A DNA stretch of 64,000 nucleotides from Zobellia uliginosa. GTDB taxonomy: Bacteria > Bacteroidota > Bacteroidia > Flavobacteriales > Flavobacteriaceae. The notes under the pieces were generated by a model. That model was not told where the DNA came from. It ran no database searches and worked only from the letters and a program-made list of their open reading frames with translations. The translations under genes were made by a program, and so were the position numbers. Shown here piece after piece: positions 1 to 64,000 of the stretch. The stretch's first letter is position 1. The number at the start of each line of letters is the position of its first letter. The stretch is taken from positions 248,001-312,000 of the forward strand of contig NZ_FTOB01000004.1 in the NCBI RefSeq assembly GCF_900156625.1, read 5' to 3'.

Positions 1-1
1 C

Positions 2-241
2 TTAAAGGATAATGTGCTGGTAGGAATGGGAAGCATCATTATGGATGATTGTGTGGTAGAGAGCAATAGCATTATAGCTGCGGGAGCGGTGTTGACCAAA
101 GGCACCCATGTGCCGGCCGGAAGCGTCTTTGCCGGTACACCGGCAAAAAAGATAAAAGATATAAGTCCGGAACTCAGTTCGGGCGAGATCGATCGTATTG
201 CAAACAATTACGTCACCTACTCGGCTTGGTTCAAAGAATAG
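2..241 (+). CDS. Hexapeptide-repeat (gamma-carbonic-anhydrase-like) protein, 3' end only
   Basis: The reading frame is open to the left edge of the window, so only the last 79 codons are present. The visible part has the left-handed beta-helix pattern of the YrdA/PaaY branch of the gamma-carbonic anhydrase-like family: LVGMGSII, then SIIAAGAVLTKGTHVPAGSVFAGTPAKK, shown here as its repeating hydrophobic hexads and the G-x-P-A-K exit motif, followed by an alpha-helical tail ending YVTYSAWFKE. Family members are trimeric metalloproteins; many have no demonstrated carbonic anhydrase activity. The metal-binding histidines would lie upstream of the window, so activity cannot be judged here. A GTG at 14 is an internal codon, not the start. 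fabD follows after 70 bp with its own promoter. Confidence 0.85.
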   Translation, partial: LKDNVLVGMGSIIMDDCVVESNSIIAAGAVLTKGTHVPAGSVFAGTPAKKIKDISPELSSGEIDRIANNYVTYSAWFKE

Positions 242-259
242 GACGCTTTAAGGCCGAGG

Positions 260-289
260 TTGGCACTTGAACTTTATTTGCTATTTTTG
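260..289 (+). promoter_or_regulatory. Bacteroidetes-type promoter of fabD
   Basis: TTG at 260-262 and TATTTTTG at 282-289, separated by 19 nt. This fits the Bacteroidetes primary sigma factor consensus (-33 TTG, -7 TAnnTTTG). The fabD ATG lies 22 nt after the -7 box, which leaves a short leader. Confidence 0.65.
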
Positions 290-311
290 CACCCACTAAA
301 AAATAAAAATA

Positions 312-1199
312 ATGAATGCATATATATTTCCCGGACAAGGAGCGCAATTTGTAGGTATGGGGTTAGACCTCTACGAGAACTATCCCTTGGCCCAAGAACT
401 CTTTGAACAGGCCAATGATATCCTTGGTTTTCCTATAACGGATATAATGTTCGAAGGTACGCCTGAAGACTTGAAGCGGACCAAGGTTACGCAACCGGCT
501 ATTTTTTTACATTCGGTTATTTTAAGTAAGGTAATGGGAGACAGTTTTAAGCCGGATATGGTGGCCGGTCACTCTTTAGGGGAATTTTCCGCTTTGGTGG
601 CCAATGGAACCTTAAGTTTTGAAGATGGTTTAAAATTGGTATCGCAACGTGCCTTGGCCATGCAAAAGGCCTGTGAGCTTCAACCCAGTACTATGGCGGC
701 GGTTTTAGGTTTGGAGGATGCCCTTGTAGAGAAAATATGTGAGGAGACACCAGGTATTGTTGTTGCCGCGAACTATAACTGCCCCGGACAATTGGTGATT
801 TCGGGTGAGGTGGAAGCTATTGAAAAAGCGTGCGCGAAAATGAAGGAAGCGGGAGCTAGAAGGGCTTTGGTACTACCCGTAGGTGGCGCCTTTCACTCTC
901 CCTTGATGGAGCCTGCCCGGGAAGAACTGGCAGCGGCCATAGAGAATACGACTTTTGCTAGTCCGAAATGCCCGGTTTATCAGAATGTAACTACCGTTGC
1001 TGTGAGCGATTCCGCGGAAATTCAGAAGAACTTGATTTCACAATTGACCGCTCCCGTAAAATGGACGCAAAGTGTGGAGCAAATGGTGAAGGACGGAGCT
1101 TCCCTGTTTATCGAGGTCGGCCCTGGTAAAGTGCTTCAAGGACTGGTAAGAAAAATTGTTCCGGGAACAGAAAGTCGATCGGCAGATATCCCGAGTTGA
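312..1199 (+). CDS. fabD: Malonyl-CoA:ACP transacylase
   Basis: Transfers malonate from coenzyme A to the acyl carrier protein, which supplies extender units for type II fatty acid synthesis in the cytoplasm. The 295-residue length is normal for FabD. The N-terminal FPGQGAQ motif, the nucleophile elbow GHSLGE (Ser88), Arg113 in SQRALAM and the catalytic His195 in GGAFHSP are all present. The ATG at 312 gives the canonical start and sits just behind a good promoter. The gene appears monocistronic: the next gene starts 151 bp downstream, and a weak imperfect hairpin (1234-1262) lies between. Nothing looks damaged. Confidence 0.97.
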   Translation: MNAYIFPGQGAQFVGMGLDLYENYPLAQELFEQANDILGFPITDIMFEGTPEDLKRTKVTQPAIFLHSVILSKVMGDSFKPDMVAGHSLGEFSALVANGTLSFEDGLKLVSQRALAMQKACELQPSTMAAVLGLEDALVEKICEETPGIVVAANYNCPGQLVISGEVEAIEKACAKMKEAGARRALVLPVGGAFHSPLMEPAREELAAAIENTTFASPKCPVYQNVTTVAVSDSAEIQKNLISQLTAPVKWTQSVEQMVKDGASLFIEVGPGKVLQGLVRKIVPGTESRSADIPS

Positions 1200-1233
1200 T
1201 CTTTATTCCGTATATTATGTAGTTTGTCCGTAA

Positions 1234-1277
1234 AACCTTGATTTAACCCTTAATTTAAGGTTGAGGACGATTTTTTT
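1234..1277 (+). terminator. Possible weak terminator after fabD
   Basis: AACCTT at 1234-1239 and AAGGTT at 1257-1262 end a 13-bp imperfect stem (two mismatches) with a CCC loop. A run of seven T at 1271-1277 follows after about 8 nt. The offset between stem and T-run makes this a weak candidate. Confidence 0.3.
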
Positions 1278-1350
1278 AGTAATATTGACGCCCATTTAGC
1301 CACGACCTACTTTATTTGCTGTGTATTGAATTTGTATTCAAAGGACAGTT

Positions 1351-4300
1351 ATGAAATTGAAAAAGAAAATACTTTGTTCTGTCAATGACCTGAGAACCAT
1401 TGGCAACGCATTTTTATTGTTGGTTCTACTTTGTTCCGGCCAATCGCTGATGGCCCAGACCATTTCCATTACTTCGTCGGATAACCTAGCGGCCGAGACC
1501 GATGGGATTCCTAACGGGGCAAGTTTTACGATATCAAGGAGCCCTAATATCTTTGGGGTTGTCAATGAGGTGAAATACAGTGTGATAGGTAGTACGGCCA
1601 CTGCGGGCGTTGATTATCAGGTCCTATCTGGTAATGTAACTTTAAACTTCTTAAATGCCTCGGAAACCGTTGATGTCAATATCGCTCAAGACGACTTGGT
1701 CGAAGGGACGGAAACTTTGGTGGTTACCCTAACTGATGGTGATGGAGGTACCATTGATCCGAACAACAATTTCGTTACCATCAACATTGGCGATGACGAC
1801 CAAGGGACCTTTACCTTGGAAAGACTGGATGCGAATGCCGCCGAAGTAGAGGCGCCAGGTGCGGCCAATTGGGGGCAATATGTAGTGAAATTGGATAAGG
1901 CCAACGGAACGGGAGCGCCCATTACGGTGCCCTATTCTTTTATTGCTGCAAGTACCGCCACCCGAAATGTCGATTATGCGGTTCGAACGGTGACCAATCT
2001 TACCCAAGGCCAACTTTCTTTTCCGGCCGGGGTAAACCAGGTCAACCTGTTTATCGATGTAATTGACGATACGGATCCCGAACCCAGCGAAACCGCAATC
2101 CTTCGATTGGGTAACCCTAGTAATGCTACCCTGTTTTCAGTCAACCAGCCGGGTAATGCGGGAAGAACGGTTACTATTCTTGATAATGACTGTGTGGCCG
2201 GGGATACCCCGCCTACCATCAATGGAGCGAGGCCGACGACTTTTTGTAATCCGCCCAGTACAAGTGTCAATTTAAATACTTTTGTCGTAGGTGGTGCCGC
2301 AAGTGCCCCTGCGGGTAGTTCACTGAGGTGGAGTACAACGGCCAACCCAACGGCGGTCGGTAATTTGTTGGCCAACGCCGCGGTTACCGCGTCGGGTACC
2401 TATTACGCCGTATATTGGGCGAACGACAATTCATGTTATACCGCCAGTAGTGATCCGGTTAGTATAACTATTAGCACTCCGCCATCTCCGGGTACTACTA
2501 CCGCGACTACGCTGTGTAATAACACCGATGGTGATTTTGGGGATACCGCCGTAAACCTTGGTACTTTGATTACGGGAGAAGCCCCCGGTACTTGGAGCTA
2601 TTCTTCAGGACCTGAGACGGTTCAGCCGGTAGGGGGCAATGACCGTGTCGAGTTTAGTGGTAAAACGGCCGGTACTTATGTGTATACCTATACTACGACG
2701 GGAGCCATAGCTCCTTGTGAAAACGAGTCTACACAGGTAACTATTACCGTTGAAGATTGTAATAAATGTGCGGCCAAGGTAGCTCCCGCTGTAAATGCGA
2801 GCATTCCTACTGATTTTTGTGATGAGATTACCACTTCCTTAACAGACTATATCCAAGGCAACGCCCCAGCAGGTACCGTTTTACGATGGGCAACGAATGC
2901 AGGGAATCCAGTAGATACTCCTGTTCCGCCCAATAGGATAGCCAATCCCTTGCCTGGAACGTATTATGCGTTTTACTATGACACGGCACTGGAATGTGCT
3001 GGGCCGGTACGGGCCATATCCTTGGTGCAAAACCCAACACCGGAAATTACGGATACCGAAGGGGACAGTAGATGTGGGCCGGGCCGGGTCGTTCTCACCG
3101 CTACCGCAACGGAAGATGCTACCATTAATTGGTATGCAAGTGCCACGGGTGGTTCGCGCTTAGGCACGGGGGCAAGTTTTGCTATTAATAATTTGACGCG
3201 TACCGCTTCTTATTTTGTAGAGGCCGAAGCCAATGGTTGTATCTCTGAAAGAACCGAGGTGATAGCTACGGTTAATCCTGCCGTTACCGCAGGTAGCCCA
3301 GAGGACGCATCTTCTTGTAATGACGAAAGATATGGTAGTACTACTTTTGACTTAGACAATACGTTTTCGGTTATCGCCAGTGCGGGTACTTGGGCATGGT
3401 CCGACGGCCCTGTTAATGTGAGTCCAAATGCCGATAATGTAGTAGATTTTCAAGGAGTGCCTAGCGGTACTTATGTATTTACCTATACAACAACAGGGGC
3501 CCAGGCACCTTGTGAAAATGAAACGGCCCAAGTTTCTATCGCCGTCAGCAGTTGTGATACCGACGATGATGGTGATGGATTGTTAGGAGGAGTGGAAGCT
3601 AGCCTAGGAACCGATCCCGACAATCCCGATACCGATGGTGATGGCATAAACGATGGGGACGAAGTCGGTGATGATCCTACCAATCCCTTAGACGAAGATG
3701 GCGACGGTATAATCGATGCCTTGGATTCCAATGATTTGGATTCTGATTTGGACGGGGTTGTGGATCAATTGGATCCCGGAAACGATAATCCATGTATACC
3801 CGATAATTCCAACGGATTATGTGATACCGATGGTGATGGAATTACCGATGGACAAGAAGAAGCCGATGGAACCAATCCCTTAGACGCTTGTGATCCCGAC
3901 ATCAACAACGGAAACTGTGACCCGACACCCATTGATCTTGAAGTGGTGAAAACGGTTGATAAGGCCGAGGCCATTGCGGGCGATGAGGTTATTTTTACCA
4001 TTACGGTAAACAATCTATCCAATAGAATTGCTCGGAACGTTACCATAGGGGAGATGTTGGAAGAAGGATTCGACTATAAAGGTCATAATACCTCCGAAGG
4101 TAGTTACCTCTTGACTACAGGTGAGTGGACCATTCCTGAGATATCCGAAGGGGGTACCGCCACTATGACCCTAACTGTAGAAGTACTTGATGGCGGACCT
4201 TATACCAACCGTGCCGAATTACTACAGTCCTTTCCAGTAGATGATAATCCTGATAACGATACTGCTGAGGTGACTTTGAATATTGATTTGCCCGAAGGCA

Positions 4301-5055
4301 TCGATTTGGTATTGGAAAAATTTGCGAGGATAGTAAAGGAAGATGATACCTTGGGTATTCAACGACCTTACCGAAACTTGAGTAGGGTAAACCCATTGCT
4401 AGGCCAAGAAGTAATCTTTACCATAAGGGTGACGAACGAATCGAATGAAGATGCGGTTTCTCGAATAGTAGTTCGCGATACCGTTTCCTTTGATGAAAAT
4501 AGTGGTTTGGTATATATCAGTAGTACTGCCGATAAAGGCGAGTATATACCTGAAACGGGAATTTGGAGTATACCGGAACTGATAAGGAACGAGGTTGCCG
4601 TTCTTGAAATTAGGGTGGCGCTTCCTATCGCCGGTACTTTTGAGAACACCGCGGAAATAACAAGGTCGTCTCCGGCCGAAAGTGAAGGAAATTACGATAA
4701 CAACAGGGCTACGGCCACAGTAAATGTTTCGGAAAGAGCAACTGCGGAATTGGGCATAGTCTTCAATCAATTTTCGCCCAACAATGACGGAACCAACGAT
4801 GTATTGAAGATCAATAGGGAGTTAGAATCGAGATTGGTAGACCTCGTCTACGATATCAAAATATTTAACAGGTATGGTAAAGTGGTTTTTGAAGGAGATC
4901 AAATGACTAGCGATGTTATTTGGGACGGAACATGGAAAGGGAAAGAAGCGCCCGACGGCACTTATTTCTATGTTTTAAATTTAACCTTAGAGGAAGAAGT
5001 AGAAGGTTTTGAGACCACAACCACTAAAAAAGGCTGGATCCAGCTTATAAGATAA
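1351..5055 (+). CDS. T9SS type-B secreted surface protein (Calx-beta, TSP3, DUF11 modules)
   Basis: A 1234-residue exported protein, likely displayed on or released from the cell surface by the type IX secretion system. After an N-terminal signal peptide (hydrophobic stretch about 20-35, ending SLMAQ) come two Calx-beta-like modules (about 37-150 and 152-278, with repeated VDY, VEGTE and GDDD signatures). Several Ig-like segments with paired cysteines follow (about 280-730). An aspartate-rich thrombospondin type 3 calcium-binding region (about 735-860, DTDGDGI-type repeats) comes next, then two DUF11-like domains (about 862-980 and 982-1125). The end is a gliding-motility/CHU_C type-B sorting domain (about 1137-1234) with FSPNNDGTND, IFNRYGKVVFE and APDGTYFY. 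It is the first gene of an operon with the PorP/SprF protein 8 bp downstream. That pairing is common for type-B cargo and suggests the PorP/SprF protein helps secrete or anchor it. The ligand is unknown. Confidence 0.9.
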   Translation: MKLKKKILCSVNDLRTIGNAFLLLVLLCSGQSLMAQTISITSSDNLAAETDGIPNGASFTISRSPNIFGVVNEVKYSVIGSTATAGVDYQVLSGNVTLNFLNASETVDVNIAQDDLVEGTETLVVTLTDGDGGTIDPNNNFVTINIGDDDQGTFTLERLDANAAEVEAPGAANWGQYVVKLDKANGTGAPITVPYSFIAASTATRNVDYAVRTVTNLTQGQLSFPAGVNQVNLFIDVIDDTDPEPSETAILRLGNPSNATLFSVNQPGNAGRTVTILDNDCVAGDTPPTINGARPTTFCNPPSTSVNLNTFVVGGAASAPAGSSLRWSTTANPTAVGNLLANAAVTASGTYYAVYWANDNSCYTASSDPVSITISTPPSPGTTTATTLCNNTDGDFGDTAVNLGTLITGEAPGTWSYSSGPETVQPVGGNDRVEFSGKTAGTYVYTYTTTGAIAPCENESTQVTITVEDCNKCAAKVAPAVNASIPTDFCDEITTSLTDYIQGNAPAGTVLRWATNAGNPVDTPVPPNRIANPLPGTYYAFYYDTALECAGPVRAISLVQNPTPEITDTEGDSRCGPGRVVLTATATEDATINWYASATGGSRLGTGASFAINNLTRTASYFVEAEANGCISERTEVIATVNPAVTAGSPEDASSCNDERYGSTTFDLDNTFSVIASAGTWAWSDGPVNVSPNADNVVDFQGVPSGTYVFTYTTTGAQAPCENETAQVSIAVSSCDTDDDGDGLLGGVEASLGTDPDNPDTDGDGINDGDEVGDDPTNPLDEDGDGIIDALDSNDLDSDLDGVVDQLDPGNDNPCIPDNSNGLCDTDGDGITDGQEEADGTNPLDACDPDINNGNCDPTPIDLEVVKTVDKAEAIAGDEVIFTITVNNLSNRIARNVTIGEMLEEGFDYKGHNTSEGSYLLTTGEWTIPEISEGGTATMTLTVEVLDGGPYTNRAELLQSFPVDDNPDNDTAEVTLNIDLPEGIDLVLEKFARIVKEDDTLGIQRPYRNLSRVNPLLGQEVIFTIRVTNESNEDAVSRIVVRDTVSFDENSGLVYISSTADKGEYIPETGIWSIPELIRNEVAVLEIRVALPIAGTFENTAEITRSSPAESEGNYDNNRATATVNVSERATAELGIVFNQFSPNNDGTNDVLKINRELESRLVDLVYDIKIFNRYGKVVFEGDQMTSDVIWDGTWKGKEAPDGTYFYVLNLTLEEEVEGFETTTTKKGWIQLIR

Positions 5056-5063
5056 TACGGATA

Positions 5064-6047
5064 ATGCAGAATAGAATACTAAAATCCTTTTACGGTTACA
5101 TCTGCTTTACTATAGGTGTATTGTTTATATCGGCAAACAGCTTTGCTCAAAAAGAACCTCAGTATACGCAGTATATGTATAATATCGGAAGCTTCAACCC
5201 AGCTTATGTGGGGTCGGTGCAGAATCCGGAAATTGCCGCGACCTATCGGGCCCAATGGCTTGATATCGAAGGTTCGCCGCGTACCATTCGTTTGGGTACC
5301 AATATACCCTTTGCCAACGAAAAGAACGGACTCGGTTTTAATATTATAAGCGACCAGTTAGGGCCGTCTACCCAGACCTATGTTGAATTGGCCTATTCGT
5401 ACCAATTTAATGTTTCTGACAATACGAAGCTTTCCTTTGGTATGGATGCCGGTGGCTCTTTTTTGAACGTTGACTTTTCAAAAGGTACCTTTGAAAATCC
5501 GGGCGAGCCTATTTTGGGCCGTGAGACCATTTCCAAGTTCTATCCGACCATTGGTGCAGGGTTCTTTTTATACGAAGACGATATCTGGTACCTAGGGGCG
5601 TCGATACCGAACTTTTTGACCGACGGAATCTACAACGATGAGGTGGCCACGATCATAGAAGACAAACTGCAGTTCAACTTTATTGGGGGCTACGTTTTCG
5701 ATTTTTCGGAAACCCTTAAGTTTAAACCGGCTTTCTTGATCAACTACATCAGTGGGGCACCTGTGAACACAAACCTTAGTGCCAACTTTTTGTTCAACGA
5801 TAGGTTTACCATGGGAGCCTCGTACCGATTGGGGAGCGCCGTGAGCGGACTCGTAGGTTTTCAGATAACCAACGGTAGTTTTATCGGATACTCGTATGAC
5901 TACAATACCAATCCACTTGGGGAGTTCAGTAGCGGTTCGCATGAAGTGATTCTCAAGTTTTATTTGGGTAGGGGAGATGGCTCCGGCGGAAGCGGAAAGA
6001 GCTTGAAAGGAAAACCAAAACAAATCGATACGCCTAGATTTTTCTAA
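5064..6047 (+). CDS. PorP/SprF family type IX secretion outer-membrane protein
   Basis: A 327-residue outer-membrane beta-barrel of the PorP/SprF family. Residues 1-28 form a signal peptide ending NSFAQ. The mature protein begins with the family hallmark QYTQYMYN followed by FNPAYVGS, and the rest is alternating amphipathic strands. In Bacteroidetes, SprF-like proteins are paired with particular T9SS cargo that carries a type-B sorting domain and are needed for its secretion or surface attachment. Here the gene lies 8 bp after such a cargo gene and 9 bp before an OmpA-family gene, so the three are very probably one transcript and one functional unit. It is a paralogue family, so calling it the core gliding gene sprF or porP is not justified. 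Confidence 0.9.
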   Translation: MQNRILKSFYGYICFTIGVLFISANSFAQKEPQYTQYMYNIGSFNPAYVGSVQNPEIAATYRAQWLDIEGSPRTIRLGTNIPFANEKNGLGFNIISDQLGPSTQTYVELAYSYQFNVSDNTKLSFGMDAGGSFLNVDFSKGTFENPGEPILGRETISKFYPTIGAGFFLYEDDIWYLGASIPNFLTDGIYNDEVATIIEDKLQFNFIGGYVFDFSETLKFKPAFLINYISGAPVNTNLSANFLFNDRFTMGASYRLGSAVSGLVGFQITNGSFIGYSYDYNTNPLGEFSSGSHEVILKFYLGRGDGSGGSGKSLKGKPKQIDTPRFF

Positions 6048-6056
6048 TATTAGACT

Positions 6057-7994
6057 ATGAAATTCAGAATCTTCATATTATTATTTAGCTTGTCCATAGG
6101 GTCTTCCTTTGGTCAGGAACTGACATCTAAGGGCGATAGATACTTCTATGGTTATGCCTACGAAGAGGCAATTAAGGAGTATAAGAAGCAAATGCAATCG
6201 GGTAAGTTCATTACCAACCATCAATTGTTGAACCTGGCCGATTCGTATTTTAAGACCGGTGAGTACAACAAGGCTTCAAAAATATACCTTGATATCCATA
6301 AGAACGATACCATTATGTCTGCCCATCGTTTTAATAAGATGTTGCAGAGTTTCGGTAAAATCTCGGAACAAGAAAGGATAAGGGCCTTTTTGAAATCAAA
6401 AAGCAATGAGCTTGCGAGTGAGTTGGTGGAAAACGCCGAGTTCAATTACCTCTTACGGGAAAAAAAGGAAACAGAGGCTGCGGGATTCTTTGTGTTTAAC
6501 CTGAATACCAATAGTGTGTTTTCAGATTTCTCACCAGCCTTTTACAACGATAAACTGTTGTTCAGTAGTGGTAGAAAGAACAAATCGAAACGGGTTTACG
6601 GTCCTTCGGGCGAGTCCTACCTTGATATTTACGAAGCCGATATTGAAAAGGGGGGGAACCTCGATAATGTGAGCTTGTATAAAGGCATTCCCGATTCGCC
6701 GTTCCATAAATCTACACCCTTTTATTCCGAAGCGACAGGTGGTACGTATTACGTGCTTTCAAATGCCGACGGTAAGAACTTGACCTTCGATGAAAAGGGA
6801 AAGAACGCCTTGTCCATAGGTATGGCTTATGAGGGCGGTCTGTTCCGTTTTTTATTGCGCGATTTGAGTACTTCCTTCTACTATCCATTTTACGATGATA
6901 AAAACGAGCGTCTGTACTTTGCCGCTAATTTTGAGGATAGTTATGGGGGCACTGATCTGTATTATGTGGTGACCAACAACGGTCAAGTTATGTCGGAGCC
7001 TATCAATTTAGGGCCAAGGATCAATACGCCAGGTAACGAAATAGCACCCTTTGTGTTTGATAATAGCCTCTTTTTTTCTTCCGATATATTTTACGGTTAT
7101 GGAGGTATGGATGTTTACCGTAGTAATATAGAACCCGGAGATGATTTCAGTATTCCTGTAAACTTAGGGCAAGGTATAAATTCAAAATACGATGAGTTCG
7201 GTTTTATCATTAGGCCGGGCGAGGGACACGAGCTTATGGGGTATTTTTCTTCCAATAGACCGGGAGGAAAAGGCAACGACGACATTTACGGCTTTAAAAT
7301 TGCAGAAAAGCCAGGTCCCAAAACCTTGATTTTTAAAGGCGAAGTAGTAAAACCGCCTTACGAAGAACCTATAGCCGATGTTGAAGTCCGTGTACTCGAT
7401 TACCAAGGAGAGGTCTTAAGTAAGACCGTCTCCGCTAAGAATGGTCATTACAAGGTGGAAATACCCTATACCGATATGGTTTCCTTGGAAGTTGTAAAAA
7501 ACGGTTATTCGACCTTTAAGGAAAGCTACAATCCAAAACAGCTGGCCGAAATACAGAAACAGCCATTGCAAATAGAGTTACTCTCCTTTGACGATATTGT
7601 TAGGGAAAAGGAAGGGAAGAAAGTACTGCATACCAACAACTTTTACTTTGCTTCGGGAAGGAGCGATGTTACCTTGGAGATGGCACCTGAACTTGATAAG
7701 GTGGTAGATGCCATCAAAAGGTTTCCACGTCTAAAGATTGCCATCGAAACTCACACCGATAGTCGGGGAAGTAATAGCACCAATAAGCGACTCTCTCAAA
7801 AGCGATCGGAGAATATAAAGAAGTATTTGTTGAACAAAGGCGTTTCACCGAGCAATATTACCAAAGCGGTAGGATACGGGGAAGAGAAAATCTTGAACAA
7901 TTGTACCAACGGAGTGTATTGTCTAGATTTTCTTCATAAACAAAACTTGAGAACGCTTTTTGTCATAGAAAACTATGAGGAGTTAAGCCAGTAG
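6057..7994 (+). CDS. OmpA-family protein with TPR, PD40 propeller and peptidoglycan-binding domain
   Basis: A 645-residue envelope protein with a signal peptide (residues 1-19, ending SFGQ). TPR-like helices follow (about 20-130, containing YEEAIKEYKKQM). Next come WD40-like PD40 beta-propeller repeats (about 155-420; recurring LLFSSGRKN, FFSSDIFYGYGGMDVY and YFSSNRPGGKGNDDIY). A carboxypeptidase-regulatory-like fold lies at about 425-505. A C-terminal OmpA domain (about 525-640) has ETHTDSRGS and the helix LSQKRSENIKKYL, which contact peptidoglycan. This architecture matches PorE-like T9SS accessory proteins. Its position right behind the cargo and PorP/SprF genes suggests it ties that assembly to the cell wall. 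The gene converges on the Nramp gene with only 29 bp between, and no clear terminator is visible there. Confidence 0.88.
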   Translation: MKFRIFILLFSLSIGSSFGQELTSKGDRYFYGYAYEEAIKEYKKQMQSGKFITNHQLLNLADSYFKTGEYNKASKIYLDIHKNDTIMSAHRFNKMLQSFGKISEQERIRAFLKSKSNELASELVENAEFNYLLREKKETEAAGFFVFNLNTNSVFSDFSPAFYNDKLLFSSGRKNKSKRVYGPSGESYLDIYEADIEKGGNLDNVSLYKGIPDSPFHKSTPFYSEATGGTYYVLSNADGKNLTFDEKGKNALSIGMAYEGGLFRFLLRDLSTSFYYPFYDDKNERLYFAANFEDSYGGTDLYYVVTNNGQVMSEPINLGPRINTPGNEIAPFVFDNSLFFSSDIFYGYGGMDVYRSNIEPGDDFSIPVNLGQGINSKYDEFGFIIRPGEGHELMGYFSSNRPGGKGNDDIYGFKIAEKPGPKTLIFKGEVVKPPYEEPIADVEVRVLDYQGEVLSKTVSAKNGHYKVEIPYTDMVSLEVVKNGYSTFKESYNPKQLAEIQKQPLQIELLSFDDIVREKEGKKVLHTNNFYFASGRSDVTLEMAPELDKVVDAIKRFPRLKIAIETHTDSRGSNSTNKRLSQKRSENIKKYLLNKGVSPSNITKAVGYGEEKILNNCTNGVYCLDFLHKQNLRTLFVIENYEELSQ

Positions 7995-8023
7995 GAAAAA
8001 GGGCCTTACTCCTTCCCTTGCGA

Positions 8024-9274
8024 TTAAAAGACTACGATATAGAAGTAATAGACCGAGAAGAGCGATAAGAACAAGATGCCCGCATAGGTAAGAATCCTCA
8101 GCCCTCTTTTAGGCCGGTTGGCCTGCGGTATTTCATCGCTCATAACGTTTTTTAGGTTCATATAGCCTACAATGGGGGCTACCACGAAAGACACGAATGT
8201 CGCTAGGGAAACCAATTGTCCCATATTGGCACTAAAGGAACTGACCACAATATAGTTTACAAGGGCCAAAACGATTACTCCTACGGCAAAAATACGTTTG
8301 TTTCCCGACAGCTTTAAGCGTGGGAGCCCGAGTTCAAGTATGTCGATACTGACCCTGGCGATGGCATCATGGGCGGTCATACACGTACTGAACATGGTAG
8401 CAAAAGCCGCTACCGCAATCAGAATATAGGCCCATGGACCAATGTGCGCGGTAAACAGCTGTACGATTTGATCGGCAAAGGTAACGGCGTTCCCGCTGAG
8501 TTCGGTTTGAGTGCCGTAAAGCGTCATACATCCGATAGTCAGAAAGAATAGGGCTAGTAGGCAGGTCGTATAATAGCCTACCCTAAATTCTTGTAATGAT
8601 TCGGAAAGGGAAGGCTTTGCTTGGGTCTTCCATTTCTCTACACTCCAAAGGCTGACCCAGCTTGAGGCTTCAACCGTCGTCGGCATCCATCCCATTAGGC
8701 TGATCAGAAAAAGAATGCCCACATTGTCGAATAGGGTCGGTGGGGTGAAATCGGGTATCGGCTCTACGTTGCCCTTAAAAATCACCACTGCCGTTGTTGC
8801 TAACAGGGCAATAAAGAGGAGTGAAACGATAAATTTTAGCGAAACTTCCATAAACCGATATTTGCCAATGATCAACAGTATGCTGATAAAGCAGAATAGG
8901 GCCAAGGCGACCCTATCTATGGAAATATGCGATACCTTTAAAAGGTTAATGAATAGCCCGGCCGTCACCGTATAAAGTGCCGCCAAAATGGTAAAGGTCG
9001 ACACCAAGGTAATAAAACCGTAAAACCACAGATAGGTTTTTCCACGGTTGAGGTAGCCTTCGGTCAAGGTTTTTCCGGTAACATTGGTATAGCGTACGCC
9101 AAATTCAAAAAAAGGGTATTTGAAAACATTGGCGAGCAAAATGGGTATGACCATGACCCAGCCGTATTGGGCACCGGCCTTGGTAGACAGTACCAGATGC
9201 GACGTACCTATCGCCATACTGGCGAAAAGTAGTCCGGGTCCGAGGTTTTTTAGAAGTACTCTTAGTTTTGACAC
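8024..9274 (-). CDS. Nramp-family divalent metal transporter, atypical clade
   Basis: A multi-spanning inner-membrane protein of the SLC11/Nramp family, about 416 residues with some eleven hydrophobic segments. It belongs to the family by its opening GPGLLFA, the KAGAQYGW stretch and the WMPTTVEASSW helix. It departs from classical MntH: the first-helix DPGN metal motif is replaced by AIGTSH, and the sixth-helix MPH is MPT. Substrate is therefore uncertain; Mn, Fe, Mg or another cation is possible. I place the start at the GTG at 9274 (VSKLRVLLKN). An in-frame TTG at 9298 would add eight residues but sits inside an inverted repeat. No ATG is available in frame. The gene lies downstream of the sanA-like gene on the same strand. 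Confidence 0.85.
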   Translation of the reverse strand: MSKLRVLLKNLGPGLLFASMAIGTSHLVLSTKAGAQYGWVMVIPILLANVFKYPFFEFGVRYTNVTGKTLTEGYLNRGKTYLWFYGFITLVSTFTILAALYTVTAGLFINLLKVSHISIDRVALALFCFISILLIIGKYRFMEVSLKFIVSLLFIALLATTAVVIFKGNVEPIPDFTPPTLFDNVGILFLISLMGWMPTTVEASSWVSLWSVEKWKTQAKPSLSESLQEFRVGYYTTCLLALFFLTIGCMTLYGTQTELSGNAVTFADQIVQLFTAHIGPWAYILIAVAAFATMFSTCMTAHDAIARVSIDILELGLPRLKLSGNKRIFAVGVIVLALVNYIVVSSFSANMGQLVSLATFVSFVVAPIVGYMNLKNVMSDEIPQANRPKRGLRILTYAGILFLSLFSVYYFYIVVF

Positions 9275-9287
9275 TTTTGTTAAAAAT

Positions 9288-9308
9288 AAGATGTACAAAA
9301 TACATCTT
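9288..9308. promoter_or_regulatory. Perfect 8-bp inverted repeat upstream of the Nramp gene
   Basis: AAGATGTA at 9288-9295 and TACATCTT at 9301-9308, with spacer CAAAA. It lies 14 nt before the chosen GTG start. It has the size and symmetry of a dimeric repressor site, and a metal regulator would make sense, but no known Fur or MntR box was recognised. On the minus strand a T-rich stretch follows, so it could instead be a weak AT-rich terminator for the upstream gene. Confidence 0.4.
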
Positions 9309-9327
9309 TTTCGCTGAAAATAAGGTG

Positions 9328-9963
9328 TTAATTAATTTCAACCCGCTCGCCAAAGAATTTGGGCTGTGTGTTGAACAGCAAGTCGATAAAAACTTTGACC
9401 CTCGCTAAATATTCACGTAAGCGAACCTTTAGGCCCTGTCTGCCACTAATACTTTTTGCATTGTAACCAATAGCCTTTAGACCTTTCTTCTCGGCCAGGT
9501 AGATGGCGCGTTGATTATGGAATTCTTGGGATATAACCGTTACATCGTTTAACCCAAAAACCTCTTTGGCGCGGACCATTGAATCCAAGGTCCTAAATCC
9601 GGCGAAGTCTAAGAATATTTTTTCCGCAGGGATGCCCTTCGATATCAAATCCTTTTTTATGGTATTCGGTTCGTTGTAGTAACGTGTGCCATTGTCGCCA
9701 CTGACCAAAACAAAATCTATTTTTCGGGCCTGATAAAGCTCAAGGGTAGCTTTTATTCGGAAGGTGTAATACGGGTTTGGAAGCCCTCCAATTAATTTTT
9801 TCGAAGTTCCGAGTACAATACCCACCCTATTCTTTGGAACGGCTTCAAGGCTGTTAAAAGTTTTTCCTTCAGCCGATGAACTTATGATGAGATTACATAA
9901 AAATATAAGTAGAAAAAGGGATGCAACAAGGGCTCCACCTATTTTGTAGTAGTTTTTTCTCAT
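9328..9963 (-). CDS. sanA: SanA/YdcF-type DUF218 envelope protein
   Basis: A 211-residue inner-membrane-anchored protein of the ElyC/SanA/YdcF family (DUF218). A single N-terminal transmembrane segment (about 9-28) is followed by a Rossmann-like periplasmic domain. It shows the family landmarks GIVLGTSK, PYYTFRIKATLELY, VLVSGDNG, the LDFAGFRTLDSMVRAKEVF stretch, and SQEFHNQRA. E. coli SanA affects vancomycin exclusion at high temperature, and the family is linked to envelope polysaccharide metabolism without a firmly assigned reaction. The ATG at 9963 is well placed before the membrane segment. The same-strand Nramp gene starts about 54 bp downstream, so co-transcription is possible. Confidence 0.85.
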   Translation of the reverse strand: MRKNYYKIGGALVASLFLLIFLCNLIISSSAEGKTFNSLEAVPKNRVGIVLGTSKKLIGGLPNPYYTFRIKATLELYQARKIDFVLVSGDNGTRYYNEPNTIKKDLISKGIPAEKIFLDFAGFRTLDSMVRAKEVFGLNDVTVISQEFHNQRAIYLAEKKGLKAIGYNAKSISGRQGLKVRLREYLARVKVFIDLLFNTQPKFFGERVEIN

Positions 9964-10013
9964 ATAGTTCTATGTAGACCATAAATATAGTCAAAAGAAA
10001 TCCACTTCGGGCG

Positions 10014-10313
10014 TTAGCAGATTAGCTCGTTTAGTTCTCGTTCAAGTTTTTGGATCTCGTTGTCGATAAGGGTGTAGTTTTTTTGCTGTGCCGTCTCAAA
10101 AGTACCCAACAGTTGGTTCACCTTGAACAGAATGTTGCTCAAGCGTATATTAAAGTTTCGGGCCTTCTCATATTTTTTGCCGTCTGAATGGGCGTAATAA
10201 GAAGATTGAAACCTATGTTTCAATTGGTGTAGCTTTTCCAATAGGAGCTCCGTATGCTGTTCATATGTTTTCTTTTCAGGCCTGTTCGATGTTGGGGTGA
10301 GGTTTATGGACAT
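10014..10313 (-). CDS. Small helical hypothetical protein
   Basis: A 99-residue protein that I do not recognise. It is rich in Lys, Glu, Gln and Leu with long predicted helices (TELLLEKLHQLKHRF, then LSNILFKVNQLL, then NEIQKLERELNEL), which suggests a coiled coil or helical bundle in the cytoplasm. No signal peptide or membrane segment is seen. The ATG at 10313 was chosen because the frame upstream of it (to 10418) has a different, low-quality composition. It precedes sanA by 50 bp on the same strand and may share its transcript. Function unknown. Confidence 0.6.
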   Translation of the reverse strand: MSINLTPTSNRPEKKTYEQHTELLLEKLHQLKHRFQSSYYAHSDGKKYEKARNFNIRLSNILFKVNQLLGTFETAQQKNYTLIDNEIQKLERELNELIC

Positions 10314-10418
10314 ATGGCTATAATTATGGGCGACGCCCGGTTTAAAAAAATAGGCTTGCCGAATGAATACAGTAAATCGTGATACAGATAGTAACGTCAA
10401 TAATTGCGAAACACACAC

Positions 10419-11042
10419 CTTTTTTCGATGAGTGGTGCAATTTTTTTTGTTTCATTGGCTGATTTTTGATGATACGATAATGATGTTGACTTGCAATTTG
10501 GCGTTGTTTTAAGGTTTGTAATAGAGAAAATATACCCTCGATTATTTTTTTTCATCATAACTCGAGGTAATTATACCTTACTAAAATAAGAAAAATGAAT
10601 ATATAGTGTAAGAAAAAACATTATTGATTTTATGCGGTAAAACGACCACTATGCATTTCGTCGATAAAAGGTTGTATATCAGCCATTTTAAATTTATGTT
10701 ATCGAAGTAATCCAAAAAAATCGCTTAGGTTTAAAACAATTAACCCCACGAATTCTTACTTTTTATTTTTCCCACTTTGCTTGGATTTTAGTAGTTGTTT
10801 GACCAAACCAACCTATTAAAAATGAAGCAGACCAAACCAAGTGTCTGGAGTGACGTTTTCCGTCATTTCGGAACGTTACCGATTACCCTAATATCTACCC
10901 CCACCAACTTTATCCGGTATATCTACCGGTCGAGTATTTATGCTCATTTTTCTCCCCCATTTGTTTTCCTCCCCCAAACTAGCGAAGCTCCCCCGCTTCG
11001 TCTTCAAAATCTCAATTCCAAATCAACTTTACACATTAGCGT
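10419..11042. other. Long non-coding leader region upstream of the giant gene, with short repeats
   Basis: About 620 bp, AT-rich to about 10760, with no convincing gene. It holds several short symmetric elements: CCTCGA/TCGAGG around 10555-10566; AGGTA-ATTA-TACCT at 10565-10578; TGACG/CGTCA at 10851-10865; CCGGTA-TATC-TACCGG at 10914-10929; and CGAAGC-TCCCCC-GCTTCG at 10983-11000. A direct repeat GACCAAACCAA lies at 10801-10811 and 10830-10840. The heptamer CTCCCCC occurs at 10952, 10969 and 10988. No full TTG/TAnnTTTG promoter was found. Confidence 0.5.
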
Positions 11043-14000
11043 ATGAAAAAAATTACTCTCCTGACCGTATTGGTTTTGTTGACCACATTTACTTTTGGGC
11101 AGACCCCGTGTGCCCCTATTAGTACCTTAAACTGTGCAGAAATAGCATCTGAATTGCCTTTGAATCTAAGTTTTGACGGTTCGGATACAGGGATTCTCAA
11201 TTCCGGATTTACCATGGTAGATCCACCATCTTCCCGATTGGCGGCAGATGATCTTGGTGCCGACCCGAACGTGCCCGGACTCTTATCTGACCATATTTCG
11301 ATTAGTGGCGGAAGCCTAAACGTTACGGCGACCAAAGGGATAAATTACAGCCAACTCTCGGGGAGTCCCAATAGTACGCTTACCAATTCCCAAGTGAACG
11401 CCCTTGGCACCGGATTCTCCATAGGAAGTGATGTAATAGAGGTCTCCGCTACCATAGACCAACCCGATTTTACAGGTACGGCGGGTAACAATTCGCAACA
11501 GGCGGGTATATGGTTGGGGCTCAATGAAGACAATTATGTAAAATTGGTAGTCGTAAAAAGTTCTGCTACCGAGCAAAAAATACAGATGCTCCTAGAGCAG
11601 ACCAATCCAGCAAATTCGGCAAATTTGATCCTGTCGGAGTTCAATACTTCGGTCTTCGAGGCCAGTACGGTAGCTTCCATAGGGTTCAAACTTGTGGTCG
11701 ACCCTTCCGATAACTCGGTAAGGGGCTATTACAGTTTAGACGGAGGTGAAATGCTTCAAGTAACGGGGGCTGCTGATTTTATGACGACACCGACTTCATT
11801 TTTTACTGGGGTCGACCACGATAACGATGGGGCAAGCGCTGCTTTGACCTATGCCGGAATCATGACCTCCACAAGAAGGGCGACTTCTGGAAACATGGTA
11901 GTTTCGTATAAGGATTTTTCTATTGAAGAAATCGTCTTGGCCAATTCTGAAACCGACATTTTAACTTTTGTACTCCTAGACGAGACTGGGGATGCGCTAA
12001 TAGATACCGAAGCGCATACCATAAACATAGAAGTGGGTAGTACTACAGACCTAACGGCCTTGGCCCCGCAGATTACACTTTCTTCGGGGGCCAATAGTAC
12101 TCCGGCATCTGGAGTGCCCGTTGATTTTAGTAATGGTCCGGTGTCCTACATCGTTACGGCGGAAGATGGCGCTACGACCCAAGATTGGTCGGTGATAGTA
12201 GTTAAGGAAGAACTTCCCTTTGAGGCCCATATCAATTTTCAGGATAACCCTAGCGAGACAATTCCTCCTGCCGGATATTTGGCCGACTACGGAAAAGCCT
12301 TTGGTAATGCTGCCGTTGACTTGAATGGGAATAGCTACGGCTATGGTTGGAAACTGGCCGCTTCAGGTAATCCTTATGATGCTTCAGAGGAAGTTGCGGG
12401 CAACTCCACTGGGGTCGGTCGTATGCGATTAGGGAATATATCGAATTATAATGCAGCTCCACTTCAGGAAAAATTGGAAGGGACCCTCGTGCATTTTCAA
12501 GGGGACAATATTTCAGGTTGGGGCAACACCCAGGCCCGAAAGAACGAACTGTTCTGGGAAATGGAAATTCCTAACGGCGTCTATGAGGTAACCATAGGAC
12601 TTGGGGATAAGGCCGAGGGGAATACCGATAGCCGGCACAGTGCTACCGTTGAAGGGTATTCCATTATTTCCGCTTTTGCTCCCGCCGAGCAGGAAGTACG
12701 TATTTCCACTATGGTGGTACAGGTATCCGATGGCCTGTTGACAGTTGATGGAACAGGTGGATTTAACTCCAAAATCACGCATATCGATGTGGTGGAAACT
12801 ACCGCAAGCCCCGTAAACGGAATATTGGCCTTTACTCCGGCTACGGCGGACCAAACCCTAGAAACGGGGGCAAGCACAAGCTTTGTCGCCGAGTTGGCCG
12901 GCACAGGTGCCGTTGATATTGGTTTGGCCATTAATGATAATGTTGACGAAACCACTACTAACGGTTGGCTTACCCTTCCTGAAAAAAGTGATATCGGATC
13001 ATACGAATTTACTATGGACGGAACTTCCCTCGTAGTTGGGGATGCCCGAAGCGCACAGGTTATTGCTACGGCAAAGGGGTTTGTTCCGGCCGTATTGGAT
13101 ATTGACTTGACGGTTACGTCGGTTGTGCCTTTATCATTTTCCTTTGTAGATGATTTTGATGCCTATGCCTTGGGTAACTTACATGAGGTGGCACCCACGC
13201 AATGGCTCAAAGAGAAGCCTGCCGATGTAGGCATACCGGTTTTAGGGGAAGGCATTACCCCAAACACCACCCAGTCCCTTGATTTTTCCAATGGGGCCCA
13301 TACGCACGACTTGATACCTTTAACGGAAGCCCCGATAACCTTGGAGGCCGACCAGCCGTTTTATTTTAGTACCTATTTTAAGGTGGGTAGCGTAAGCAAC
13401 CGCGTCCGTACCGCTATTCTCATCGCGGATGATGTGCCCGGAGATCAATGGGTAAGGGAACAGGTGGCCAGTGATGGCAATAGTGGCCTTATAGCCCGAA
13501 TTGGCTTGGGAGGTCCCGGTTCCGATAACGGAAATTTACCGGTAGATTCTGATAAGACCTTCCAGTTTGTGGTAAAAGGCGAATGGGATGGGGCAGGTAC
13601 TATTAACTATTCCTGGACCATTGAACCTAAGCTCGATTTGTCCCAGACAGTATGGACCTCGGCAGGAAGCCATACAGTAGAGGGAACCCCCAAGATCGAT
13701 CGCTTGTTCATCAGTTCGGTGGGTACCAACGATGCTAAAATTGGAGGGATACGCCTCGCTTCGGATTATTCCGTAGTAGTGACCGAAGAATTGAATACGG
13801 CTCCCCTTATAGAAGATCAAGAATTTTCTATCGCGGAAGATGCTCCTGTGGGGACTTCCATCGCCACCGTAGTGGCATCCGATTCAGACCCTTTGACCTA
13901 CGCGATTACCGCAGGTAACGATAATGGAACCTTTGCCATAGATCCCAACAATGGGGAACTGACTACCTTAATTCCCTTGGATGCCGAAACCGTAGCGCAA

Positions 14001-17000
14001 TATGTACTTACGGTCGAGGTCGGTGATGGAACGAATACGGTTTCTGCCCAAATCACGGTCAATATTGATGACGTGGTTGAGGCCTCGCCCTGTAGCCCCT
14101 TGAGTTCGTTGCCTTGTGATCAATTGGAAGCATCACTGCCCTTATCGCTCGATTTTACCATAGCGAATGGCAAATTGTCCGACTCGGGCTTTACCATGGT
14201 GTTGGAACCGAGTGCCAGGTTGGTTTCTGACGACGGCCTTGCCGATGAAAATATAACCGGATACGCCCCCAGTCTTGTGGGACGGGATGCTTCCGGACTC
14301 TCAATAACAAGTACTAAAGGTATTTTTTACAGTCAGTTGCCCGCTCAGGGCGCACCGAATAGTACGGAGACCAATTCACAAATGAATGCCTTGGGCCTTG
14401 GTTTGCCCGTACCGTCAACCGTATTCAGCGTATCGGCTACTCTCGAAAATCCCGATTTTTCCGTCAGTGCCGGAAATAATTCACAACAGGCAGGTATTTG
14501 GTATGGGCTTGATGAAGACCATATCGTAAAATTGGCGGTCGCAAAAACGGGGAACACCACCAGGAAAGTTCAGCTGCATTTAGAGAATATGGATGGGACT
14601 TCCTCACAAACGGCCTACTTTGAATTGAATACGGGTAGTTTGGCATCAAATACGGGTGATATTAAGCTGCGTATGGAATTTGACCCCGTAAATAATACGG
14701 TTTCGGGGTATTATTCACTTGACGGGGGAACCGAAGTCTTGGTCTCCCAAGGCGGAACGAACAGTTTGTCCGTACCGGCCAGTTATTTTTCAGGAAGTAC
14801 CTACGATACCGAAAATCAGGCACAGCTATTGAACTTTGCCGGTATATTCACCACACACAGAAGAGCGGATGTCGACCAAAGCATTACGGCCCTATTTAAA
14901 GATTTTGCCGTAGAAGGGGAGCCAGAACCCTTAGTTCTTTCCTTCGATATCAACGAGTTGAATTTTAGCGGGGAACAGGGCTCCGATATCGCTACGCAGA
15001 GTGTTAGCGTTTCTGCCAGCTCGGGTAACCCTACTTTTGTGCTTTCCGATGATCCCGATGCGGCTTCGTGGTTGATCTTGCCAACGGATCCGGTATTGGG
15101 CGAAATAGAATTTGAGGTTCGCTCGGATATTCCCGTAGGCACCTACGGGACCACCGTTTTTGCAAGCGATCAACCTGATTTGGGCTATGCCAATGCGGAA
15201 ATGACGATCAATTTGGAAATTACCGAAGCGGTCAATGATTTTGCGGTAAACATTAATTTTTCAGATCAGGCTACGGCCGCTCCGGCAGGTTATGAAAAAG
15301 ATGGGGGTGATGCCTATGCGGATAGGGGCAATGGTTTTTCATATGGATGGTTGGATGCAACTACATCACAGCCCGCCGATTTGACCAAAAATGGGAGAAA
15401 CAGGGTCGTCTCAGGGGTGAGTGAGTTGAACAACACCTTGATACATATGCAATATGGAGATGTTTCCTCCAACGCTTCCAATGGTTATCTGGCCGATGCC
15501 AAATGGGAAATTGAAGTGCCGAACGGCGATTATTTGGTAACGGTTTTCGTAGGTGACCCCGATGTCGATACTCCTGCGTCGAATACTCCCGCCCATAGGA
15601 TAAATGCCGAAGGGGTAACTTTGGTAAATGACTATGTGCCTACGGGTACGGCCGGTGCAAGTTCTAGGTTTACATCGGAAAGCGCCATAGTAAATGTTAG
15701 CGATAATAGATTGACCCTTGATCCCTTGGGCGGATCCGGTAAGAATACAAAAATCAATAGTGTGCAGATCGTGGCCACTTCTGTGGGGATACAGACCCCA
15801 AAGGTAGTCGGGATAACCCCTCCTGACGGAGCTACGGGGGTATCGGTGAGCACTAGTGTTTCCGCCAATAACCTCTTTCTTCCAAACTCCGATACCAATG
15901 GTAATGCGGGGGTTGATAATACGACCATAACCAATGCTACGGTACGCTTGTTTAAACAGGGGAGCACTACCCCTATCGGGGCCAGTGTTAATGGAACCGG
16001 TGGTGGCGATGCCATTAATTTGGTGCCGAACCTTCCATTGGAGGCCAATACCGTTTATGTTTTTGAAATTGATGGGGTGTTGGATTTGGTAGGCGAACCT
16101 TTCGAATTCTTTACTTCTTCATTTACTACAGGTGATGGAAATGCCGGACCGGTTACCGATTTAGACAACGTTTCATTTACCAATGCGGGCGTCGTGGGGT
16201 CAAATGGAAAATATTCGACCCTTACCATAGGACCTGATGACAAGTTGTACGGATTGGAAATCTCTGGGGATATTCACCGATGGAACATCGATACGGACGG
16301 AACCTTGACCGATGAGGAAGTACTTACGGCTTGGAAAACCGCTTATGGGGGAAGTCGCACTTCCGTGGGGCTTGTTTTTGATCCTGCGGCTACCTCATCT
16401 AACTTGATTGCCTACGTTTCCCACGATTCGGGAGGCTTGAATAGCGCTCCGGATTGGGATGGGAAAATATCTAAACTCACTGGGGCCAACCTAGAAAACG
16501 AACAATTACTGGTGACCGATTTACCCCGGTCGACCAAAGATCACTTGACCAATAGTCTTACGTTTAGGCCTGGTGAACCCAATGTGATTTATTTTAACCA
16601 AGGGAGTAATAGCGCCGCGGGGAAACCCGATAACTCTTGGGGCAATAGGGAAGAAAGTTTATTGACGGCTGCAACCCTTAGATTGGATCTTTCCCTTCTA
16701 CCGGCTACGCTACCCTTGAACGTACGGACCACAAGGGATGCCATGGCGATAAATAACGTGGATGTCAATTCCCCGACCTTGGATGGCTTGTACAATCCGT
16801 ATTACGTAAATGCACCTTTAAAATTGTTCGCTACAGGTATTCGTAATGCCTACGACTTGGTATGGCATTCCAATGGGCAATTGTACGTTCCGGCAAACGG
16901 AACTGCTGGAGGTAGCAATGCTCCGGCATCTATTGATGGCACAAGACGGCCCGATGGTTCGTTCTATGATCATAGCAATCCTTTGTACCCTGTTGTTCCT

Positions 17001-20000
17001 TTTTCGAACGGAAACAATGTACAGCGCGATTGGTTGTTCAGGATTAACCCTAATACCACTATGGGGTATTACGGTCATCCGAATCCGTTCCGAGGTGAAT
17101 TTGCTTTGAACCGGGGTGATATAGATGTTAGTAAATCGGCCTATGACGGAGTGCAACCTGATGAAAATTATAGGGGGGCGGCCTTTGATTTTGAATTCAA
17201 TAAATCGCCCAACGGGGTTATCGAATATCGGAGTAATGCCGAAAACGGAAACTTAAAAGGTGCCTTATTGGTCGTTCGTTACAGTGGGGGCAGTGATATC
17301 ATCGCCTTGGTGCCTGACGGACCAGGAGGGGATATATCGACCTTTAAGGAGGGAATACCTGGATTTACAGGTTTTCAAGATCCCCTAGATTTAGTAGAGG
17401 ATACCTCTAACGGAAATATATATGTATCGGACTATGGAAGAAGCCAAATCGTATTGCTGAAACCTAGTAATCAGGCTTCGCCTACACCACTTATCGTATT
17501 GGATACGGAAAAGGTAACAGGTGATGCTATTTCCAATTCGGGATCTTTCACGAGCGAGATTTTGTTGTCCAATTTAGGAAATGCCAGTTTGATGGATGTC
17601 CAGGCCCAAATTTCGGGGGCAGACCAAGATCAGTTTTCGATTGTCGGATTGCCCACTTCGATAAATGCCCAGAATTCGGCCTCGTTCCAGGTGGTGTTTA
17701 CACCCACATCGAACGGACCTAAATCGGCGGAATTGACCTTGACGGGCACCAATGCCGAACCCGTAGTCGTGTCATTGAACGGTCTGGGTAAAACGGGACT
17801 GGGAGGAAATAATGAGCCTTCATTACAGTGGATATTGGATACCCATTTGGGCGATGGCGCCGTAAATGTGGGAGATACCGATCCGACGACCAACCTTATC
17901 AATTTGCCGAATGGCAGCGGTTATAATGATATTTTAGGTGATGAAGTGGCCGTTCAAAAATTTGAAAGGGCCGTTGATGCACCGGTTACGGTTGAATTGT
18001 TAAGTTTATACGGTCCTACCAATACCACTCCGGTAGTGGCATTTGGATGGTATGTTAGTGGCGATGCGAATACTACGTCAGAATTGTTTACAGTTTCCAA
18101 TAGTCCCGCGAGTAACGGACAGACGCTTAACGCTCCGATCGTGGGGGCAACCGAGTTTGACCCAGGAGCGGTGAGTTTTGGTTTCTATAGTCGATGGCCA
18201 TTCTTTGGCGACCGACATTTGTTTAGCGAAGATGCCCTCAATACATTCGCCGATGCCATTCCGCATCATGTGAGGGTATATGAGCTTCCTGGGGAAGAGA
18301 ATGCCTATATTATTGCAACGGAGGAACATGTTTCCGGGTTTGACTACCAAGACATTGTCGTCATTGTCAGAAACATCAAACCCTTTGACGATGCCCCTAG
18401 CCTTGCTTGTTCCCCTATTAGTATTTTAGAATGTGACGAGCTTGAAGTAAACTTGCCCTTCTCTTTGAATTTTGATGGGACCGAAGGCGGATTGGCCAAT
18501 ACAGGCTTTACCATGGTCGATAATCCCTCGGCAAGGCTTGCGGTAGATGGCACCCCTTATAATCTAAATGTTCCGGGGTATGAACCCGGTAGGATAAGCT
18601 TGTCCAATGGCAATCTGGTTCTAAATGCCGCGAATGGTATCGCCTATCTGCGTAATGGTCCAGGTGCTGGGACGAGTACAGATGTAAATTCACAGATCAA
18701 TACCTTGGGGGTAGCCGTCGATGCCGATAGCTACGGAAGTTTTAGTATAGAAACCTCCTTGGTGAATCCATATAGCGATGGCTCCAATAATTCCGAGCAG
18801 GCCGGATTGTGGTTCGGTCTCGATGAGGATAACTATGTAAAGCTGGTGGCTTCAAATGGTAATAGGGTAGAATTACTGGCTGAGGTAGCAGGGCTTTCGG
18901 CAACCTCACAATCTATAAAGGCCGATGATATTACGGACTTACATTCGAGCAACGTAGGTCTACGGTTATTCGTCGATATTGAAAACAACCTACTTGTCGG
19001 ATATTACTCCTTGAACGGTGGAGCCGAGGTTGAAGTGGGTTCTTTGCCGCTGCCCTCGGGTTTTGTTGCCGGGAATTCTTCTTATGATGACTTGTCTTTC
19101 GCGGGTATCTTCAATACAAAACGAAGGGAGGCCACGGCCAATGTAAATCATACTTTTGAACTTTTTAGGATAGTTTCCGATGATGTAGTGGCCTTTGAGC
19201 CGGTGAAGATTAATTTTTCGCTTCCTGAAGACGTACCACCTTCAGGGTATCTGGTAGATTCCGGTTTGGCCTATGCCGATCGAGGTAATGGATATAGTTA
19301 CGGTTGGTTGGCTACTGACGGAACAACGGGCTTGGACCTCTCCGAAAGGGCTCGTAATAGAGGAGTTGCGGGGGTAGATATTTTGCAAAATACCCTAATA
19401 CATATGCAGTATCAAAATGTAAAGCCTGAGGGGCAAGAGGGTATTTGGGAAATGGAAATACCCAATGGAAATTACACGGTGGCCGTAGGTGTAGGTGATC
19501 CTAATGTTGATGGTCAGGCGGGTACGGAACCTTTTCATACCATAAACATTGAAGGTGTCAATGCCATAAATAGGTATTCGCCCACCGGGGTCGAGGGCGC
19601 TTCTACCAGGTTCACCTCGGGAGTGGCCGATGTAACGGTTACCGACGGTAGACTTACCATAGATGCTTCCGGTGGTTTCAATACAAAATTGAACTCTTTG
19701 GAAATTACCCAAGGCAGTGGTGTTGTCCAGCCGTATTTCGCTAATGTTAATCCCGCCGATAATGCCAACGATGTGAGAATTGAAGATTTTCAGATCAACG
19801 TTGAGGTTATCGTTCCTGATGATTATGAGATAGATAATAACACCCTTGCGGGCAATATCAACCTATTTGAGGTTACCGCGGGCGGAGATGTCGTGGTGCC
19901 TTCCAATTCTAATGATACGGGAGGGGGAGACGCCATTACCTTGACTCCGATTCAAGAATTAAAGGAATTTACGACCTATCGCTTTGTTCTTACGAGTGAC

Positions 20001-23000
20001 ATTGAGGCAAACCGAAGGGGCGATTTAAATGATAGAATACCCTTCCGCGCTTTTGAATCTACATTTGAAACGGGTGAACTCGATGATGGAACCATACCTA
20101 TCCGAGATTTGACAGGAGTTGAATTCATCAAGGTTTCGGGTGTGGCCAATTTAGGCCCCGGTGTAGATAACCAACGTTTTTCGAGTTTGGTCATCGGGCC
20201 CGATGGTAAGTTGTATGCCAGTACCATTGGCAACTTTAATTCAGATGGCCAAATTTATAGGTGGGATATGGCCATTGATGGCACTTTGAGCAATTTAGAG
20301 ATTTTAAGTCCACCCTTACAAGGCTCGCCCCATCCTGAAACGGGCGCTAGGGGCAACGATGACCGATTGATCATTGGTTTGGCATTCGATCCCGCATCCA
20401 CTGCCGATAATCTTATTGCCTATGTAACCCATAGCAAGGCCTCTATTTCGGGCGGACCGGAATGGGATGGTAAACTGTCGCGTTTGACCGGACCGGATTT
20501 GTCTACGGTAGAAGATCTTGTTATCCATTTGCCCAGGTCGGTAAACGATCACTTGACCAACAGTATAGCTTTTGATGCCCAAGGCGATTTATATATCAGC
20601 CAAGGTAGTAACTCGGCAGGGGGTAGCCCCGATGGCAATTGGGGCAATAGGCCCGAACGCCTTTTGGCCGCGGCTATCTTAAAGTTGGAATTGGACAAAT
20701 TGCCCAATAGCCTACCCTTGAGCGTGTATACTACCGACGATATTTCGGTAATCAACGCCGCTCCAAACGGTAGTCTGCAAATGAGTGATGCTACCTATAA
20801 TCCGTATGCGACCAATTCCCCCTTGACCATATTCGCATCGGGTATTCGTAATGCCTATGACCTGGTATGGCATTCCAATGGTTGGTTATATGTGCCTACC
20901 AACGGAACCGCCGGTAATAATAATAGTTCGCCCAATTCGCCTTCAACTTCTGATTATCCGTTGGCAAGGCGTATCGATGGCTTGAGCACAATTCCCAATG
21001 CTCCTAAATTACTAGGTGGCGAAACACAGAAAGATTGGTTGTTCAAGACCAAGGGAGGATCGTATCATGGCCACCCCAATCCTTATAGGGGTGAGTTCAT
21101 CTTGAACCACGGTGGTATTTCATACAGTGGATTACCCGGTCAGGTGGAGGCCTCCTATACCGATGTGGGCAAATACCCCGATGATTTGGCTCCGGATCCA
21201 AATTATCGTGAACCTGCATTTGATTTTGGAAAGAACAAATCGCCCAACGGGGCCATAGAATATAAGAGTGATGCCTTTGAAGGAAAATTACAGGGCCTTC
21301 TTATGGTAGTCCGTTTTAGCGGACAGGACGACTTATTGGTATTGGACCCCAAATCAAGCGGCGATATTGCCGAAGCCTATAGTAGTATTCCGGGACTTAG
21401 TGGTTTTGATGACCCATTGGATGTGGTGGAAGATCCCACAACAGGGAATATCTATATTTCGGAATACGACCGCGACAATAACGGAACTGCTCGATTGACC
21501 CTGCTAAGGGCGGCCACCCCGGCAAGCATGGGGCCATCCATAGTGGCTACTCCCGATGAGCTCATTTTTGAAGCGACAACGAACAACGAAGGAAGCAACA
21601 CCGATACAAAAACGGTAGAGATAAGCAATGACGGTAATGCCGTGCTGCATATTTCGAGTGCAAGCCTAACAGGTACTTTCGCAAGTCAATTCAGTGCTGT
21701 TCAACCCTCCGGATCCGTAACGCTAAACCCAGGGGAAAGTCAAATATATACGTTGACCTATACGCCCAGTTTAGACGGAACGGACTTAGGTTATCAAGAT
21801 GCTGTACTTACTTTAGAAAGTGATGATACAGATACCCCCAGTCTTGAAATAGGATTGCACGCCTTGAAAAAATCCGGTTTTGAAGGAGGTCAGGAACCTG
21901 CCTTGCAAGATGTTGTCGATGCTTTGGGTATTGGTATATCCGTAGGATGGACCTCCTTGTCCAGCTCCACGGATCCTGCTCCTGTAGGTGATGAGGTAGA
22001 AGTGGAAAGATGGGTGAAGGCATCCGAGCAACCCGTTAAGGTTACTCCCGTTGGACGCTATTCCCCAAGGGAAGAATTGCCTTTCGGCTGGTATACCAAC
22101 GATGGAACTGTGGTCACCCATGAAGTAGGGGTGCTGGCAGATGATATAGCAAATGCACAGACCCTATTTCCCCCCATTGCCTCAGGTACCGACACCTTTG
22201 ATCCCCAAGGCGCGGTATTCGGATTCTATGTGGAATCGCAATCCTTCGGTAGGTTCAATTATACCGAAGATGCAATTAATACCGGGGGAGTGGCCCATAG
22301 GGTTAGGATATATCCCGTAAATGATAGGGAAGGAAATGCCGTTGAAAATAGCTACCTCATAGCTTTTGAGGATGCCTCCAATGGCGATTATCAAGATTAT
22401 ATGTTTATTATCGATAATGTAATTCCTTTCGAAAGTGGCATACTGGCCTTGGATTTTGATAAGGAGGATATGGGTTTCTTTACTTCGATCAAACAAGAGA
22501 ACGTGCCTCTACAATCATTGACATTAAATGGTAACGGAGGGATTACCTCATCAGAAATAAACTTGCAAAGCACCGAAGAATGGGTCGTTCTTCCCGATAC
22601 CTTTGAAATGGGTACGGCATTTGAAGTGGGCGTCGATGTTTCAGGTTTGCCCATCGGGTCTTATGTGGCTACGATCAGCGCTTCGGCGGCAAACTATGAA
22701 AGTGACGCTGTAAGCATTGCCTTGGAAATTACCAACGAGTTGGTCTATACCTATCAGTTCAATTTTCAGGACCCGGATGAATTGGAGGTATCCCCAGAGG
22801 GATATATCGATGATGTCGGTGCCCCTTATGGCGTACAAAATACCGTTCTCGGAGACCTTAACTATGGGTGGGTCATACCAGGTACGCTTACCCCGGCCGA
22901 TGCCGCCGCCAATGCAAGGAATAGAAATACAGGTGCGAACGACGATGCCTTGGTGAAAACCTTTTCCATTATAGGCCATAGGTCGGCCAATACCTATCCG

Positions 23001-26000
23001 CTTCGCGATTGGATAGTAGAGGTGCCTAATGGTATATACTCAGTGAATATTGGTGTTGCCGGTGATCCCGATTATGCGGACAGCAACCATGTCTTAGAGG
23101 TAAATGGGGTTGTTGTGGTCGATTATGATCAAGAAAGTATCGTTCCCGAGAATTTTGATAGTTTCCAAAATACCGAACGGGTAGAGGTAACCGATGGTCT
23201 GCTACGATTGTCTTTGGCTCCCGCCGGAGATAACGCCAAGGTGAGCTATATTCGATTGGCCCCTATTGACAGCTCCTTGTTACCTCCAACTATTTTGGCG
23301 ACATTCAATGGAAATGAAAGAGCTCCCGATGTGTTTAGGGGAGCGGTAAATATCGCTCTAGAGGCTACCGATGAAAGCGGAAGTGGAGGAATAGCCTTTA
23401 TAGAATATGTGCTTGATGGGGCGCCGGTTGAAAGCTATACCGATGCATTCGATATAGCCGACGAAGGAGACCATATCCTTGTCGTTACGGCCGAGGATAA
23501 CAATGGTAATAGTTTTGCCAAGACGTACAACTTTACTATAGAAACCCCAACGGGTGCTTTGTTGGCCATAGAAAATATGACCAAGGTACCGGGTACCGAT
23601 AGAGGTTTTCCGGCAGATGATTATTATACCTTTTATCGCTTGGGCAGTCCGGGCTCCGCTCAATTTCATGATACAAATGTCATGCGCTTGAATAATACGG
23701 GTACGGGTGATTTAGTCGTGACCGAAGTCAATATATCCGACGCCAACGACTATACCTTTGAATTACTCGATGCGAACGGGAACACGGCCCAATTGCCTAT
23801 AACGATTCCGTCAGGAAGTTATGCCGATGTAGATATCACCTTTATAGCGACTACGGGAAGTGGCAACAATGGCATTTTTGTAGAAGATATCGAAATTGTT
23901 TCGAGTGCGGACAATGCGTTGAACAGTACCGCCGTGCTTCACGGAGGTTACGCGCCCCAGCCTGAAGGAGGGGACGAAATCAATGCCCAGGAAGTTTTCG
24001 ATGCCTTTGGTTTCCAATCTAGTATGTTGAGTATTGTTAACGATGAGGGAAGCATTACCCCGCCCAATAATCTTACCTATAGACCAAGTTCCAATTTTCC
24101 TATTGCGGCAAATATTGAGGCTGGATATGAAGGGGATTTGATTTTGAGCGATGCTTTTGTTCAGGCAGACCCAAATCAACCGGTTATCGGTATTCAATTA
24201 TCGGCCTTACACGGTAGCGGTTCAAACGGAGCCCGATTTGTTGAGGTCGAGGGTACGGAAACCGTTGGTGGAATCAGTTTTTCGCATACGGGAAGCAACT
24301 ACCAGACCTTATTGCCCAAGAATAGTTCGGGAGTAATCAATTTTGATACAAGTAATTCGATTTCCGAGCCTTTTAGAATTGCGGTTGCCAATTACCTAAC
24401 GACTGGAGGAAACAATATTTCAGGACGTAGACCTGACTTGTTGGGGGCGAGGGTTTACAAGGTAATCGACCACAATGGCAATATAGTTCCGAACGAATAT
24501 ATCGTATTGCAAGATTTTGTTCAGAACGGTTGCGGTGCGGGATCGGCAAATTGTGATTGGAACGATAATACTTTTTATTTCATAAACATCCGTCCTCAGG
24601 CCGTACCGACGGCGCAGCCCGACCAAGAGTACTTGGCCAATGCAGGGGAGGCGTTCAGTATAGATGTCGCCTCGTATTTTGACAAAGGATATGCGGGTAA
24701 TGAGTTGACCGTAACAGCTACGGTAAACGGGGGAAGCCTTCCGGCTTGGATGACCTATGACGCCCAGGCCGCTACGGTTTCGGGTACGGCACCCATAGAT
24801 GCTATGGGTAGCGTGCCCGTGGTGTTGAACGCGGTAGACCTCAATGGTCTTACGGCCAGCACAACCTTGACGGTCGCTATTAACGAAGCTCCGCTTGCCG
24901 TGGGTGATGATATAGAAACAACTCAAGATACGGCCATTCTTTTGGAAGGCTTGTTGGCGAACGATACGGAGCCTAATGGTCAGGCCATTACGATTGTTAC
25001 CGTAGATACACCTCAAAATGGTGAAGCCGTGCTTCAAGGCGATGGGCTCTCCGTTTTGTATACGCCCGACGATGGTTATGTCGGTTCCGATAGTTTTGAG
25101 TACACGATTGAAGATGAAACGGGACTGTCGGCTACGGCAACGGTTTCCATAACCGTTACCCCTCAGAATCAAGCTCCGGTAGCCATGCTTCAAAGCAGTG
25201 TACAAGAAGGGGAGGCTGCCTTGTATGTTGAGTTTGTGGGCAGTGGGTCGACCGATGAAAATCCGGCTACGTTACGATACGAGTGGAATTTTGGAGATGG
25301 GACGGCAAATAGTACCGATCCCGATACGAGCCACACCTTTACCTCGGTTGGTGTTTACACAGTCGTCCTTACCGTTATAGATGATGGGAATTTAATAGGA
25401 ACGGCATCGACGACGATTACGGTTTCGGCTCCACCTAATACAGGGCCCACCGCTGTTGCCGCAGTCACACCATTGAACGGGGCCAACTCCCTATCGTTTA
25501 ATTTTGACGGTAGTGCGTCGAACGACCTCGAAGGATCGCTCGGCTATCTCTGGGATTTTGGGGATGGAAATACGGCTACTACGGCCATTGTAAACCATTC
25601 CTATGCCTTAGCAGGTGTTTATGATGTCTCCTTGACGGTTACCGATGAAGGTGATTTGGTAGATGCGGTTACGGTACAGGTAGAGGCCAAAGAGGCTGTG
25701 GTGTCCGACTTTGCCTTGAGGATTAACGTAGGTGGCCCAGAGCTTGTTTACCAAGGGGAAACCTTTGTACAGGATCAAGGCTTCGTTGGCGGTAAGGTAT
25801 TTGAAAATGCGAATGCATTGGTGCCTGAGTTGTACCAGACGGAGCGTAGTGCTAGCCCACCTGTATTTGATTATAACCTTCCCTTGGAGAATGGTACCTA
25901 CGAGGTGACCCTGCACTTTGCCGAAATTTATTGGGGTGCTACAAGTGGAGGCTCCGGAGGCATAGGAAAGCGTGTTTTTGATGTTTCTTTGGAAGGAAGC

Positions 26001-29000
26001 ACCGTGCTTGATGATTTTGATATTAATCTTGTATCAGGTCCGGAAAGCCCAGTGGTACGAACGTTCGAGGTTGTGGTACAAGACGGTGTTCTAAATATGC
26101 ATTTTGATGCAGGGGGCGCCAATGGTATCGATCAACCCAAACTATCGGGTATTGAGATATTAAGTAAAGATGATGCGCTTCTTCCTTGTGCATTGCCTGA
26201 TGCTTGGGCCAATAACGATATAGGCTCGGTTCAAATAGCGGGAGAAACCTGTTTTGAGAACGGTAGATATGAGGTCAGTGCTTCAGGTGCCGATATTTGG
26301 GGCAGTGCCGATGAGTTCCATTTCGTATATAGGGAGTTGACCGGTGACGGTGAAATCGTTGCGCAAGTAATGAGTTTGGAGGCAACCAGTGTCTGGGCCA
26401 AAGCAGGGGTCATGATGAGGAATGATCTGGAGGCCAATTCGGTTCTTGCCCAAATGATTATCTCGCCCAATCCCAATAATTTGGGAGGTGTAGGACATAG
26501 TTTCCAAGATCGTCCTCTAAAGGGTGCGGCAATGGGTAGTGCCAACTTTACAACGCCACAATCGGTTCCGGGAGGCTTCCCCCACTATGTGCGATTGGTG
26601 CGATTGGGTAATACCTTTACCGGATATGTTTCTGAAACAAATGGAAATTGGACCCTCGTCGGATCGAAGGTCTTGCCTATGGACCAAACGATCTTTGTAG
26701 GCCTGGCCACCACTTCCCATAACGATGATGAACTTACGACGGCAGTATTCGAGAATGTAAGTGTTCAGGAAGAAACACAAGAGAACCAGGCACCATACGC
26801 ATCCATAGGGACAAATGTTTCTACAGGAACGGCTCCTTTGGTCGTGAGTTTTGATGGCAATGGTTCTAGTGACGATAAAAATATTGTAAGCTATTCTTGG
26901 AACTTTGGGGATGGCACGGCAAATGGTTCAGGAGCTCTTGTTGAACATACATTTACCAATGCAGGGAGTTTTGATGTTACCCTTACCGTTGCCGATGAGG
27001 AAGGTGAAGTTGGTGTGGATGTGGTGACTATCGTCGTTGAAGCAGCGAACGAGGCACCCGAGGCCGTGGCTACGGCTACTCCCTTAAATGGGGAAGCTCC
27101 TTTGGAGGTGAGTTTTACAGGAAGCAATTCAACTGATGACGATGGTGCGGAAAACCTAAATTTCGCATGGTCGTTCGGAAACGGTGATACGTCATCGCTA
27201 GCTGATCCGGTCTATGTTTATAACACTGAAGGAACCTATACCGTAAGCTTAACGGTGACGGATTCAGAAGGACTTACTGATCAGGAAACCCTGACCGTGG
27301 TGGTCGCAGAGCCGGTGGTAGTAGGTGATTTTGCCTTGCGAATCAATGCGGGAGGGCCACAATTGACCCATAATGGTGAGGTGTACGTGGCAGACCGTGA
27401 TTTTGTAGGAGGTAAATCTTATACGAATACCAGTGCCGAAGTACCTGAATTATACAAGACCGAACGTAGTGCGCTGCCTCCTAATTTTGGCTATGACATT
27501 CCATTGGCAAACGGTGAATATCAGGTAACCTTACATTTTGCAGAGATTTTCTGGGGGGCTACAGGTGGAAGATCGGGTGCTGTAGGAAAACGTGTGTTCG
27601 ATGTGGTCATGGAAGGAAATACCATTTTGGACGATTACGATATCTTCGATGAAGTGGGACCACAGACCGTGGTGACCCGAACGTTTGACGTAACCCTTGT
27701 CGACGGCGTGCTAAACCTTGGTTTTGATGCCAATGCACCGGATGGGCGAAACGAGCCCAAGTTGTCGGCCATTGAGATTGTTAGTGTAGGTGCCGTCAAC
27801 GAAGGGCCGGTCGCTTTTGCCAGTGCAACGCCTTTAAATGGTGTGGCACCGCTAGAAGTGAACTTTAACGGTAGCGGCTCGATCGATGACGTGGAAGTGC
27901 TCTCCTATACATGGGACTTTAAAGATGGCGGTAGTTCTACACAAATGAATCCCGTTCATACCTTTGTTGATCCTGGTGCGTATGAGGTCAGTTTGACCGT
28001 TGCCGATGCCCAAGGGAAGACCGATACACATACGGTCACCATCCAGGTAGATGAGCCCGTTGTCAACGACTTTGCCTTACGGATCAATGCCGGTGGACCT
28101 GAAATGACCCATAACGGTCAGGTGTTTGCGGCCGACCAATACTTTGTGGGAGGCAAGGCGTATACCAATGCGAGTGCCAATGTACCCCAGTTGTATAAAA
28201 CCGAACGCAGTGCCTTGCCACCGGTCTTTGCCTATGATATTCCTGTTCCGAACGGAAGCTATCAAGTGGTGCTCCATTTTGCCGAAATCTTTTGGGGCGC
28301 CCAAGGAGGGGCTTCGGGGGCTGTAGGCAGACGTGTCTTTGACGTAGAAATGGAAGGCGCTAAAATACTCGACGATTTTGATATTATTGCGGAATCAGGT
28401 TCGGAGACCATAGTGATAAAAAGCTTTAATGCGACTATCGAGGATGGTCAGTTGAACTTGGTCTTCGATGCGGAAGGCAGCGATGGTAGAAATGAACCCA
28501 AACTGTCGGCCATTGAGGTCATAGGAAGCGGCGCCGTACTTCAGTTCGATCCTGTGGCCCATGCCGGTGATGATATTGAAATCGATTTGTCGGCCAATGA
28601 AACCAGCTTGGTGGGAAGCGGCCATGATCCTGACGGTGGGGCCGTAAGTTACCAATGGTCCCAGGTTTCTGGTCCGGATACGGCCATTTTGACCAATAGC
28701 AATACACTGGAGTTACAGGCCGTTTTCTTGGTCGAAGGAGTATATGTACTGCGACTTACGGTTACGGATGATGAAGGCCGAACCGCTTTTGACGAGGTCG
28801 CTGTTACGGTAAATAACGATGCCCAAGAAGAAGTTTGGTTAGAGGCGGAGTGTGGTGTGCTTGGTTCGGGATGGACCGTTGTCGAGGATTCTTCCCGATC
28901 AGGAGGCAATTATGTAGTGCCGCCCGCAGGCTTTAATTCTTCCTCGGGAAGTATAGGGGCAGCGGTATTGACCTACAATGTGTCGGTAAGCGAAGGTACC

Positions 29001-29648
29001 TATGCTATTTTCGGACTCGTAAGGACGCCGTCTGGTGTCAACGATAGTTTCTGGATCCGTGTGAACAACGGGGCGTGGGTACGATGGAACAGTATTCCTG
29101 CCAGTAATGAATTCGTATGGCATAGGGTACACCTTAACGAGCAATTGAGCAAACCTCGAAGTTTTGAGCTTATAGAGGGTATCAATAAAATTGAAATTGG
29201 CCACAGGGAAGATGGCCTGGGGCTCGATAAATTGTTCTTGACCAAAACCGGCGACCTGCCTTCCGGTCTTGGGGGTACGGCCTCGAATTGTGGAGGTAGT
29301 GGAAAAACGTTCGAAGAACAAATTATCGCAGGAAACTTAGAAGTAGAAGCAATAGCCGATACCCAGTTCTATAGCGAAAAGGTTCCTAATGCAGTACATC
29401 TGTTCCCTAATCCCGCGGTAGTGCAAACCAAAATAAGGTTAGATAACCCGGAGGTCGAGATTGCACAGGTACGCATTTATGAAGCCTCGGGCCGATTGAT
29501 CGGTGTACACCAAGGAGAAGCTCTGAAAACGGGTGAGGACGAATACGAATTGAACGTTTCCGGTTTAACGAACGGAGTGTACTTCCTTCGAATAGCCATA
29601 AGCGACGGAGAGGTATTTGATCGTAAACTGATCGTTGACCACCGCTAA
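11043..29648 (+). CDS. Giant 6201-residue T9SS-secreted modular carbohydrate-binding protein
   Basis: An exported protein with a signal peptide (about 1-19) and a type-A T9SS sorting domain (about 6118-6201: LFPNPAV, VRIYEASGRLI, GVYFLRI). Approximate order: concanavalin-like module (23-300); galactose-binding-like module with a Y-G-W motif (396-586); BACON-like (590-694); concanavalin-like (695-918); cadherin (919-1013). A unit of concanavalin-like, Y-G-W, Big_5-type Ig, glucose/sorbosone-dehydrogenase-like propeller, ASH-like and DUF4114-like modules then occurs twice (1016-2452 and 2454-3798), and a third time without the concanavalin and propeller parts (3799-4520). A cadherin-like pair follows (4520-4707), then PKD 1-2 (4708-4886), malectin 1 (4887-5043), DUF1349 (5048-5243), PKD 3-4, malectin 2 (5428-5581), PKD 5, malectin 3 (5675-5830), a REJ/PKD module and a CBM6-like module (5930-6071). 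Likely role: binding and possibly oxidising extracellular sugars; the substrate is unknown. Single intact frame; a strong terminator follows. Confidence 0.9.
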   Translation: MKKITLLTVLVLLTTFTFGQTPCAPISTLNCAEIASELPLNLSFDGSDTGILNSGFTMVDPPSSRLAADDLGADPNVPGLLSDHISISGGSLNVTATKGINYSQLSGSPNSTLTNSQVNALGTGFSIGSDVIEVSATIDQPDFTGTAGNNSQQAGIWLGLNEDNYVKLVVVKSSATEQKIQMLLEQTNPANSANLILSEFNTSVFEASTVASIGFKLVVDPSDNSVRGYYSLDGGEMLQVTGAADFMTTPTSFFTGVDHDNDGASAALTYAGIMTSTRRATSGNMVVSYKDFSIEEIVLANSETDILTFVLLDETGDALIDTEAHTINIEVGSTTDLTALAPQITLSSGANSTPASGVPVDFSNGPVSYIVTAEDGATTQDWSVIVVKEELPFEAHINFQDNPSETIPPAGYLADYGKAFGNAAVDLNGNSYGYGWKLAASGNPYDASEEVAGNSTGVGRMRLGNISNYNAAPLQEKLEGTLVHFQGDNISGWGNTQARKNELFWEMEIPNGVYEVTIGLGDKAEGNTDSRHSATVEGYSIISAFAPAEQEVRISTMVVQVSDGLLTVDGTGGFNSKITHIDVVETTASPVNGILAFTPATADQTLETGASTSFVAELAGTGAVDIGLAINDNVDETTTNGWLTLPEKSDIGSYEFTMDGTSLVVGDARSAQVIATAKGFVPAVLDIDLTVTSVVPLSFSFVDDFDAYALGNLHEVAPTQWLKEKPADVGIPVLGEGITPNTTQSLDFSNGAHTHDLIPLTEAPITLEADQPFYFSTYFKVGSVSNRVRTAILIADDVPGDQWVREQVASDGNSGLIARIGLGGPGSDNGNLPVDSDKTFQFVVKGEWDGAGTINYSWTIEPKLDLSQTVWTSAGSHTVEGTPKIDRLFISSVGTNDAKIGGIRLASDYSVVVTEELNTAPLIEDQEFSIAEDAPVGTSIATVVASDSDPLTYAITAGNDNGTFAIDPNNGELTTLIPLDAETVAQYVLTVEVGDGTNTVSAQITVNIDDVVEASPCSPLSSLPCDQLEASLPLSLDFTIANGKLSDSGFTMVLEPSARLVSDDGLADENITGYAPSLVGRDASGLSITSTKGIFYSQLPAQGAPNSTETNSQMNALGLGLPVPSTVFSVSATLENPDFSVSAGNNSQQAGIWYGLDEDHIVKLAVAKTGNTTRKVQLHLENMDGTSSQTAYFELNTGSLASNTGDIKLRMEFDPVNNTVSGYYSLDGGTEVLVSQGGTNSLSVPASYFSGSTYDTENQAQLLNFAGIFTTHRRADVDQSITALFKDFAVEGEPEPLVLSFDINELNFSGEQGSDIATQSVSVSASSGNPTFVLSDDPDAASWLILPTDPVLGEIEFEVRSDIPVGTYGTTVFASDQPDLGYANAEMTINLEITEAVNDFAVNINFSDQATAAPAGYEKDGGDAYADRGNGFSYGWLDATTSQPADLTKNGRNRVVSGVSELNNTLIHMQYGDVSSNASNGYLADAKWEIEVPNGDYLVTVFVGDPDVDTPASNTPAHRINAEGVTLVNDYVPTGTAGASSRFTSESAIVNVSDNRLTLDPLGGSGKNTKINSVQIVATSVGIQTPKVVGITPPDGATGVSVSTSVSANNLFLPNSDTNGNAGVDNTTITNATVRLFKQGSTTPIGASVNGTGGGDAINLVPNLPLEANTVYVFEIDGVLDLVGEPFEFFTSSFTTGDGNAGPVTDLDNVSFTNAGVVGSNGKYSTLTIGPDDKLYGLEISGDIHRWNIDTDGTLTDEEVLTAWKTAYGGSRTSVGLVFDPAATSSNLIAYVSHDSGGLNSAPDWDGKISKLTGANLENEQLLVTDLPRSTKDHLTNSLTFRPGEPNVIYFNQGSNSAAGKPDNSWGNREESLLTAATLRLDLSLLPATLPLNVRTTRDAMAINNVDVNSPTLDGLYNPYYVNAPLKLFATGIRNAYDLVWHSNGQLYVPANGTAGGSNAPASIDGTRRPDGSFYDHSNPLYPVVPFSNGNNVQRDWLFRINPNTTMGYYGHPNPFRGEFALNRGDIDVSKSAYDGVQPDENYRGAAFDFEFNKSPNGVIEYRSNAENGNLKGALLVVRYSGGSDIIALVPDGPGGDISTFKEGIPGFTGFQDPLDLVEDTSNGNIYVSDYGRSQIVLLKPSNQASPTPLIVLDTEKVTGDAISNSGSFTSEILLSNLGNASLMDVQAQISGADQDQFSIVGLPTSINAQNSASFQVVFTPTSNGPKSAELTLTGTNAEPVVVSLNGLGKTGLGGNNEPSLQWILDTHLGDGAVNVGDTDPTTNLINLPNGSGYNDILGDEVAVQKFERAVDAPVTVELLSLYGPTNTTPVVAFGWYVSGDANTTSELFTVSNSPASNGQTLNAPIVGATEFDPGAVSFGFYSRWPFFGDRHLFSEDALNTFADAIPHHVRVYELPGEENAYIIATEEHVSGFDYQDIVVIVRNIKPFDDAPSLACSPISILECDELEVNLPFSLNFDGTEGGLANTGFTMVDNPSARLAVDGTPYNLNVPGYEPGRISLSNGNLVLNAANGIAYLRNGPGAGTSTDVNSQINTLGVAVDADSYGSFSIETSLVNPYSDGSNNSEQAGLWFGLDEDNYVKLVASNGNRVELLAEVAGLSATSQSIKADDITDLHSSNVGLRLFVDIENNLLVGYYSLNGGAEVEVGSLPLPSGFVAGNSSYDDLSFAGIFNTKRREATANVNHTFELFRIVSDDVVAFEPVKINFSLPEDVPPSGYLVDSGLAYADRGNGYSYGWLATDGTTGLDLSERARNRGVAGVDILQNTLIHMQYQNVKPEGQEGIWEMEIPNGNYTVAVGVGDPNVDGQAGTEPFHTINIEGVNAINRYSPTGVEGASTRFTSGVADVTVTDGRLTIDASGGFNTKLNSLEITQGSGVVQPYFANVNPADNANDVRIEDFQINVEVIVPDDYEIDNNTLAGNINLFEVTAGGDVVVPSNSNDTGGGDAITLTPIQELKEFTTYRFVLTSDIEANRRGDLNDRIPFRAFESTFETGELDDGTIPIRDLTGVEFIKVSGVANLGPGVDNQRFSSLVIGPDGKLYASTIGNFNSDGQIYRWDMAIDGTLSNLEILSPPLQGSPHPETGARGNDDRLIIGLAFDPASTADNLIAYVTHSKASISGGPEWDGKLSRLTGPDLSTVEDLVIHLPRSVNDHLTNSIAFDAQGDLYISQGSNSAGGSPDGNWGNRPERLLAAAILKLELDKLPNSLPLSVYTTDDISVINAAPNGSLQMSDATYNPYATNSPLTIFASGIRNAYDLVWHSNGWLYVPTNGTAGNNNSSPNSPSTSDYPLARRIDGLSTIPNAPKLLGGETQKDWLFKTKGGSYHGHPNPYRGEFILNHGGISYSGLPGQVEASYTDVGKYPDDLAPDPNYREPAFDFGKNKSPNGAIEYKSDAFEGKLQGLLMVVRFSGQDDLLVLDPKSSGDIAEAYSSIPGLSGFDDPLDVVEDPTTGNIYISEYDRDNNGTARLTLLRAATPASMGPSIVATPDELIFEATTNNEGSNTDTKTVEISNDGNAVLHISSASLTGTFASQFSAVQPSGSVTLNPGESQIYTLTYTPSLDGTDLGYQDAVLTLESDDTDTPSLEIGLHALKKSGFEGGQEPALQDVVDALGIGISVGWTSLSSSTDPAPVGDEVEVERWVKASEQPVKVTPVGRYSPREELPFGWYTNDGTVVTHEVGVLADDIANAQTLFPPIASGTDTFDPQGAVFGFYVESQSFGRFNYTEDAINTGGVAHRVRIYPVNDREGNAVENSYLIAFEDASNGDYQDYMFIIDNVIPFESGILALDFDKEDMGFFTSIKQENVPLQSLTLNGNGGITSSEINLQSTEEWVVLPDTFEMGTAFEVGVDVSGLPIGSYVATISASAANYESDAVSIALEITNELVYTYQFNFQDPDELEVSPEGYIDDVGAPYGVQNTVLGDLNYGWVIPGTLTPADAAANARNRNTGANDDALVKTFSIIGHRSANTYPLRDWIVEVPNGIYSVNIGVAGDPDYADSNHVLEVNGVVVVDYDQESIVPENFDSFQNTERVEVTDGLLRLSLAPAGDNAKVSYIRLAPIDSSLLPPTILATFNGNERAPDVFRGAVNIALEATDESGSGGIAFIEYVLDGAPVESYTDAFDIADEGDHILVVTAEDNNGNSFAKTYNFTIETPTGALLAIENMTKVPGTDRGFPADDYYTFYRLGSPGSAQFHDTNVMRLNNTGTGDLVVTEVNISDANDYTFELLDANGNTAQLPITIPSGSYADVDITFIATTGSGNNGIFVEDIEIVSSADNALNSTAVLHGGYAPQPEGGDEINAQEVFDAFGFQSSMLSIVNDEGSITPPNNLTYRPSSNFPIAANIEAGYEGDLILSDAFVQADPNQPVIGIQLSALHGSGSNGARFVEVEGTETVGGISFSHTGSNYQTLLPKNSSGVINFDTSNSISEPFRIAVANYLTTGGNNISGRRPDLLGARVYKVIDHNGNIVPNEYIVLQDFVQNGCGAGSANCDWNDNTFYFINIRPQAVPTAQPDQEYLANAGEAFSIDVASYFDKGYAGNELTVTATVNGGSLPAWMTYDAQAATVSGTAPIDAMGSVPVVLNAVDLNGLTASTTLTVAINEAPLAVGDDIETTQDTAILLEGLLANDTEPNGQAITIVTVDTPQNGEAVLQGDGLSVLYTPDDGYVGSDSFEYTIEDETGLSATATVSITVTPQNQAPVAMLQSSVQEGEAALYVEFVGSGSTDENPATLRYEWNFGDGTANSTDPDTSHTFTSVGVYTVVLTVIDDGNLIGTASTTITVSAPPNTGPTAVAAVTPLNGANSLSFNFDGSASNDLEGSLGYLWDFGDGNTATTAIVNHSYALAGVYDVSLTVTDEGDLVDAVTVQVEAKEAVVSDFALRINVGGPELVYQGETFVQDQGFVGGKVFENANALVPELYQTERSASPPVFDYNLPLENGTYEVTLHFAEIYWGATSGGSGGIGKRVFDVSLEGSTVLDDFDINLVSGPESPVVRTFEVVVQDGVLNMHFDAGGANGIDQPKLSGIEILSKDDALLPCALPDAWANNDIGSVQIAGETCFENGRYEVSASGADIWGSADEFHFVYRELTGDGEIVAQVMSLEATSVWAKAGVMMRNDLEANSVLAQMIISPNPNNLGGVGHSFQDRPLKGAAMGSANFTTPQSVPGGFPHYVRLVRLGNTFTGYVSETNGNWTLVGSKVLPMDQTIFVGLATTSHNDDELTTAVFENVSVQEETQENQAPYASIGTNVSTGTAPLVVSFDGNGSSDDKNIVSYSWNFGDGTANGSGALVEHTFTNAGSFDVTLTVADEEGEVGVDVVTIVVEAANEAPEAVATATPLNGEAPLEVSFTGSNSTDDDGAENLNFAWSFGNGDTSSLADPVYVYNTEGTYTVSLTVTDSEGLTDQETLTVVVAEPVVVGDFALRINAGGPQLTHNGEVYVADRDFVGGKSYTNTSAEVPELYKTERSALPPNFGYDIPLANGEYQVTLHFAEIFWGATGGRSGAVGKRVFDVVMEGNTILDDYDIFDEVGPQTVVTRTFDVTLVDGVLNLGFDANAPDGRNEPKLSAIEIVSVGAVNEGPVAFASATPLNGVAPLEVNFNGSGSIDDVEVLSYTWDFKDGGSSTQMNPVHTFVDPGAYEVSLTVADAQGKTDTHTVTIQVDEPVVNDFALRINAGGPEMTHNGQVFAADQYFVGGKAYTNASANVPQLYKTERSALPPVFAYDIPVPNGSYQVVLHFAEIFWGAQGGASGAVGRRVFDVEMEGAKILDDFDIIAESGSETIVIKSFNATIEDGQLNLVFDAEGSDGRNEPKLSAIEVIGSGAVLQFDPVAHAGDDIEIDLSANETSLVGSGHDPDGGAVSYQWSQVSGPDTAILTNSNTLELQAVFLVEGVYVLRLTVTDDEGRTAFDEVAVTVNNDAQEEVWLEAECGVLGSGWTVVEDSSRSGGNYVVPPAGFNSSSGSIGAAVLTYNVSVSEGTYAIFGLVRTPSGVNDSFWIRVNNGAWVRWNSIPASNEFVWHRVHLNEQLSKPRSFELIEGINKIEIGHREDGLGLDKLFLTKTGDLPSGLGGTASNCGGSGKTFEEQIIAGNLEVEAIADTQFYSEKVPNAVHLFPNPAVVQTKIRLDNPEVEIAQVRIYEASGRLIGVHQGEALKTGEDEYELNVSGLTNGVYFLRIAISDGEVFDRKLIVDHR
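25700..28530 (+). repeat. Three malectin-domain repeats inside the giant gene
   Basis: Three copies of a malectin (di-glucose-binding type) module at about 25700-26170, 27325-27785 and 28065-28530. Each opens with FALRIN and GGP, then has a LY-TERSA motif, a YEVTLHFAEI-like strand, a GKRVFDV-like strand and a closing PKLS-IE. Copies 2 and 3 are closest. At the DNA level they differ often at third codon positions while the protein stays similar, so the similarity is kept by selection rather than by a very recent duplication. PKD modules separate the copies. Confidence 0.85.
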
Positions 29649-29660
29649 ATATGGAGTAAA

Positions 29661-29697
29661 AAAGAAAAGGGAGCGATTTAATCGCTCCCTTTTTTTA
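29661..29697. terminator. Bidirectional terminator between the giant gene and proA
   Basis: GGGAGCGAT (29669-29677), loop TTA, ATCGCTCCC (29681-29689): a perfect 9-bp stem with A-rich sequence on the left and seven T on the right. It can end transcription from both sides and overlaps the proA stop codon at 29695-29697. Confidence 0.9.
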
Positions 29698-30894
29698 TTC
29701 CCTTATTTGTCCTTCGCCGAAGACGTAATATTTATTGGTCACCAACTGTTTGAGTCCCAATGGACCGCGATGGTGCAATTTATCGGTGCTAATGGCCAAT
29801 TCTGCCCCAACTCCCATTTGTCCGCCATCGGTAAAACGGGTAGAGGCATTTTGGTAGACGGCAGCACAATCTACCTGCTCCATAAACCGTAGGGCGGTTT
29901 CCTTGTTTTGTGTCATAATGGTCGCTGAATGTCCTCCGGAGTGGTTATTGATGGTTTCAATGGCCTCCTCGGTTTTTTCTACGGTGCCAATGCAACATTT
30001 CAGGGCTAAAAACTCTTCTTTCCAAACCGATGCTTCGGGGATTAAAGCTTCCTCCTTCAATACTTTTTGCGCGCCTTCATCCACCAAAAGGCTTACTCCG
30101 TTTTCTTTTAGTATGCGCGCCAGATCCGTCATTTTTTGCGAATAATCTTCAATATTGGTGTGGATAAGGATTTTATCCAAGGCATTACACGCCGATATCT
30201 TGGCGGTTTTAGCATTTAATATGACCTGTAGGCTCATTTCCCAGTCGGCCTGCTCGTCAACATACAAAAAATTATTGCCCCTGCCACTTACCAATACGGC
30301 GCAGCTAGCGTGTTCCTTTACAAATGCGATCAACCGCTCACCTCCCCGGGGGACGATTAGGTCGAGCTTTTGGTTGGGCTTTTTCAAGAAGGCCCGGGTT
30401 TCTTCACGGTTGAGGTTCAACAGTTGAATGTAGTCGGTCGAAAGTTCGTTTTCCTTCAGGGCACGATGCCAAAAATCGACAAGTACGGTATTGCTGTGAA
30501 GCGCTTCCTTACCTCCTTTTAAAAGAATTTTGTTGTTCGCTTTAAAAGCTAGTACGGCCGCTTCGATCGTAACGTCGGGCCGAGATTCATAAATGATCAT
30601 TATAGTGCCAAAAGGCGCCGTTTTGTTAATCACTTTTAAGCCGTTCGGTAATTCTTCCTCAGAAATATCCCTACCTACAGGGTCCTCTTGCGAACGTACT
30701 TTTTGTACCGCCCCGATCATTTCTTCTATTTTCTTGTCGTCTACGATCAGCCGCTCATATAGGGCCTGGTCGTTTTTGTTGAAAAGTTCCAGGTCTCTTT
30801 TGTTGGCTTCCAGTAGTTCCGTTCGGTTTTCGTTCAGAATACGGACCATGGAATCCAATACCTTGTTCTTTATATCCGTTGCAATTAGTTTCAT
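29695..30894 (-). CDS. proA: Gamma-glutamyl phosphate reductase
   Basis: Second step of proline synthesis: NADPH-dependent reduction of gamma-glutamyl phosphate to glutamate semialdehyde in the cytoplasm. The 399-residue length is usual. The aldehyde-dehydrogenase-like catalytic cysteine is Cys236 in KISACNALDK. Other landmarks are YESRPDVT (about 102-109), LLKGGKEA, PRGGERLI and the C-terminal HHRGPLGLKQLVT. It starts directly after the proB stop codon (30895-30897) with no gap, so it is translated from the proC-proB-proA transcript. Confidence 0.97.
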   Translation of the reverse strand: MKLIATDIKNKVLDSMVRILNENRTELLEANKRDLELFNKNDQALYERLIVDDKKIEEMIGAVQKVRSQEDPVGRDISEEELPNGLKVINKTAPFGTIMIIYESRPDVTIEAAVLAFKANNKILLKGGKEALHSNTVLVDFWHRALKENELSTDYIQLLNLNREETRAFLKKPNQKLDLIVPRGGERLIAFVKEHASCAVLVSGRGNNFLYVDEQADWEMSLQVILNAKTAKISACNALDKILIHTNIEDYSQKMTDLARILKENGVSLLVDEGAQKVLKEEALIPEASVWKEEFLALKCCIGTVEKTEEAIETINNHSGGHSATIMTQNKETALRFMEQVDCAAVYQNASTRFTDGGQMGVGAELAISTDKLHHRGPLGLKQLVTNKYYVFGEGQIRE

Positions 30895-31680
30895 TTATGC
30901 TTCCTGTTTTTCGAGGGCCACTCGGGTCCCCACGTTTTTTCCGTCTATAATATCGATTATCGTACGGTCTTTTTTTCCGTTGGCAATATAGGTGGGTATG
31001 CTGTTGGCGGCCGCCTGCTGCGCATAGTCTAGTTTTGAGCCCATGCCGCCCCTGCCTTCACCGGCAGCCTTGTTACTGTCTTTGATATAGGCTTCAAAGT
31101 TGTCTTCTGGTCCTACATGTGGAATAAGGTCACTGTCTTCGGCATTCGGATGGCCAGTGTAAAGTCCGTCAATATCGGTGAGGATGATCAACTTATCCGC
31201 ATTCATCAATTGTGCGATCAAACTGGCCAACTCGTCGTTATCTGAAAACATAGACATAGTAACGGATACCGCATCGTCTTCATTGGCTATGGGAATGACC
31301 CCTTCGGCTAACAGGCCTTCACAACACTTGATCATATTCTGGCGATGTACGCCCGGACTAAAATCGCGTTTAGTGGGCAGTACTTGGGCACATTTCATAC
31401 CGTAATCATGAAAAATATTATAGTAAAGGCGCATCATTCGCGGTTGACCGATGGCCGAATATACCTGTCTTCTCTGGGTATCGTTTTCAATACTTGAATT
31501 GCCCAATACTTCCTTGCCGGCAATTACCGAACCTGAAGAGACCAAAATGGTGATGATGCCGCGCTCATAGAGCTCGGCAATCTGTTCTACCAACCGGCGG
31601 AGTACGGGGCGTACGATACGATTGTCTTTATTGGTCATTACGTTGGTGCCGACCTTTATAACGATGAGTTCCTTATGCAT
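30895..31680 (-). CDS. proB: Glutamate 5-kinase (kinase domain only)
   Basis: First and usually feedback-regulated step of proline synthesis: ATP-dependent phosphorylation of glutamate. The 261 residues hold only the amino-acid kinase domain: IKVGTNVMT at the N-terminus, VSSGSVIAGKE, the DNDELASLIA substrate region and GRGGMGSKLDYA, which contacts nucleotide. The C-terminal PUA domain of E. coli ProB is absent; short ProB proteins without it are known in other bacteria. The ATG overlaps the end of proC by 8 bp (ATGCATAA), which indicates translational coupling. Confidence 0.95.
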   Translation of the reverse strand: MHKELIVIKVGTNVMTNKDNRIVRPVLRRLVEQIAELYERGIITILVSSGSVIAGKEVLGNSSIENDTQRRQVYSAIGQPRMMRLYYNIFHDYGMKCAQVLPTKRDFSPGVHRQNMIKCCEGLLAEGVIPIANEDDAVSVTMSMFSDNDELASLIAQLMNADKLIILTDIDGLYTGHPNAEDSDLIPHVGPEDNFEAYIKDSNKAAGEGRGGMGSKLDYAQQAAANSIPTYIANGKKDRTIIDIIDGKNVGTRVALEKQEA

Positions 31681-32488
31681 AGTTCTCCTCTTTGCCTAAT
31701 TCTACCGCACGCTCAAAAGCCGCAAAAGCCGCTTCCTTGATCAGTTCGCTGACATTGTTATCGTCCATAGAGTTTAGGGCCGCCTGTGTAGTGCCTCCTT
31801 TACTGGCCACACGGTCCATCCAAGAATTAGGGCTAAGGTTGTTCTGGTTGAAGAGCTCAACGGCACCGGTAAAGGTCTCGCTGACCAAAACACTCGATAC
31901 TTTTTTCGAAAAGCCCATTTGTAGGGCGGCCTCCATCATGCTTTGCATAAAATAGAAAACATAGGCCGGGCCACTGCCCGATATGCCCGTAGAGGCGTCT
32001 ATAAAGTTCTCATCGCTCACCCTGATGGACTTTCCCGTAGTGTCTAACAGGCTTTCCACGGTCAAAAGCTCTATTCTTGAAACCTCCTTTGACGAGGTGT
32101 AAGAGGTGAGTCCCTTGCCAACTTTGGCCGGTAAGTTGGGCATGGCGCGAACGATCTTGTTCAGGCCCGTATGTGTTTTAATGGCATCAATGGTAACGCC
32201 GGCCATAATGGAAATCAAGATTTGGTCGGAGTGGACCAAAGGTTTAATGGTCTCGAACAAGGCGTTCGCGTGGTAGGGTTTTACCGCAATAAAGATGATG
32301 TCTGCTTGGGGCACACATTCTTCCAATTTTTTAAAGGCATCGAAATGCGCCATTTCATTTAGTTCTTTCAGTTTCTCTTCGGAACTGTCTAGCACCATAA
32401 TGTTCTTTTTTTTGAGCAATTTAGATTTAGACATGCCTTCGGCATAGGTCAATCCCATGTTTCCGGCTCCGATTACTAGTACTTTCAT
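31673..32488 (-). CDS. proC: Pyrroline-5-carboxylate reductase
   Basis: Last step of proline synthesis: NAD(P)H-dependent reduction of pyrroline-5-carboxylate. The protein has 271 residues with an N-terminal Rossmann fold (VIGAGNMG at 5-12), the VKPYHA segment, and the C-terminal signature SGISGSGPAYVFYFM followed by KGGTTQAAL. It is the first certain gene of the proC-proB-proA operon. A possible 63-residue ORF lies 54 bp upstream on the same strand. No frameshift or missing motif was noted. Confidence 0.97.
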   Translation of the reverse strand: MKVLVIGAGNMGLTYAEGMSKSKLLKKKNIMVLDSSEEKLKELNEMAHFDAFKKLEECVPQADIIFIAVKPYHANALFETIKPLVHSDQILISIMAGVTIDAIKTHTGLNKIVRAMPNLPAKVGKGLTSYTSSKEVSRIELLTVESLLDTTGKSIRVSDENFIDASTGISGSGPAYVFYFMQSMMEAALQMGFSKKVSSVLVSETFTGAVELFNQNNLSPNSWMDRVASKGGTTQAALNSMDDNNVSELIKEAAFAAFERAVELGKEENYA

Positions 32489-32542
32489 GAATTTGTTTTA
32501 AGGAGTTCTTGTGAATTTCTAAGTAAAGTCTTGTGGTTGTAT

Positions 32543-32734
32543 TTAGATAAAGAGTTGACAGTCGTCGTAGTTCTTTATTTTGCCGTAATAGGTTTTACGG
32601 TATTTCTGCAGGGTGCTGATGGGCAGCCCCAAAAAGTAGCGTTTGATAGAAGTTACCCTTGTGGTCAGGGCCCCCATTTTTTCACTGTAGTGTTTTTCTG
32701 TTCTTGTTTTTCTTTTGATATATAATAACCTCAT
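32543..32734 (-). CDS. Small basic hypothetical protein upstream of proC
   Basis: A 63-residue ORF with an ATG at 32734, on the same strand as proC and 54 bp ahead of it. The N-terminus is strongly basic (MRLLYIKRKTRTEKHYSEK), followed by TRVTSIKRYFLGLPI, then STLQKYRKTYYGKIKN and a short acidic tail with one cysteine. The composition is protein-like and nothing overlaps it except an antisense frame. I believe short proteins with a similar GLP..TL..YR.TYYG pattern occur in other Flavobacteriaceae, but I cannot verify this here. Role unknown. Confidence 0.5.
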   Translation of the reverse strand: MRLLYIKRKTRTEKHYSEKMGALTTRVTSIKRYFLGLPISTLQKYRKTYYGKIKNYDDCQLFI

Positions 32735-33144
32735 AAAATGTATTTAGCTTGTAACATATCATAATGAATAGCTATTACAAATATGAAGTGTTAAGATTTT
32801 GTTATTGTAGTCTAAATAGATTTTTATCTTACTTGAAATGTAAGTTATTTCAATATATGTGTAGTTGTTTTATAGGAAAACATATGACAATGCTAAGCTT
32901 GAAGTTTTAATAAATACGGTGGTTTTGAAAAAATGTAAAACTTTTAGGGACTTTTGTTTTGTAGGAAACAATCTTACATAAATATCCCTTTTAAAACCGA
33001 CTAAGTCATGCTGGTTTGGGGAGGGGCTGACTACGAGCGATAAAAAACACCGCATTGAAGGAAGTATTTTTAGGGGTAAAAGAGGAAAAAAGAACGAGGG
33101 CCGGCTCGGTGTGTGAACGGAGTTCTTTCCCTGCCCCATCGGCG
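32735..33144. other. Intergenic region between the small ORF and the GH117 remnant
   Basis: About 410 bp. The part to 32990 is AT-rich and carries two interleaved inverted repeats: CTTAC/GTAAG (32828-32844) and TTGAAAT/ATTTCAA (32833-32853). From 33000 to 33144 the base composition rises. Because GH117 similarity stops at about 33145, this stretch may be unrecognisable remains of the same gene. No supported gene. Confidence 0.5.
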
Positions 33145-33938
33145 AAAGATTGGAGTCCGTTGTTTTACATAGGGGCCTTCCGGTCGTTGTGCGTAAGCTA
33201 CGCCCATTTGTGTTTTTGAAGGCCCTTGCTCGCCATGGGTAATGGACAGCCCTTTATAATAGAGCTATATTTTATCGTCCCTTACTAATACCTTGGCATC
33301 ATCGATCCTATAGCTGTCAAAGGCTTCCGGTGTTTGGGAGATTTCATGTATGGGATTGTTTTCCACCCTCTTAAAAGGCCCTGTCGGATGGTCGGCTACC
33401 GCAAGTCCGATGGCGGTTATATCGTTTACCGAATTGTTTTCGAATATGTGGTCCTTATTTCCGGGGGTAGGCTTCACTCCTGTATAATACAGGTGATACC
33501 GCCCGTCGCAAGTCAAGCTATTGGGGGTAAAAACCGATTGGCTGTCAAATTCCCCCTCACGACCTAGCCCCAGTGCATGCCCTCTTCCTTCCAAGTAAGA
33601 CCCTTGTCTACGGAAGTCGCATACCGGATAGAACCCCAATAGCCTGCGGTTTGGGGACTCTCCATTTTGGTATACCGAACAGAATACCTGCCATTCACTT
33701 GAATGATATCGCTATTGTCGCGTCTGTTAAAAAGGGAGTCTTTTCCAATGTCCTTGACTTCTTGGTAGGTAAATCGGACCGATTTTAAGGGGGTATCGGT
33801 TTCTTGTTTTTTGATTGCGTTTTTACTGGTTTGCTTACGGCTTGATAATACAAATAGGGCTGTCGTTAAAAGGCTGATAGGATAGAGCATCCCTTTTTTT
33901 GGGGCCCCTGCGCGATTTGATTTTTGATTTCTTCCCAT
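33145..33938 (-). pseudogene. GH117 family glycoside hydrolase (neoagaro-oligosaccharide hydrolase type), frameshifted, amber-interrupted and truncated
   Basis: GH117 enzymes remove 3,6-anhydro-L-galactose from the non-reducing end of agar oligosaccharides; related clades act on other substrates. The remnant starts at the ATG at 33938, 4 bp after the upstream lipoprotein gene. It keeps RRDNSDIIQVNGRY, YWGSIRYATS, FDSQSVFTPN, LYYTGVKPTPGN, TAIGLAV and EAFDSYRIDDAKVLVRD. Damage seen: (1) the lipobox reads LSSR where a cysteine is expected (CGT for TGT); (2) the frame shifts at about 33571-33583, because the first frame reaches TAG at 33564 while GLGREGEFDS continues in another; (3) TAG at 33265-33267 replaces the expected Trp codon in a KI-W-LYYKG context, and the frame beyond still reads LYYKGLSI, MGVAYA and PEGPYVKQ; (4) similarity ends at about 33145, with the C-terminal part and its catalytic histidine missing. 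Two conserved Trp positions are Arg. Confidence 0.85.
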
Positions 33939-33942
33939 AGGT

Positions 33943-35205
33943 TTAGTTAAAGGCCTTTTTGATGTCATCTATGGTCACTCCGAATACTTGCTTTATTATG
34001 GGCGCCAAGCTATTTTCATTCCCTTCGATATGAAAGGTGTGTTGGATATGTGTTCCATTCTCACCGGCCTTTAGGGCCAAGGCAGGGGAGGAGGTTTCCA
34101 GTTCGTAAAAAGAGCCAAGGGGGGCTTTTCCGGGAGCTGGGGCACCGTCGTTATAGGAATTGATTACATCTCCCGAGTACGGTTGTTCCTGTATTTCCCA
34201 CATCGAATTTACGTAATCGCTTATGCCCTCGGGTTTGTTGTACTTTAAAATGGTCAGTATTCCGTTTTCCGTATCATAAGAACCCGCTATGTTTTTTGCG
34301 CGAAGGGGAGGTAGGCCTATCTTGCTCCGATACTGTCCGTCACCGCTAAAATAGAGGACATTTTCTCGAACAACCAATCGTTCTGGCGGGACTTTGCCAA
34401 AGTAAGTGTCGTTTACGACTGCGCCCAAATGGTCTTCATCACCCGAAATATAGGGTATGACAATGGTGGTTTTAGGAGAAGGGGTGAACATGCCCAAGAG
34501 CCATATCGATACCAGTCCGGATTCTTTTTTCCAGTCCTCTTTTCCGGTGTTGGTTACGGTATTTGTGGTTTTATAGGCCACGGCCCTAGTTTCCCCCAAT
34601 GTACCTATACCCAGTTCTTTTTGTATTTCTTTTGGGGATAAAATTGTTATTTCGCGTTCAATGCCCAAGTCGAATTGAAATCCTGAATAATTGGTCAACG
34701 CGGCGTTTTTTGTAAATACCACCTTATTCGGGGCACTACTCTTTATATTGAAAGGTTCTAAGTCTATAAGCCTCGGTGTTTGCCAGTTCTCTAAGTTGAA
34801 TTCATTTCCTTCTTTAAAAAACAGAGAATATTGCCCGCCTTCGGGGCCTAGCCAAAAACGTTCTTCACCACCAAAGGCATTGATGTGCTCTAGGGTGTCT
34901 TGTGATTCAAAAAGTTTCCTGTTGATCCACCCATAACTTCGTCCGTTTGGTCCTGATGAACTACTGGTCATTACCCGACCTTGTAGATTAGGGGCTAGGG
35001 CGACTTTGGCCTTGCCCGATGAATCCGTTAGTTCTATTATCGGAGTATAGGTTTTCATAAAGCTTAAATCATCCTCGTAAGGAGTAAAGGCCAGGGTATC
35101 TATAGCTTTCGGGGCTTGGGTTTCTTTTTTCTCCGATTTACAGGCGGTCATGGTCATGATAAGGAGTAGGGGGATGAGGTACGGTTGGCTGATAGTTATA
35201 TTCAT
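33943..35205 (-). CDS. DUF6786-type lipoprotein, intact
   Basis: A 420-residue lipoprotein with a type II signal peptide (hydrophobic run, then MTMTAC with the lipidated Cys at about 22). The body matches what I know as the DUF6786 family: APNLQGRVMTSSSSGPNGRSYGWIN, given here as its key pieces QGRVMT and SYGWIN, then INAFGGEERFWLGPEGGQ and FTPSPKTTIVIPY. The fold resembles galactose mutarotase-like proteins, but no reaction is established to my knowledge. It is the only complete frame in a run of broken polysaccharide genes: the GH97 fragment ends 2 bp upstream and the GH117 remnant begins 4 bp downstream. It may bind or process a sugar at the cell surface or in the periplasm. Confidence 0.75.
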   Translation of the reverse strand: MNITISQPYLIPLLLIMTMTACKSEKKETQAPKAIDTLAFTPYEDDLSFMKTYTPIIELTDSSGKAKVALAPNLQGRVMTSSSSGPNGRSYGWINRKLFESQDTLEHINAFGGEERFWLGPEGGQYSLFFKEGNEFNLENWQTPRLIDLEPFNIKSSAPNKVVFTKNAALTNYSGFQFDLGIEREITILSPKEIQKELGIGTLGETRAVAYKTTNTVTNTGKEDWKKESGLVSIWLLGMFTPSPKTTIVIPYISGDEDHLGAVVNDTYFGKVPPERLVVRENVLYFSGDGQYRSKIGLPPLRAKNIAGSYDTENGILTILKYNKPEGISDYVNSMWEIQEQPYSGDVINSYNDGAPAPGKAPLGSFYELETSSPALALKAGENGTHIQHTFHIEGNENSLAPIIKQVFGVTIDDIKKAFN

Positions 35206-35207
35206 AA

Positions 35208-35723
35208 TTATTGTTTTGAGTTTTTATTATAGTAGTGTTCCCCAGCCGGCATATAGGTTTTGTCGGTAGCGGAGAGTCCGTATTCGATGAAAAAGGCAGG
35301 TTTTTTAGCAATAGGAAAATCATCGGTCACAAAACGGAAGGTACTGCCACCGTCATAGGCACGAATATAGAGGGTGGCCGGAACACCTTCATAATCTAGG
35401 GACGCCCCTAGCTCATTATATGTGTCTTGAATTTTGCTGAACTGCCCCCAAACGGGGGTCAAAGTATCGGTCAAAGAGGTAACCTTGGTCTCCATTACTT
35501 TTACTTTTGTATTCGGAAAAATCGACAACGCTGAATTTTTAAGCCTTTGTTGTCCGTTCCGGAAGATAGAATAACTTAAAAGACCATCGGTATTGGCAAG
35601 TGTGAGTGCAATGGATTGGTCTGGGGATTTTAGGATAAACGTATGGGTAGACTTTTTACATGCCTTTGTTAGGCTTGTTACGAACAGGATCCAACCCCTT
35701 ATAAGCCATTTTTTGTTTTTCAT
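35208..35723 (-). pseudogene. GH97 glycoside hydrolase, N-terminal fragment
   Basis: A 171-residue remnant of a protein usually near 650-700 residues. It has a lipoprotein-like leader (SLTKAC) and the start of the GH97 N-terminal beta-sandwich: LKSPDQSIALTLANTDGLLSYSI in outline, LTPVWGQ with NEL nearby, and YIRAYDGGSTFRF. It stops just after AGEHYY. The calcium site and catalytic (beta/alpha)8 barrel are absent. The truncated end runs straight into the leader of the DUF6786 gene (the TAA is 2 bp before its ATG), which looks like a deletion that fused the two. GH97 enzymes act on alpha-galactosides or alpha-glucosides; this fragment cannot be active. Confidence 0.75.
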
Positions 35724-35740
35724 AAACAGGACTTAATACG

Positions 35741-36241
35741 TTACTTGGTTACGATTCCTTCAATTTGCTTCCAGCCCTCCATACCATCATTCTTGTGCTT
35801 TGTGCTAGGGGTACTCCGCCCGTCCATTATTATGTTTTTAAGGGCTTTTGTAGGATTGTTCTCGATTCGGTTTTTGCTTTCGCCAATATCGTCTTTGATC
35901 AAAGATTTTGAATAGCCGCTTAAAACGAAACTTTTTAGGGAACTACGCCAATTATAGCGCCCCGTTAAAATGCCATATGGGGTTGGATACCACACTTCGG
36001 ATGAGCTATGTGCGTCAGTGAACTTGATGCCATTGGCGGCCATGGTATCGGGGTTTGGTGTCGCGATTTTGTCTTTTTGATTAAAACTTTTAACATCGCC
36101 ATAGCCCAAATCATCGGCAAGGATGTATATGATATTCGGACGGTCGAATTTTTGGTTTTTATCTTGACTGAAACTGGGTCCGCAAGCTATAAACGTAAAG
36201 GATAAAAGGAGTAGGAGGGTGGTAGGTTGCTTGGTGAGCAT
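35741..36241 (-). pseudogene. Family S1 sulfatase, internally deleted with destroyed active site
   Basis: A 166-residue remnant of a sulfatase of about 500 residues. The signal region (TFIAC, FSQ) and the N-terminal metal motif RPNIIYILADDLGYGD are preserved. The formylglycine site is lost: the expected C-x-P-x-R core between SSS and YGILTGRYNWRS reads W-Y-P-T-P, so both the cysteine converted to formylglycine and the arginine are replaced. After GYSKSLIKDD the central domain is missing. The frame resumes with a sulfatase-like C-terminus (IIMDGRSTPSTKHKNDG). Together these show an old, non-functional gene. It is the first member of the same-strand cluster that leads to the GH97, DUF6786 and GH117 genes, consistent with a former sulfated-galactan locus. 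Confidence 0.8.
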
Positions 36242-36510
36242 CTTCTTTGTTAGTTTGTTTTTTTGTAATTATTCAATATTGTCAACTAACTTAAGAAAAC
36301 TTATATAGTACTAGGGTTAAAAAGGGAGGAATAATGCATTGGATTTTTGGAAAATTTGAATAAACGTCAATTTCTTTATTTGTGATTTTGTGTTTAAGCA
36401 GGGTGCTCTTGGGAAATGGAATCGCCCATATCGAAAGTGTGTTTCAATTTATTTCTCCTGGTTAACGAAGATTTTATGGGTGGGAAGGAAAGTTTTTCAA
36501 ACTGAAACAA
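36242..36510. other. Intergenic region between the sulfatase remnant and the tRNA terminator
   Basis: About 270 AT-rich bases. A TTGACA-like hexamer on the minus strand (36280-36285) could be part of an old promoter for the degraded cluster, but no matching TAnnTTTG box was found. No gene is supported. Confidence 0.4.
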
Positions 36511-36548
36511 GCGGAAAAAGAAAAAGCCAAGACGATTAATCTTGGCTT
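36511..36548 (-). terminator. Terminator of the tRNA-Gly/tRNA-Leu transcript
   Basis: On the minus strand: stem AAGCCAAGA (36540-36548) and TCTTGGCTT (36524-36532) with a 7-nt loop, followed by a T-rich tail (complement of 36511-36523). It lies 9 nt after the 3' end of tRNA-Leu. Confidence 0.8.
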
Positions 36549-36556
36549 CTCATCTG

Positions 36557-36640
36557 TACTCGAGACGGGACTTGAACCCGTACGGACTAATGTCCATTGG
36601 ATTTTAAGTCCAACGTGTCTACCAATTCCACCACTCGAGC
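36557..36640 (-). tRNA. tRNA-Leu (anticodon UAA)
   Basis: 84 nt. The acceptor arms GCTCGAG and CTCGAGT pair, with a terminal G-U pair. The D-arm GGTGGAATTGGTAGACAC is typical of leucine tRNA. The anticodon stem TTGGA/TCCAA encloses CTTAAAA, giving anticodon TAA. A long variable arm of the class II type is present, then a GGGTTCAAGTCCC T-arm. The discriminator is A. CCA is not encoded. Confidence 0.95.
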
Positions 36641-36727
36641 CGCTATTGGTAAAGTCTTTAACAAAAAAACGCCGACAAGCAGCGTTTATAATGTCGAGCA
36701 AAAGACAGATGAAATCTGTGCTCTTTG

Positions 36728-36800
36728 AGCGAAAAACGGGATTCGAACCCGCGACCTCCACCTTGGCAAGGTGGCGCTCTACCAGCTGAGCTATTTTCGC
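36728..36800 (-). tRNA. tRNA-Gly (anticodon GCC)
   Basis: 73 nt. Acceptor arms GCGAAAA/TTTTCGC, D-arm TAGCTCAGCTGGTAGAGC, anticodon stem CCACC/GGTGG around TTGCCAA (anticodon GCC), T-arm GCGGGTTCGAATCCCGT, discriminator T. CCA is not encoded. It precedes tRNA-Leu by 87 bp on the same strand, and both sit between one promoter and one terminator. Confidence 0.96.
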
Positions 36801-36847
36801 ATAGTTATTAAAGGTAAAGAACGTGACATCTTTCACAGATGCGGATG

Positions 36848-36876
36848 CAAATTTAATACAATTCTCTAAAATGCAA
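36848..36876 (-). promoter_or_regulatory. Bacteroidetes-type promoter of the tRNA pair
   Basis: On the minus strand: TTG (36874-36876), 18 nt, TAAATTTG (36848-36855). A full match to the TTG/TAnnTTTG consensus, about 47 nt before the 5' end of tRNA-Gly. Confidence 0.7.
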
Positions 36877-36933
36877 AGAAATTTTTTATGAAATCTGAAA
36901 AATAAAAAAACAGATGGTTTTGCTGTAGGAAAT

Positions 36934-39555
36934 TTACGAACTAACCTGCTTGTTTTTGGTCAATAATCGTTTGATTTCATTGAGTTTCATAAGGGCTTCG
37001 ACCGGTGTTAAGGTGTTGATATCGAGATGGGTTATTTCCTCTTTTATCTGTTCGAGCAAGGGGTCGTCTAAATTAAAGAAGCTCAATTGCATCTCGTCTT
37101 GGGCACTTTGTAATTTATCGGTGAGCTCTTCGCTTGAGTGCGATTTTTCAAGTTTTTTTAGGATTTTGTTTGCCTTTCGGATTACTTGGGACGGCATTCC
37201 GGCCATTTTTGCCACGTGAATTCCGAAACTATGTTCGCTTCCGCCTTCGGTCAATTTTCGAAGAAAAAGTACATTGTCTTTTAATTCCTTTACCGAAACG
37301 TTGTAGTTTTTGATGCGCTCAAAGGTGGTCGCCATTTCGTTGAGTTCGTGATAGTGTGTAGCAAAAAGGGTCTTGGCCCGTGCCGGATGCTCATGTAGGT
37401 ATTCACTAATGGCCCAGGCAATGGAAATACCATCATAGGTGCTTGTGCCCCTTCCGATTTCGTCGAGCAAGACCAGACTTCGCTCCGATAGGTTGTTCAA
37501 GATAGAGGCGGTCTCGTTCATTTCAACCATAAAGGTAGATTCGCCCATAGAAATGTTGTCGCTCGCCCCGACACGGGTGAAAATTTTGTCCACATAGCCA
37601 ATTTCGGCGGCTTCTGCCGGCACAAAAGAGCCCATTTGGGCCAAGAGTACGATCAGGGCCGTTTGTCTCAGTATGGCCGATTTACCACTCATATTGGGTC
37701 CGGTGATCATTATGATCTGTTGTTCGTCTCGGTTGAGGGTCACATCATTGGCAATGTAAGCCTCTCCTAAGGGCAATTGTTTTTCTATGACCGGATGCCT
37801 ACCGTTCTTGATGTTGATTTCGGTTGTTTCGTTAATGACGGGCTTGGCGTAATTGTTCTCTTTGGCAAGCTGGGCAAAGCCGCAAAGACAATCGAGTTGG
37901 GCTATTTGTTGTGCGTTGTTCTGTACTGGGGCAATATACTCTTGGGCCCAGACCACCAATTGCGAAAACAATTGTTGTTCGAGGCTAAGAATGCGTTCTT
38001 CGGCACCCAGAATCTTTGATTCGTATTCTTTTAGCTCTTCGGTGATATAGCGCTCGGCATTGACCAAGGTCTGTTTGCGGATCCACTCTTCGGGCACCTT
38101 GTCTTTATGTGTGTTCCGTACTTCAATGTAGTAGCCGAAAACGTTGTTCGAGGCAATTTTTAATGAGGTAATGCCCGTGCGTTCGCTTTCGCGGGCGAGC
38201 ATTTTATCTAAATAGTCCTTGCCCGAAAAGGCAAGGCCCCTGAGTTCGTCAAGTTCATCGGAATAGCCATCGGCAATGGTCTTGCCCTTAGGGATGTGTA
38301 CAGGAGCCTCTTCGTTGATCATTTCCTTGATCTTGTTGCGGAGCATATCGCACGCGTGCAATTGATCGGAAATAAGCTGAAGGGCCTCGTCATTGCTTTG
38401 GGCCGTTAGTTGTTTGATAGGGATGATGGCCTCGAGCGAATTTTTGAGCTGTACGATCTCTTTTGGATTTACTTTTCCGGTCGCCACCTTTGATATGAGG
38501 CGCTCAAGGTCGCCCATTTGTTTGATCCGTTGCTGTATTTTTAGCAAGGTGTCGTCATGATCGTGTAAATAAGAGACTACCTGGTGTCTGCGGTTTATCT
38601 TTTCGATGTTCTTTAAGGGAAGTGCCAACCATCGCTTGAGCATACGTCCGCCCATGGGTGACAAGGTCTTGTCTATGATGCTTAAAAGGGTGACCGCATT
38701 CTGGTTGGTAGAATGGTAGAGCTCTAGGTTTTTGATGGTAAAACGATCCATCCAAATATGCTCTTCTTCTGCAATGCGCTTTAGGCTGTTGATGTGTTGC
38801 AACTGCCGGTGCTGCGTTTCCGAAAGATAGTGCAAGACTACGCCTGAAGCAATGATGCCGTGCCCTAAATGGTCAACGCCGAAGCCTTTTAGGGTGCTGG
38901 TGTTGAAATGGTTGGTAAGGGTCTCTTGGGCATAGTCGTTCTGAAAGACCCAATCTTCCATGTAGAAGGTATGGAACCGATTTCCGAAAACTTCAAGAAA
39001 TTCCTTTTTGTGTTTTTTAGGGACCAGTACCTCGTTCGGGGCAAAGTTCTGCAAGAGTTTGTCGATCTGTTCTTCGGTTCCTTCGGAAGTGAGAAATTCC
39101 CCTGTGGAAATATCAACGAAGGAAACCCCTAAGAGCTTTCTTCCAAAGTGAACGGCACAAAGGAAGTTGTTAGACTTTGCGTTTAGAATATCGTCGTTCA
39201 TGGCCACGCCAGGGGTAACCAATTCCGTAACGCCCCTTTTTACGATGGTCTTGGTCATTTTGGGGTCTTCCAACTGGTCGCAAATTGCGACGCGTTCACC
39301 GGCCTTTACCAATTTGGGTAAATAGGTGTTTAACGAATGGTGGGGAAAACCCGCCAATTCGGTACGGTCGCCACCATTGTTTCTATGGGTGAGTATAATG
39401 CCCAGAATTTTAGAGGCCCTTACGGCATCTTCCCCAAAAGTCTCATAGAAATCACCTACGCGAAACAATAGTAGGGCATCAGGATACTTGGTCTTGATGG
39501 TGTTGTACTGTTTCATCAAAGGTGTAACCTTTTTTGTTTTTTGCGATTTTCCCAA
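36934..39555 (-). CDS. mutS: DNA mismatch repair protein MutS
   Basis: An 873-residue mismatch-recognition ATPase. The N-terminal mismatch-binding motif F36-Y-E38 sits in [13 protein letters not shown]. The connector, lever and clamp domains follow. The C-terminal ABC-type ATPase has the Walker A motif GPNMSGKSA (about 616-624), the [12 protein letters not shown] signature and THYHELNE. The start appears to be TTG at 39555. The residues after it ([17 protein letters not shown]) match the usual family N-terminus, and there is no in-frame ATG upstream before a stop at about 39571. The first ATG, at 39516, would remove the KKVTPL lead-in. The gene is divergent from the SpoU methyltransferase gene. 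Confidence 0.96.
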
Positions 39556-39619
39556 AGCGATCTGAATAGTTTAATTTTACAGCGAAAGTCCGTAAAACGA
39601 AAGTACTATTTTTTCAAGG

Positions 39620-39682
39620 GAAGATAAACCATTGTTGATATTTGAGGATAAGTTTATCTTCGGCGTTTTACCGGATCGGTAA
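39620..39682. promoter_or_regulatory. Inverted repeats in the mutS / SpoU methyltransferase divergent region
   Basis: A perfect 10-bp inverted repeat GAAGATAAAC (39620-39629) / GTTTATCTTC (39652-39661) with 22 nt between its arms. A second one follows: TTACCG-GAT-CGGTAA (39668-39682). They lie between two divergent genes, where a shared operator would be expected. No regulator is identifiable. Confidence 0.35.
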
Positions 39683-39714
39683 CCTTTAAAACACTCCCTT
39701 AACGGAGGTACAGT

Positions 39715-40254
39715 ATGCGAAAACTTAAGAACGAAGAATTGAACCGATTAGATGTCGAAGCCTTTAAACAGGCCGATAAAACCCCTGTTGTTATTGTGTT
39801 GGACAATATCAGGAGTTTGAACAATATTGGTTCGGTCTTTAGAACTTCCGATGCCTTTTTGGTCGAAAAGATATACCTCTGTGGTATTACCGCACAGCCG
39901 CCCCATAAAGACATCAGAAAAACGGCCCTTGGGGCTACCGAAAGTGTGGATTGGGCCTATAAAGAAAATACAGTGGAGCTTGTAGAAGCGTTAAAAGCCG
40001 ATGGGTATACGGTCTTGGCTATTGAACAGGCCGAAAATGCCGTAATGTTGAACGCATTTGAAATAGATGCGGATAAAAAGTACGCCCTAGTATTCGGGAA
40101 CGAAGTAAAAGGGGTGTCGCAAGAGGTGGTGAACGCCAGTCACAATGTGGTGGAGATTCCCCAGTACGGAACCAAGCACTCCTTGAATATTTCGGTGAGT
40201 GTGGGCGTGGTGGTATGGGACCTGTGGTCTAAACTAAATGCCTTAAAGGCCTAG
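39715..40254 (+). CDS. SpoU/TrmH-family RNA 2'-O-methyltransferase
   Basis: A 179-residue SPOUT enzyme that would transfer a methyl group from S-adenosylmethionine to a ribose 2'-OH in tRNA or rRNA. The three family motifs are present: NIRSLNNIGSVFRTSDAF (motif 1, about 31-48), YALVFGNEVKGVS (motif 2, about 122-134) and IPQYGTKHSLNISVSVG (motif 3, about 148-164), which form the trefoil-knot cofactor site. It lacks the extra N-terminal substrate-binding domain of RlmB, so the exact target base is not predictable. The stop codon overlaps the stop of the convergent folK fusion gene by sharing CTAG at 40251-40254. Confidence 0.9.
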   Translation: MRKLKNEELNRLDVEAFKQADKTPVVIVLDNIRSLNNIGSVFRTSDAFLVEKIYLCGITAQPPHKDIRKTALGATESVDWAYKENTVELVEALKADGYTVLAIEQAENAVMLNAFEIDADKKYALVFGNEVKGVSQEVVNASHNVVEIPQYGTKHSLNISVSVGVVVWDLWSKLNALKA

Positions 40255-41396
40255 TTCGGCAAGTGAACGGCAAACTTGGAGATCTTGTCAATAATGGTGT
40301 CGTAATCTTCTTTGCGTTCCACAAAATCAAGGTCGCCCAATTCAATGATCAGGTTGTTCTGCTCAGGGTAGCCCTTGATGAACTCAAAATACCCTTTGTT
40401 GATCTTTTGGAGATAATCGGGGGCGATTTTTTGCTCGTAATCACGGCCTCTTTGTTTAATGTTATCGAGCAAACGCTCGGTCGTTTGATACAGGTAGACG
40501 TATAAACGGGGCTTCTTTACCTCTTTGTACATGAGGTGGAAGAGTTTTCGGTACAGTTCAAATTCTTCTTGCTGTAGCGTGATACGGGCAAATATGAGGG
40601 ACTTATATATGTCGTAATCGCTTACCATGAATTTCTTGAACAGGTCGTACTGAGAGGTGTCGTCGGTAAACTGCTGGTACCTGTCGGCCAAGAAAGACAT
40701 TTCCAAAGGAAAGGCATACCGGCTTTGGTCTTCGTAAAATTTCGGCAGAAAGGCGTTGTCGGCAAAGCGTTCCAAGACCAGCTTGCCGCTGAAATCTTCG
40801 GCGATTTTGTTGGCCAAGGTGGTTTTGCCGGCCCCGATGTTCCCTTCGATGGCTATAAAGTTCAAATGGGCAAAAAGGTCGGCCCTGTTCTTGTGCAATC
40901 GGTAGGTCGTGCGTTCAAGTTTGCCCTTGTCACGACATTCTTGAATGAGGTTGCGGGTGTCTTTGTTCAGTATCGGGTGATAGAACTGGGGAGCGATATC
41001 CGCCAAAGGTTTTAACACGAACTTACGGTAGGTGAGTTCGGGGTGTGGTATCACTAAATTCTCTGAAATAAAGGTTTCCCTTTCGTAATATAGAATATCG
41101 ATGTCAATAGACCTAGGGTGGTAGCCGTCTTCCGAAGACCGCACTCGTCCCAGTTTGGTCTCAATGTTCAAAAGGGTGTGCAAAAGCTCCTGTGGGGGCA
41201 TGACCGTTTTGATCGAAATACAAATGTTCATAAAGTCGCTAGACTCAAAACCCCAAGAGCTTGTTTGATATACATGCGATATCTTCTGCACTTCTCCGGC
41301 GGTATTGTGTATAGCGAACACTGCATCCTGCAGGTTGTTCAAAGTGTCACCAAGATTACTTCCTAGTGAGAGGTATACTGTTTTGGGGTCATTCAT
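40251..41396 (-). CDS. folK: FolK-deoxynucleoside kinase fusion protein
   Basis: A 381-residue bifunctional protein. Residues about 1-160 are 6-hydroxymethyl-7,8-dihydropterin pyrophosphokinase (folate synthesis), with YLSLGSNLGD, TSSWGFES, the catalytic region HPRSIDIDILYYE and VIPHPELTYRKFVL. Residues about 175-381 are a deoxynucleoside kinase, with the P-loop IEGNIGAGKTT, the ERFADN motif, a DRYQQF helix and the LID-like QRGRDYEQ. It would phosphorylate deoxynucleosides for salvage. I chose the ATG at 41396 (MNDPKTVYL); an upstream in-frame codon would add 13 residues unlike the family start. I know of similar fusions in related bacteria. It is divergent from sppA. Confidence 0.92.
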   Translation of the reverse strand: MNDPKTVYLSLGSNLGDTLNNLQDAVFAIHNTAGEVQKISHVYQTSSWGFESSDFMNICISIKTVMPPQELLHTLLNIETKLGRVRSSEDGYHPRSIDIDILYYERETFISENLVIPHPELTYRKFVLKPLADIAPQFYHPILNKDTRNLIQECRDKGKLERTTYRLHKNRADLFAHLNFIAIEGNIGAGKTTLANKIAEDFSGKLVLERFADNAFLPKFYEDQSRYAFPLEMSFLADRYQQFTDDTSQYDLFKKFMVSDYDIYKSLIFARITLQQEEFELYRKLFHLMYKEVKKPRLYVYLYQTTERLLDNIKQRGRDYEQKIAPDYLQKINKGYFEFIKGYPEQNNLIIELGDLDFVERKEDYDTIIDKISKFAVHLPN

Positions 41397-41435
41397 AATA
41401 TAAGGCAAAGTAACAAAAAGTAGAGGTGAGTTCAT

Positions 41436-41443
41436 TATCTTTG
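41436..41443 (+). promoter_or_regulatory. Candidate -7 box for sppA
   Basis: TATCTTTG matches TAnnTTTG and lies 24 nt before the chosen sppA ATG. No TTG is found at the expected distance, so the promoter assignment is partial. Confidence 0.4.
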
Positions 41444-41467
41444 GATAAAAATACTAACCTAATTTTC

Positions 41468-43231
41468 ATGAAATTTTTAAGAAATCTCTTGGCGGCCATC
41501 ATAGGCTGCCTTATTGCTTTTGGTGTTGTGTTTATTATGTTCATTATCTTTATTGGTATCGTGGGCAGTTCTGAAGACACGGTGACCATAAAGAAAAATT
41601 CGGTTTTAGAGCTGCAGTTAAAACGTCCGATCAGTGATTATGTAGGAGATAATGCAATGGATCCTTTTGCCGGGGCACTGTATGAGCAGTCGCAAGGTCT
41701 TGACGAAATCTTACATGCCATTTCTGTGGCAAAGGACGATGACGATATCAAGGGCATTAGTATCAACAATAATTTTATGATGGCGGGCCTTGCCCAAACG
41801 CAGGCCATTCGTAAGGCACTTGAGGCATTCAAGACCAGCGGTAAATTCGTGTATACCTATGGTGATTTTTACATGCAGAAAGATTACTACCTGGCAAGTG
41901 TGGCCGATTCTATCTTTATGAACCCGGTCGGGGCCTTAGATTTTAGAGGCTTGTCTTCGGAAGTGTTGTTCTTTAAAGATTTACAGGAAAAGACAGGGGT
42001 GAAGATGGAAGTCATACGCCATGGAAAGTATAAGAGCGCCGTTGAGCCTTTTATATCAAATGAAATGAGCGAGGCCAATCGAACCCAAATTAAAGAGTTG
42101 ATAGGTTCGTTGTGGAATTCAATGCTGGAGGATATTTCCAAAGGAAGGAATATACCACCTGCCGACCTGAACGTCATTGCCGATACCTTGGGGGGAAGAA
42201 CCCCTGAATATGCCAAGGAAACAGGGCTTTTGGACGGGGTGATTTTCTTTGATGAATACCAGCAGAAACTCAGGAATGCGCTCAACATTGGTGAAGATGA
42301 CGATATGAACTTGGTTTCACTAGACGACTATGTCATTCGTTCGAACAAGAAAATCGTTAAAAAAGGTGCCGATAAAATTGCCGTTATTTTTGCACAAGGT
42401 GAAATATTGTACGGTGAAGGAGGCCCTGATGTTATAGGTCAGGGCATTATCAATGAGGCGATTATAGAGGCCAAGGAAGATGATAAGGTAAAGGCCATTG
42501 TGCTCAGGGTAAATTCCCCGGGGGGGAGTGCCTTGACCTCTGATATAATTTGGAGGGAAATTGAATTGGCCCGAGAGAAAAAACCTGTGGTGGTGTCCAT
42601 GGGGAATGTGGCCGCTTCCGGTGGGTACTATATCGCCGTGGGTGCGGATAAAATTTTCGCGGAACCTACAACCATTACGGGGTCCATAGGGGTTTTTGGA
42701 ACCATACCCAATATGAGTGGGCTGGCCGCGAATATCGGTATCAACGCCGAGCAGGTAGGAACCAATAAAAACTCGGTTGAATACTCCCTTTTTGAACCGA
42801 TGACCGATAATTTCAGGAACTATGTTCAAGAAGGTATTGAGAGTACCTATAATACTTTTTTACAACGGGTAGCCCAAGGGCGTAACATTAGTATGGCCCA
42901 GGCAGATAGTTTGGCACAAGGCCGGGTCTGGAGCGGCGTAGATGCCAAGCGAATGGGACTCATAGATGAACTGGGTAATTTAGAGGATGCCATAGACGAA
43001 GCCGCAAATATGGCCGAATTGGGGGATTACGGACTTAAAAAATACCCTAAGTATAAATCAGGATTTGAAAGGTTTATGGAAGATTTAGGCGGTGCCAGCG
43101 CCAAGGTGAAACAAGGGCTTATTGAAGAGGAAATAGGAACGGAAGCTTATTCTATATTGAAACAAGTGAAGTCCGTTATGGAACGGGAAGGGGTTCAGGC
43201 ACGCATGCCATTTGTACTTGATATTAAGTAG
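41468..43231 (+). CDS. sppA: Signal peptide peptidase SppA, long (67K) type
   Basis: A 587-residue membrane-anchored serine protease that degrades cleaved signal peptides. A single N-terminal transmembrane segment (about 6-33) is followed by two tandem S49 domains. The catalytic Lys189 lies in GKYKSAVEPF in the first domain and the nucleophile Ser384 in VAASGGYYIA in the second, as in the E. coli enzyme, where the two halves complete one active site. The start MKFLRNLL is 42 bp into a longer open frame; the upstream codons are not membrane-like and the -7 box falls inside them. A strong 13-bp terminator follows. Confidence 0.95.
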   Translation: MKFLRNLLAAIIGCLIAFGVVFIMFIIFIGIVGSSEDTVTIKKNSVLELQLKRPISDYVGDNAMDPFAGALYEQSQGLDEILHAISVAKDDDDIKGISINNNFMMAGLAQTQAIRKALEAFKTSGKFVYTYGDFYMQKDYYLASVADSIFMNPVGALDFRGLSSEVLFFKDLQEKTGVKMEVIRHGKYKSAVEPFISNEMSEANRTQIKELIGSLWNSMLEDISKGRNIPPADLNVIADTLGGRTPEYAKETGLLDGVIFFDEYQQKLRNALNIGEDDDMNLVSLDDYVIRSNKKIVKKGADKIAVIFAQGEILYGEGGPDVIGQGIINEAIIEAKEDDKVKAIVLRVNSPGGSALTSDIIWREIELAREKKPVVVSMGNVAASGGYYIAVGADKIFAEPTTITGSIGVFGTIPNMSGLAANIGINAEQVGTNKNSVEYSLFEPMTDNFRNYVQEGIESTYNTFLQRVAQGRNISMAQADSLAQGRVWSGVDAKRMGLIDELGNLEDAIDEAANMAELGDYGLKKYPKYKSGFERFMEDLGGASAKVKQGLIEEEIGTEAYSILKQVKSVMEREGVQARMPFVLDIK

Positions 43232-43250
43232 TTCTGTTATTGGAAAAATA

Positions 43251-43279
43251 AAAAGAGCCAGCATATTGCTGGCTCTTTT
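43251..43279. terminator. Bidirectional terminator between sppA and the OmpA gene
   Basis: AAAAGAGCCAGCA (43251-43263), loop TAT, TGCTGGCTCTTTT (43267-43279): a perfect 13-bp stem with A and T runs that serves both convergent genes. Confidence 0.9.
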
Positions 43280-43305
43280 GGTATATAATAGGTGGTCTTG
43301 GTATG

Positions 43306-45405
43306 CTATTTTACAAGGTTGATTTCAACCCTTCTGTTTTGGGCACGACCATCTTTGTACATGTTGGAGGCAATAGGCTTGTCTTCCCCGAAACCAACGG
43401 CGGTCAAACGCGAAGGGTCGATTCCGTTTTTGATCAAGAAATCCCTGACCGACATGGCCCGAGATTCTGATAGTTTTTGGTTGGTAGCTTTGCTTCCTAT
43501 GCTATCGGTATGCCCTTCCACAGTAAACTTCGCATCCGGATATTCTTTTAAGATGCTTATGATGTCTACTAAAACGGCGGTAGATTCCGACTTTATACTT
43601 GCTTTTCCAGAATTAAAAAGTATGGTCTTGGCGTAATCGTTCAGCTGTTTCTGTACTTCCTCGGTAACTTCGGGAGCTTCAGGGCAGCCTTTGTTGGCAA
43701 CGGTTCCCATCTCGTTAGGGCATTCGTCGTTTTTGTCCAAAACTCCGTCGTTGTCAGTGTCGGGCCATGGGCATCCTTCGTTTTCTGCGGCTCCGGGTTC
43801 GTTAGGGCATTTGTCGTCTTCGTCAAGTACATCATCACCATCGGAATCTACCAAGGGACAGCCGTTGTTCATGACTTCACCTGCTTCTTCAGGGCACTTG
43901 TCGTCTTTGTCGACTACCTCGTCACCATCGGTGTCGGGCCATGGGCAACCGTTGTTTTCGGCTGGACCGAATTCATCGGGACAGTCGTCTTTTCGGTTTA
44001 CGATGCCATCGCCATCCCTGTCTTTGGGTTTTCCATGGTAAACAGGTATTTTTAATCCGGCATAAACGTCGGCAGCTTTAGAGTTGTCGCTCAACAATAA
44101 GCTCATAACAGATCCGGAACCGATGTAAAGAGGTCCGGCCCTAAAACCTGCGCCCCATTGTGCACCTGAACCTTGTATAAGGCTAACGGGCATGTAAAAA
44201 CTGAACCATTTGCTTTCATAGCGAGGGGTAAATGATACCATTGTAGGTATTCTATTGGAGTTTACCTTAGTGTTAGATCGTAAAGAGAAATCGGTATTCA
44301 AGTTCAGGTAAAAACTTTTGTTCAGGCTATAGTCTACATTAAAATGCAAGGCCGTTGGTAAGGCGAATTTCTCTGAACTACTGGAGCCGGTCTGGGTATA
44401 GAGATTGTTGAGAAGGTCTTCGAGATTGTCTTCGTTCTCAAAATCGTCCTCATTTACCGTTCCTGTAATGTCATAGGTATTTTGGGTACCGTTCTTATAG
44501 TTGATCGACCCAATGTCGCTGATGGAAAGCGCGAACTTTAACTTGTATTTGTTCAGATGTTTGAAAGTATTCGAACCGTCGTTGGAAGCATAGGAGGCGT
44601 AATCGGGGCGCCACTCGTAAACGACACCTAGATCGGCGCCGAAGCCGGTTGCCCCATCTACGATTTCAACTTCAAAATCTTCGAAATTATCGTCAATATT
44701 ATCGCTGTGCCCGTAATTTACCTCACCTGTCGATTCAATGCTTCCGGTGGTCTGCCCTCCTGAAAGGGGAGTGCCGTCGGCATCATAATCTATAGTGACG
44801 TTTTTACCGCTGGCATAAGCGTTGCCTAAACCTTGTAGGTATTTTAAAGAGATCCCTCCCTTTAAAAAGTGCTGGTCTTTGTTTAGTAACACACGGGCAT
44901 AGGTGACGCCAACTTCGGCCCAAGCATTCGCCGTAAGGTAGACATCGTCCTCATCGATCAATAGGTCTTCGTTTTCGTCAAAATCGTTGGAGATGCTTTC
45001 AAAGGTGTTTCCATTGATTTTGTTTACATTGTAGCCGACCCTTCCCCTTGTAAAAATGGCCAAGGAACTGGTAGGGGTGAGGTTGAACATAAACGATGGC
45101 CCTAAGACATCGGCATTTCCAAAGAAGTTGTTACTGTCTTTGGGGTATTTTTTACCATCGGTATCAAAGTCGAAATCGGAGGTGACCACGTCACCCAACT
45201 TTAATCCGTAGTAATCATTACTAAAAAATGTACTGGCACCTGCAATATTGATGTCCGTTTTGAACCTTGAATCCGTAATATTGGCAGGGTTGGCGATAAG
45301 GCCGTTGACACCGCTGTAGTTGTCCGTCAGATAGCCAACGTACGACTGGGCTTTGGCGCTTAGCCCGCCTAGAACGAGTAATGATGTAAGTATCGTTTTT
45401 TTCAT
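43306..45405 (-). CDS. DUF5723 / thrombospondin-3 / OmpA outer-membrane protein
   Basis: A 699-residue outer-membrane protein. A signal peptide (1-19, ending SAKAQ) leads into a DUF5723-type beta-barrel region (about 20-445, beginning [15 protein letters not shown] with the family pattern of NPAN repeats). It is followed by four aspartate-rich TSP3 calcium-binding repeats (about 456-575; [17 protein letters not shown]-like) and a C-terminal OmpA peptidoglycan-binding domain (about 583-699; [32 protein letters not shown]). This is a common Flavobacteriaceae architecture that links the outer membrane to the cell wall. Specific function unknown. It is transcribed alone, convergent with sppA. Confidence 0.88.
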
Positions 45406-45459
45406 GCTTGGGTTTTTTTAAGCTATTTTTGGTTTTTAGAGAGTCATGCAATAACGGGT

Positions 45460-45494
45460 AATCATCGACGAAATTGTATGGTTCATCGATGATT
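45460..45494. promoter_or_regulatory. Hairpin immediately upstream of the queuosine-precursor transporter
   Basis: AATCATCGA (45460-45468) and TCGATGATT (45486-45494), a perfect 9-bp inverted repeat with a 17-nt loop, ending 5 nt before the ATG. It could hide the ribosome site or act as an operator. It does not match the preQ1-I riboswitch pattern I know. A -7-like TATTTTTG lies at 45424-45431. Confidence 0.4.
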
Positions 45495-45499
45495 TTAAC

Positions 45500-46222
45500 A
45501 TGAAAAAGCTTATGAATCTAAAGGATAGCCGGTTGGCGTATCAGATATATCTTTATCTAGGAGCACTTTTTATAACTTCTCTGGTAGTCTCTAATCTTAT
45601 TTTTCAGAAGTTTTTTTATTGGAATCCCTTTGGCAATTTTACCGTTTTTGGGGTCTCGTTGTTCGAAATATCGGTGGGCGTTTTGCCTTATCCGATAACT
45701 TTTTTGATTACGGATCTGATTTCGGAAATCTACGGAAGGAAAAAGGCCAATCAAATCGTTACTGCAGGTATTTTTGCCAGCCTGTTTTCAATGGTCATCA
45801 TTTTGGTGGCCGAAATGGCCCCGGCCATAACTTCTTCCCCTGTAGATGATTCAACATTTACCAAGGTGTTCGCCCTTTCCCCTATAGCCGTTTTGGCTTC
45901 GATGATCGCCTATCTCTTTGCCCAGTATATCGATATTGCCATCTATCATTTTTGGAAAAAGGTTACCAAGGGCAAATACCTTTGGGTCCGGAACAACTTT
46001 TCTACTTTTCTTTCCCAGTTCGTAGATACCTTTACCGTAGTGGGACTGCTCTGTGTTTTTGGCGTTTTGCCATGGGACCTCTTTTTTGGTTTGGTGGTAA
46101 GCGGTTTTGTTTTTAAGGTTTTAATAGCATTTCTCGACACTCCTTTTCTGTATTTCTTCGTATATATCATGCGAAAACGGTTCAAATTGGCCATGGGGGA
46201 AGAAATAGCGCTAGAGGTATAA
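45500..46222 (+). CDS. yhhQ: Queuosine precursor transporter (YhhQ/VUT family)
   Basis: A 240-residue inner-membrane protein of the YhhQ family (formerly vitamin-uptake-like/DUF165), which imports 7-cyano-7-deazaguanine or preQ1 for queuosine tRNA modification. About six hydrophobic segments are visible. The family signature ITFLITDLISEIYGRKKANQIV (key residues T-D-L-x-S-E-x-Y-G-R-K-x-A) is at about 67-88. The later FWKKVTKGKYLWVRNNFSTFLSQFVDT stretch carries the conserved R-N-x-S-T-x-x-S-Q-x-x-D-T pattern. It is a single gene with a hairpin directly before the start codon. Confidence 0.92.
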   Translation: MKKLMNLKDSRLAYQIYLYLGALFITSLVVSNLIFQKFFYWNPFGNFTVFGVSLFEISVGVLPYPITFLITDLISEIYGRKKANQIVTAGIFASLFSMVIILVAEMAPAITSSPVDDSTFTKVFALSPIAVLASMIAYLFAQYIDIAIYHFWKKVTKGKYLWVRNNFSTFLSQFVDTFTVVGLLCVFGVLPWDLFFGLVVSGFVFKVLIAFLDTPFLYFFVYIMRKRFKLAMGEEIALEV

Positions 46223-46269
46223 TATTCATAGCTTTTTTGAGTTGTATCGATAGGGTTAAGAATCTTGAT

Positions 46270-46365
46270 ATGAGAGCTAAAAAAACCGCTCTTCTTTTGT
46301 TAGGTTGGGCGTGGTTTCAAGCTTGGTCTTGGCCTATGTATTTTGTATTCCGTTACATTTTATAA
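46270..46365 (+). CDS. Candidate 31-residue Trp-rich small membrane protein
   Basis: ATG at 46270, TAA at 46363-46365, in the gap between yhhQ and the AsmA gene. The product has a basic start (MRAKKT), then LLLLGWAWFQAWSW and PMYFVFRYIL, so it would form one hydrophobic, tryptophan-rich helix. The next gene starts 21 bp later on the same strand. It may be a real small membrane protein, a leader peptide, or chance. Confidence 0.3.
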   Translation: MRAKKTALLLLGWAWFQAWSWPMYFVFRYIL

Positions 46366-46386
46366 ATCAGTATTTGAAATAGAATT

Positions 46387-49101
46387 ATGAAAAAGAAAAT
46401 AGTTAGGATCGTAGGAGTGCTTGTATTGCTTATTGTGGCCGTACTTGTGGCCGCACCCTTCTTCCTTGAATCTAAAATCGGTGAGATCATAAAGAATAAC
46501 GTAAACAATAATGTGAACGCAACTCTCGATTTTTCAAAGGCCGATTTGAGCCTTTTTAGCAATTTTCCCAATGCTGAGGTTGGCTTGGAAGATGTGGTGC
46601 TTTTGAACAAGGCCCCCTTTGAGGGCGATACCCTTTTTGCCGCCAAGAGCGTAGCGCTTAAAATGGGAATAGGTGAATTGTTCAAGGGGCAGGGCGAGGC
46701 AATAGGTATTAAAAGCCTAACGCTTGATGGAGCCGTGGTAAATGTTACTATAGATAAGGAAGAGAATGCGAGTTTCGATATCGCCCTACCTTCCGATGAG
46801 CCAAGTGCGCCTGCCGATACTTCCGGCGAGGGCTTTGTCCTAGATTTGCAGTCGTATGCCATTACCGATACCAAAATTGTTTATGATGACCGCTCTACCG
46901 GTATGCGTTTGGAAATTTCCGAAATGCAGCACAATGGCAAGGGAGATCTCTCTTTGGAAAAATCGGAACTCGATACCTTTACTGAAGCTTTGGTGTCTTT
47001 TGAAATGGATAGCACCAATTACCTGAACAAAAACAAAATTCAACTCGACGCCCTTATCGGGGTAGACTTGAATGAAAATAAATATAGCTTCCTTGAAAAC
47101 GAGGCGCTGATCAATCAGTTGGCCTTGGTCTTTGACGGATTTATTAAACTGAACGAAAACAACCAGGAGGTAGATATCAGCTTTAAAACCCCGTCTTCTG
47201 ACTTTAAAAACTTTTTGGCGGTCATTCCTGCAGAGTACTCAAAGAACATAGAAAGCGTAAAGACTACCGGAAACTTTATCTTGGAAGGTCAGTTTAAAGG
47301 TATTGTCGATGAAGGGCACATCCCTAAATTCAATATAAAGATCAATTCGGAAAACGCATCCTTTAAATACCCCGATTTGCCGAAATCGGTTCGTAACGTT
47401 TTTATCGATACCGAAATAAACAACAATACGGGTATAGTGGAAGATACTTATGTCGATATTGAAAAATTGTCCTTTATGATCGATGAGGACAAGTTTAATA
47501 TGACGGCCAATATCAAGGAGCTTATGGGGAACACAAAGGTAAAGGCCCATATTGATGGGAATATGAATTTGGCCAACCTCAAACAAGCGTATCCCGTACC
47601 CGAAGACCTCGATTTAAAAGGGCTGTTGGTCGCCGATGTGAATACGTCTTTTGATATGGCTTCCATAGAAAAAGAGCAGTATGGGAAAACCACGACCAAT
47701 GGTAAACTTAGTATCAGTGATTTTGAATATAAGTCTGCCGAGATACCCAATCCTGTAAAACTGAAGACCACAAGTTTGACCTTTAACCCGACTACGGTGA
47801 CCTTAAATGAGTTGAGCGGTACTACGGGCAAAACCGATTTTAACGCGAAAGGAACCATCAAAAACCTGTTGGGCTTTATGTTCAACGACGAGAAGGTTGA
47901 GGGAGATTTTGATCTTTCATCCAATACCTTTGCCTTGGGCGATTTTATGGTAGAAGAAACTGAGGGGCAAACTCAAGAAGGTAAGACCGAAGAGGTTGAA
48001 ACGGGAGGGACCACGGAAGAAAAAATTAAGATTCCGTCATTTTTGGATGCCAATATCAATGCATCGGCCAATACCGTGCTTTATGACAATCTTACTTTAA
48101 AAGATGTAAAGGGAAATCTGCGTATAAAAGATGAAAAGGCCACATTGACCAATATGACCTCTTCTATTTTTAATGGTACTATGGCCTTTAATGGTGAGGT
48201 TTCGACCAAGGAGGAAACTCCCACCTTTGCCATGAATCTCGACATGAAACAACTGGGAATAAGCGAAACGTTCAAGTCTCTGGAACTCTTTAAGGCGGTT
48301 GCCCCGATTGCCCAAATCTTAAAGGGTACCCTCGATTCCGATATAAAACTTTCAGGTAACCTTACTGATGACCTGGTACCTGATTTATTGACCTTGAGCG
48401 GTGATATTTTTGCCGATATAATGACCAAGGAAATCGATTCGGAAAGCGCTCCCTTGCTTACCGCTTTAGATAGTAAGTTAAGCTTTGTCGACCTCAAACA
48501 ATTGAACCTTGACGATTTGAAGACCAAGCTTACCTTCGAAAACGGACTTGTAAGCGTGAAGCCTTTCACTGTAAAGTATAAGGATATTGCTATCAATGTT
48601 GGGGGCAGCCATACCTTCGACAAGAAGATGGATTATAAGGCGACTATGGAAGTGCCGGCGAAATATCTCGGCAGTGATGTGAACAAATTGATTTCACAAA
48701 TAGGCGAGGACGATTTAAAAGATTTGACGATTCCCGTTGTAGCCAGCATTGGAGGTAATTATGATAACCCTAGTGTAAGTACCGACCTGAGTTCAGGAGT
48801 GAAGAACTTGACCGGTCAATTGGTGGAAATCCAAAAGCAAAAGCTTATCGGTAAAGGAAAGGATAAGGCCAAAGATCTATTGGGTGATGTATTGGGAGGA
48901 AACAAATCTGAAACCGATTCTACCAAAACTTCGACCAAAGATGGCGTGAAAGAGGTCTTGGGCGGTCTTTTGGGAGGAAGTAAAAAAGATACGACAGAGG
49001 TGAAGGCGGATTCGGCCACACCTAAGGAAGATGAAGATGTGGTCAAGGAGAAGGCCAAGAGCATATTGGGCGGTCTCTTGGGAAAAAAGAAAAGTGAATA
49101 A
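46387..49101 (+). CDS. AsmA-family envelope protein
   Basis: A 904-residue protein of the AsmA/TamB-like (bridge-forming lipid transport) superfamily. An N-terminal transmembrane anchor (about 5-25, IVGVLVLLIVAVLVAAPFFL) precedes a long beta-rich periplasmic groove. The N-terminal AsmA part (LDFSKADLSLFSNFPNAEVGLEDV, with key F-x-N-F-P) and a C-terminal AsmA_2-like part (about 600-830) are visible. The C-terminal 80 residues are low-complexity and repeat LLGxxLGGxK-type units. Family members influence outer-membrane lipid and protein composition. It is convergent with the interrupted VTT gene, with only 12 bp between its stop and the next. Confidence 0.85.
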   Translation: MKKKIVRIVGVLVLLIVAVLVAAPFFLESKIGEIIKNNVNNNVNATLDFSKADLSLFSNFPNAEVGLEDVVLLNKAPFEGDTLFAAKSVALKMGIGELFKGQGEAIGIKSLTLDGAVVNVTIDKEENASFDIALPSDEPSAPADTSGEGFVLDLQSYAITDTKIVYDDRSTGMRLEISEMQHNGKGDLSLEKSELDTFTEALVSFEMDSTNYLNKNKIQLDALIGVDLNENKYSFLENEALINQLALVFDGFIKLNENNQEVDISFKTPSSDFKNFLAVIPAEYSKNIESVKTTGNFILEGQFKGIVDEGHIPKFNIKINSENASFKYPDLPKSVRNVFIDTEINNNTGIVEDTYVDIEKLSFMIDEDKFNMTANIKELMGNTKVKAHIDGNMNLANLKQAYPVPEDLDLKGLLVADVNTSFDMASIEKEQYGKTTTNGKLSISDFEYKSAEIPNPVKLKTTSLTFNPTTVTLNELSGTTGKTDFNAKGTIKNLLGFMFNDEKVEGDFDLSSNTFALGDFMVEETEGQTQEGKTEEVETGGTTEEKIKIPSFLDANINASANTVLYDNLTLKDVKGNLRIKDEKATLTNMTSSIFNGTMAFNGEVSTKEETPTFAMNLDMKQLGISETFKSLELFKAVAPIAQILKGTLDSDIKLSGNLTDDLVPDLLTLSGDIFADIMTKEIDSESAPLLTALDSKLSFVDLKQLNLDDLKTKLTFENGLVSVKPFTVKYKDIAINVGGSHTFDKKMDYKATMEVPAKYLGSDVNKLISQIGEDDLKDLTIPVVASIGGNYDNPSVSTDLSSGVKNLTGQLVEIQKQKLIGKGKDKAKDLLGDVLGGNKSETDSTKTSTKDGVKEVLGGLLGGSKKDTTEVKADSATPKEDEDVVKEKAKSILGGLLGKKKSE

Positions 49102-49108
49102 CAAAAAC

Positions 49109-49135
49109 AAGCGCTAGTGCTTTCGTTTGCGCTTT
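49109..49135 (+). terminator. Possible terminator after the AsmA gene
   Basis: AAGCGC (49109-49114) and GCGCTT (49129-49134) followed by a T run. The stem is short, and it overlaps the end of the convergent gene. Confidence 0.35.
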
Positions 49136-49815
49136 TTGTCGTATCCAACGTAAAGCAGGAAAAGGAGTAAGCTGGCTAACGACCCCCATAAGAGTCCGGT
49201 TGTAAGCGACTGGGTGCTTTTTTTCAGAATAGCAATAAAAACTATCAATGGGGTTATGCCAATGAGCGTAGCCCCAATAAATTTCCAATAGCCCATTTTT
49301 AAGATGCCTCCTACAAAACTAATGGCATCATTGGATAGAAACGGGTTCAAGCGGGTCACGATAATGGCCCAGAATCCGTAATCGTTCAAAAAGGCACTAA
49401 CTTTCTTTTGGGTCTTTCTTCCGATAATTTGTTCCACACGGTTTTGTCCTAAATATGTTCCAAGGGCGTAGCCTACCGAAGAAGCGGAAAAAACGGAAAC
49501 TAAAATGATCATACTTCCCCAAATAGGCCCATAGGCTAAAATAGATACGACCATGAGCATTATGGAGGGTACCACGATCATAAACATCTGTGCGATCATG
49601 GAGATTACCAAAATAATCGGCCCCCATGCCCCGAACTGTGCCACTCAGTTTTTGACCGCTTCGCGATTGCCACTGGTGAGTACGTGCCAGGCGTTGTTTA
49701 AGAACATTTCAAATGAGGGCAGGGTGAAATAGCCCATCACTAGAAGTATAACTGTAGTTAAGGAAAGGTATGTCGGCCATTTGCTTTTATTCCTTTTTGT
49801 ATTCCCTTGCTTCAT
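49114..49815 (-). pseudogene. VTT-domain (DedA/SNARE-associated) membrane protein interrupted by an in-frame TGA
   Basis: The complete frame from the ATG at 49815 to the stop at 49114 would encode 233 residues of the VTT/DedA-like family (TVP38/TMEM64 branch), linked to membrane lipid and envelope homeostasis. Residues 1-56 include the first membrane segment (TYLSLTTVILLVMGYFTLPSF, key L-P-S-F). Codon 57 is TGA (49645-49647), where relatives have Trp just before VAQFGAWGP. The remaining 176 residues are intact, with the VTT signature VGYALGTYLGQN, NPFLSNDAISFVGG and several membrane helices, and they could start from the GTG at 49644. So this is either a one-base nonsense mutant (TGG to TGA), a sequence error, or a shortened protein starting at GTG. 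Confidence 0.75.
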
Positions 49816-49840
49816 ACGATCTATATTTTGAGGAACAAAA

Positions 49841-49858
49841 GATAGTCGGGATAGTCGG
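49841..49858. repeat. 9-bp tandem duplication
   Basis: GATAGTCGG occurs twice head-to-tail (49841-49849 and 49850-49858), upstream of the interrupted VTT gene. It is small and perhaps a replication-slippage product. Confidence 0.5.
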
Positions 49859-49938
49859 GAGGGAATGAGGCAAAGCGTTCAATTTTTGGCGCTAAAACGA
49901 AGGTGTAAGGTTATATGCTTGGTCGGTTTTGACGCACC

Positions 49939-50733
49939 TTAGCTAATTTGGAGCGATACGTAATATCCCTCATTGCTGCGGACGTTGAACACGGTATTGT
50001 CTTCAAAAATAAAATATTGGCCCTTTATCCCTTTTAAAATGCCTTTGTAGTTTGGGGTTTTTGTGAGGTTAAGGCTTTTTACCTTTTCAGGATATTTCAG
50101 TACCGGAAACTCAAGATTGGTCTCGGTATTGTCGGCAATGTAATACGCTTGGGCCTCGTCGGGAATGTACTGCTTTAGTTTGTTGCGCCATTCGACCAAG
50201 TTTTCATCCTCTACGTTATTCGTGAGCATTTTTCGCCAATTGGTCTTGTCGCCTATATGGTCTTTAAGGGCTACTTCCGTAATTCCGGCCAAGTATCTAT
50301 TCGGTACTTCAACTATTTCAATGGCCTCGTGTGCCCCTTGGTCGATCCATCGCGTAGGTATTTGCGTCTTTCGGGTGACGCCGACCTTGATGTTGCTCGA
50401 GTTGGCCAGGTAAACGATATGGGGTTGCAATTGTACTTTTTTCTCGTATTCTAGGTCGCGATCTTCTTTGTCGAGATGGGCGGTGCTAAGTTCGGGCCGC
50501 ATGATCCAATCGCCTGCGGAGGGAATTTCGTAGAAACAGGTCTTGCAAAAACCTTGGCGAAAAATAGGGCGGTCATTTCCGCAGTTTAAACATTGGAATT
50601 TTATAAAATTGATTTCTAGGGCTTTGCCTAAAACTTGGTTTACGTTTAGAAAATCATTTTCGAATACCATGTAGTATTGAATGGGGTTTCCTATTTCCGT
50701 CTGCATTTTTCTTAGAACGCCTTCGTACTGCAT
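49939..50733 (-). CDS. DUF2797 family protein with zinc-binding cysteines
   Basis: A 264-residue cytoplasmic protein of the DUF2797 family. A four-cysteine cluster, probably zinc-binding, is seen at C48, C51, C63 and C66 (FQCLNC and GFCKTCFYE). A conserved segment follows with YLANSSNIKVGVTRKTQIPTRWIDQGA (key V-G-V-T-R-x-x-Q-x-P-x-R-W-x-D-Q-G-A), reminiscent of nuclease-like GIY-YIG folds. That resemblance is an inference. No reaction is known to me. The start MQYEG at 50733 is chosen over an in-frame codon at 50817, which would overlap the divergent gene and add 28 atypical residues. It is divergent from the GH3-type gene. Confidence 0.85.
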   Translation of the reverse strand: MQYEGVLRKMQTEIGNPIQYYMVFENDFLNVNQVLGKALEINFIKFQCLNCGNDRPIFRQGFCKTCFYEIPSAGDWIMRPELSTAHLDKEDRDLEYEKKVQLQPHIVYLANSSNIKVGVTRKTQIPTRWIDQGAHEAIEIVEVPNRYLAGITEVALKDHIGDKTNWRKMLTNNVEDENLVEWRNKLKQYIPDEAQAYYIADNTETNLEFPVLKYPEKVKSLNLTKTPNYKGILKGIKGQYFIFEDNTVFNVRSNEGYYVSLQIS

Positions 50734-50810
50734 AAAAAAGTTTGATTTAAAATCGATTTGAAAATGATAACTATTAAACCTAAATTTAGCGAATTCAAAG
50801 ATACCCAAAA

Positions 50811-52325
50811 ATGCCAATTACCCTATTCAATTCCATTGCCTCGTGGTTGCTAAAAAAGCGATATCACCAGATAGAGCTTTTTTTGAAATATCCTGGAGAG
50901 GTTCAAGAGGAGGTGTTGCACCAATTATTGGAAATTGCGGAAGATACCGAAATCGGTAGACGCTATGGTTTTGAGTCTATTAACAACTACGAGACCTTTC
51001 GCGAACGGCTACCTATCGTGTCTTACGAAGAAATGGAGCCTATTATAGAAAGAACCCGTAGGGGCGAACAGAATATATTTTGGCCTACCTCTATCAAGTG
51101 GTTCGCCAAGAGCAGCGGTACTACCAATGCCAAGAGCAAGTTTATTCCGGTAAGCGAAGAAGCACTTGAAGATTGCCATTATAAGTCGGGTAAAGACCTT
51201 TTGTGCCTGTATCTGAACAATAATGAAAATTCGCAATTGTTCACCGGTAAGAGCCTTCGTCTTGGAGGAAGTAAGGAGTTGTATGAAGACAATGGTTCTT
51301 TCTTCGGAGACCTGTCGGCCATTCTAATTGACAATATGCCCTTATGGGCGGAGTTCAGCAGTACGCCGAGCAACAAGGTGTCGCTGATGAGCGAATGGGA
51401 AAGCAAGCTCAAGGCCATAATCAAGGAAAGTACGCAGGAGAACGTGACCAGTTTAGCGGGAGTGCCTTCTTGGATGCTGGTATTGTTGAATAATGTGATC
51501 GAGGAGACCGGAAAAGACCATCTTTTTCAAGTGTGGGAAAACCTTGAGGTGTACTTTCATGGAGGGGTAAGTTTTAACCCGTATAAAGAGCAGTACAAGA
51601 AATTACTGCCTCGAAAGAATTTCAAGTACTATGAAATTTATAATGCGTCGGAGGGCTTTTTTGCCATTCAGGATAGGAATAATGCCGATGACCTGCTCTT
51701 GATGCTCGACTACGGCATATTCTATGAATTTATTGGAATGGACCAATATGGTACGGAAAATCAAAAGGCCATTCCACTTTGGGAAGTGAAGGTAAATACC
51801 AATTACGCCATAATCATTACCACAAATTCGGGCCTTTGGCGTTACAAGGTGGGTGATACGGTACGTTTTACTTCTATCGATCCCTATCGTATTAAGGTTA
51901 CGGGGCGTACCAAACACCATATCAACGTCTTTGGGGAGGAACTGATCATAGAAAACGCAGAGGAGGCCCTGAAAACTATTTGTATGAAGACCGATGCAGA
52001 GATTAAAGATTATACGGCGGGCCCGATCTTTATGGAGGGTAAGGAAAAAGGAGCCCACGAATGGGTCATAGAGTTCAGAAAACCGCCTGAAGATATAGAT
52101 GTTTTTACTGAATATTTAGACAATGCCTTAAAATCCTTGAATTCCGATTATGAGGCGAAACGATACAATAATATTACTTTGAATACCCCTAAGATACATG
52201 TGGCGCGTGAAAATCTTTTTTATGATTGGCTTAAGTCGAAAGGGAAACTGGGAGGGCAACATAAAATTCCGCGATTGTCGAACAAGAGGGACTACATCGA
52301 AGAATTGCTTCACATGAACAAATAA
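50811..52325 (+). CDS. GH3 auxin-responsive-type acyl-adenylating enzyme
   Basis: A 504-residue member of the GH3 family named after plant auxin-responsive genes (not glycoside hydrolase family 3). These enzymes adenylate a carboxylic acid and transfer it, often to an amino acid. Seen here: the phosphate-binding SSGTTNAKSKFIP (about 101-113), YEIYNASEGFFAIQ (about 274-287), and the adenylate-binding LWRYKVGDTVRF with TGRTKHHINVFGEEL (about 343-385). Bacterial substrates are unknown. The gene stands 73 bp before the alpha/beta hydrolase gene on the same strand and may share its transcript. Confidence 0.88.
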   Translation: MPITLFNSIASWLLKKRYHQIELFLKYPGEVQEEVLHQLLEIAEDTEIGRRYGFESINNYETFRERLPIVSYEEMEPIIERTRRGEQNIFWPTSIKWFAKSSGTTNAKSKFIPVSEEALEDCHYKSGKDLLCLYLNNNENSQLFTGKSLRLGGSKELYEDNGSFFGDLSAILIDNMPLWAEFSSTPSNKVSLMSEWESKLKAIIKESTQENVTSLAGVPSWMLVLLNNVIEETGKDHLFQVWENLEVYFHGGVSFNPYKEQYKKLLPRKNFKYYEIYNASEGFFAIQDRNNADDLLLMLDYGIFYEFIGMDQYGTENQKAIPLWEVKVNTNYAIIITTNSGLWRYKVGDTVRFTSIDPYRIKVTGRTKHHINVFGEELIIENAEEALKTICMKTDAEIKDYTAGPIFMEGKEKGAHEWVIEFRKPPEDIDVFTEYLDNALKSLNSDYEAKRYNNITLNTPKIHVARENLFYDWLKSKGKLGGQHKIPRLSNKRDYIEELLHMNK

Positions 52326-52398
52326 AAAGGGGATTTGTCCGTTTAATATTGGAAATTGACACCAATAACTGAACCAAACGGCAAATAAAACCAGTATT

Positions 52399-52962
52399 AT
52401 GGCAGAAAGACTTGTAATTGTATCCGATATGTGGGGAGCTAAAAAGGGGCTCTGGATAACCTCGTATCTTGGGTATCTTCAGCAGTATTTTAATATCGCC
52501 TTTTACGATTGCCAACAATTGGGGAATGTAGATGAAAAAATCAACTCTGCGGAGAACGTGCACCAAGCGTTTGTCGACGGGGGAATTGACACTGCGGTAG
52601 CACACCTGCTCAAAAAGGAAAAAGAACCGGCACACTATCTTTGTTTTAGTATCGGTGGGGCCATAACTTGGAAGGCCGGCCTCTTAGGTTTGCCCATGAA
52701 ATCCTTGTATGCGGTTTCCGCTACCAGAATACGTTCAGAGACCGAAAAGCCCGAGGGTGAAATCCGTCTTTTGTTCGGTGATGGTGATATGTACCGTCCT
52801 AAGGCATCTTGGTATGAGAAATTAGGCCTAACAGGCGAGTTGGTCGAGGGTTTTGGCCATGATATGTACAGTGATGAGAAAATTATTAAAAAAGTCTGTC
52901 TAGACCTTCTGAATACGGTTACGCAAAACGCGGGAAGAAGGGTTGGGCAAAAAGTGATATAA
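52399..52962 (+). CDS. Alpha/beta hydrolase, small
   Basis: A 187-residue alpha/beta-hydrolase-fold protein resembling a compact dienelactone-hydrolase-like enzyme. The nucleophile elbow is CFSIGG (Ser84), a likely acid lies in FGDGD (Asp128 or Asp130), and a likely histidine is His154 in GFGHDMY. There is no signal peptide, so it should be cytoplasmic. Substrate unknown. It follows the GH3-type enzyme and is closed by a strong terminator shared with clpX. Confidence 0.75.
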   Translation: MAERLVIVSDMWGAKKGLWITSYLGYLQQYFNIAFYDCQQLGNVDEKINSAENVHQAFVDGGIDTAVAHLLKKEKEPAHYLCFSIGGAITWKAGLLGLPMKSLYAVSATRIRSETEKPEGEIRLLFGDGDMYRPKASWYEKLGLTGELVEGFGHDMYSDEKIIKKVCLDLLNTVTQNAGRRVGQKVI

Positions 52963-53025
52963 AGGAAGTTTTGCCTATGGGCAAGCTTGCGAATACTTAG
53001 GTTTTAAACTAACACTCAATAACAT

Positions 53026-53062
53026 AAAAAAGCGGGACCACTCAAAGTGGTCCCGCTTTTTT
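53026..53062. terminator. Strong bidirectional terminator between the hydrolase and clpX
   Basis: AAAAAAGCGGGACCACT (53026-53042), loop CAA, AGTGGTCCCGCTTTTTT (53046-53062): a perfect 17-bp stem with A/T tails on both sides. It serves both convergent genes. Confidence 0.95.
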
Positions 53063-53085
53063 ATGGGTTTGTATTCTTATGGAAA

Positions 53086-54321
53086 CTAAGAGACCGCTTT
53101 TAGCTTTTTTATGGTCTCATGAGATAATTTGTCTTCGGCATAGGCCTTGGTTACCTTGAATACGGTTTCGTCGTTGCTCGGCATTTCGAACATGGCGTCG
53201 GTGAAAATGGCCTCGCACAATGACCGTAGGCCCCTGGCCCCTAATTTATACTCAATGGCTTTTTTAACGATATAGTCTAAAGCTTGGTCCGTAATGGTAA
53301 AGCTTATGTCGTCCATCGCAAAAAGTTTTTCGTATTGCTTTATAATGGCATTTTTAGGTTCGGTAAGAATAGCCCTTAGGGTCTTTTCGTCCAATGGGTT
53401 CATGTGGGTCAATACCGGAAGCCTTCCTATTATTTCTGGGATCAGTCCAAATTCCTTCAAATCCTTTGGGATAATATATTGAAGGATATTGCTTTGGTCT
53501 AGGTTGTCGTCAGTTTTTGCCGCACTGTACCCAATGGCCTGCATGTTCAACCTTTTGGTAATGGCGCGCTCAATTCCGTCGAAAGCACCTCCCGCAATAA
53601 AGAGGATGTTTTCTGTGTTGACCTCTATAAATTTCTGGTCCGGATGTTTTCTTCCTCCTTTGGGCGGTACGTTTACTACCGTACCTTCCAGTAATTTCAA
53701 GAGCCCTTGTTGAACACCTTCACCAGATACATCACGCGTAATGGAAGGGTTGTCGCTTTTACGGGCGATCTTATCTATCTCATCGATAAAGACAATGCCG
53801 CGCTCGGCTTTCTCAAGGTTGTAATCGGCCGCCTGTAGCAAGCGGGTAAGTATGCTTTCCACATCTTCACCAACATAGCCCGCTTCGGTCAAGACCGTGG
53901 CATCTACAATGGCCAAGGGTACGTTGAGCATTTTTGCAATGGTCTTGGCGATAAGGGTCTTACCGGTGCCGGTTTGGCCCACCATTATGATATTACTTTT
54001 TTGGATCTCTATGTCGTCATCTTTCGACTTGGGCTGTAAAAGCCTTTTGTAGTGATTGTAGACCGCTACCGACATAACTTTTTTGGTACGTTCTTGCCCT
54101 ATGACGAACGTGTCTAAAAATGCTTTGATATCAATAGGTTTCTTCAGGGTAAGTTCTGAAGAAAGGTCATTGGTCTTGGTCTGTCTAGATTCTTCGGTAA
54201 CAATACCGTGGGCCTGCTCTATACATCTGTCGCATATGTGCGCGTCAAGACCTGCAATCAAAAGATTGGTTTCAGGTTTCTTTCTGCCGCAAAACGAACA
54301 TTCTAAATTTTCTTTAGCCAT
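53086..54321 (-). CDS. clpX: ATP-dependent Clp protease ATP-binding subunit ClpX
   Basis: A 411-residue AAA+ unfoldase that feeds substrates to ClpP. The N-terminal zinc-binding domain has Cys8, Cys11, Cys30 and Cys33. Walker A is GQTGTGKT (115-122) and Walker B is IVFIDEID (176-183). The sensor/arginine region [13 protein letters not shown] is present, and the pore and [12 protein letters not shown] motifs are conserved. The loop that docks on ClpP reads IGY rather than the IGF of E. coli, a conservative change. A hairpin with a T tail separates it from clpP upstream. Confidence 0.97.
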
Positions 54322-54339
54322 ATAAATCTACTTTCTTTC

Positions 54340-54366
54340 AAAAAACAAACGCAGATAACTGCGTTT
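54340..54366 (-). terminator. Hairpin terminator or attenuator between clpP and clpX
   Basis: On the minus strand: AAACGCAG (54359-54366), loop TTAT, CTGCGTTT (54347-54354), then GTTTTTT. It lies only 18 bp before the clpX ATG, so it may reduce rather than abolish read-through into clpX. Confidence 0.65.
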
Positions 54367-54418
54367 TGGTTCATCGATATAGTCGAAAAACCGATAATTC
54401 GTATATACTTGGTCGAGA

Positions 54419-55099
54419 TTATGCTTTTTCCCTTACCAAAATTTCATCGATCATACCGTAGGCTTGTGCTTCTTCGGCTTTCATCCAGTAGTCACGGTCA
54501 CTGTCTTCGTTGACCTTCTCTATAGATTGACCTGAATGCTTGGCGATGATATCGTACAATTCCGATTTTAATTTCAAGATTTCGCGGGCGGTTATTTCAA
54601 TGTCGCTTGCCTGTCCTTGGGCTCCGCCCATAGGTTGGTGAATCATTACCCTAGAGTGGGTCAGTCCGCTGCGTTTTCCCTTTTCACCGGCGCATAGCAA
54701 TACGGCACCCATTGAAGCGGCCATTCCTGTACAGATGGTAGCTACATCGGGAGAGATGAACTGCATGGTGTCATAAATGCCCAAACCGGCATAAACGCTT
54801 CCGCCTGGTGAGTTGATGTAGATCTGAATATCTTTTGAGGCATCCGTGCTGGCCAAGAACAACAATTGTGCTTGGACGATATTGGCGACCTGATCGTTGA
54901 TGCCCGTTCCTAAAAAGATGATACGGTCCATCATTAACCTGGAAAACACATCCATGGCCACGGCATTCATCTGACGTTCCTCAATAATATTGGGCGTTAG
55001 ACCAACGGGATACATGCTTGTTAAGATAGAATCGTAATAGGTACTGCTGATACCTTGATGTTTTATAGCATAGTTCTTGAATTCTTTTCCGTAATCCAT
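54419..55099 (-). CDS. clpP: ATP-dependent Clp protease proteolytic subunit ClpP
   Basis: A 226-residue serine protease that forms the ClpP chamber. The catalytic triad is Ser129 (GMAASMG), His154 (RVMIHQP) and Asp203 (EDSDRDYW), in the usual spacing, with the oxyanion GG turn in INSPGGSVYAG. The start MDYGKEFKNYA at 55099 is preferred: the longer frame (to 55171) would be read from within the upstream terminator hairpin. It lies between tig and clpX, the standard chaperone-protease arrangement. Confidence 0.97.
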   Translation of the reverse strand: MDYGKEFKNYAIKHQGISSTYYDSILTSMYPVGLTPNIIEERQMNAVAMDVFSRLMMDRIIFLGTGINDQVANIVQAQLLFLASTDASKDIQIYINSPGGSVYAGLGIYDTMQFISPDVATICTGMAASMGAVLLCAGEKGKRSGLTHSRVMIHQPMGGAQGQASDIEITAREILKLKSELYDIIAKHSGQSIEKVNEDSDRDYWMKAEEAQAYGMIDEILVREKA

Positions 55100-55134
55100 A
55101 TTTTTCTGTTCGATGTTTAGGTACCCTGGGGTGT

Positions 55135-55172
55135 AAAATAAAAAAGGTGCCGAAAACATTATTTTCGGCACC
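55135..55172 (-). terminator. Terminator between tig and clpP
   Basis: On the minus strand: GGTGCCGAAAA (55162-55172), 5-nt loop, TTTTCGGCACC (55146-55156), followed by TTTTTATTTTA. A perfect 11-bp stem 47 nt before the clpP ATG. A -7-like TATCTTTA (55174-55181) sits just ahead of it, so a clpP message could begin with this hairpin. Confidence 0.8.
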
Positions 55173-55201
55173 GTAAAGATACTTATAATTTTTTGGAAAT
55201 A

Positions 55202-56524
55202 TTACCCGTATACCTCCTTCACAAAGTTTTCATAGGTAACCTCTTTCGTTTTGAGGTTTAGTTTTTCTTTGTAAAGGGTAAGTAGTTTTTGGCTCATCAA
55301 TTGTTCCGATAAACGCTTGACCTCGTCTTGGTTGCCCAATACACGAGCGGCGATATTGTCCAATTCTTCTTCTTGTGGGTTCAATTGTCCGAACTGTGCC
55401 ATTTGTGATTTTATGAAACCTTTGGCAAATTCCTTAAGCTCGTCAAACTGAATTTGAATATCGTTCTCTTTGATGATCTTACCTTCAATAAGTTGATAAC
55501 GAAGCCCTTTTTCCGATTTTTGGTATTCTTCACTGGCCTCTTCTTCGGTCAATGGGTTTTCTCCGGTCATCTGGATCCATTTCTTCAAAAAGTCCGCAGG
55601 AAGTTCAAACTTGGTGTTTTCGATAAAATGCTCGGTAACGTCGTTCAATAATTTTTGGTCGGACTGTTGTTCGAACTGTTTTTCCGAATCATCTTTGATA
55701 CGTTGCTTCAATTCTTCTTCCGATTTGACCTCGTCTTTGCCGAAAAGTTTATCGAAAAGCTCTTGGTCTAAAGCGGCAGGCTCCCTTTCGTTGATTTCTT
55801 CTATGGTAAAAGAAGCTTCAATGTCAAGGTCTTTTGCTTTTTCTTGTGAAACACCGAAAACGCTTGAAAGCAAGTAGTCTTCTTTAAACAGGCCTTTCGA
55901 CTTTAAGGTTACGACATCGCCTACTTTTTTCCCTTTCAGGGCATCCAAAGCTTTTTTGCTCTTGATCTTGTCCAGTTCTAGTGTAGCCTTATTGTCTATC
56001 TCCTCTTCTTCGTTCTTGAACGTACCGCTTACTTCGTCATTTTTGGAAACTTCGTTCTTGCTGACCAGTTTGCCGTATTGTTTTTGAATACGGTCAACCT
56101 GCTCATCTACCATTTTATCGTCGGCAATGATCTTGTAATGGGTAATCGGTTTTTTGGTCTGAAGCGAGATTTCAAAATCGGGAGCAAGGCCCAACTCGAA
56201 TTCAAAAGCTAATTCTTCATTGTCCCAATCAAAATTGTCTTGTTGCTTGGGAAGTGGGTTTCCAAGAACATCCAATTTTTCCTCCGTAAGGTATTTGTTT
56301 AGGTTATCTTGAAGAAGTTTGTTCACTTCGTCGACCAAAACGGCCTTTCCGTACTGCTTTTTAATCAAGCCCATGGGCACATGGCCTTTTCTGAAACCGG
56401 GCACGTTGGCCTGCTTTCTGTAGTCCCTTAGAATACTATCTACCTTGTCTTGGTAATCTTCTTTGGTGATGGCCACTTTAACGACGGCATTTAGATCGTC
56501 GATCTGCTCTTTTGTAATATTCAT
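55202..56524 (-). CDS. tig: Trigger factor
   Basis: A 440-residue ribosome-associated chaperone. The ribosome-docking signature GFRKG is at 43-47 (VPGFRKGHVP). A degenerate PPIase-like domain follows (about 150-240), then a long helical chaperone body. The high content of Lys, Glu and Gln is typical. It is the first gene of the tig-clpP-clpX series and has its own well-formed promoter. No abnormal feature. Confidence 0.93.
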   Translation of the reverse strand: MNITKEQIDDLNAVVKVAITKEDYQDKVDSILRDYRKQANVPGFRKGHVPMGLIKKQYGKAVLVDEVNKLLQDNLNKYLTEEKLDVLGNPLPKQQDNFDWDNEELAFEFELGLAPDFEISLQTKKPITHYKIIADDKMVDEQVDRIQKQYGKLVSKNEVSKNDEVSGTFKNEEEEIDNKATLELDKIKSKKALDALKGKKVGDVVTLKSKGLFKEDYLLSSVFGVSQEKAKDLDIEASFTIEEINEREPAALDQELFDKLFGKDEVKSEEELKQRIKDDSEKQFEQQSDQKLLNDVTEHFIENTKFELPADFLKKWIQMTGENPLTEEEASEEYQKSEKGLRYQLIEGKIIKENDIQIQFDELKEFAKGFIKSQMAQFGQLNPQEEELDNIAARVLGNQDEVKRLSEQLMSQKLLTLYKEKLNLKTKEVTYENFVKEVYG

Positions 56525-56559
56525 CTAAATCTTCTTTTTTGTTTCCATAAAATGGGATG

Positions 56560-56590
56560 CAAAAGTAGTACATTTAATGTAGCCTAGCAA
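56560..56590 (-). promoter_or_regulatory. Bacteroidetes-type promoter of tig
   Basis: On the minus strand: TTG (56588-56590), 20 nt, TACTTTTG (56560-56567). A full consensus match, 35 nt before the tig ATG. Confidence 0.7.
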
Positions 56591-56620
56591 GTTTTTAAAC
56601 CCTTGGAATTCAAACAATCG

Positions 56621-56971
56621 TTACGATTTTTCATCCTCTTTTAAAAGTGAAAACAATATTGATTGCAAAAAGGATAGCAACAGGCTGAAAAGTATGGCCC
56701 ATAAAATGCCGTCAACGGTAAAACCATCGATAAGGTTATCGGCCAATAAAATGATTACGGCATTGATGACCAGAAGAAAAAGCCCTAGGGTTAAAATGGT
56801 TACCGGTAGGGTCAGCAATACCAAAATCGGCTTGACTATAAAATTTAAAAGACTGATTACAACGGCAACGATGATTGCGGTGGTGTAACTGTCGACAAAG
56901 ACATGGGGCAGCACTTTTGAAAGTATGACTACGGCAAGCGCGCTCAAGAGTATTCGTAATATTAGTTTCAT
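56621..56971 (-). CDS. Holin-like four-helix membrane protein
   Basis: A 116-residue protein of the 'phage holin family 4 / mycobacterial 4TMS' type, which is widespread on bacterial chromosomes. Four hydrophobic helices span almost the whole length (about 1-20, 29-48, 50-73 and 88-110), with NFIVKPILVLLTLPVTILTLGLF in the middle (key K-P-x-x-x-x-L-x-L-P) and a charged tail KEDEKS. It is not evidence of a prophage; no phage genes are nearby. Function unknown. Confidence 0.8.
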   Translation of the reverse strand: MKLILRILLSALAVVILSKVLPHVFVDSYTTAIIVAVVISLLNFIVKPILVLLTLPVTILTLGLFLLVINAVIILLADNLIDGFTVDGILWAILFSLLLSFLQSILFSLLKEDEKS

Positions 56972-57084
56972 GGGTAAAATGTATTTGGTTATGCATTGCG
57001 AATCGGCTCGCTACCCTTAAAGATAGAAATTTGTACGCGGTTTTATGATCTTACCCTTAAAATAAGCAAGTGTGTAAAAACGGT

Positions 57085-57855
57085 TTACCCTTTCAGGAAT
57101 GCCAATGATTTTTCAAAGAACTGTTTTGGGTTTTCGGCATGTAGCCAATGTCCGGCCCGATCTATGGTTTGTAACAGTGCCTGTGGGAAATGCTTTTTGA
57201 TCTTGGTGATGTCGTTGGGCATGATGTACTCCGATTTGTCGCCCCTAAGGAACAGCGTGGGGCCGTTGTAGATATCCGTAGGATTGATATTTTCCCCTAT
57301 TTCGTTCATTTTTTGGCTTAAGACCTTTAGGTTGAACCGAAAACCCAATTGGCCTTTTTCTATCCAATAAAGGTTTTTGAGTAAAAACTGTCTTGTGCCA
57401 AAATCGGTGATATACTGCCCTAGTGCCGCATCGGCTTCGTTTCGTGATGTCATGGTCTCTAGCCGAAGGGCGTTTAGACCGTCGATTATGGCTTGGTGGT
57501 GCGGGGGGTAATATTTAGGGGCGATGTCGGCAATGATGATCCTGTCGGTAAGCTCGGGGTAGGAGCAGGCGAACTGCATGGCGGTCTTGCCGCCCATAGA
57601 GTGCCCGATAATTGCGGCCCGGTTCAAATGGTGTGCTTCCATATAGGCCTTAAGGTCTCCGGCGAGCAGGTCGTAGTCAAAATCATCGGACCAAAAGCTT
57701 TTGCCGTGGTTGCGCTGGTCGATGAGGTGGACTTCAAAGCCGGCTTCGGCATATTGTCCGCCCAAGGTTTTCCAGTTGTCTGACATCCCAAGGAAACCGT
57801 GTAAAATTATAAGGGGCGAACCTTCGCCTATGATTTTGGAGTGTAGGGTAGTCAT
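57085..57855 (-). CDS. YbfF-type alpha/beta hydrolase
   Basis: A 256-residue alpha/beta hydrolase related to E. coli YbfF, an acyl-CoA or short-ester esterase. The oxyanion region is ILHGFLGMSDNW, the nucleophile elbow GHSMGG (Ser86), a likely acid lies in RGDKSEYI and the histidine in AGHWLHAENP (about 237). No signal peptide. The ATG directly follows the pdxJ stop codon (57856-57858), so the two genes are co-transcribed and probably translationally coupled. Physiological substrate unknown. Confidence 0.9.
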   Translation of the reverse strand: MTTLHSKIIGEGSPLIILHGFLGMSDNWKTLGGQYAEAGFEVHLIDQRNHGKSFWSDDFDYDLLAGDLKAYMEAHHLNRAAIIGHSMGGKTAMQFACSYPELTDRIIIADIAPKYYPPHHQAIIDGLNALRLETMTSRNEADAALGQYITDFGTRQFLLKNLYWIEKGQLGFRFNLKVLSQKMNEIGENINPTDIYNGPTLFLRGDKSEYIMPNDITKIKKHFPQALLQTIDRAGHWLHAENPKQFFEKSLAFLKG

Positions 57856-58569
57856 TTATTTCAATTTGTTCATGTACATGTTTACAACGTTTTCAAGTCC
57901 GAGGTAGAGCGCTTCGCAAATTAGGGCGTGGCCAATGGAGACCTCTAGTAAATGGGGGACGTTTTCGTTAAAGTACTTAATGTTGTCTAGGCTTAAATCG
58001 TGTCCGGCATTAAGGCCCAAACCGCATTGATATGCAATTTTGGCAGCTTCCGTAAAAGGTTTGACAGCATTTTCCGGCCCATTTCCGTAATCTTTGGCGT
58101 AACTTTCGGTGTAGAGCTCAATTCGGTCCGTACCGGTTTCTGCCGCCCCCTCGACCATCTTGGCTTCGGCATCTACGAATATGGAAGTACGTATGCCTGC
58201 ATTTTTGAAGGTCTGTATAACTTCTTTTAGAAAGTCTTTATGTTTTATGGTGTCCCAACCGGCATTCGAGGTAATGGCGTCTACGGCATCGGGTACGAGG
58301 GTGACCTGGGTGGGACGCACTTCGAGTACGAGGTCGATAAATTGTGTCACGGGGTTGCCTTCGATGTTGTATTCGGTAGTGACCAATGTTTTTAGGTCAC
58401 GTGCATCTTGGTAGCGAATATGCCTTTCGTCGGGCCTTGGATGTATGGTTATGCCTTGTGCCCCAAAAGATTCAATGTCTGCTGCCGTTTTCAATAAATC
58501 GGGCATATTGCCACCTCGGGCGTTTCTAAGGGTTGCAATCTTATTTATATTAACGCTTAATTTTGTCAT
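57856..58569 (-). CDS. pdxJ: Pyridoxine 5'-phosphate synthase
   Basis: Condenses 1-deoxy-D-xylulose 5-phosphate with 3-amino-2-oxopropyl phosphate to pyridoxine 5'-phosphate in the DXP-dependent vitamin B6 pathway. The 237-residue TIM barrel begins [17 protein letters not shown] (key N-x-N-K and R-N-A-R-G). It has [11 protein letters not shown] (catalytic His and Glu region) and [11 protein letters not shown], with a C-terminal GLNAGHDLS phosphate loop. The start at 58569 (MTKLSVNIN) is conserved in the family; an upstream in-frame codon would overlap the -7 box. It is the first gene of a two-gene operon. Confidence 0.96.
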
Positions 58570-58595
58570 TTGCCGATAGAATTTACCATTCGGCA

Positions 58596-58603
58596 CAAAA
58601 ATA
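58596..58603 (-). promoter_or_regulatory. Candidate -7 box for pdxJ
   Basis: TATTTTTG on the minus strand, 26 nt before the pdxJ ATG. No TTG at the expected spacing. Confidence 0.4.
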
Positions 58604-58662
58604 CAAATTAGGCATGCCTTTTGATATTTTTAATTAGTATTTTGCGTTTAGTATAAAGAGTT

Positions 58663-59319
58663 ATGCATATTCAAGACCACATAGTCACCAATATTCCGTC
58701 GTTTAAGATAGGGGACTCCTTGGCGGGGGTTATCACCTTTTTTGAAGGAACCACACATTCGCATGTTGCCGTTACGGAGAACGATGCCTATTTGGGGTTG
58801 CTCAGTGAAAACGACCTTGAGAATTTCGATAAAAACGAAAAAGTAGAGCAATACCGCTACGAACTCGATACCTTTTTCGTGAGAAAGGAAACGAGTTGGT
58901 TGGACGTGCTCGAAACTTTTGCCCGAAATGAATCTAATCTCGTGCCCATTATCGATGAAAAGGGAAGGATCGATGGATATTACGATCTTACCGATATCGT
59001 AAGCGTGTTTATCGATACGCCCTTCTTTACGGAGCCGGGAGGTATTATTGTCGTGGCTAAGGGCATTAAAGATTATTCTTTTAGTGAGATAGCCCAAATC
59101 GTGGAAAGCAACAACACTAAACTTATCGGTGGTTTTATAACGGATTCAAAAAACGACGTGGTTCAGATTACCATTAAGATCGCTTCGTCTAACTTGAACG
59201 ATATTCTACAGACTTTCCGACGGTACAATTACAACGTGTTATTCGGAAATAGCGACGACCAATTTTTGGAAGACCTTAAGGAAAGGTCCGATTATTTGGA
59301 CAAATATCTCAACGTCTAG
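58663..59319 (+). CDS. CBS-pair and ACT domain protein
   Basis: A 218-residue cytoplasmic protein. Residues about 1-125 form a CBS pair (HVAVTENDAYLGLLSENDLENF and LVPIIDEKGRIDGYYDLTDIV, key G-L-L-S-E-N-D-L and G-Y-Y-D-L-T-D), a module that senses adenine nucleotides. Residues about 135-210 look like an ACT domain (IIVVAKGIKDYSFSEIAQIVE onward). Such proteins act as small-molecule sensors; the ligand is unknown. It lies just before nadK on the same strand, with a 102-bp gap. Confidence 0.8.
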   Translation: MHIQDHIVTNIPSFKIGDSLAGVITFFEGTTHSHVAVTENDAYLGLLSENDLENFDKNEKVEQYRYELDTFFVRKETSWLDVLETFARNESNLVPIIDEKGRIDGYYDLTDIVSVFIDTPFFTEPGGIIVVAKGIKDYSFSEIAQIVESNNTKLIGGFITDSKNDVVQITIKIASSNLNDILQTFRRYNYNVLFGNSDDQFLEDLKERSDYLDKYLNV

Positions 59320-59370
59320 ATTATTCCTTCGATTCTCAATAAAATAATCCGCAATCAAAAGTACAATCGC

Positions 59371-59378
59371 TATTTTTG
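59371..59378 (+). promoter_or_regulatory. Candidate -7 box for nadK
   Basis: TATTTTTG, 43 nt before the nadK ATG. No TTG found at 17-21 nt, so only half of the consensus is supported. Confidence 0.4.
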
Positions 59379-59421
59379 TCGCTAAAGCCATAAGGTTTTT
59401 GTAACCTGATAAAGAAAAGTG

Positions 59422-60303
59422 ATGAAAGTTGCCGTCTATAGTCAAATGTATCAAGAAGACACCTTACAGTATGTAATGGAGTTGCTTGATGAACTTGAAA
59501 AGGAAGGGGCCGAGATAGCGATAGAAAAGGAGTTTCATGCCTTTCTTTCCCAAAAACATAGCGCAGGGGCCTATAGTACGTTTTCCGATTCGGAAGGCTT
59601 GGACGCTTCCTTTGATATGTTTGTGAGTTTTGGGGGTGATGGTACCATTCTTAGGGCGACTACCTTTGTGGGCGATCTGGGCATTCCGATTGTTGGGGTG
59701 AATACCGGACGCTTGGGCTTTCTGTCGACCTTTAGTAAGGAAGAAGTGCGCAAAGTGGTGCAAGAGTTTAATAAGGGGGCATACACTATAGTGGAGCGAA
59801 GCTTGGTGGAAGTGGATGGGAGGTCCGGTATACCCGAGTTGAACGGATTGAATTTTGCCTTGAACGAAATTACCGTAAGCAGAAAGGATACGACCTCTAT
59901 GATAACGGTGGAGACCTATCTGAACAATGAGTATCTGACTTCCTATTGGGCCGATGGACTTATTGTTTCTACGCCTACGGGCTCTACCGGATATTCCTTG
60001 AGTTGTGGGGGGCCGGTTATCGAGCCTACTGCAAAATCACTTGTCTTGACGCCGATAGCGCCTCATAATCTCAATGCCAGGCCTTTGGTGATTTCAGATG
60101 ATACCCAAATCAGGCTAAAGGTGTCGGGTAGGGAAGAGCACCACCTTATTTCTTTGGACTCGAGAATAGCATCGGTGGCCAACGGAAAGGAAATCCTTAT
60201 CAAAAAGGCCGATTTTACCATTAAAATGATAGAATATACTTCAGAGAGCTTTTTGAAAACCCTGCGTAATAAATTGTTATGGGGAGAAGATCGCCGTAAT
60301 TGA
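59422..60303 (+). CDS. nadK: NAD kinase
   Basis: Phosphorylates NAD to NADP in the cytoplasm. The 293-residue protein has the family motifs GGDGT (71-75, with the catalytic Asp73), NTGRLGFLS (about 94-102), NEITV, the TPTGSTGYSLSCGGP loop and TPIAPHNLNARPLV. The ATG at 59422 gives the standard MKVAVYS start; a GTG one codon earlier is less likely. It is followed on the same strand by the DUF6089 gene, uppS and bamA, a conserved Flavobacteriaceae order. Confidence 0.96.
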   Translation: MKVAVYSQMYQEDTLQYVMELLDELEKEGAEIAIEKEFHAFLSQKHSAGAYSTFSDSEGLDASFDMFVSFGGDGTILRATTFVGDLGIPIVGVNTGRLGFLSTFSKEEVRKVVQEFNKGAYTIVERSLVEVDGRSGIPELNGLNFALNEITVSRKDTTSMITVETYLNNEYLTSYWADGLIVSTPTGSTGYSLSCGGPVIEPTAKSLVLTPIAPHNLNARPLVISDDTQIRLKVSGREEHHLISLDSRIASVANGKEILIKKADFTIKMIEYTSESFLKTLRNKLLWGEDRRN

Positions 60304-60404
60304 ATTCGTAACGGGCAATAAAAAACGGCAAATCCTGTTTATCATGTGAGAACATTAATATAATAGTTGGGTGCAATTGTTATATTCGCAAACTAATACT
60401 ATTT

Positions 60405-61103
60405 ATGAAGCGATTCATTGTCATAGTCTTGCTATGCACTTTTGGCAGCATAACGGCACAGACCTACGAAGTGGGTGTATTTGCCGGGGGAGCCAATAAT
60501 ATTGGAGACGTCGGACGTACGAATTATATTTTGCCCTCGAACATTGCCTTGGGGGGGATTTTTAAATGGAATATCGCCAAACGCTATGCGTGGCGGGCCA
60601 GTGTGATCTACGGAAAGTTCAATGCCGACGACAGCAAATCGAACAACCCCTCACGTAAACAAAGAGGGTATGAGATGGATAATTCCATTCTTGAGGCCTC
60701 TGCGGGACTCGAATTCAACTTTGTAGAGTACAATCTACATAAACTGGGGCCGGCCTTTACACCTTATCTATATACCGGTCTTACCTATTTTAGGTACGAT
60801 TATAATTATTTCGACGCCGGCACGTATATAGATGTTTCCCAAAGGGATGGTGCCTTTGCCATACCTATGACCGTTGGGGCCAAACTCCGCTTGAACCAAT
60901 TTTTGATATTGGGTGCCGAAATAGGTGCGCGTTATACCTTTACCGATAACCTAGATGGTAGTAATCCTGAAAAACTCAATGTGAGTCGACAGTTGTCAGA
61001 CCTGAGGTTCGGAAATGTTTTTAGTGACGATTGGTACGTTTTCTCAGGACTTACCTTGACCTATACCTTCGGAAGAAAGCCTTGTCTGGAATGTTTCGAG
61101 TAG
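60405..61103 (+). CDS. DUF6089 outer-membrane beta-barrel protein
   Basis: A 232-residue exported protein: signal peptide 1-18 (ending ITAQ), then about eight amphipathic beta-strands rich in Tyr, Gly and Asn (TYEVGVFAGGANNIGDVG, then YLYTGLTYFRYDY, and the terminal LTLTYTFGR). This matches the DUF6089 family. The C-terminus KPCLECFE carries two cysteines spaced C-x-x-C. It sits between nadK and uppS/bamA, which hints at a role in outer-membrane biogenesis, but no function is shown. Confidence 0.85.
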   Translation: MKRFIVIVLLCTFGSITAQTYEVGVFAGGANNIGDVGRTNYILPSNIALGGIFKWNIAKRYAWRASVIYGKFNADDSKSNNPSRKQRGYEMDNSILEASAGLEFNFVEYNLHKLGPAFTPYLYTGLTYFRYDYNYFDAGTYIDVSQRDGAFAIPMTVGAKLRLNQFLILGAEIGARYTFTDNLDGSNPEKLNVSRQLSDLRFGNVFSDDWYVFSGLTLTYTFGRKPCLECFE

Positions 61104-61176
61104 GTAAACCACTGTGTTTCCTCATTTTTATCTTCATGAGTTGGTTCTAAAATAGGAATAATTAAAATTTATGGGC

Positions 61177-61184
61177 TACTTTTG
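61177..61184 (+). promoter_or_regulatory. Candidate -7 box for uppS-bamA
   Basis: TACTTTTG, 95 nt before the uppS ATG, with no TTG at proper spacing. The leader that follows contains a TTTTAG/CTAAAA inverted repeat. Confidence 0.35.
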
Positions 61185-61279
61185 CCGAGCGCGTGAAAAA
61201 AATCAAATTTTGTAATGTTTTAGTGCCGTGAAAGTCTGGGCTAAAATTTTGTTGAACAGCGCGATATGATCAATTCACT

Positions 61280-62020
61280 ATGGACAACCTAGAAGAATTA
61301 GATAAAAACAAACTGCCACGTCACGTTGCTATCATTATGGATGGGAACGGGCGTTGGGCCAAAAAACAAGGGAAATTACGTGTTTTTGGCCATGAGAACG
61401 GGGTCAATACGGTCCGTGAAACGGTTGAAAGCTGTGTTGAACTTGGTATAGAGTACCTTACGCTGTACACATTCTCTACAGAAAATTGGAAAAGACCTAA
61501 GCTGGAAGTCGACACTTTGATGAAGCTTTTGGTGTCGTCTTTAAGGAAAGAATTAAAGACCTTTTCGGAAAACAACATCCGGTTAAATGCTATAGGTAAC
61601 ATTGAGTCTTTGCCCAAACGAGCTTATAAAGAGCTTGTTGAGGTTATGGGGAAAACAAAGCAAAATACAGGAATGACGCTTACTTTGGCCTTGAGTTATG
61701 GTGCACGGGAAGAGCTGAAAAATGCAGTAAAACAAATAAGTACCAAAGTTAAAAATAATATAATTTCAATTGAAAACATTGACGAAACCATTATAAATAA
61801 CCATCTTTACACGCATGATTTGCCAGATGTAGATTTGCTTATCCGTACTAGTGGAGAGCATCGTATCAGCAATTTTTTGCTGTGGCAGATAGCCTACGCG
61901 GAATTATATTTCGTTGATGTATTTTGGCCCGATTTTAGTAGTCAACAATTGGCAAAAGCCATAAAAAGTTATCAGAACAGAGAACGAAGATTTGGAAAAA
62001 CCAGCGAACAACTCAATTAG
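61280..62020 (+). CDS. uppS: Isoprenyl transferase (undecaprenyl diphosphate synthase)
   Basis: A 246-residue cis-prenyltransferase that makes the C55 lipid carrier for peptidoglycan and other envelope polymers. Catalytic Asp21 lies in IIMDGNGRWAK (18-28). FGHENG, YLTLYTFSTENWKRP and the C-terminal DVDLLIRTSGEHRISNFLLWQ with AELYF (key R-T-S-G-E-x-R) are all present. The stop codon is 4 bp before the bamA ATG, so the two are co-transcribed. Confidence 0.97.
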   Translation: MDNLEELDKNKLPRHVAIIMDGNGRWAKKQGKLRVFGHENGVNTVRETVESCVELGIEYLTLYTFSTENWKRPKLEVDTLMKLLVSSLRKELKTFSENNIRLNAIGNIESLPKRAYKELVEVMGKTKQNTGMTLTLALSYGAREELKNAVKQISTKVKNNIISIENIDETIINNHLYTHDLPDVDLLIRTSGEHRISNFLLWQIAYAELYFVDVFWPDFSSQQLAKAIKSYQNRERRFGKTSEQLN

Positions 62021-62024
62021 CGAT

Positions 62025-64000
62025 ATGAAAGGGTTCATATCCTTCGAACCTTTAATTACACTTCTATTACTTCTTACTACCGTATTTTGCTCCGCACAAG
62101 AACTTTCTTTTGAGGATGGCAAAAAATACATTTTAGGCGGCTTGGAAGTAACAGGACTGCAAAGTTATAACGAGCAGACGGTAAAGACCTATACCGGATT
62201 AAGGGTAGGGCAGCCCATCACCTTACCGGGAGATGAGATCAGTAGTGTTATCAATAAACTTTGGGGGCTTGAGCTTTTCAAGAATATCGATTTTTATATT
62301 ACTAATATCGAAGGTGATAAGGTCTTTCTTGAATTGAACATTATAGAGCGCCCTACTTTGTCGGATATCACCATAAACGGTGTAAAACCTAGAAAGGTAG
62401 ACGACATTCTTGACGATACCGACCTGAAAAAAGGCAAGAAGATTACAGAAAGCTTAATTGCCAATACTAAAAACTATCTCGATAATAAGTATAAGAAACA
62501 GGGGTATTTAAATGCAAAGACCTCTATCATCGTGGCCAACGATACTTCTGAGACCAATGCCCAGAAGATGGTTATCAATGTAAACAAAGGGGATAAGGTA
62601 AAGATCAAGAAAATCATCTTTGAAGGGAACGAACAGCTTTCCGATAAAAAGTTAAAAGGTGCCTTTAAGAAAACCAAGGAAAAACGCTTTTGGCGTTTCT
62701 GGAAGAAATCTAAATTCATTGAAGAAGATTACGAAAATGATTTAGACCTTCTGGCCGATAAGTATGCAGAAAACGGTTACCGTGATGCACGTATCCTTTC
62801 CGATTCGGTTATAAAGGTAGATGAGAACAACATTATATTAAAGTATCAGATAGAAGAAGGTAATAAGTACTATTTCGGTGATATTGATTTTGTAGGTAAC
62901 AGTGTTTATACCGACCGTCAGTTGGCCGCAGTACTGGGTATTAAAAAAGGGGATACGTATAACGGTGTTTTATTGAGGGAGCGTATTGCCGATGATTCAA
63001 AACCTGAACCCCAGGATGTTACCAGCCTGTATCAGAATAACGGATATTTGTTTTCTAGTATCAATCCCGTAGAGGTTTCTGCGGAAAACGATACCATTAA
63101 TTTTGAAATACGGGTCATTGAAGGAAAGGAAACTTTTCTTAACCATGTAGACGTAGTCGGTAACGACCGTACCAATGACCACGTAATCTATCGTGAGCTC
63201 CGTACAAGACCAGGTCAAAAATACAATAAGAGTGATATCATTAGAACGATTCGCGAACTACAACAGTTGGGATACTTTGATGCGGAACAAATTAAACCGG
63301 ATATTCTTAATCCGAACCCTAATGAAGGTACGGTTGATATCAAGTACAACTTGGTAGAGTCGGGATCGAGCCAGATAGAACTGCAAGGTGGTTATGGCGG
63401 TGGAGGTTTTATCGGAACTTTAGGACTTTCGTTCAATAACTTCTCTATAAAAAATATTTTAAAGGGCGAGGAGTATAAGCCGGTGCCTATGGGTGACGGT
63501 CAGACTTTCGCCATGAGGGTGCAGGCCAGTAGAACCTTTAGGGTTTACAGTCTTAACTTTGCAGAACCTTGGTTGGGTGGAAGAAAGCCCGTTCAATTTA
63601 GTTTGAACCTTTCGAGAACACAACAGTTCGGGGTAGATTACAACAACTCTACCAGTAGTAAGATCGAAGTTGATAAAGACCGTGGTTTTTCCATTACAGG
63701 TATTTCTGCAGGTTTGGCAAAGCGTGTACAATGGCCCGACGATTTTTTCACCATTTCACATTCCTTGAGCTACCAATTGTACGAGTTTAATAACTATGAT
63801 ATCGGATTGTTCAACTTTGGTAACGGAAAATCAAATTCCTTTGCCTATACCTTGGGGATTTCAAGAAACGCTACTTCTGGTGGACGTATTTACCCGAGGG
63901 GTGGGTCTAATTTTGAAATTACCGCCAAGTTTACACCGCCATACTCCCTTTTTAGCAGCAAAGATTTCGAGAGCTTACGAGACCGTAGCGAGGAGTTGAC
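62025..64000 (+). CDS. bamA: Outer-membrane protein assembly factor BamA, 5' part
   Basis: The essential Omp85 protein that inserts beta-barrels into the outer membrane; the gene runs off the right edge, with 658 codons visible. A signal peptide (about 1-24, ending CSAQ) is followed by POTRA domains. The first begins YILGGLEVTG; later ones show IKKIIFEGNEQLSDKKL, YYFGDIDFVGNSVYT and LNHVDVVGNDRTNDHVI, the repeated V-x-G-N pattern. From about 440 the barrel begins (GGYGGGGFIGTLGLSFNNFS). The ATG at 62025 lies 4 bp after uppS. The length fits the long flavobacterial BamA of roughly 850-900 residues. Confidence 0.96.
   Translation, partial: MKGFISFEPLITLLLLLTTVFCSAQELSFEDGKKYILGGLEVTGLQSYNEQTVKTYTGLRVGQPITLPGDEISSVINKLWGLELFKNIDFYITNIEGDKVFLELNIIERPTLSDITINGVKPRKVDDILDDTDLKKGKKITESLIANTKNYLDNKYKKQGYLNAKTSIIVANDTSETNAQKMVINVNKGDKVKIKKIIFEGNEQLSDKKLKGAFKKTKEKRFWRFWKKSKFIEEDYENDLDLLADKYAENGYRDARILSDSVIKVDENNIILKYQIEEGNKYYFGDIDFVGNSVYTDRQLAAVLGIKKGDTYNGVLLRERIADDSKPEPQDVTSLYQNNGYLFSSINPVEVSAENDTINFEIRVIEGKETFLNHVDVVGNDRTNDHVIYRELRTRPGQKYNKSDIIRTIRELQQLGYFDAEQIKPDILNPNPNEGTVDIKYNLVESGSSQIELQGGYGGGGFIGTLGLSFNNFSIKNILKGEEYKPVPMGDGQTFAMRVQASRTFRVYSLNFAEPWLGGRKPVQFSLNLSRTQQFGVDYNNSTSSKIEVDKDRGFSITGISAGLAKRVQWPDDFFTISHSLSYQLYEFNNYDIGLFNFGNGKSNSFAYTLGISRNATSGGRIYPRGGSNFEITAKFTPPYSLFSSKDFESLRDRSEEL

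Follow-up and report, generated by a model that had tools for sequence, protein, structure and literature searches.

A giant predicted T9SS cargo of Zobellia uliginosa with an old pair of dehydrogenase-like propellers and a mosaic gene interior

The 64,000-nucleotide stretch of Zobellia uliginosa DNA analysed here (the window) encodes a 6201-residue protein in which a block of six modules stands twice, each copy containing one β-propeller of the glucose/sorbosone dehydrogenase-like (GSDH-like) kind. Phylogenetic comparison points to an old doubling that has stayed at two propellers, and the gene itself is a mosaic among the Zobellia species that carry it. We tentatively favour a protein that would be exported by the T9SS, anchored at the surface and bind glycans, and whose two propellers might oxidise sugars, an activity suggested by the sequence and a structural model. 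Zobellia is a marine genus that degrades algae and seaweeds, and an unnamed giant becomes in this way a testable object, a conserved dehydrogenase-like domain pair predicted to lie on the surface of such a bacterium.

The gene lies at positions 11043–29648 of the window (+ strand) and is a single uninterrupted frame of 6201 codons and a stop, as the original prediction had stated. The type-A T9SS sorting domain proposed for its C terminus was likewise recovered, scoring 50.7 bits against PF18962 (cut-off 27) and 46.6 bits against TIGR04183 (cut-off 23), and residues ~1–20 look by eye like a typical Sec signal peptide. Indeed, a profile search listed 34 PF18962 places in this genome, 30 of them above the cut-off, and the genome encodes T9SS machinery, with SprA at 2875 bits against TIGR04189 (cut-off 200), a profile for which none of 14 control genomes was positive. 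Among the homologues, a Persicobacter protein has a Por_Secre_tail match (35.6 bits) and the complete Cyclobacterium lianum frame has none at E 0.001; T9SS export need not be common to all homologues of the giant. In the available parts of a study of Z. galactanivorans on fresh macroalgae, T9SS components and T9SS-translocated proteins are reported as induced, and these parts hold no mention of the giant gene (PMC9296495).

In a tiled self-BLAST, residues 1017–2449 aligned with 2456–3797 in order (best E 3e-83, far above chance) in tiles 35–53% identical, which bears out the predicted off-diagonal match between residues 1016–2452 and 2454–3798 (units 1 and 2; Table 1). Both units run in the order concanavalin-like, Y-G-W, Big_5, propeller, ASH-like Ig and DUF4114-like, and unit 2 is without the Ig-like linker of unit 1. 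The partial copies expected before and after the doubled unit were also found. Upstream, residues 21–295 are 44% identical to 1015–1291, residues 9–294 are 36% identical to 2439–2710, and the Y-G-W stretch at ~385–587 is 30% identical to 1400–1580 and 32% to 2710–2890; downstream, residues 3860–4078 and 4418–4518 are 25–34% identical to the matching modules, no Big_5 or propeller being found in the degenerate third copy to which they belong (~3800–4525). The tail (~4660–5938) is a separate PKD/malectin repeat, with best tiles at 49–62% and others lower. Several of the module names used here rest on below-cut-off profile matches; malectin domains scored above cut-off in the profile search of the giant. 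The unit 1 Y-G-W module had no Pfam match, and the best PDB match of the Y-G-W profile was yxiM (2o14; E 0.04). The propeller and DUF4114-like profiles had no match up to E 1 in the PDB sequence search, and the DUF4114-like model had no Foldseek match at E ≤0.001, its best weak rows being C2 domains.

Table 1. Modules of the giant gene in window coordinates
Feature	Residues	Positions	Strand	Basis
Giant gene, one frame	6201 aa	11043..29648	+	orthologous frames 6204, 6204, 6210 aa
Signal peptide, putative	~1-20	11043..11102	+	inspection
N-terminal extra concanavalin-like module	21-295	11103..11927	+	44% to 1015-1291; GH43_C2 below cut-off
N-terminal extra Y-G-W module	385-589	12195..12809	+	tiled self-BLAST
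Cadherin domain	927-1008	13821..14066	+	PF00028 60.8 bits, cut-off 28.8
Unit 1	1016-2452	14088..18398	+	tiled self-BLAST
Unit 1 concanavalin-like module	1016-1300	14088..14942	+	self-BLAST; GH43_C2 17.4 bits, below cut-off
Unit 1 Ig-like linker, not in unit 2	1301-1396	14943..15230	+	self-BLAST; weak Cohesin match only
Unit 1 Y-G-W module, probably galactose-binding-like	1397-1590	15231..15812	+	profile match to yxiM 2o14, E 0.04
Unit 1 Big_5 Ig-like domain	1591-1700	15813..16142	+	PF13205 27.9 bits, cut-off 23.6
Unit 1 GSDH-like β-propeller; His1834, Arg1934, Asn1935	1701-2145	16143..17477	+	AlphaFold, Foldseek, conservation
Unit 1 ASH / choice-of-anchor-D-like Ig	2146-2261	17478..17825	+	below cut-offs
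Unit 1 DUF4114-like module	2262-2452	17826..18398	+	alignment; model pLDDT 82
Unit 2	2454-3798	18402..22436	+	tiled self-BLAST
Unit 2 concanavalin-like module	2454-2709	18402..19169	+	tiled self-BLAST
Unit 2 Y-G-W module	2710-2897	19170..19733	+	tiled self-BLAST
Unit 2 Big_5	2898-3010	19734..20072	+	PF13205 23.8 bits, cut-off 23.6
Unit 2 GSDH-like β-propeller; His3170, Arg3269, Asn3270	3011-3494	20073..21524	+	PF07995 27.1 bits, cut-off 25
Unit 2 ASH-like Ig	3495-3614	21525..21884	+	below cut-offs
Unit 2 DUF4114-like module	3615-3798	21885..22436	+	13.8 bits, below cut-off; alignment
Degenerate third copy: Y-G-W and DUF4114-like parts	~3800-4525	22440..24617	+	self-BLAST
He_PIG and Big_9 domains	4526-4704	24618..25154	+	profile search
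PKD / malectin tail, GH115_C-like module at end	~4724-6078	25212..29276	+	GH115_C below cut-off
T9SS type-A sorting domain	6120-6201	29400..29648	+	PF18962 50.7 bits; TIGR04183 46.6 bits

The original prediction recognised the propeller fold correctly and missed its glucose/sorbosone dehydrogenase type. The AlphaFold model of the unit 1 propeller, the only one modelled (pLDDT 93, pTM 0.92), has PQQ/sugar dehydrogenases, AA12 and sGDH among them, in Foldseek rows 1–9 (E between 2e-13 and 2.5e-10), the best match being 6jt5 (E 2e-13, TM 0.58/0.63, rmsd 8.3), at an identity to the solved dehydrogenases of only 14–16%. PF07995 exceeds its cut-off in the unit 2 propeller (Table 1) and has no match up to E 5 in that of unit 1. 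Furthermore, a profile comparison with the GSDH-type proteins of the same genome aligned DHLTNS to the His motif and GIRNAYDL to the RNP motif, although its score is inflated by one near relative of the query among the three proteins of that set.

The fold alone proves no enzyme, since HHIP, a heparin-binding protein of the same fold, stands tenth in the Foldseek list, and again twelfth to thirteenth, among the dehydrogenases. It is quite possible that the giant has a structural role alone, as an adhesin or in the matrix, and that its propellers serve, as in HHIP, as binding platforms without catalysis; both the loss of the PQQ-carboxylate contacts and the binding or spacer character of the remaining domains would fit such a role. 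The conservation of the reaction centre argues against it. With sGDH numbering carried over through alignments of an Asd-like protein of this genome to sGDH, the equivalents of His144, Arg228 and Asn229 each occur in 120 of the 121 propeller rows, including both copies in the giant, and in 51, 50 and 50 rows, respectively, of a hand-picked 51-row alignment. Among the 121 rows, the exception for His is a cytochrome c paralogue of the same genome and that for Arg/Asn is an X. In the profile alignment, the position of Lys377 is taken by Ser (119/121), that of Arg406, which we take to be a PQQ contact, by Pro (120/121), and that of Arg408 by Asp or Glu (116/121). The roles of sGDH His144, Arg228, Asn229, Lys377 and Arg408 are given in the available parts of two sources, according to which AA12 enzymes bind PQQ without Lys377 and retain one of the two Arg, Arg621, which is common to sGDH and Asd (PMC6881789, PMC6881810). 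Together, the alignments indicate that a dehydrogenase-like reaction centre is retained and that the known PQQ-carboxylate clamps are lost; PQQ use by the propellers is possible.

No CxxCH haem motif occurs in the giant protein, a point that weighs against oxidation, as do the lost clamps and the low identity to the solved enzymes. In the genome, pqqE scored below cut-off and pqqC had no match, in a search in which no positive control exceeded the cut-off either. Two other frames of this genome carry related domains: a 581-residue paralogue (L058, 5716–7458, contig C16) combines a GSDH-like propeller lacking the trio His with a cytochrome c domain, and a 2086-residue frame (L172; C13:646502–652465) has a GSDH domain, a sub-threshold Por_Secre match and, by eye, a PKD-like stretch.

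Both propellers and the gene as a whole are under purifying selection. In three species pairs, dN/dS is 0.03–0.05 in both propellers versus 0.09–0.12 for the whole gene (against the relative G006, 0.037 and 0.031 versus 0.094), and every module with a finite estimate has a value of 0.30 or lower.

Of the claim that the protein grew by repeated duplication of a multi-domain cassette, the duplicated block and its conserved order stand, and the recent or repeated growth does not. In a 121-row propeller tree, from which two partial hits had been dropped, all 26 second propellers fall into one 29-row clade without first propellers (SH-aLRT 100), and all 27 first propellers into one 49-row clade without second propellers (SH-aLRT 98). 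A longer 83-row alignment, made after the removal of 25 near-copies and of rows whose upstream sequence was too short, again separated first from second propellers (support 100/100 and 100/98), and a first propeller is nearer to its counterparts in other families than to the second propeller of its own protein. Recent tandem growth was ruled out by these separate clades, which span four families and thus point to an old doubling. A scan of named genomes, from which the best 80 of 302 relatives were kept, gave 79 loci, 23 of which have two propellers in one frame (12 in Flavobacteriaceae, 10 in Cyclobacteriaceae and one in Saprospiraceae). No frame at these loci has more than two, and the mix of domains, thought to be unusual, is not so in the phylum. 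The gap between the propellers is 856–879 residues in 21 of the 23 proteins; 22 of the frames run past the sequence examined, and one second propeller ends at a contig end.

The same core is found in a 6062-residue Croceitalea homologue that ends at a contig end (~60% identity over unit 1) and in a 5637-residue homologue from a Persicobacter plasmid (~58%). Tiles covering residues ~1206–4700 match their own counterpart best in these two proteins; the exception is the unit 1 concanavalin-like module (1017–1299), which matches another copy better. A PKD/malectin tail is also present in the Persicobacter and Cyclobacterium lianum proteins, so that its gain after the doubling, as originally proposed, is no more than possible. 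The Persicobacter gene (L029, CP012861.1) lies on a 632-kb plasmid. Its second propeller falls beside that of Croceitalea (97/99), and its first is placed, unsupported, with Robertkochia (86/27); the plasmid homologue hints at transfer between orders. Arenibacter echinorum has a two-propeller frame of at least 7039 residues, open at its end (L101, 311–21428). A fixed-word search of open PMC literature, covering titles and the starts of abstracts, returned no description of this protein family.

As to how the double block arose, internal duplication seems likelier than a fusion of paralogues; fusion is still in play because the propeller kinds of units 1 and 2, sisters in the best tree, have a support of only 34/94, and an alternative grouping is not rejected (p-AU 0.365). 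A fusion of two paralogous genes, in place of a duplication within one gene, would also agree with seven Mucilaginibacter/Hufsiella loci in which two single-propeller frames are neighbours (L147, L151, L154, L155, L159, L162, L168), and with Neolewinella aquimaris, where a single contig carries a unit-1-type frame and, within a few kb of it, a unit-2-type frame (L115, L167). We nevertheless consider it somewhat unlikely, as both copies share six modules in the same order and the N-terminal partial copy is nearer to unit 1. The first N. aquimaris protein (L090) also keeps a second ASH/DUF4114-like part without its propeller.

The genes that flank the giant's site, proC and a DUF218 gene, were found in all nine Zobellia genomes; the giant stands between them in four and was not found in the other five. 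Three of these five (G001, G008 and G004) have proBA at the site, where no remnant of the giant was seen as a protein match up to E 1, and at the locus in G002 and G007 there was no match to proA, proB or Nramp (L181, L182). In G001 and G008, another gene, GNAT acetyltransferase-like by eye, occupies the giant's place (L178/L179, ~4290–5457). A single gain in Zobellia with the carriers as one clade was rejected by four core genes (AU p 3e-5), and on their tree at least three changes are needed. The giant of Kriegella sp. EG-1 adjoins the same DUF218 and Nramp genes, and its divergence at 4-fold sites (0.73) is like that of these neighbours (0.75 and 0.70); from the shared neighbours and the similar divergence, the giant was probably at this site before Zobellia and Kriegella separated. 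Elsewhere in the window, a DUF6786 family protein is encoded at 33943–35205 (548 bits).

Synonymous divergence suggests exchange between species in the interior of the gene. Between this genome (G000) and two other carriers, G003 and G005, nearby core genes are near synonymous saturation, the lowest of 22 and 17 windows being 0.64 and 0.65, whereas 27 of 31 giant windows (G000–G003) and 26 of 31 (G000–G005) lie below every core window. In the close pair formed by G000 with the remaining carrier, G006, 12 core windows were compared and none of the 31 giant windows falls under the least diverged of them; with the giant at core level there, codon constraint was rejected as the cause of the low synonymous divergence. 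Divergence is heterogeneous along the gene (chi-square p 4e-32 versus G003, 1e-67 versus G005 and 4e-3 in the close pair), with the last 600 residues near saturation versus both G003 and G005 and the first 400 versus G005 only. Furthermore, G005 is nearer to G000 in 21 of 31 windows, nearer to G003 in nine and tied in one, which contradicts the core tree. Since synonymous divergence is far below that of core genes and the pattern is mosaic, pieces of the gene appear to have moved between species, and repeated homologous recombination within the giant is the simplest reading. The gene interior thus appears to have been exchanged across species that are otherwise near synonymous saturation, with nearby core genes as the control, and five of the nine species are without the gene at this site.

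A gliding-motility adhesin like SprB would have a similar size and a T9SS tail, and genes for a CHU_C cargo (1234 aa), a PorP/SprF protein and an OmpA-family protein do stand in a row 3–10 kb upstream (window 1351–7994), yet such a function is very improbable for a protein whose tail is of type A, whose domains are of lectin, propeller and malectin kinds, and whose gene was not found in five of nine Zobellia genomes. Long repeats may collapse or duplicate in assemblies, and an artefact of this sort is refuted, its probability being negligible, by the equal length and module order in three other Zobellia assemblies and by copies that are so little alike. Indeed, among eight further Zobellia genomes, three have full-length orthologues without inner stops, with identities over copy 1 of 97, 93 and 91%, so that the frame break an independent assembly might have revealed did not appear, and one of these assemblies (G006) is a single contig.

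In the glycan-binding, possibly sugar-oxidising protein that we tentatively favour, the Sec signal would act together with the sorting domain at the C terminus to export the giant through the T9SS to the surface, where the concanavalin/lectin-like, Y-G-W and malectin modules would hold algal or matrix sugars and the Ig, cadherin and PKD parts would act as spacers. The two propellers would bind, and possibly oxidise, sugar ends, presumably with PQQ or a like cofactor and with electrons passed to a partner. A bolder proposal, which we think unlikely, is a cell-surface double oxidoreductase: a T9SS giant with two old, non-identical, sugar-oxidising propellers that kept the trio and rebuilt the cofactor pocket. 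The pair would have been maintained in Flavobacteriaceae, Cyclobacteriaceae and Persicobacteraceae, and mosaic pieces of the gene would have moved between Zobellia species at one site. The rebuilt pocket would then imply that scavenged PQQ is used in a new way, or that another cofactor is.

Several known systems resemble parts of the giant. It shares the propeller fold, the catalytic His and the Arg-Asn pair with sGDH (1c9u), Asd (2g8s) and AA12 (6jt5/6h7t), and differs from these GSDH propellers in its low identity, in the Ser, Pro and Asp/Glu at Lys377, Arg406 and Arg408, and in having two propellers in one huge protein without a haem motif. HHIP has the same propeller fold class but is an animal protein, represented in the Foldseek list also by structures with heparin. 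SprB of Flavobacterium johnsoniae, 669 kDa according to the available part of its source (PMC7807042), is like the giant a T9SS-exported surface protein, export being predicted for the Zobellia protein, which differs in its type-A tail and its lectin, propeller and malectin domains. Giant1–5 of Apilactobacillus kunkeei are likewise giant surface-protein genes, for which the part of the source available reports intragenic recombination and homogenisation (PMC12863079), although they belong to another phylum and have other domains. The proteins of Cyclobacterium, Arenibacter, Algoriphagus, Croceitalea and the Persicobacter plasmid, among others, are direct homologues with the same double block, in which the N-terminal part and the PKD/malectin tail vary.
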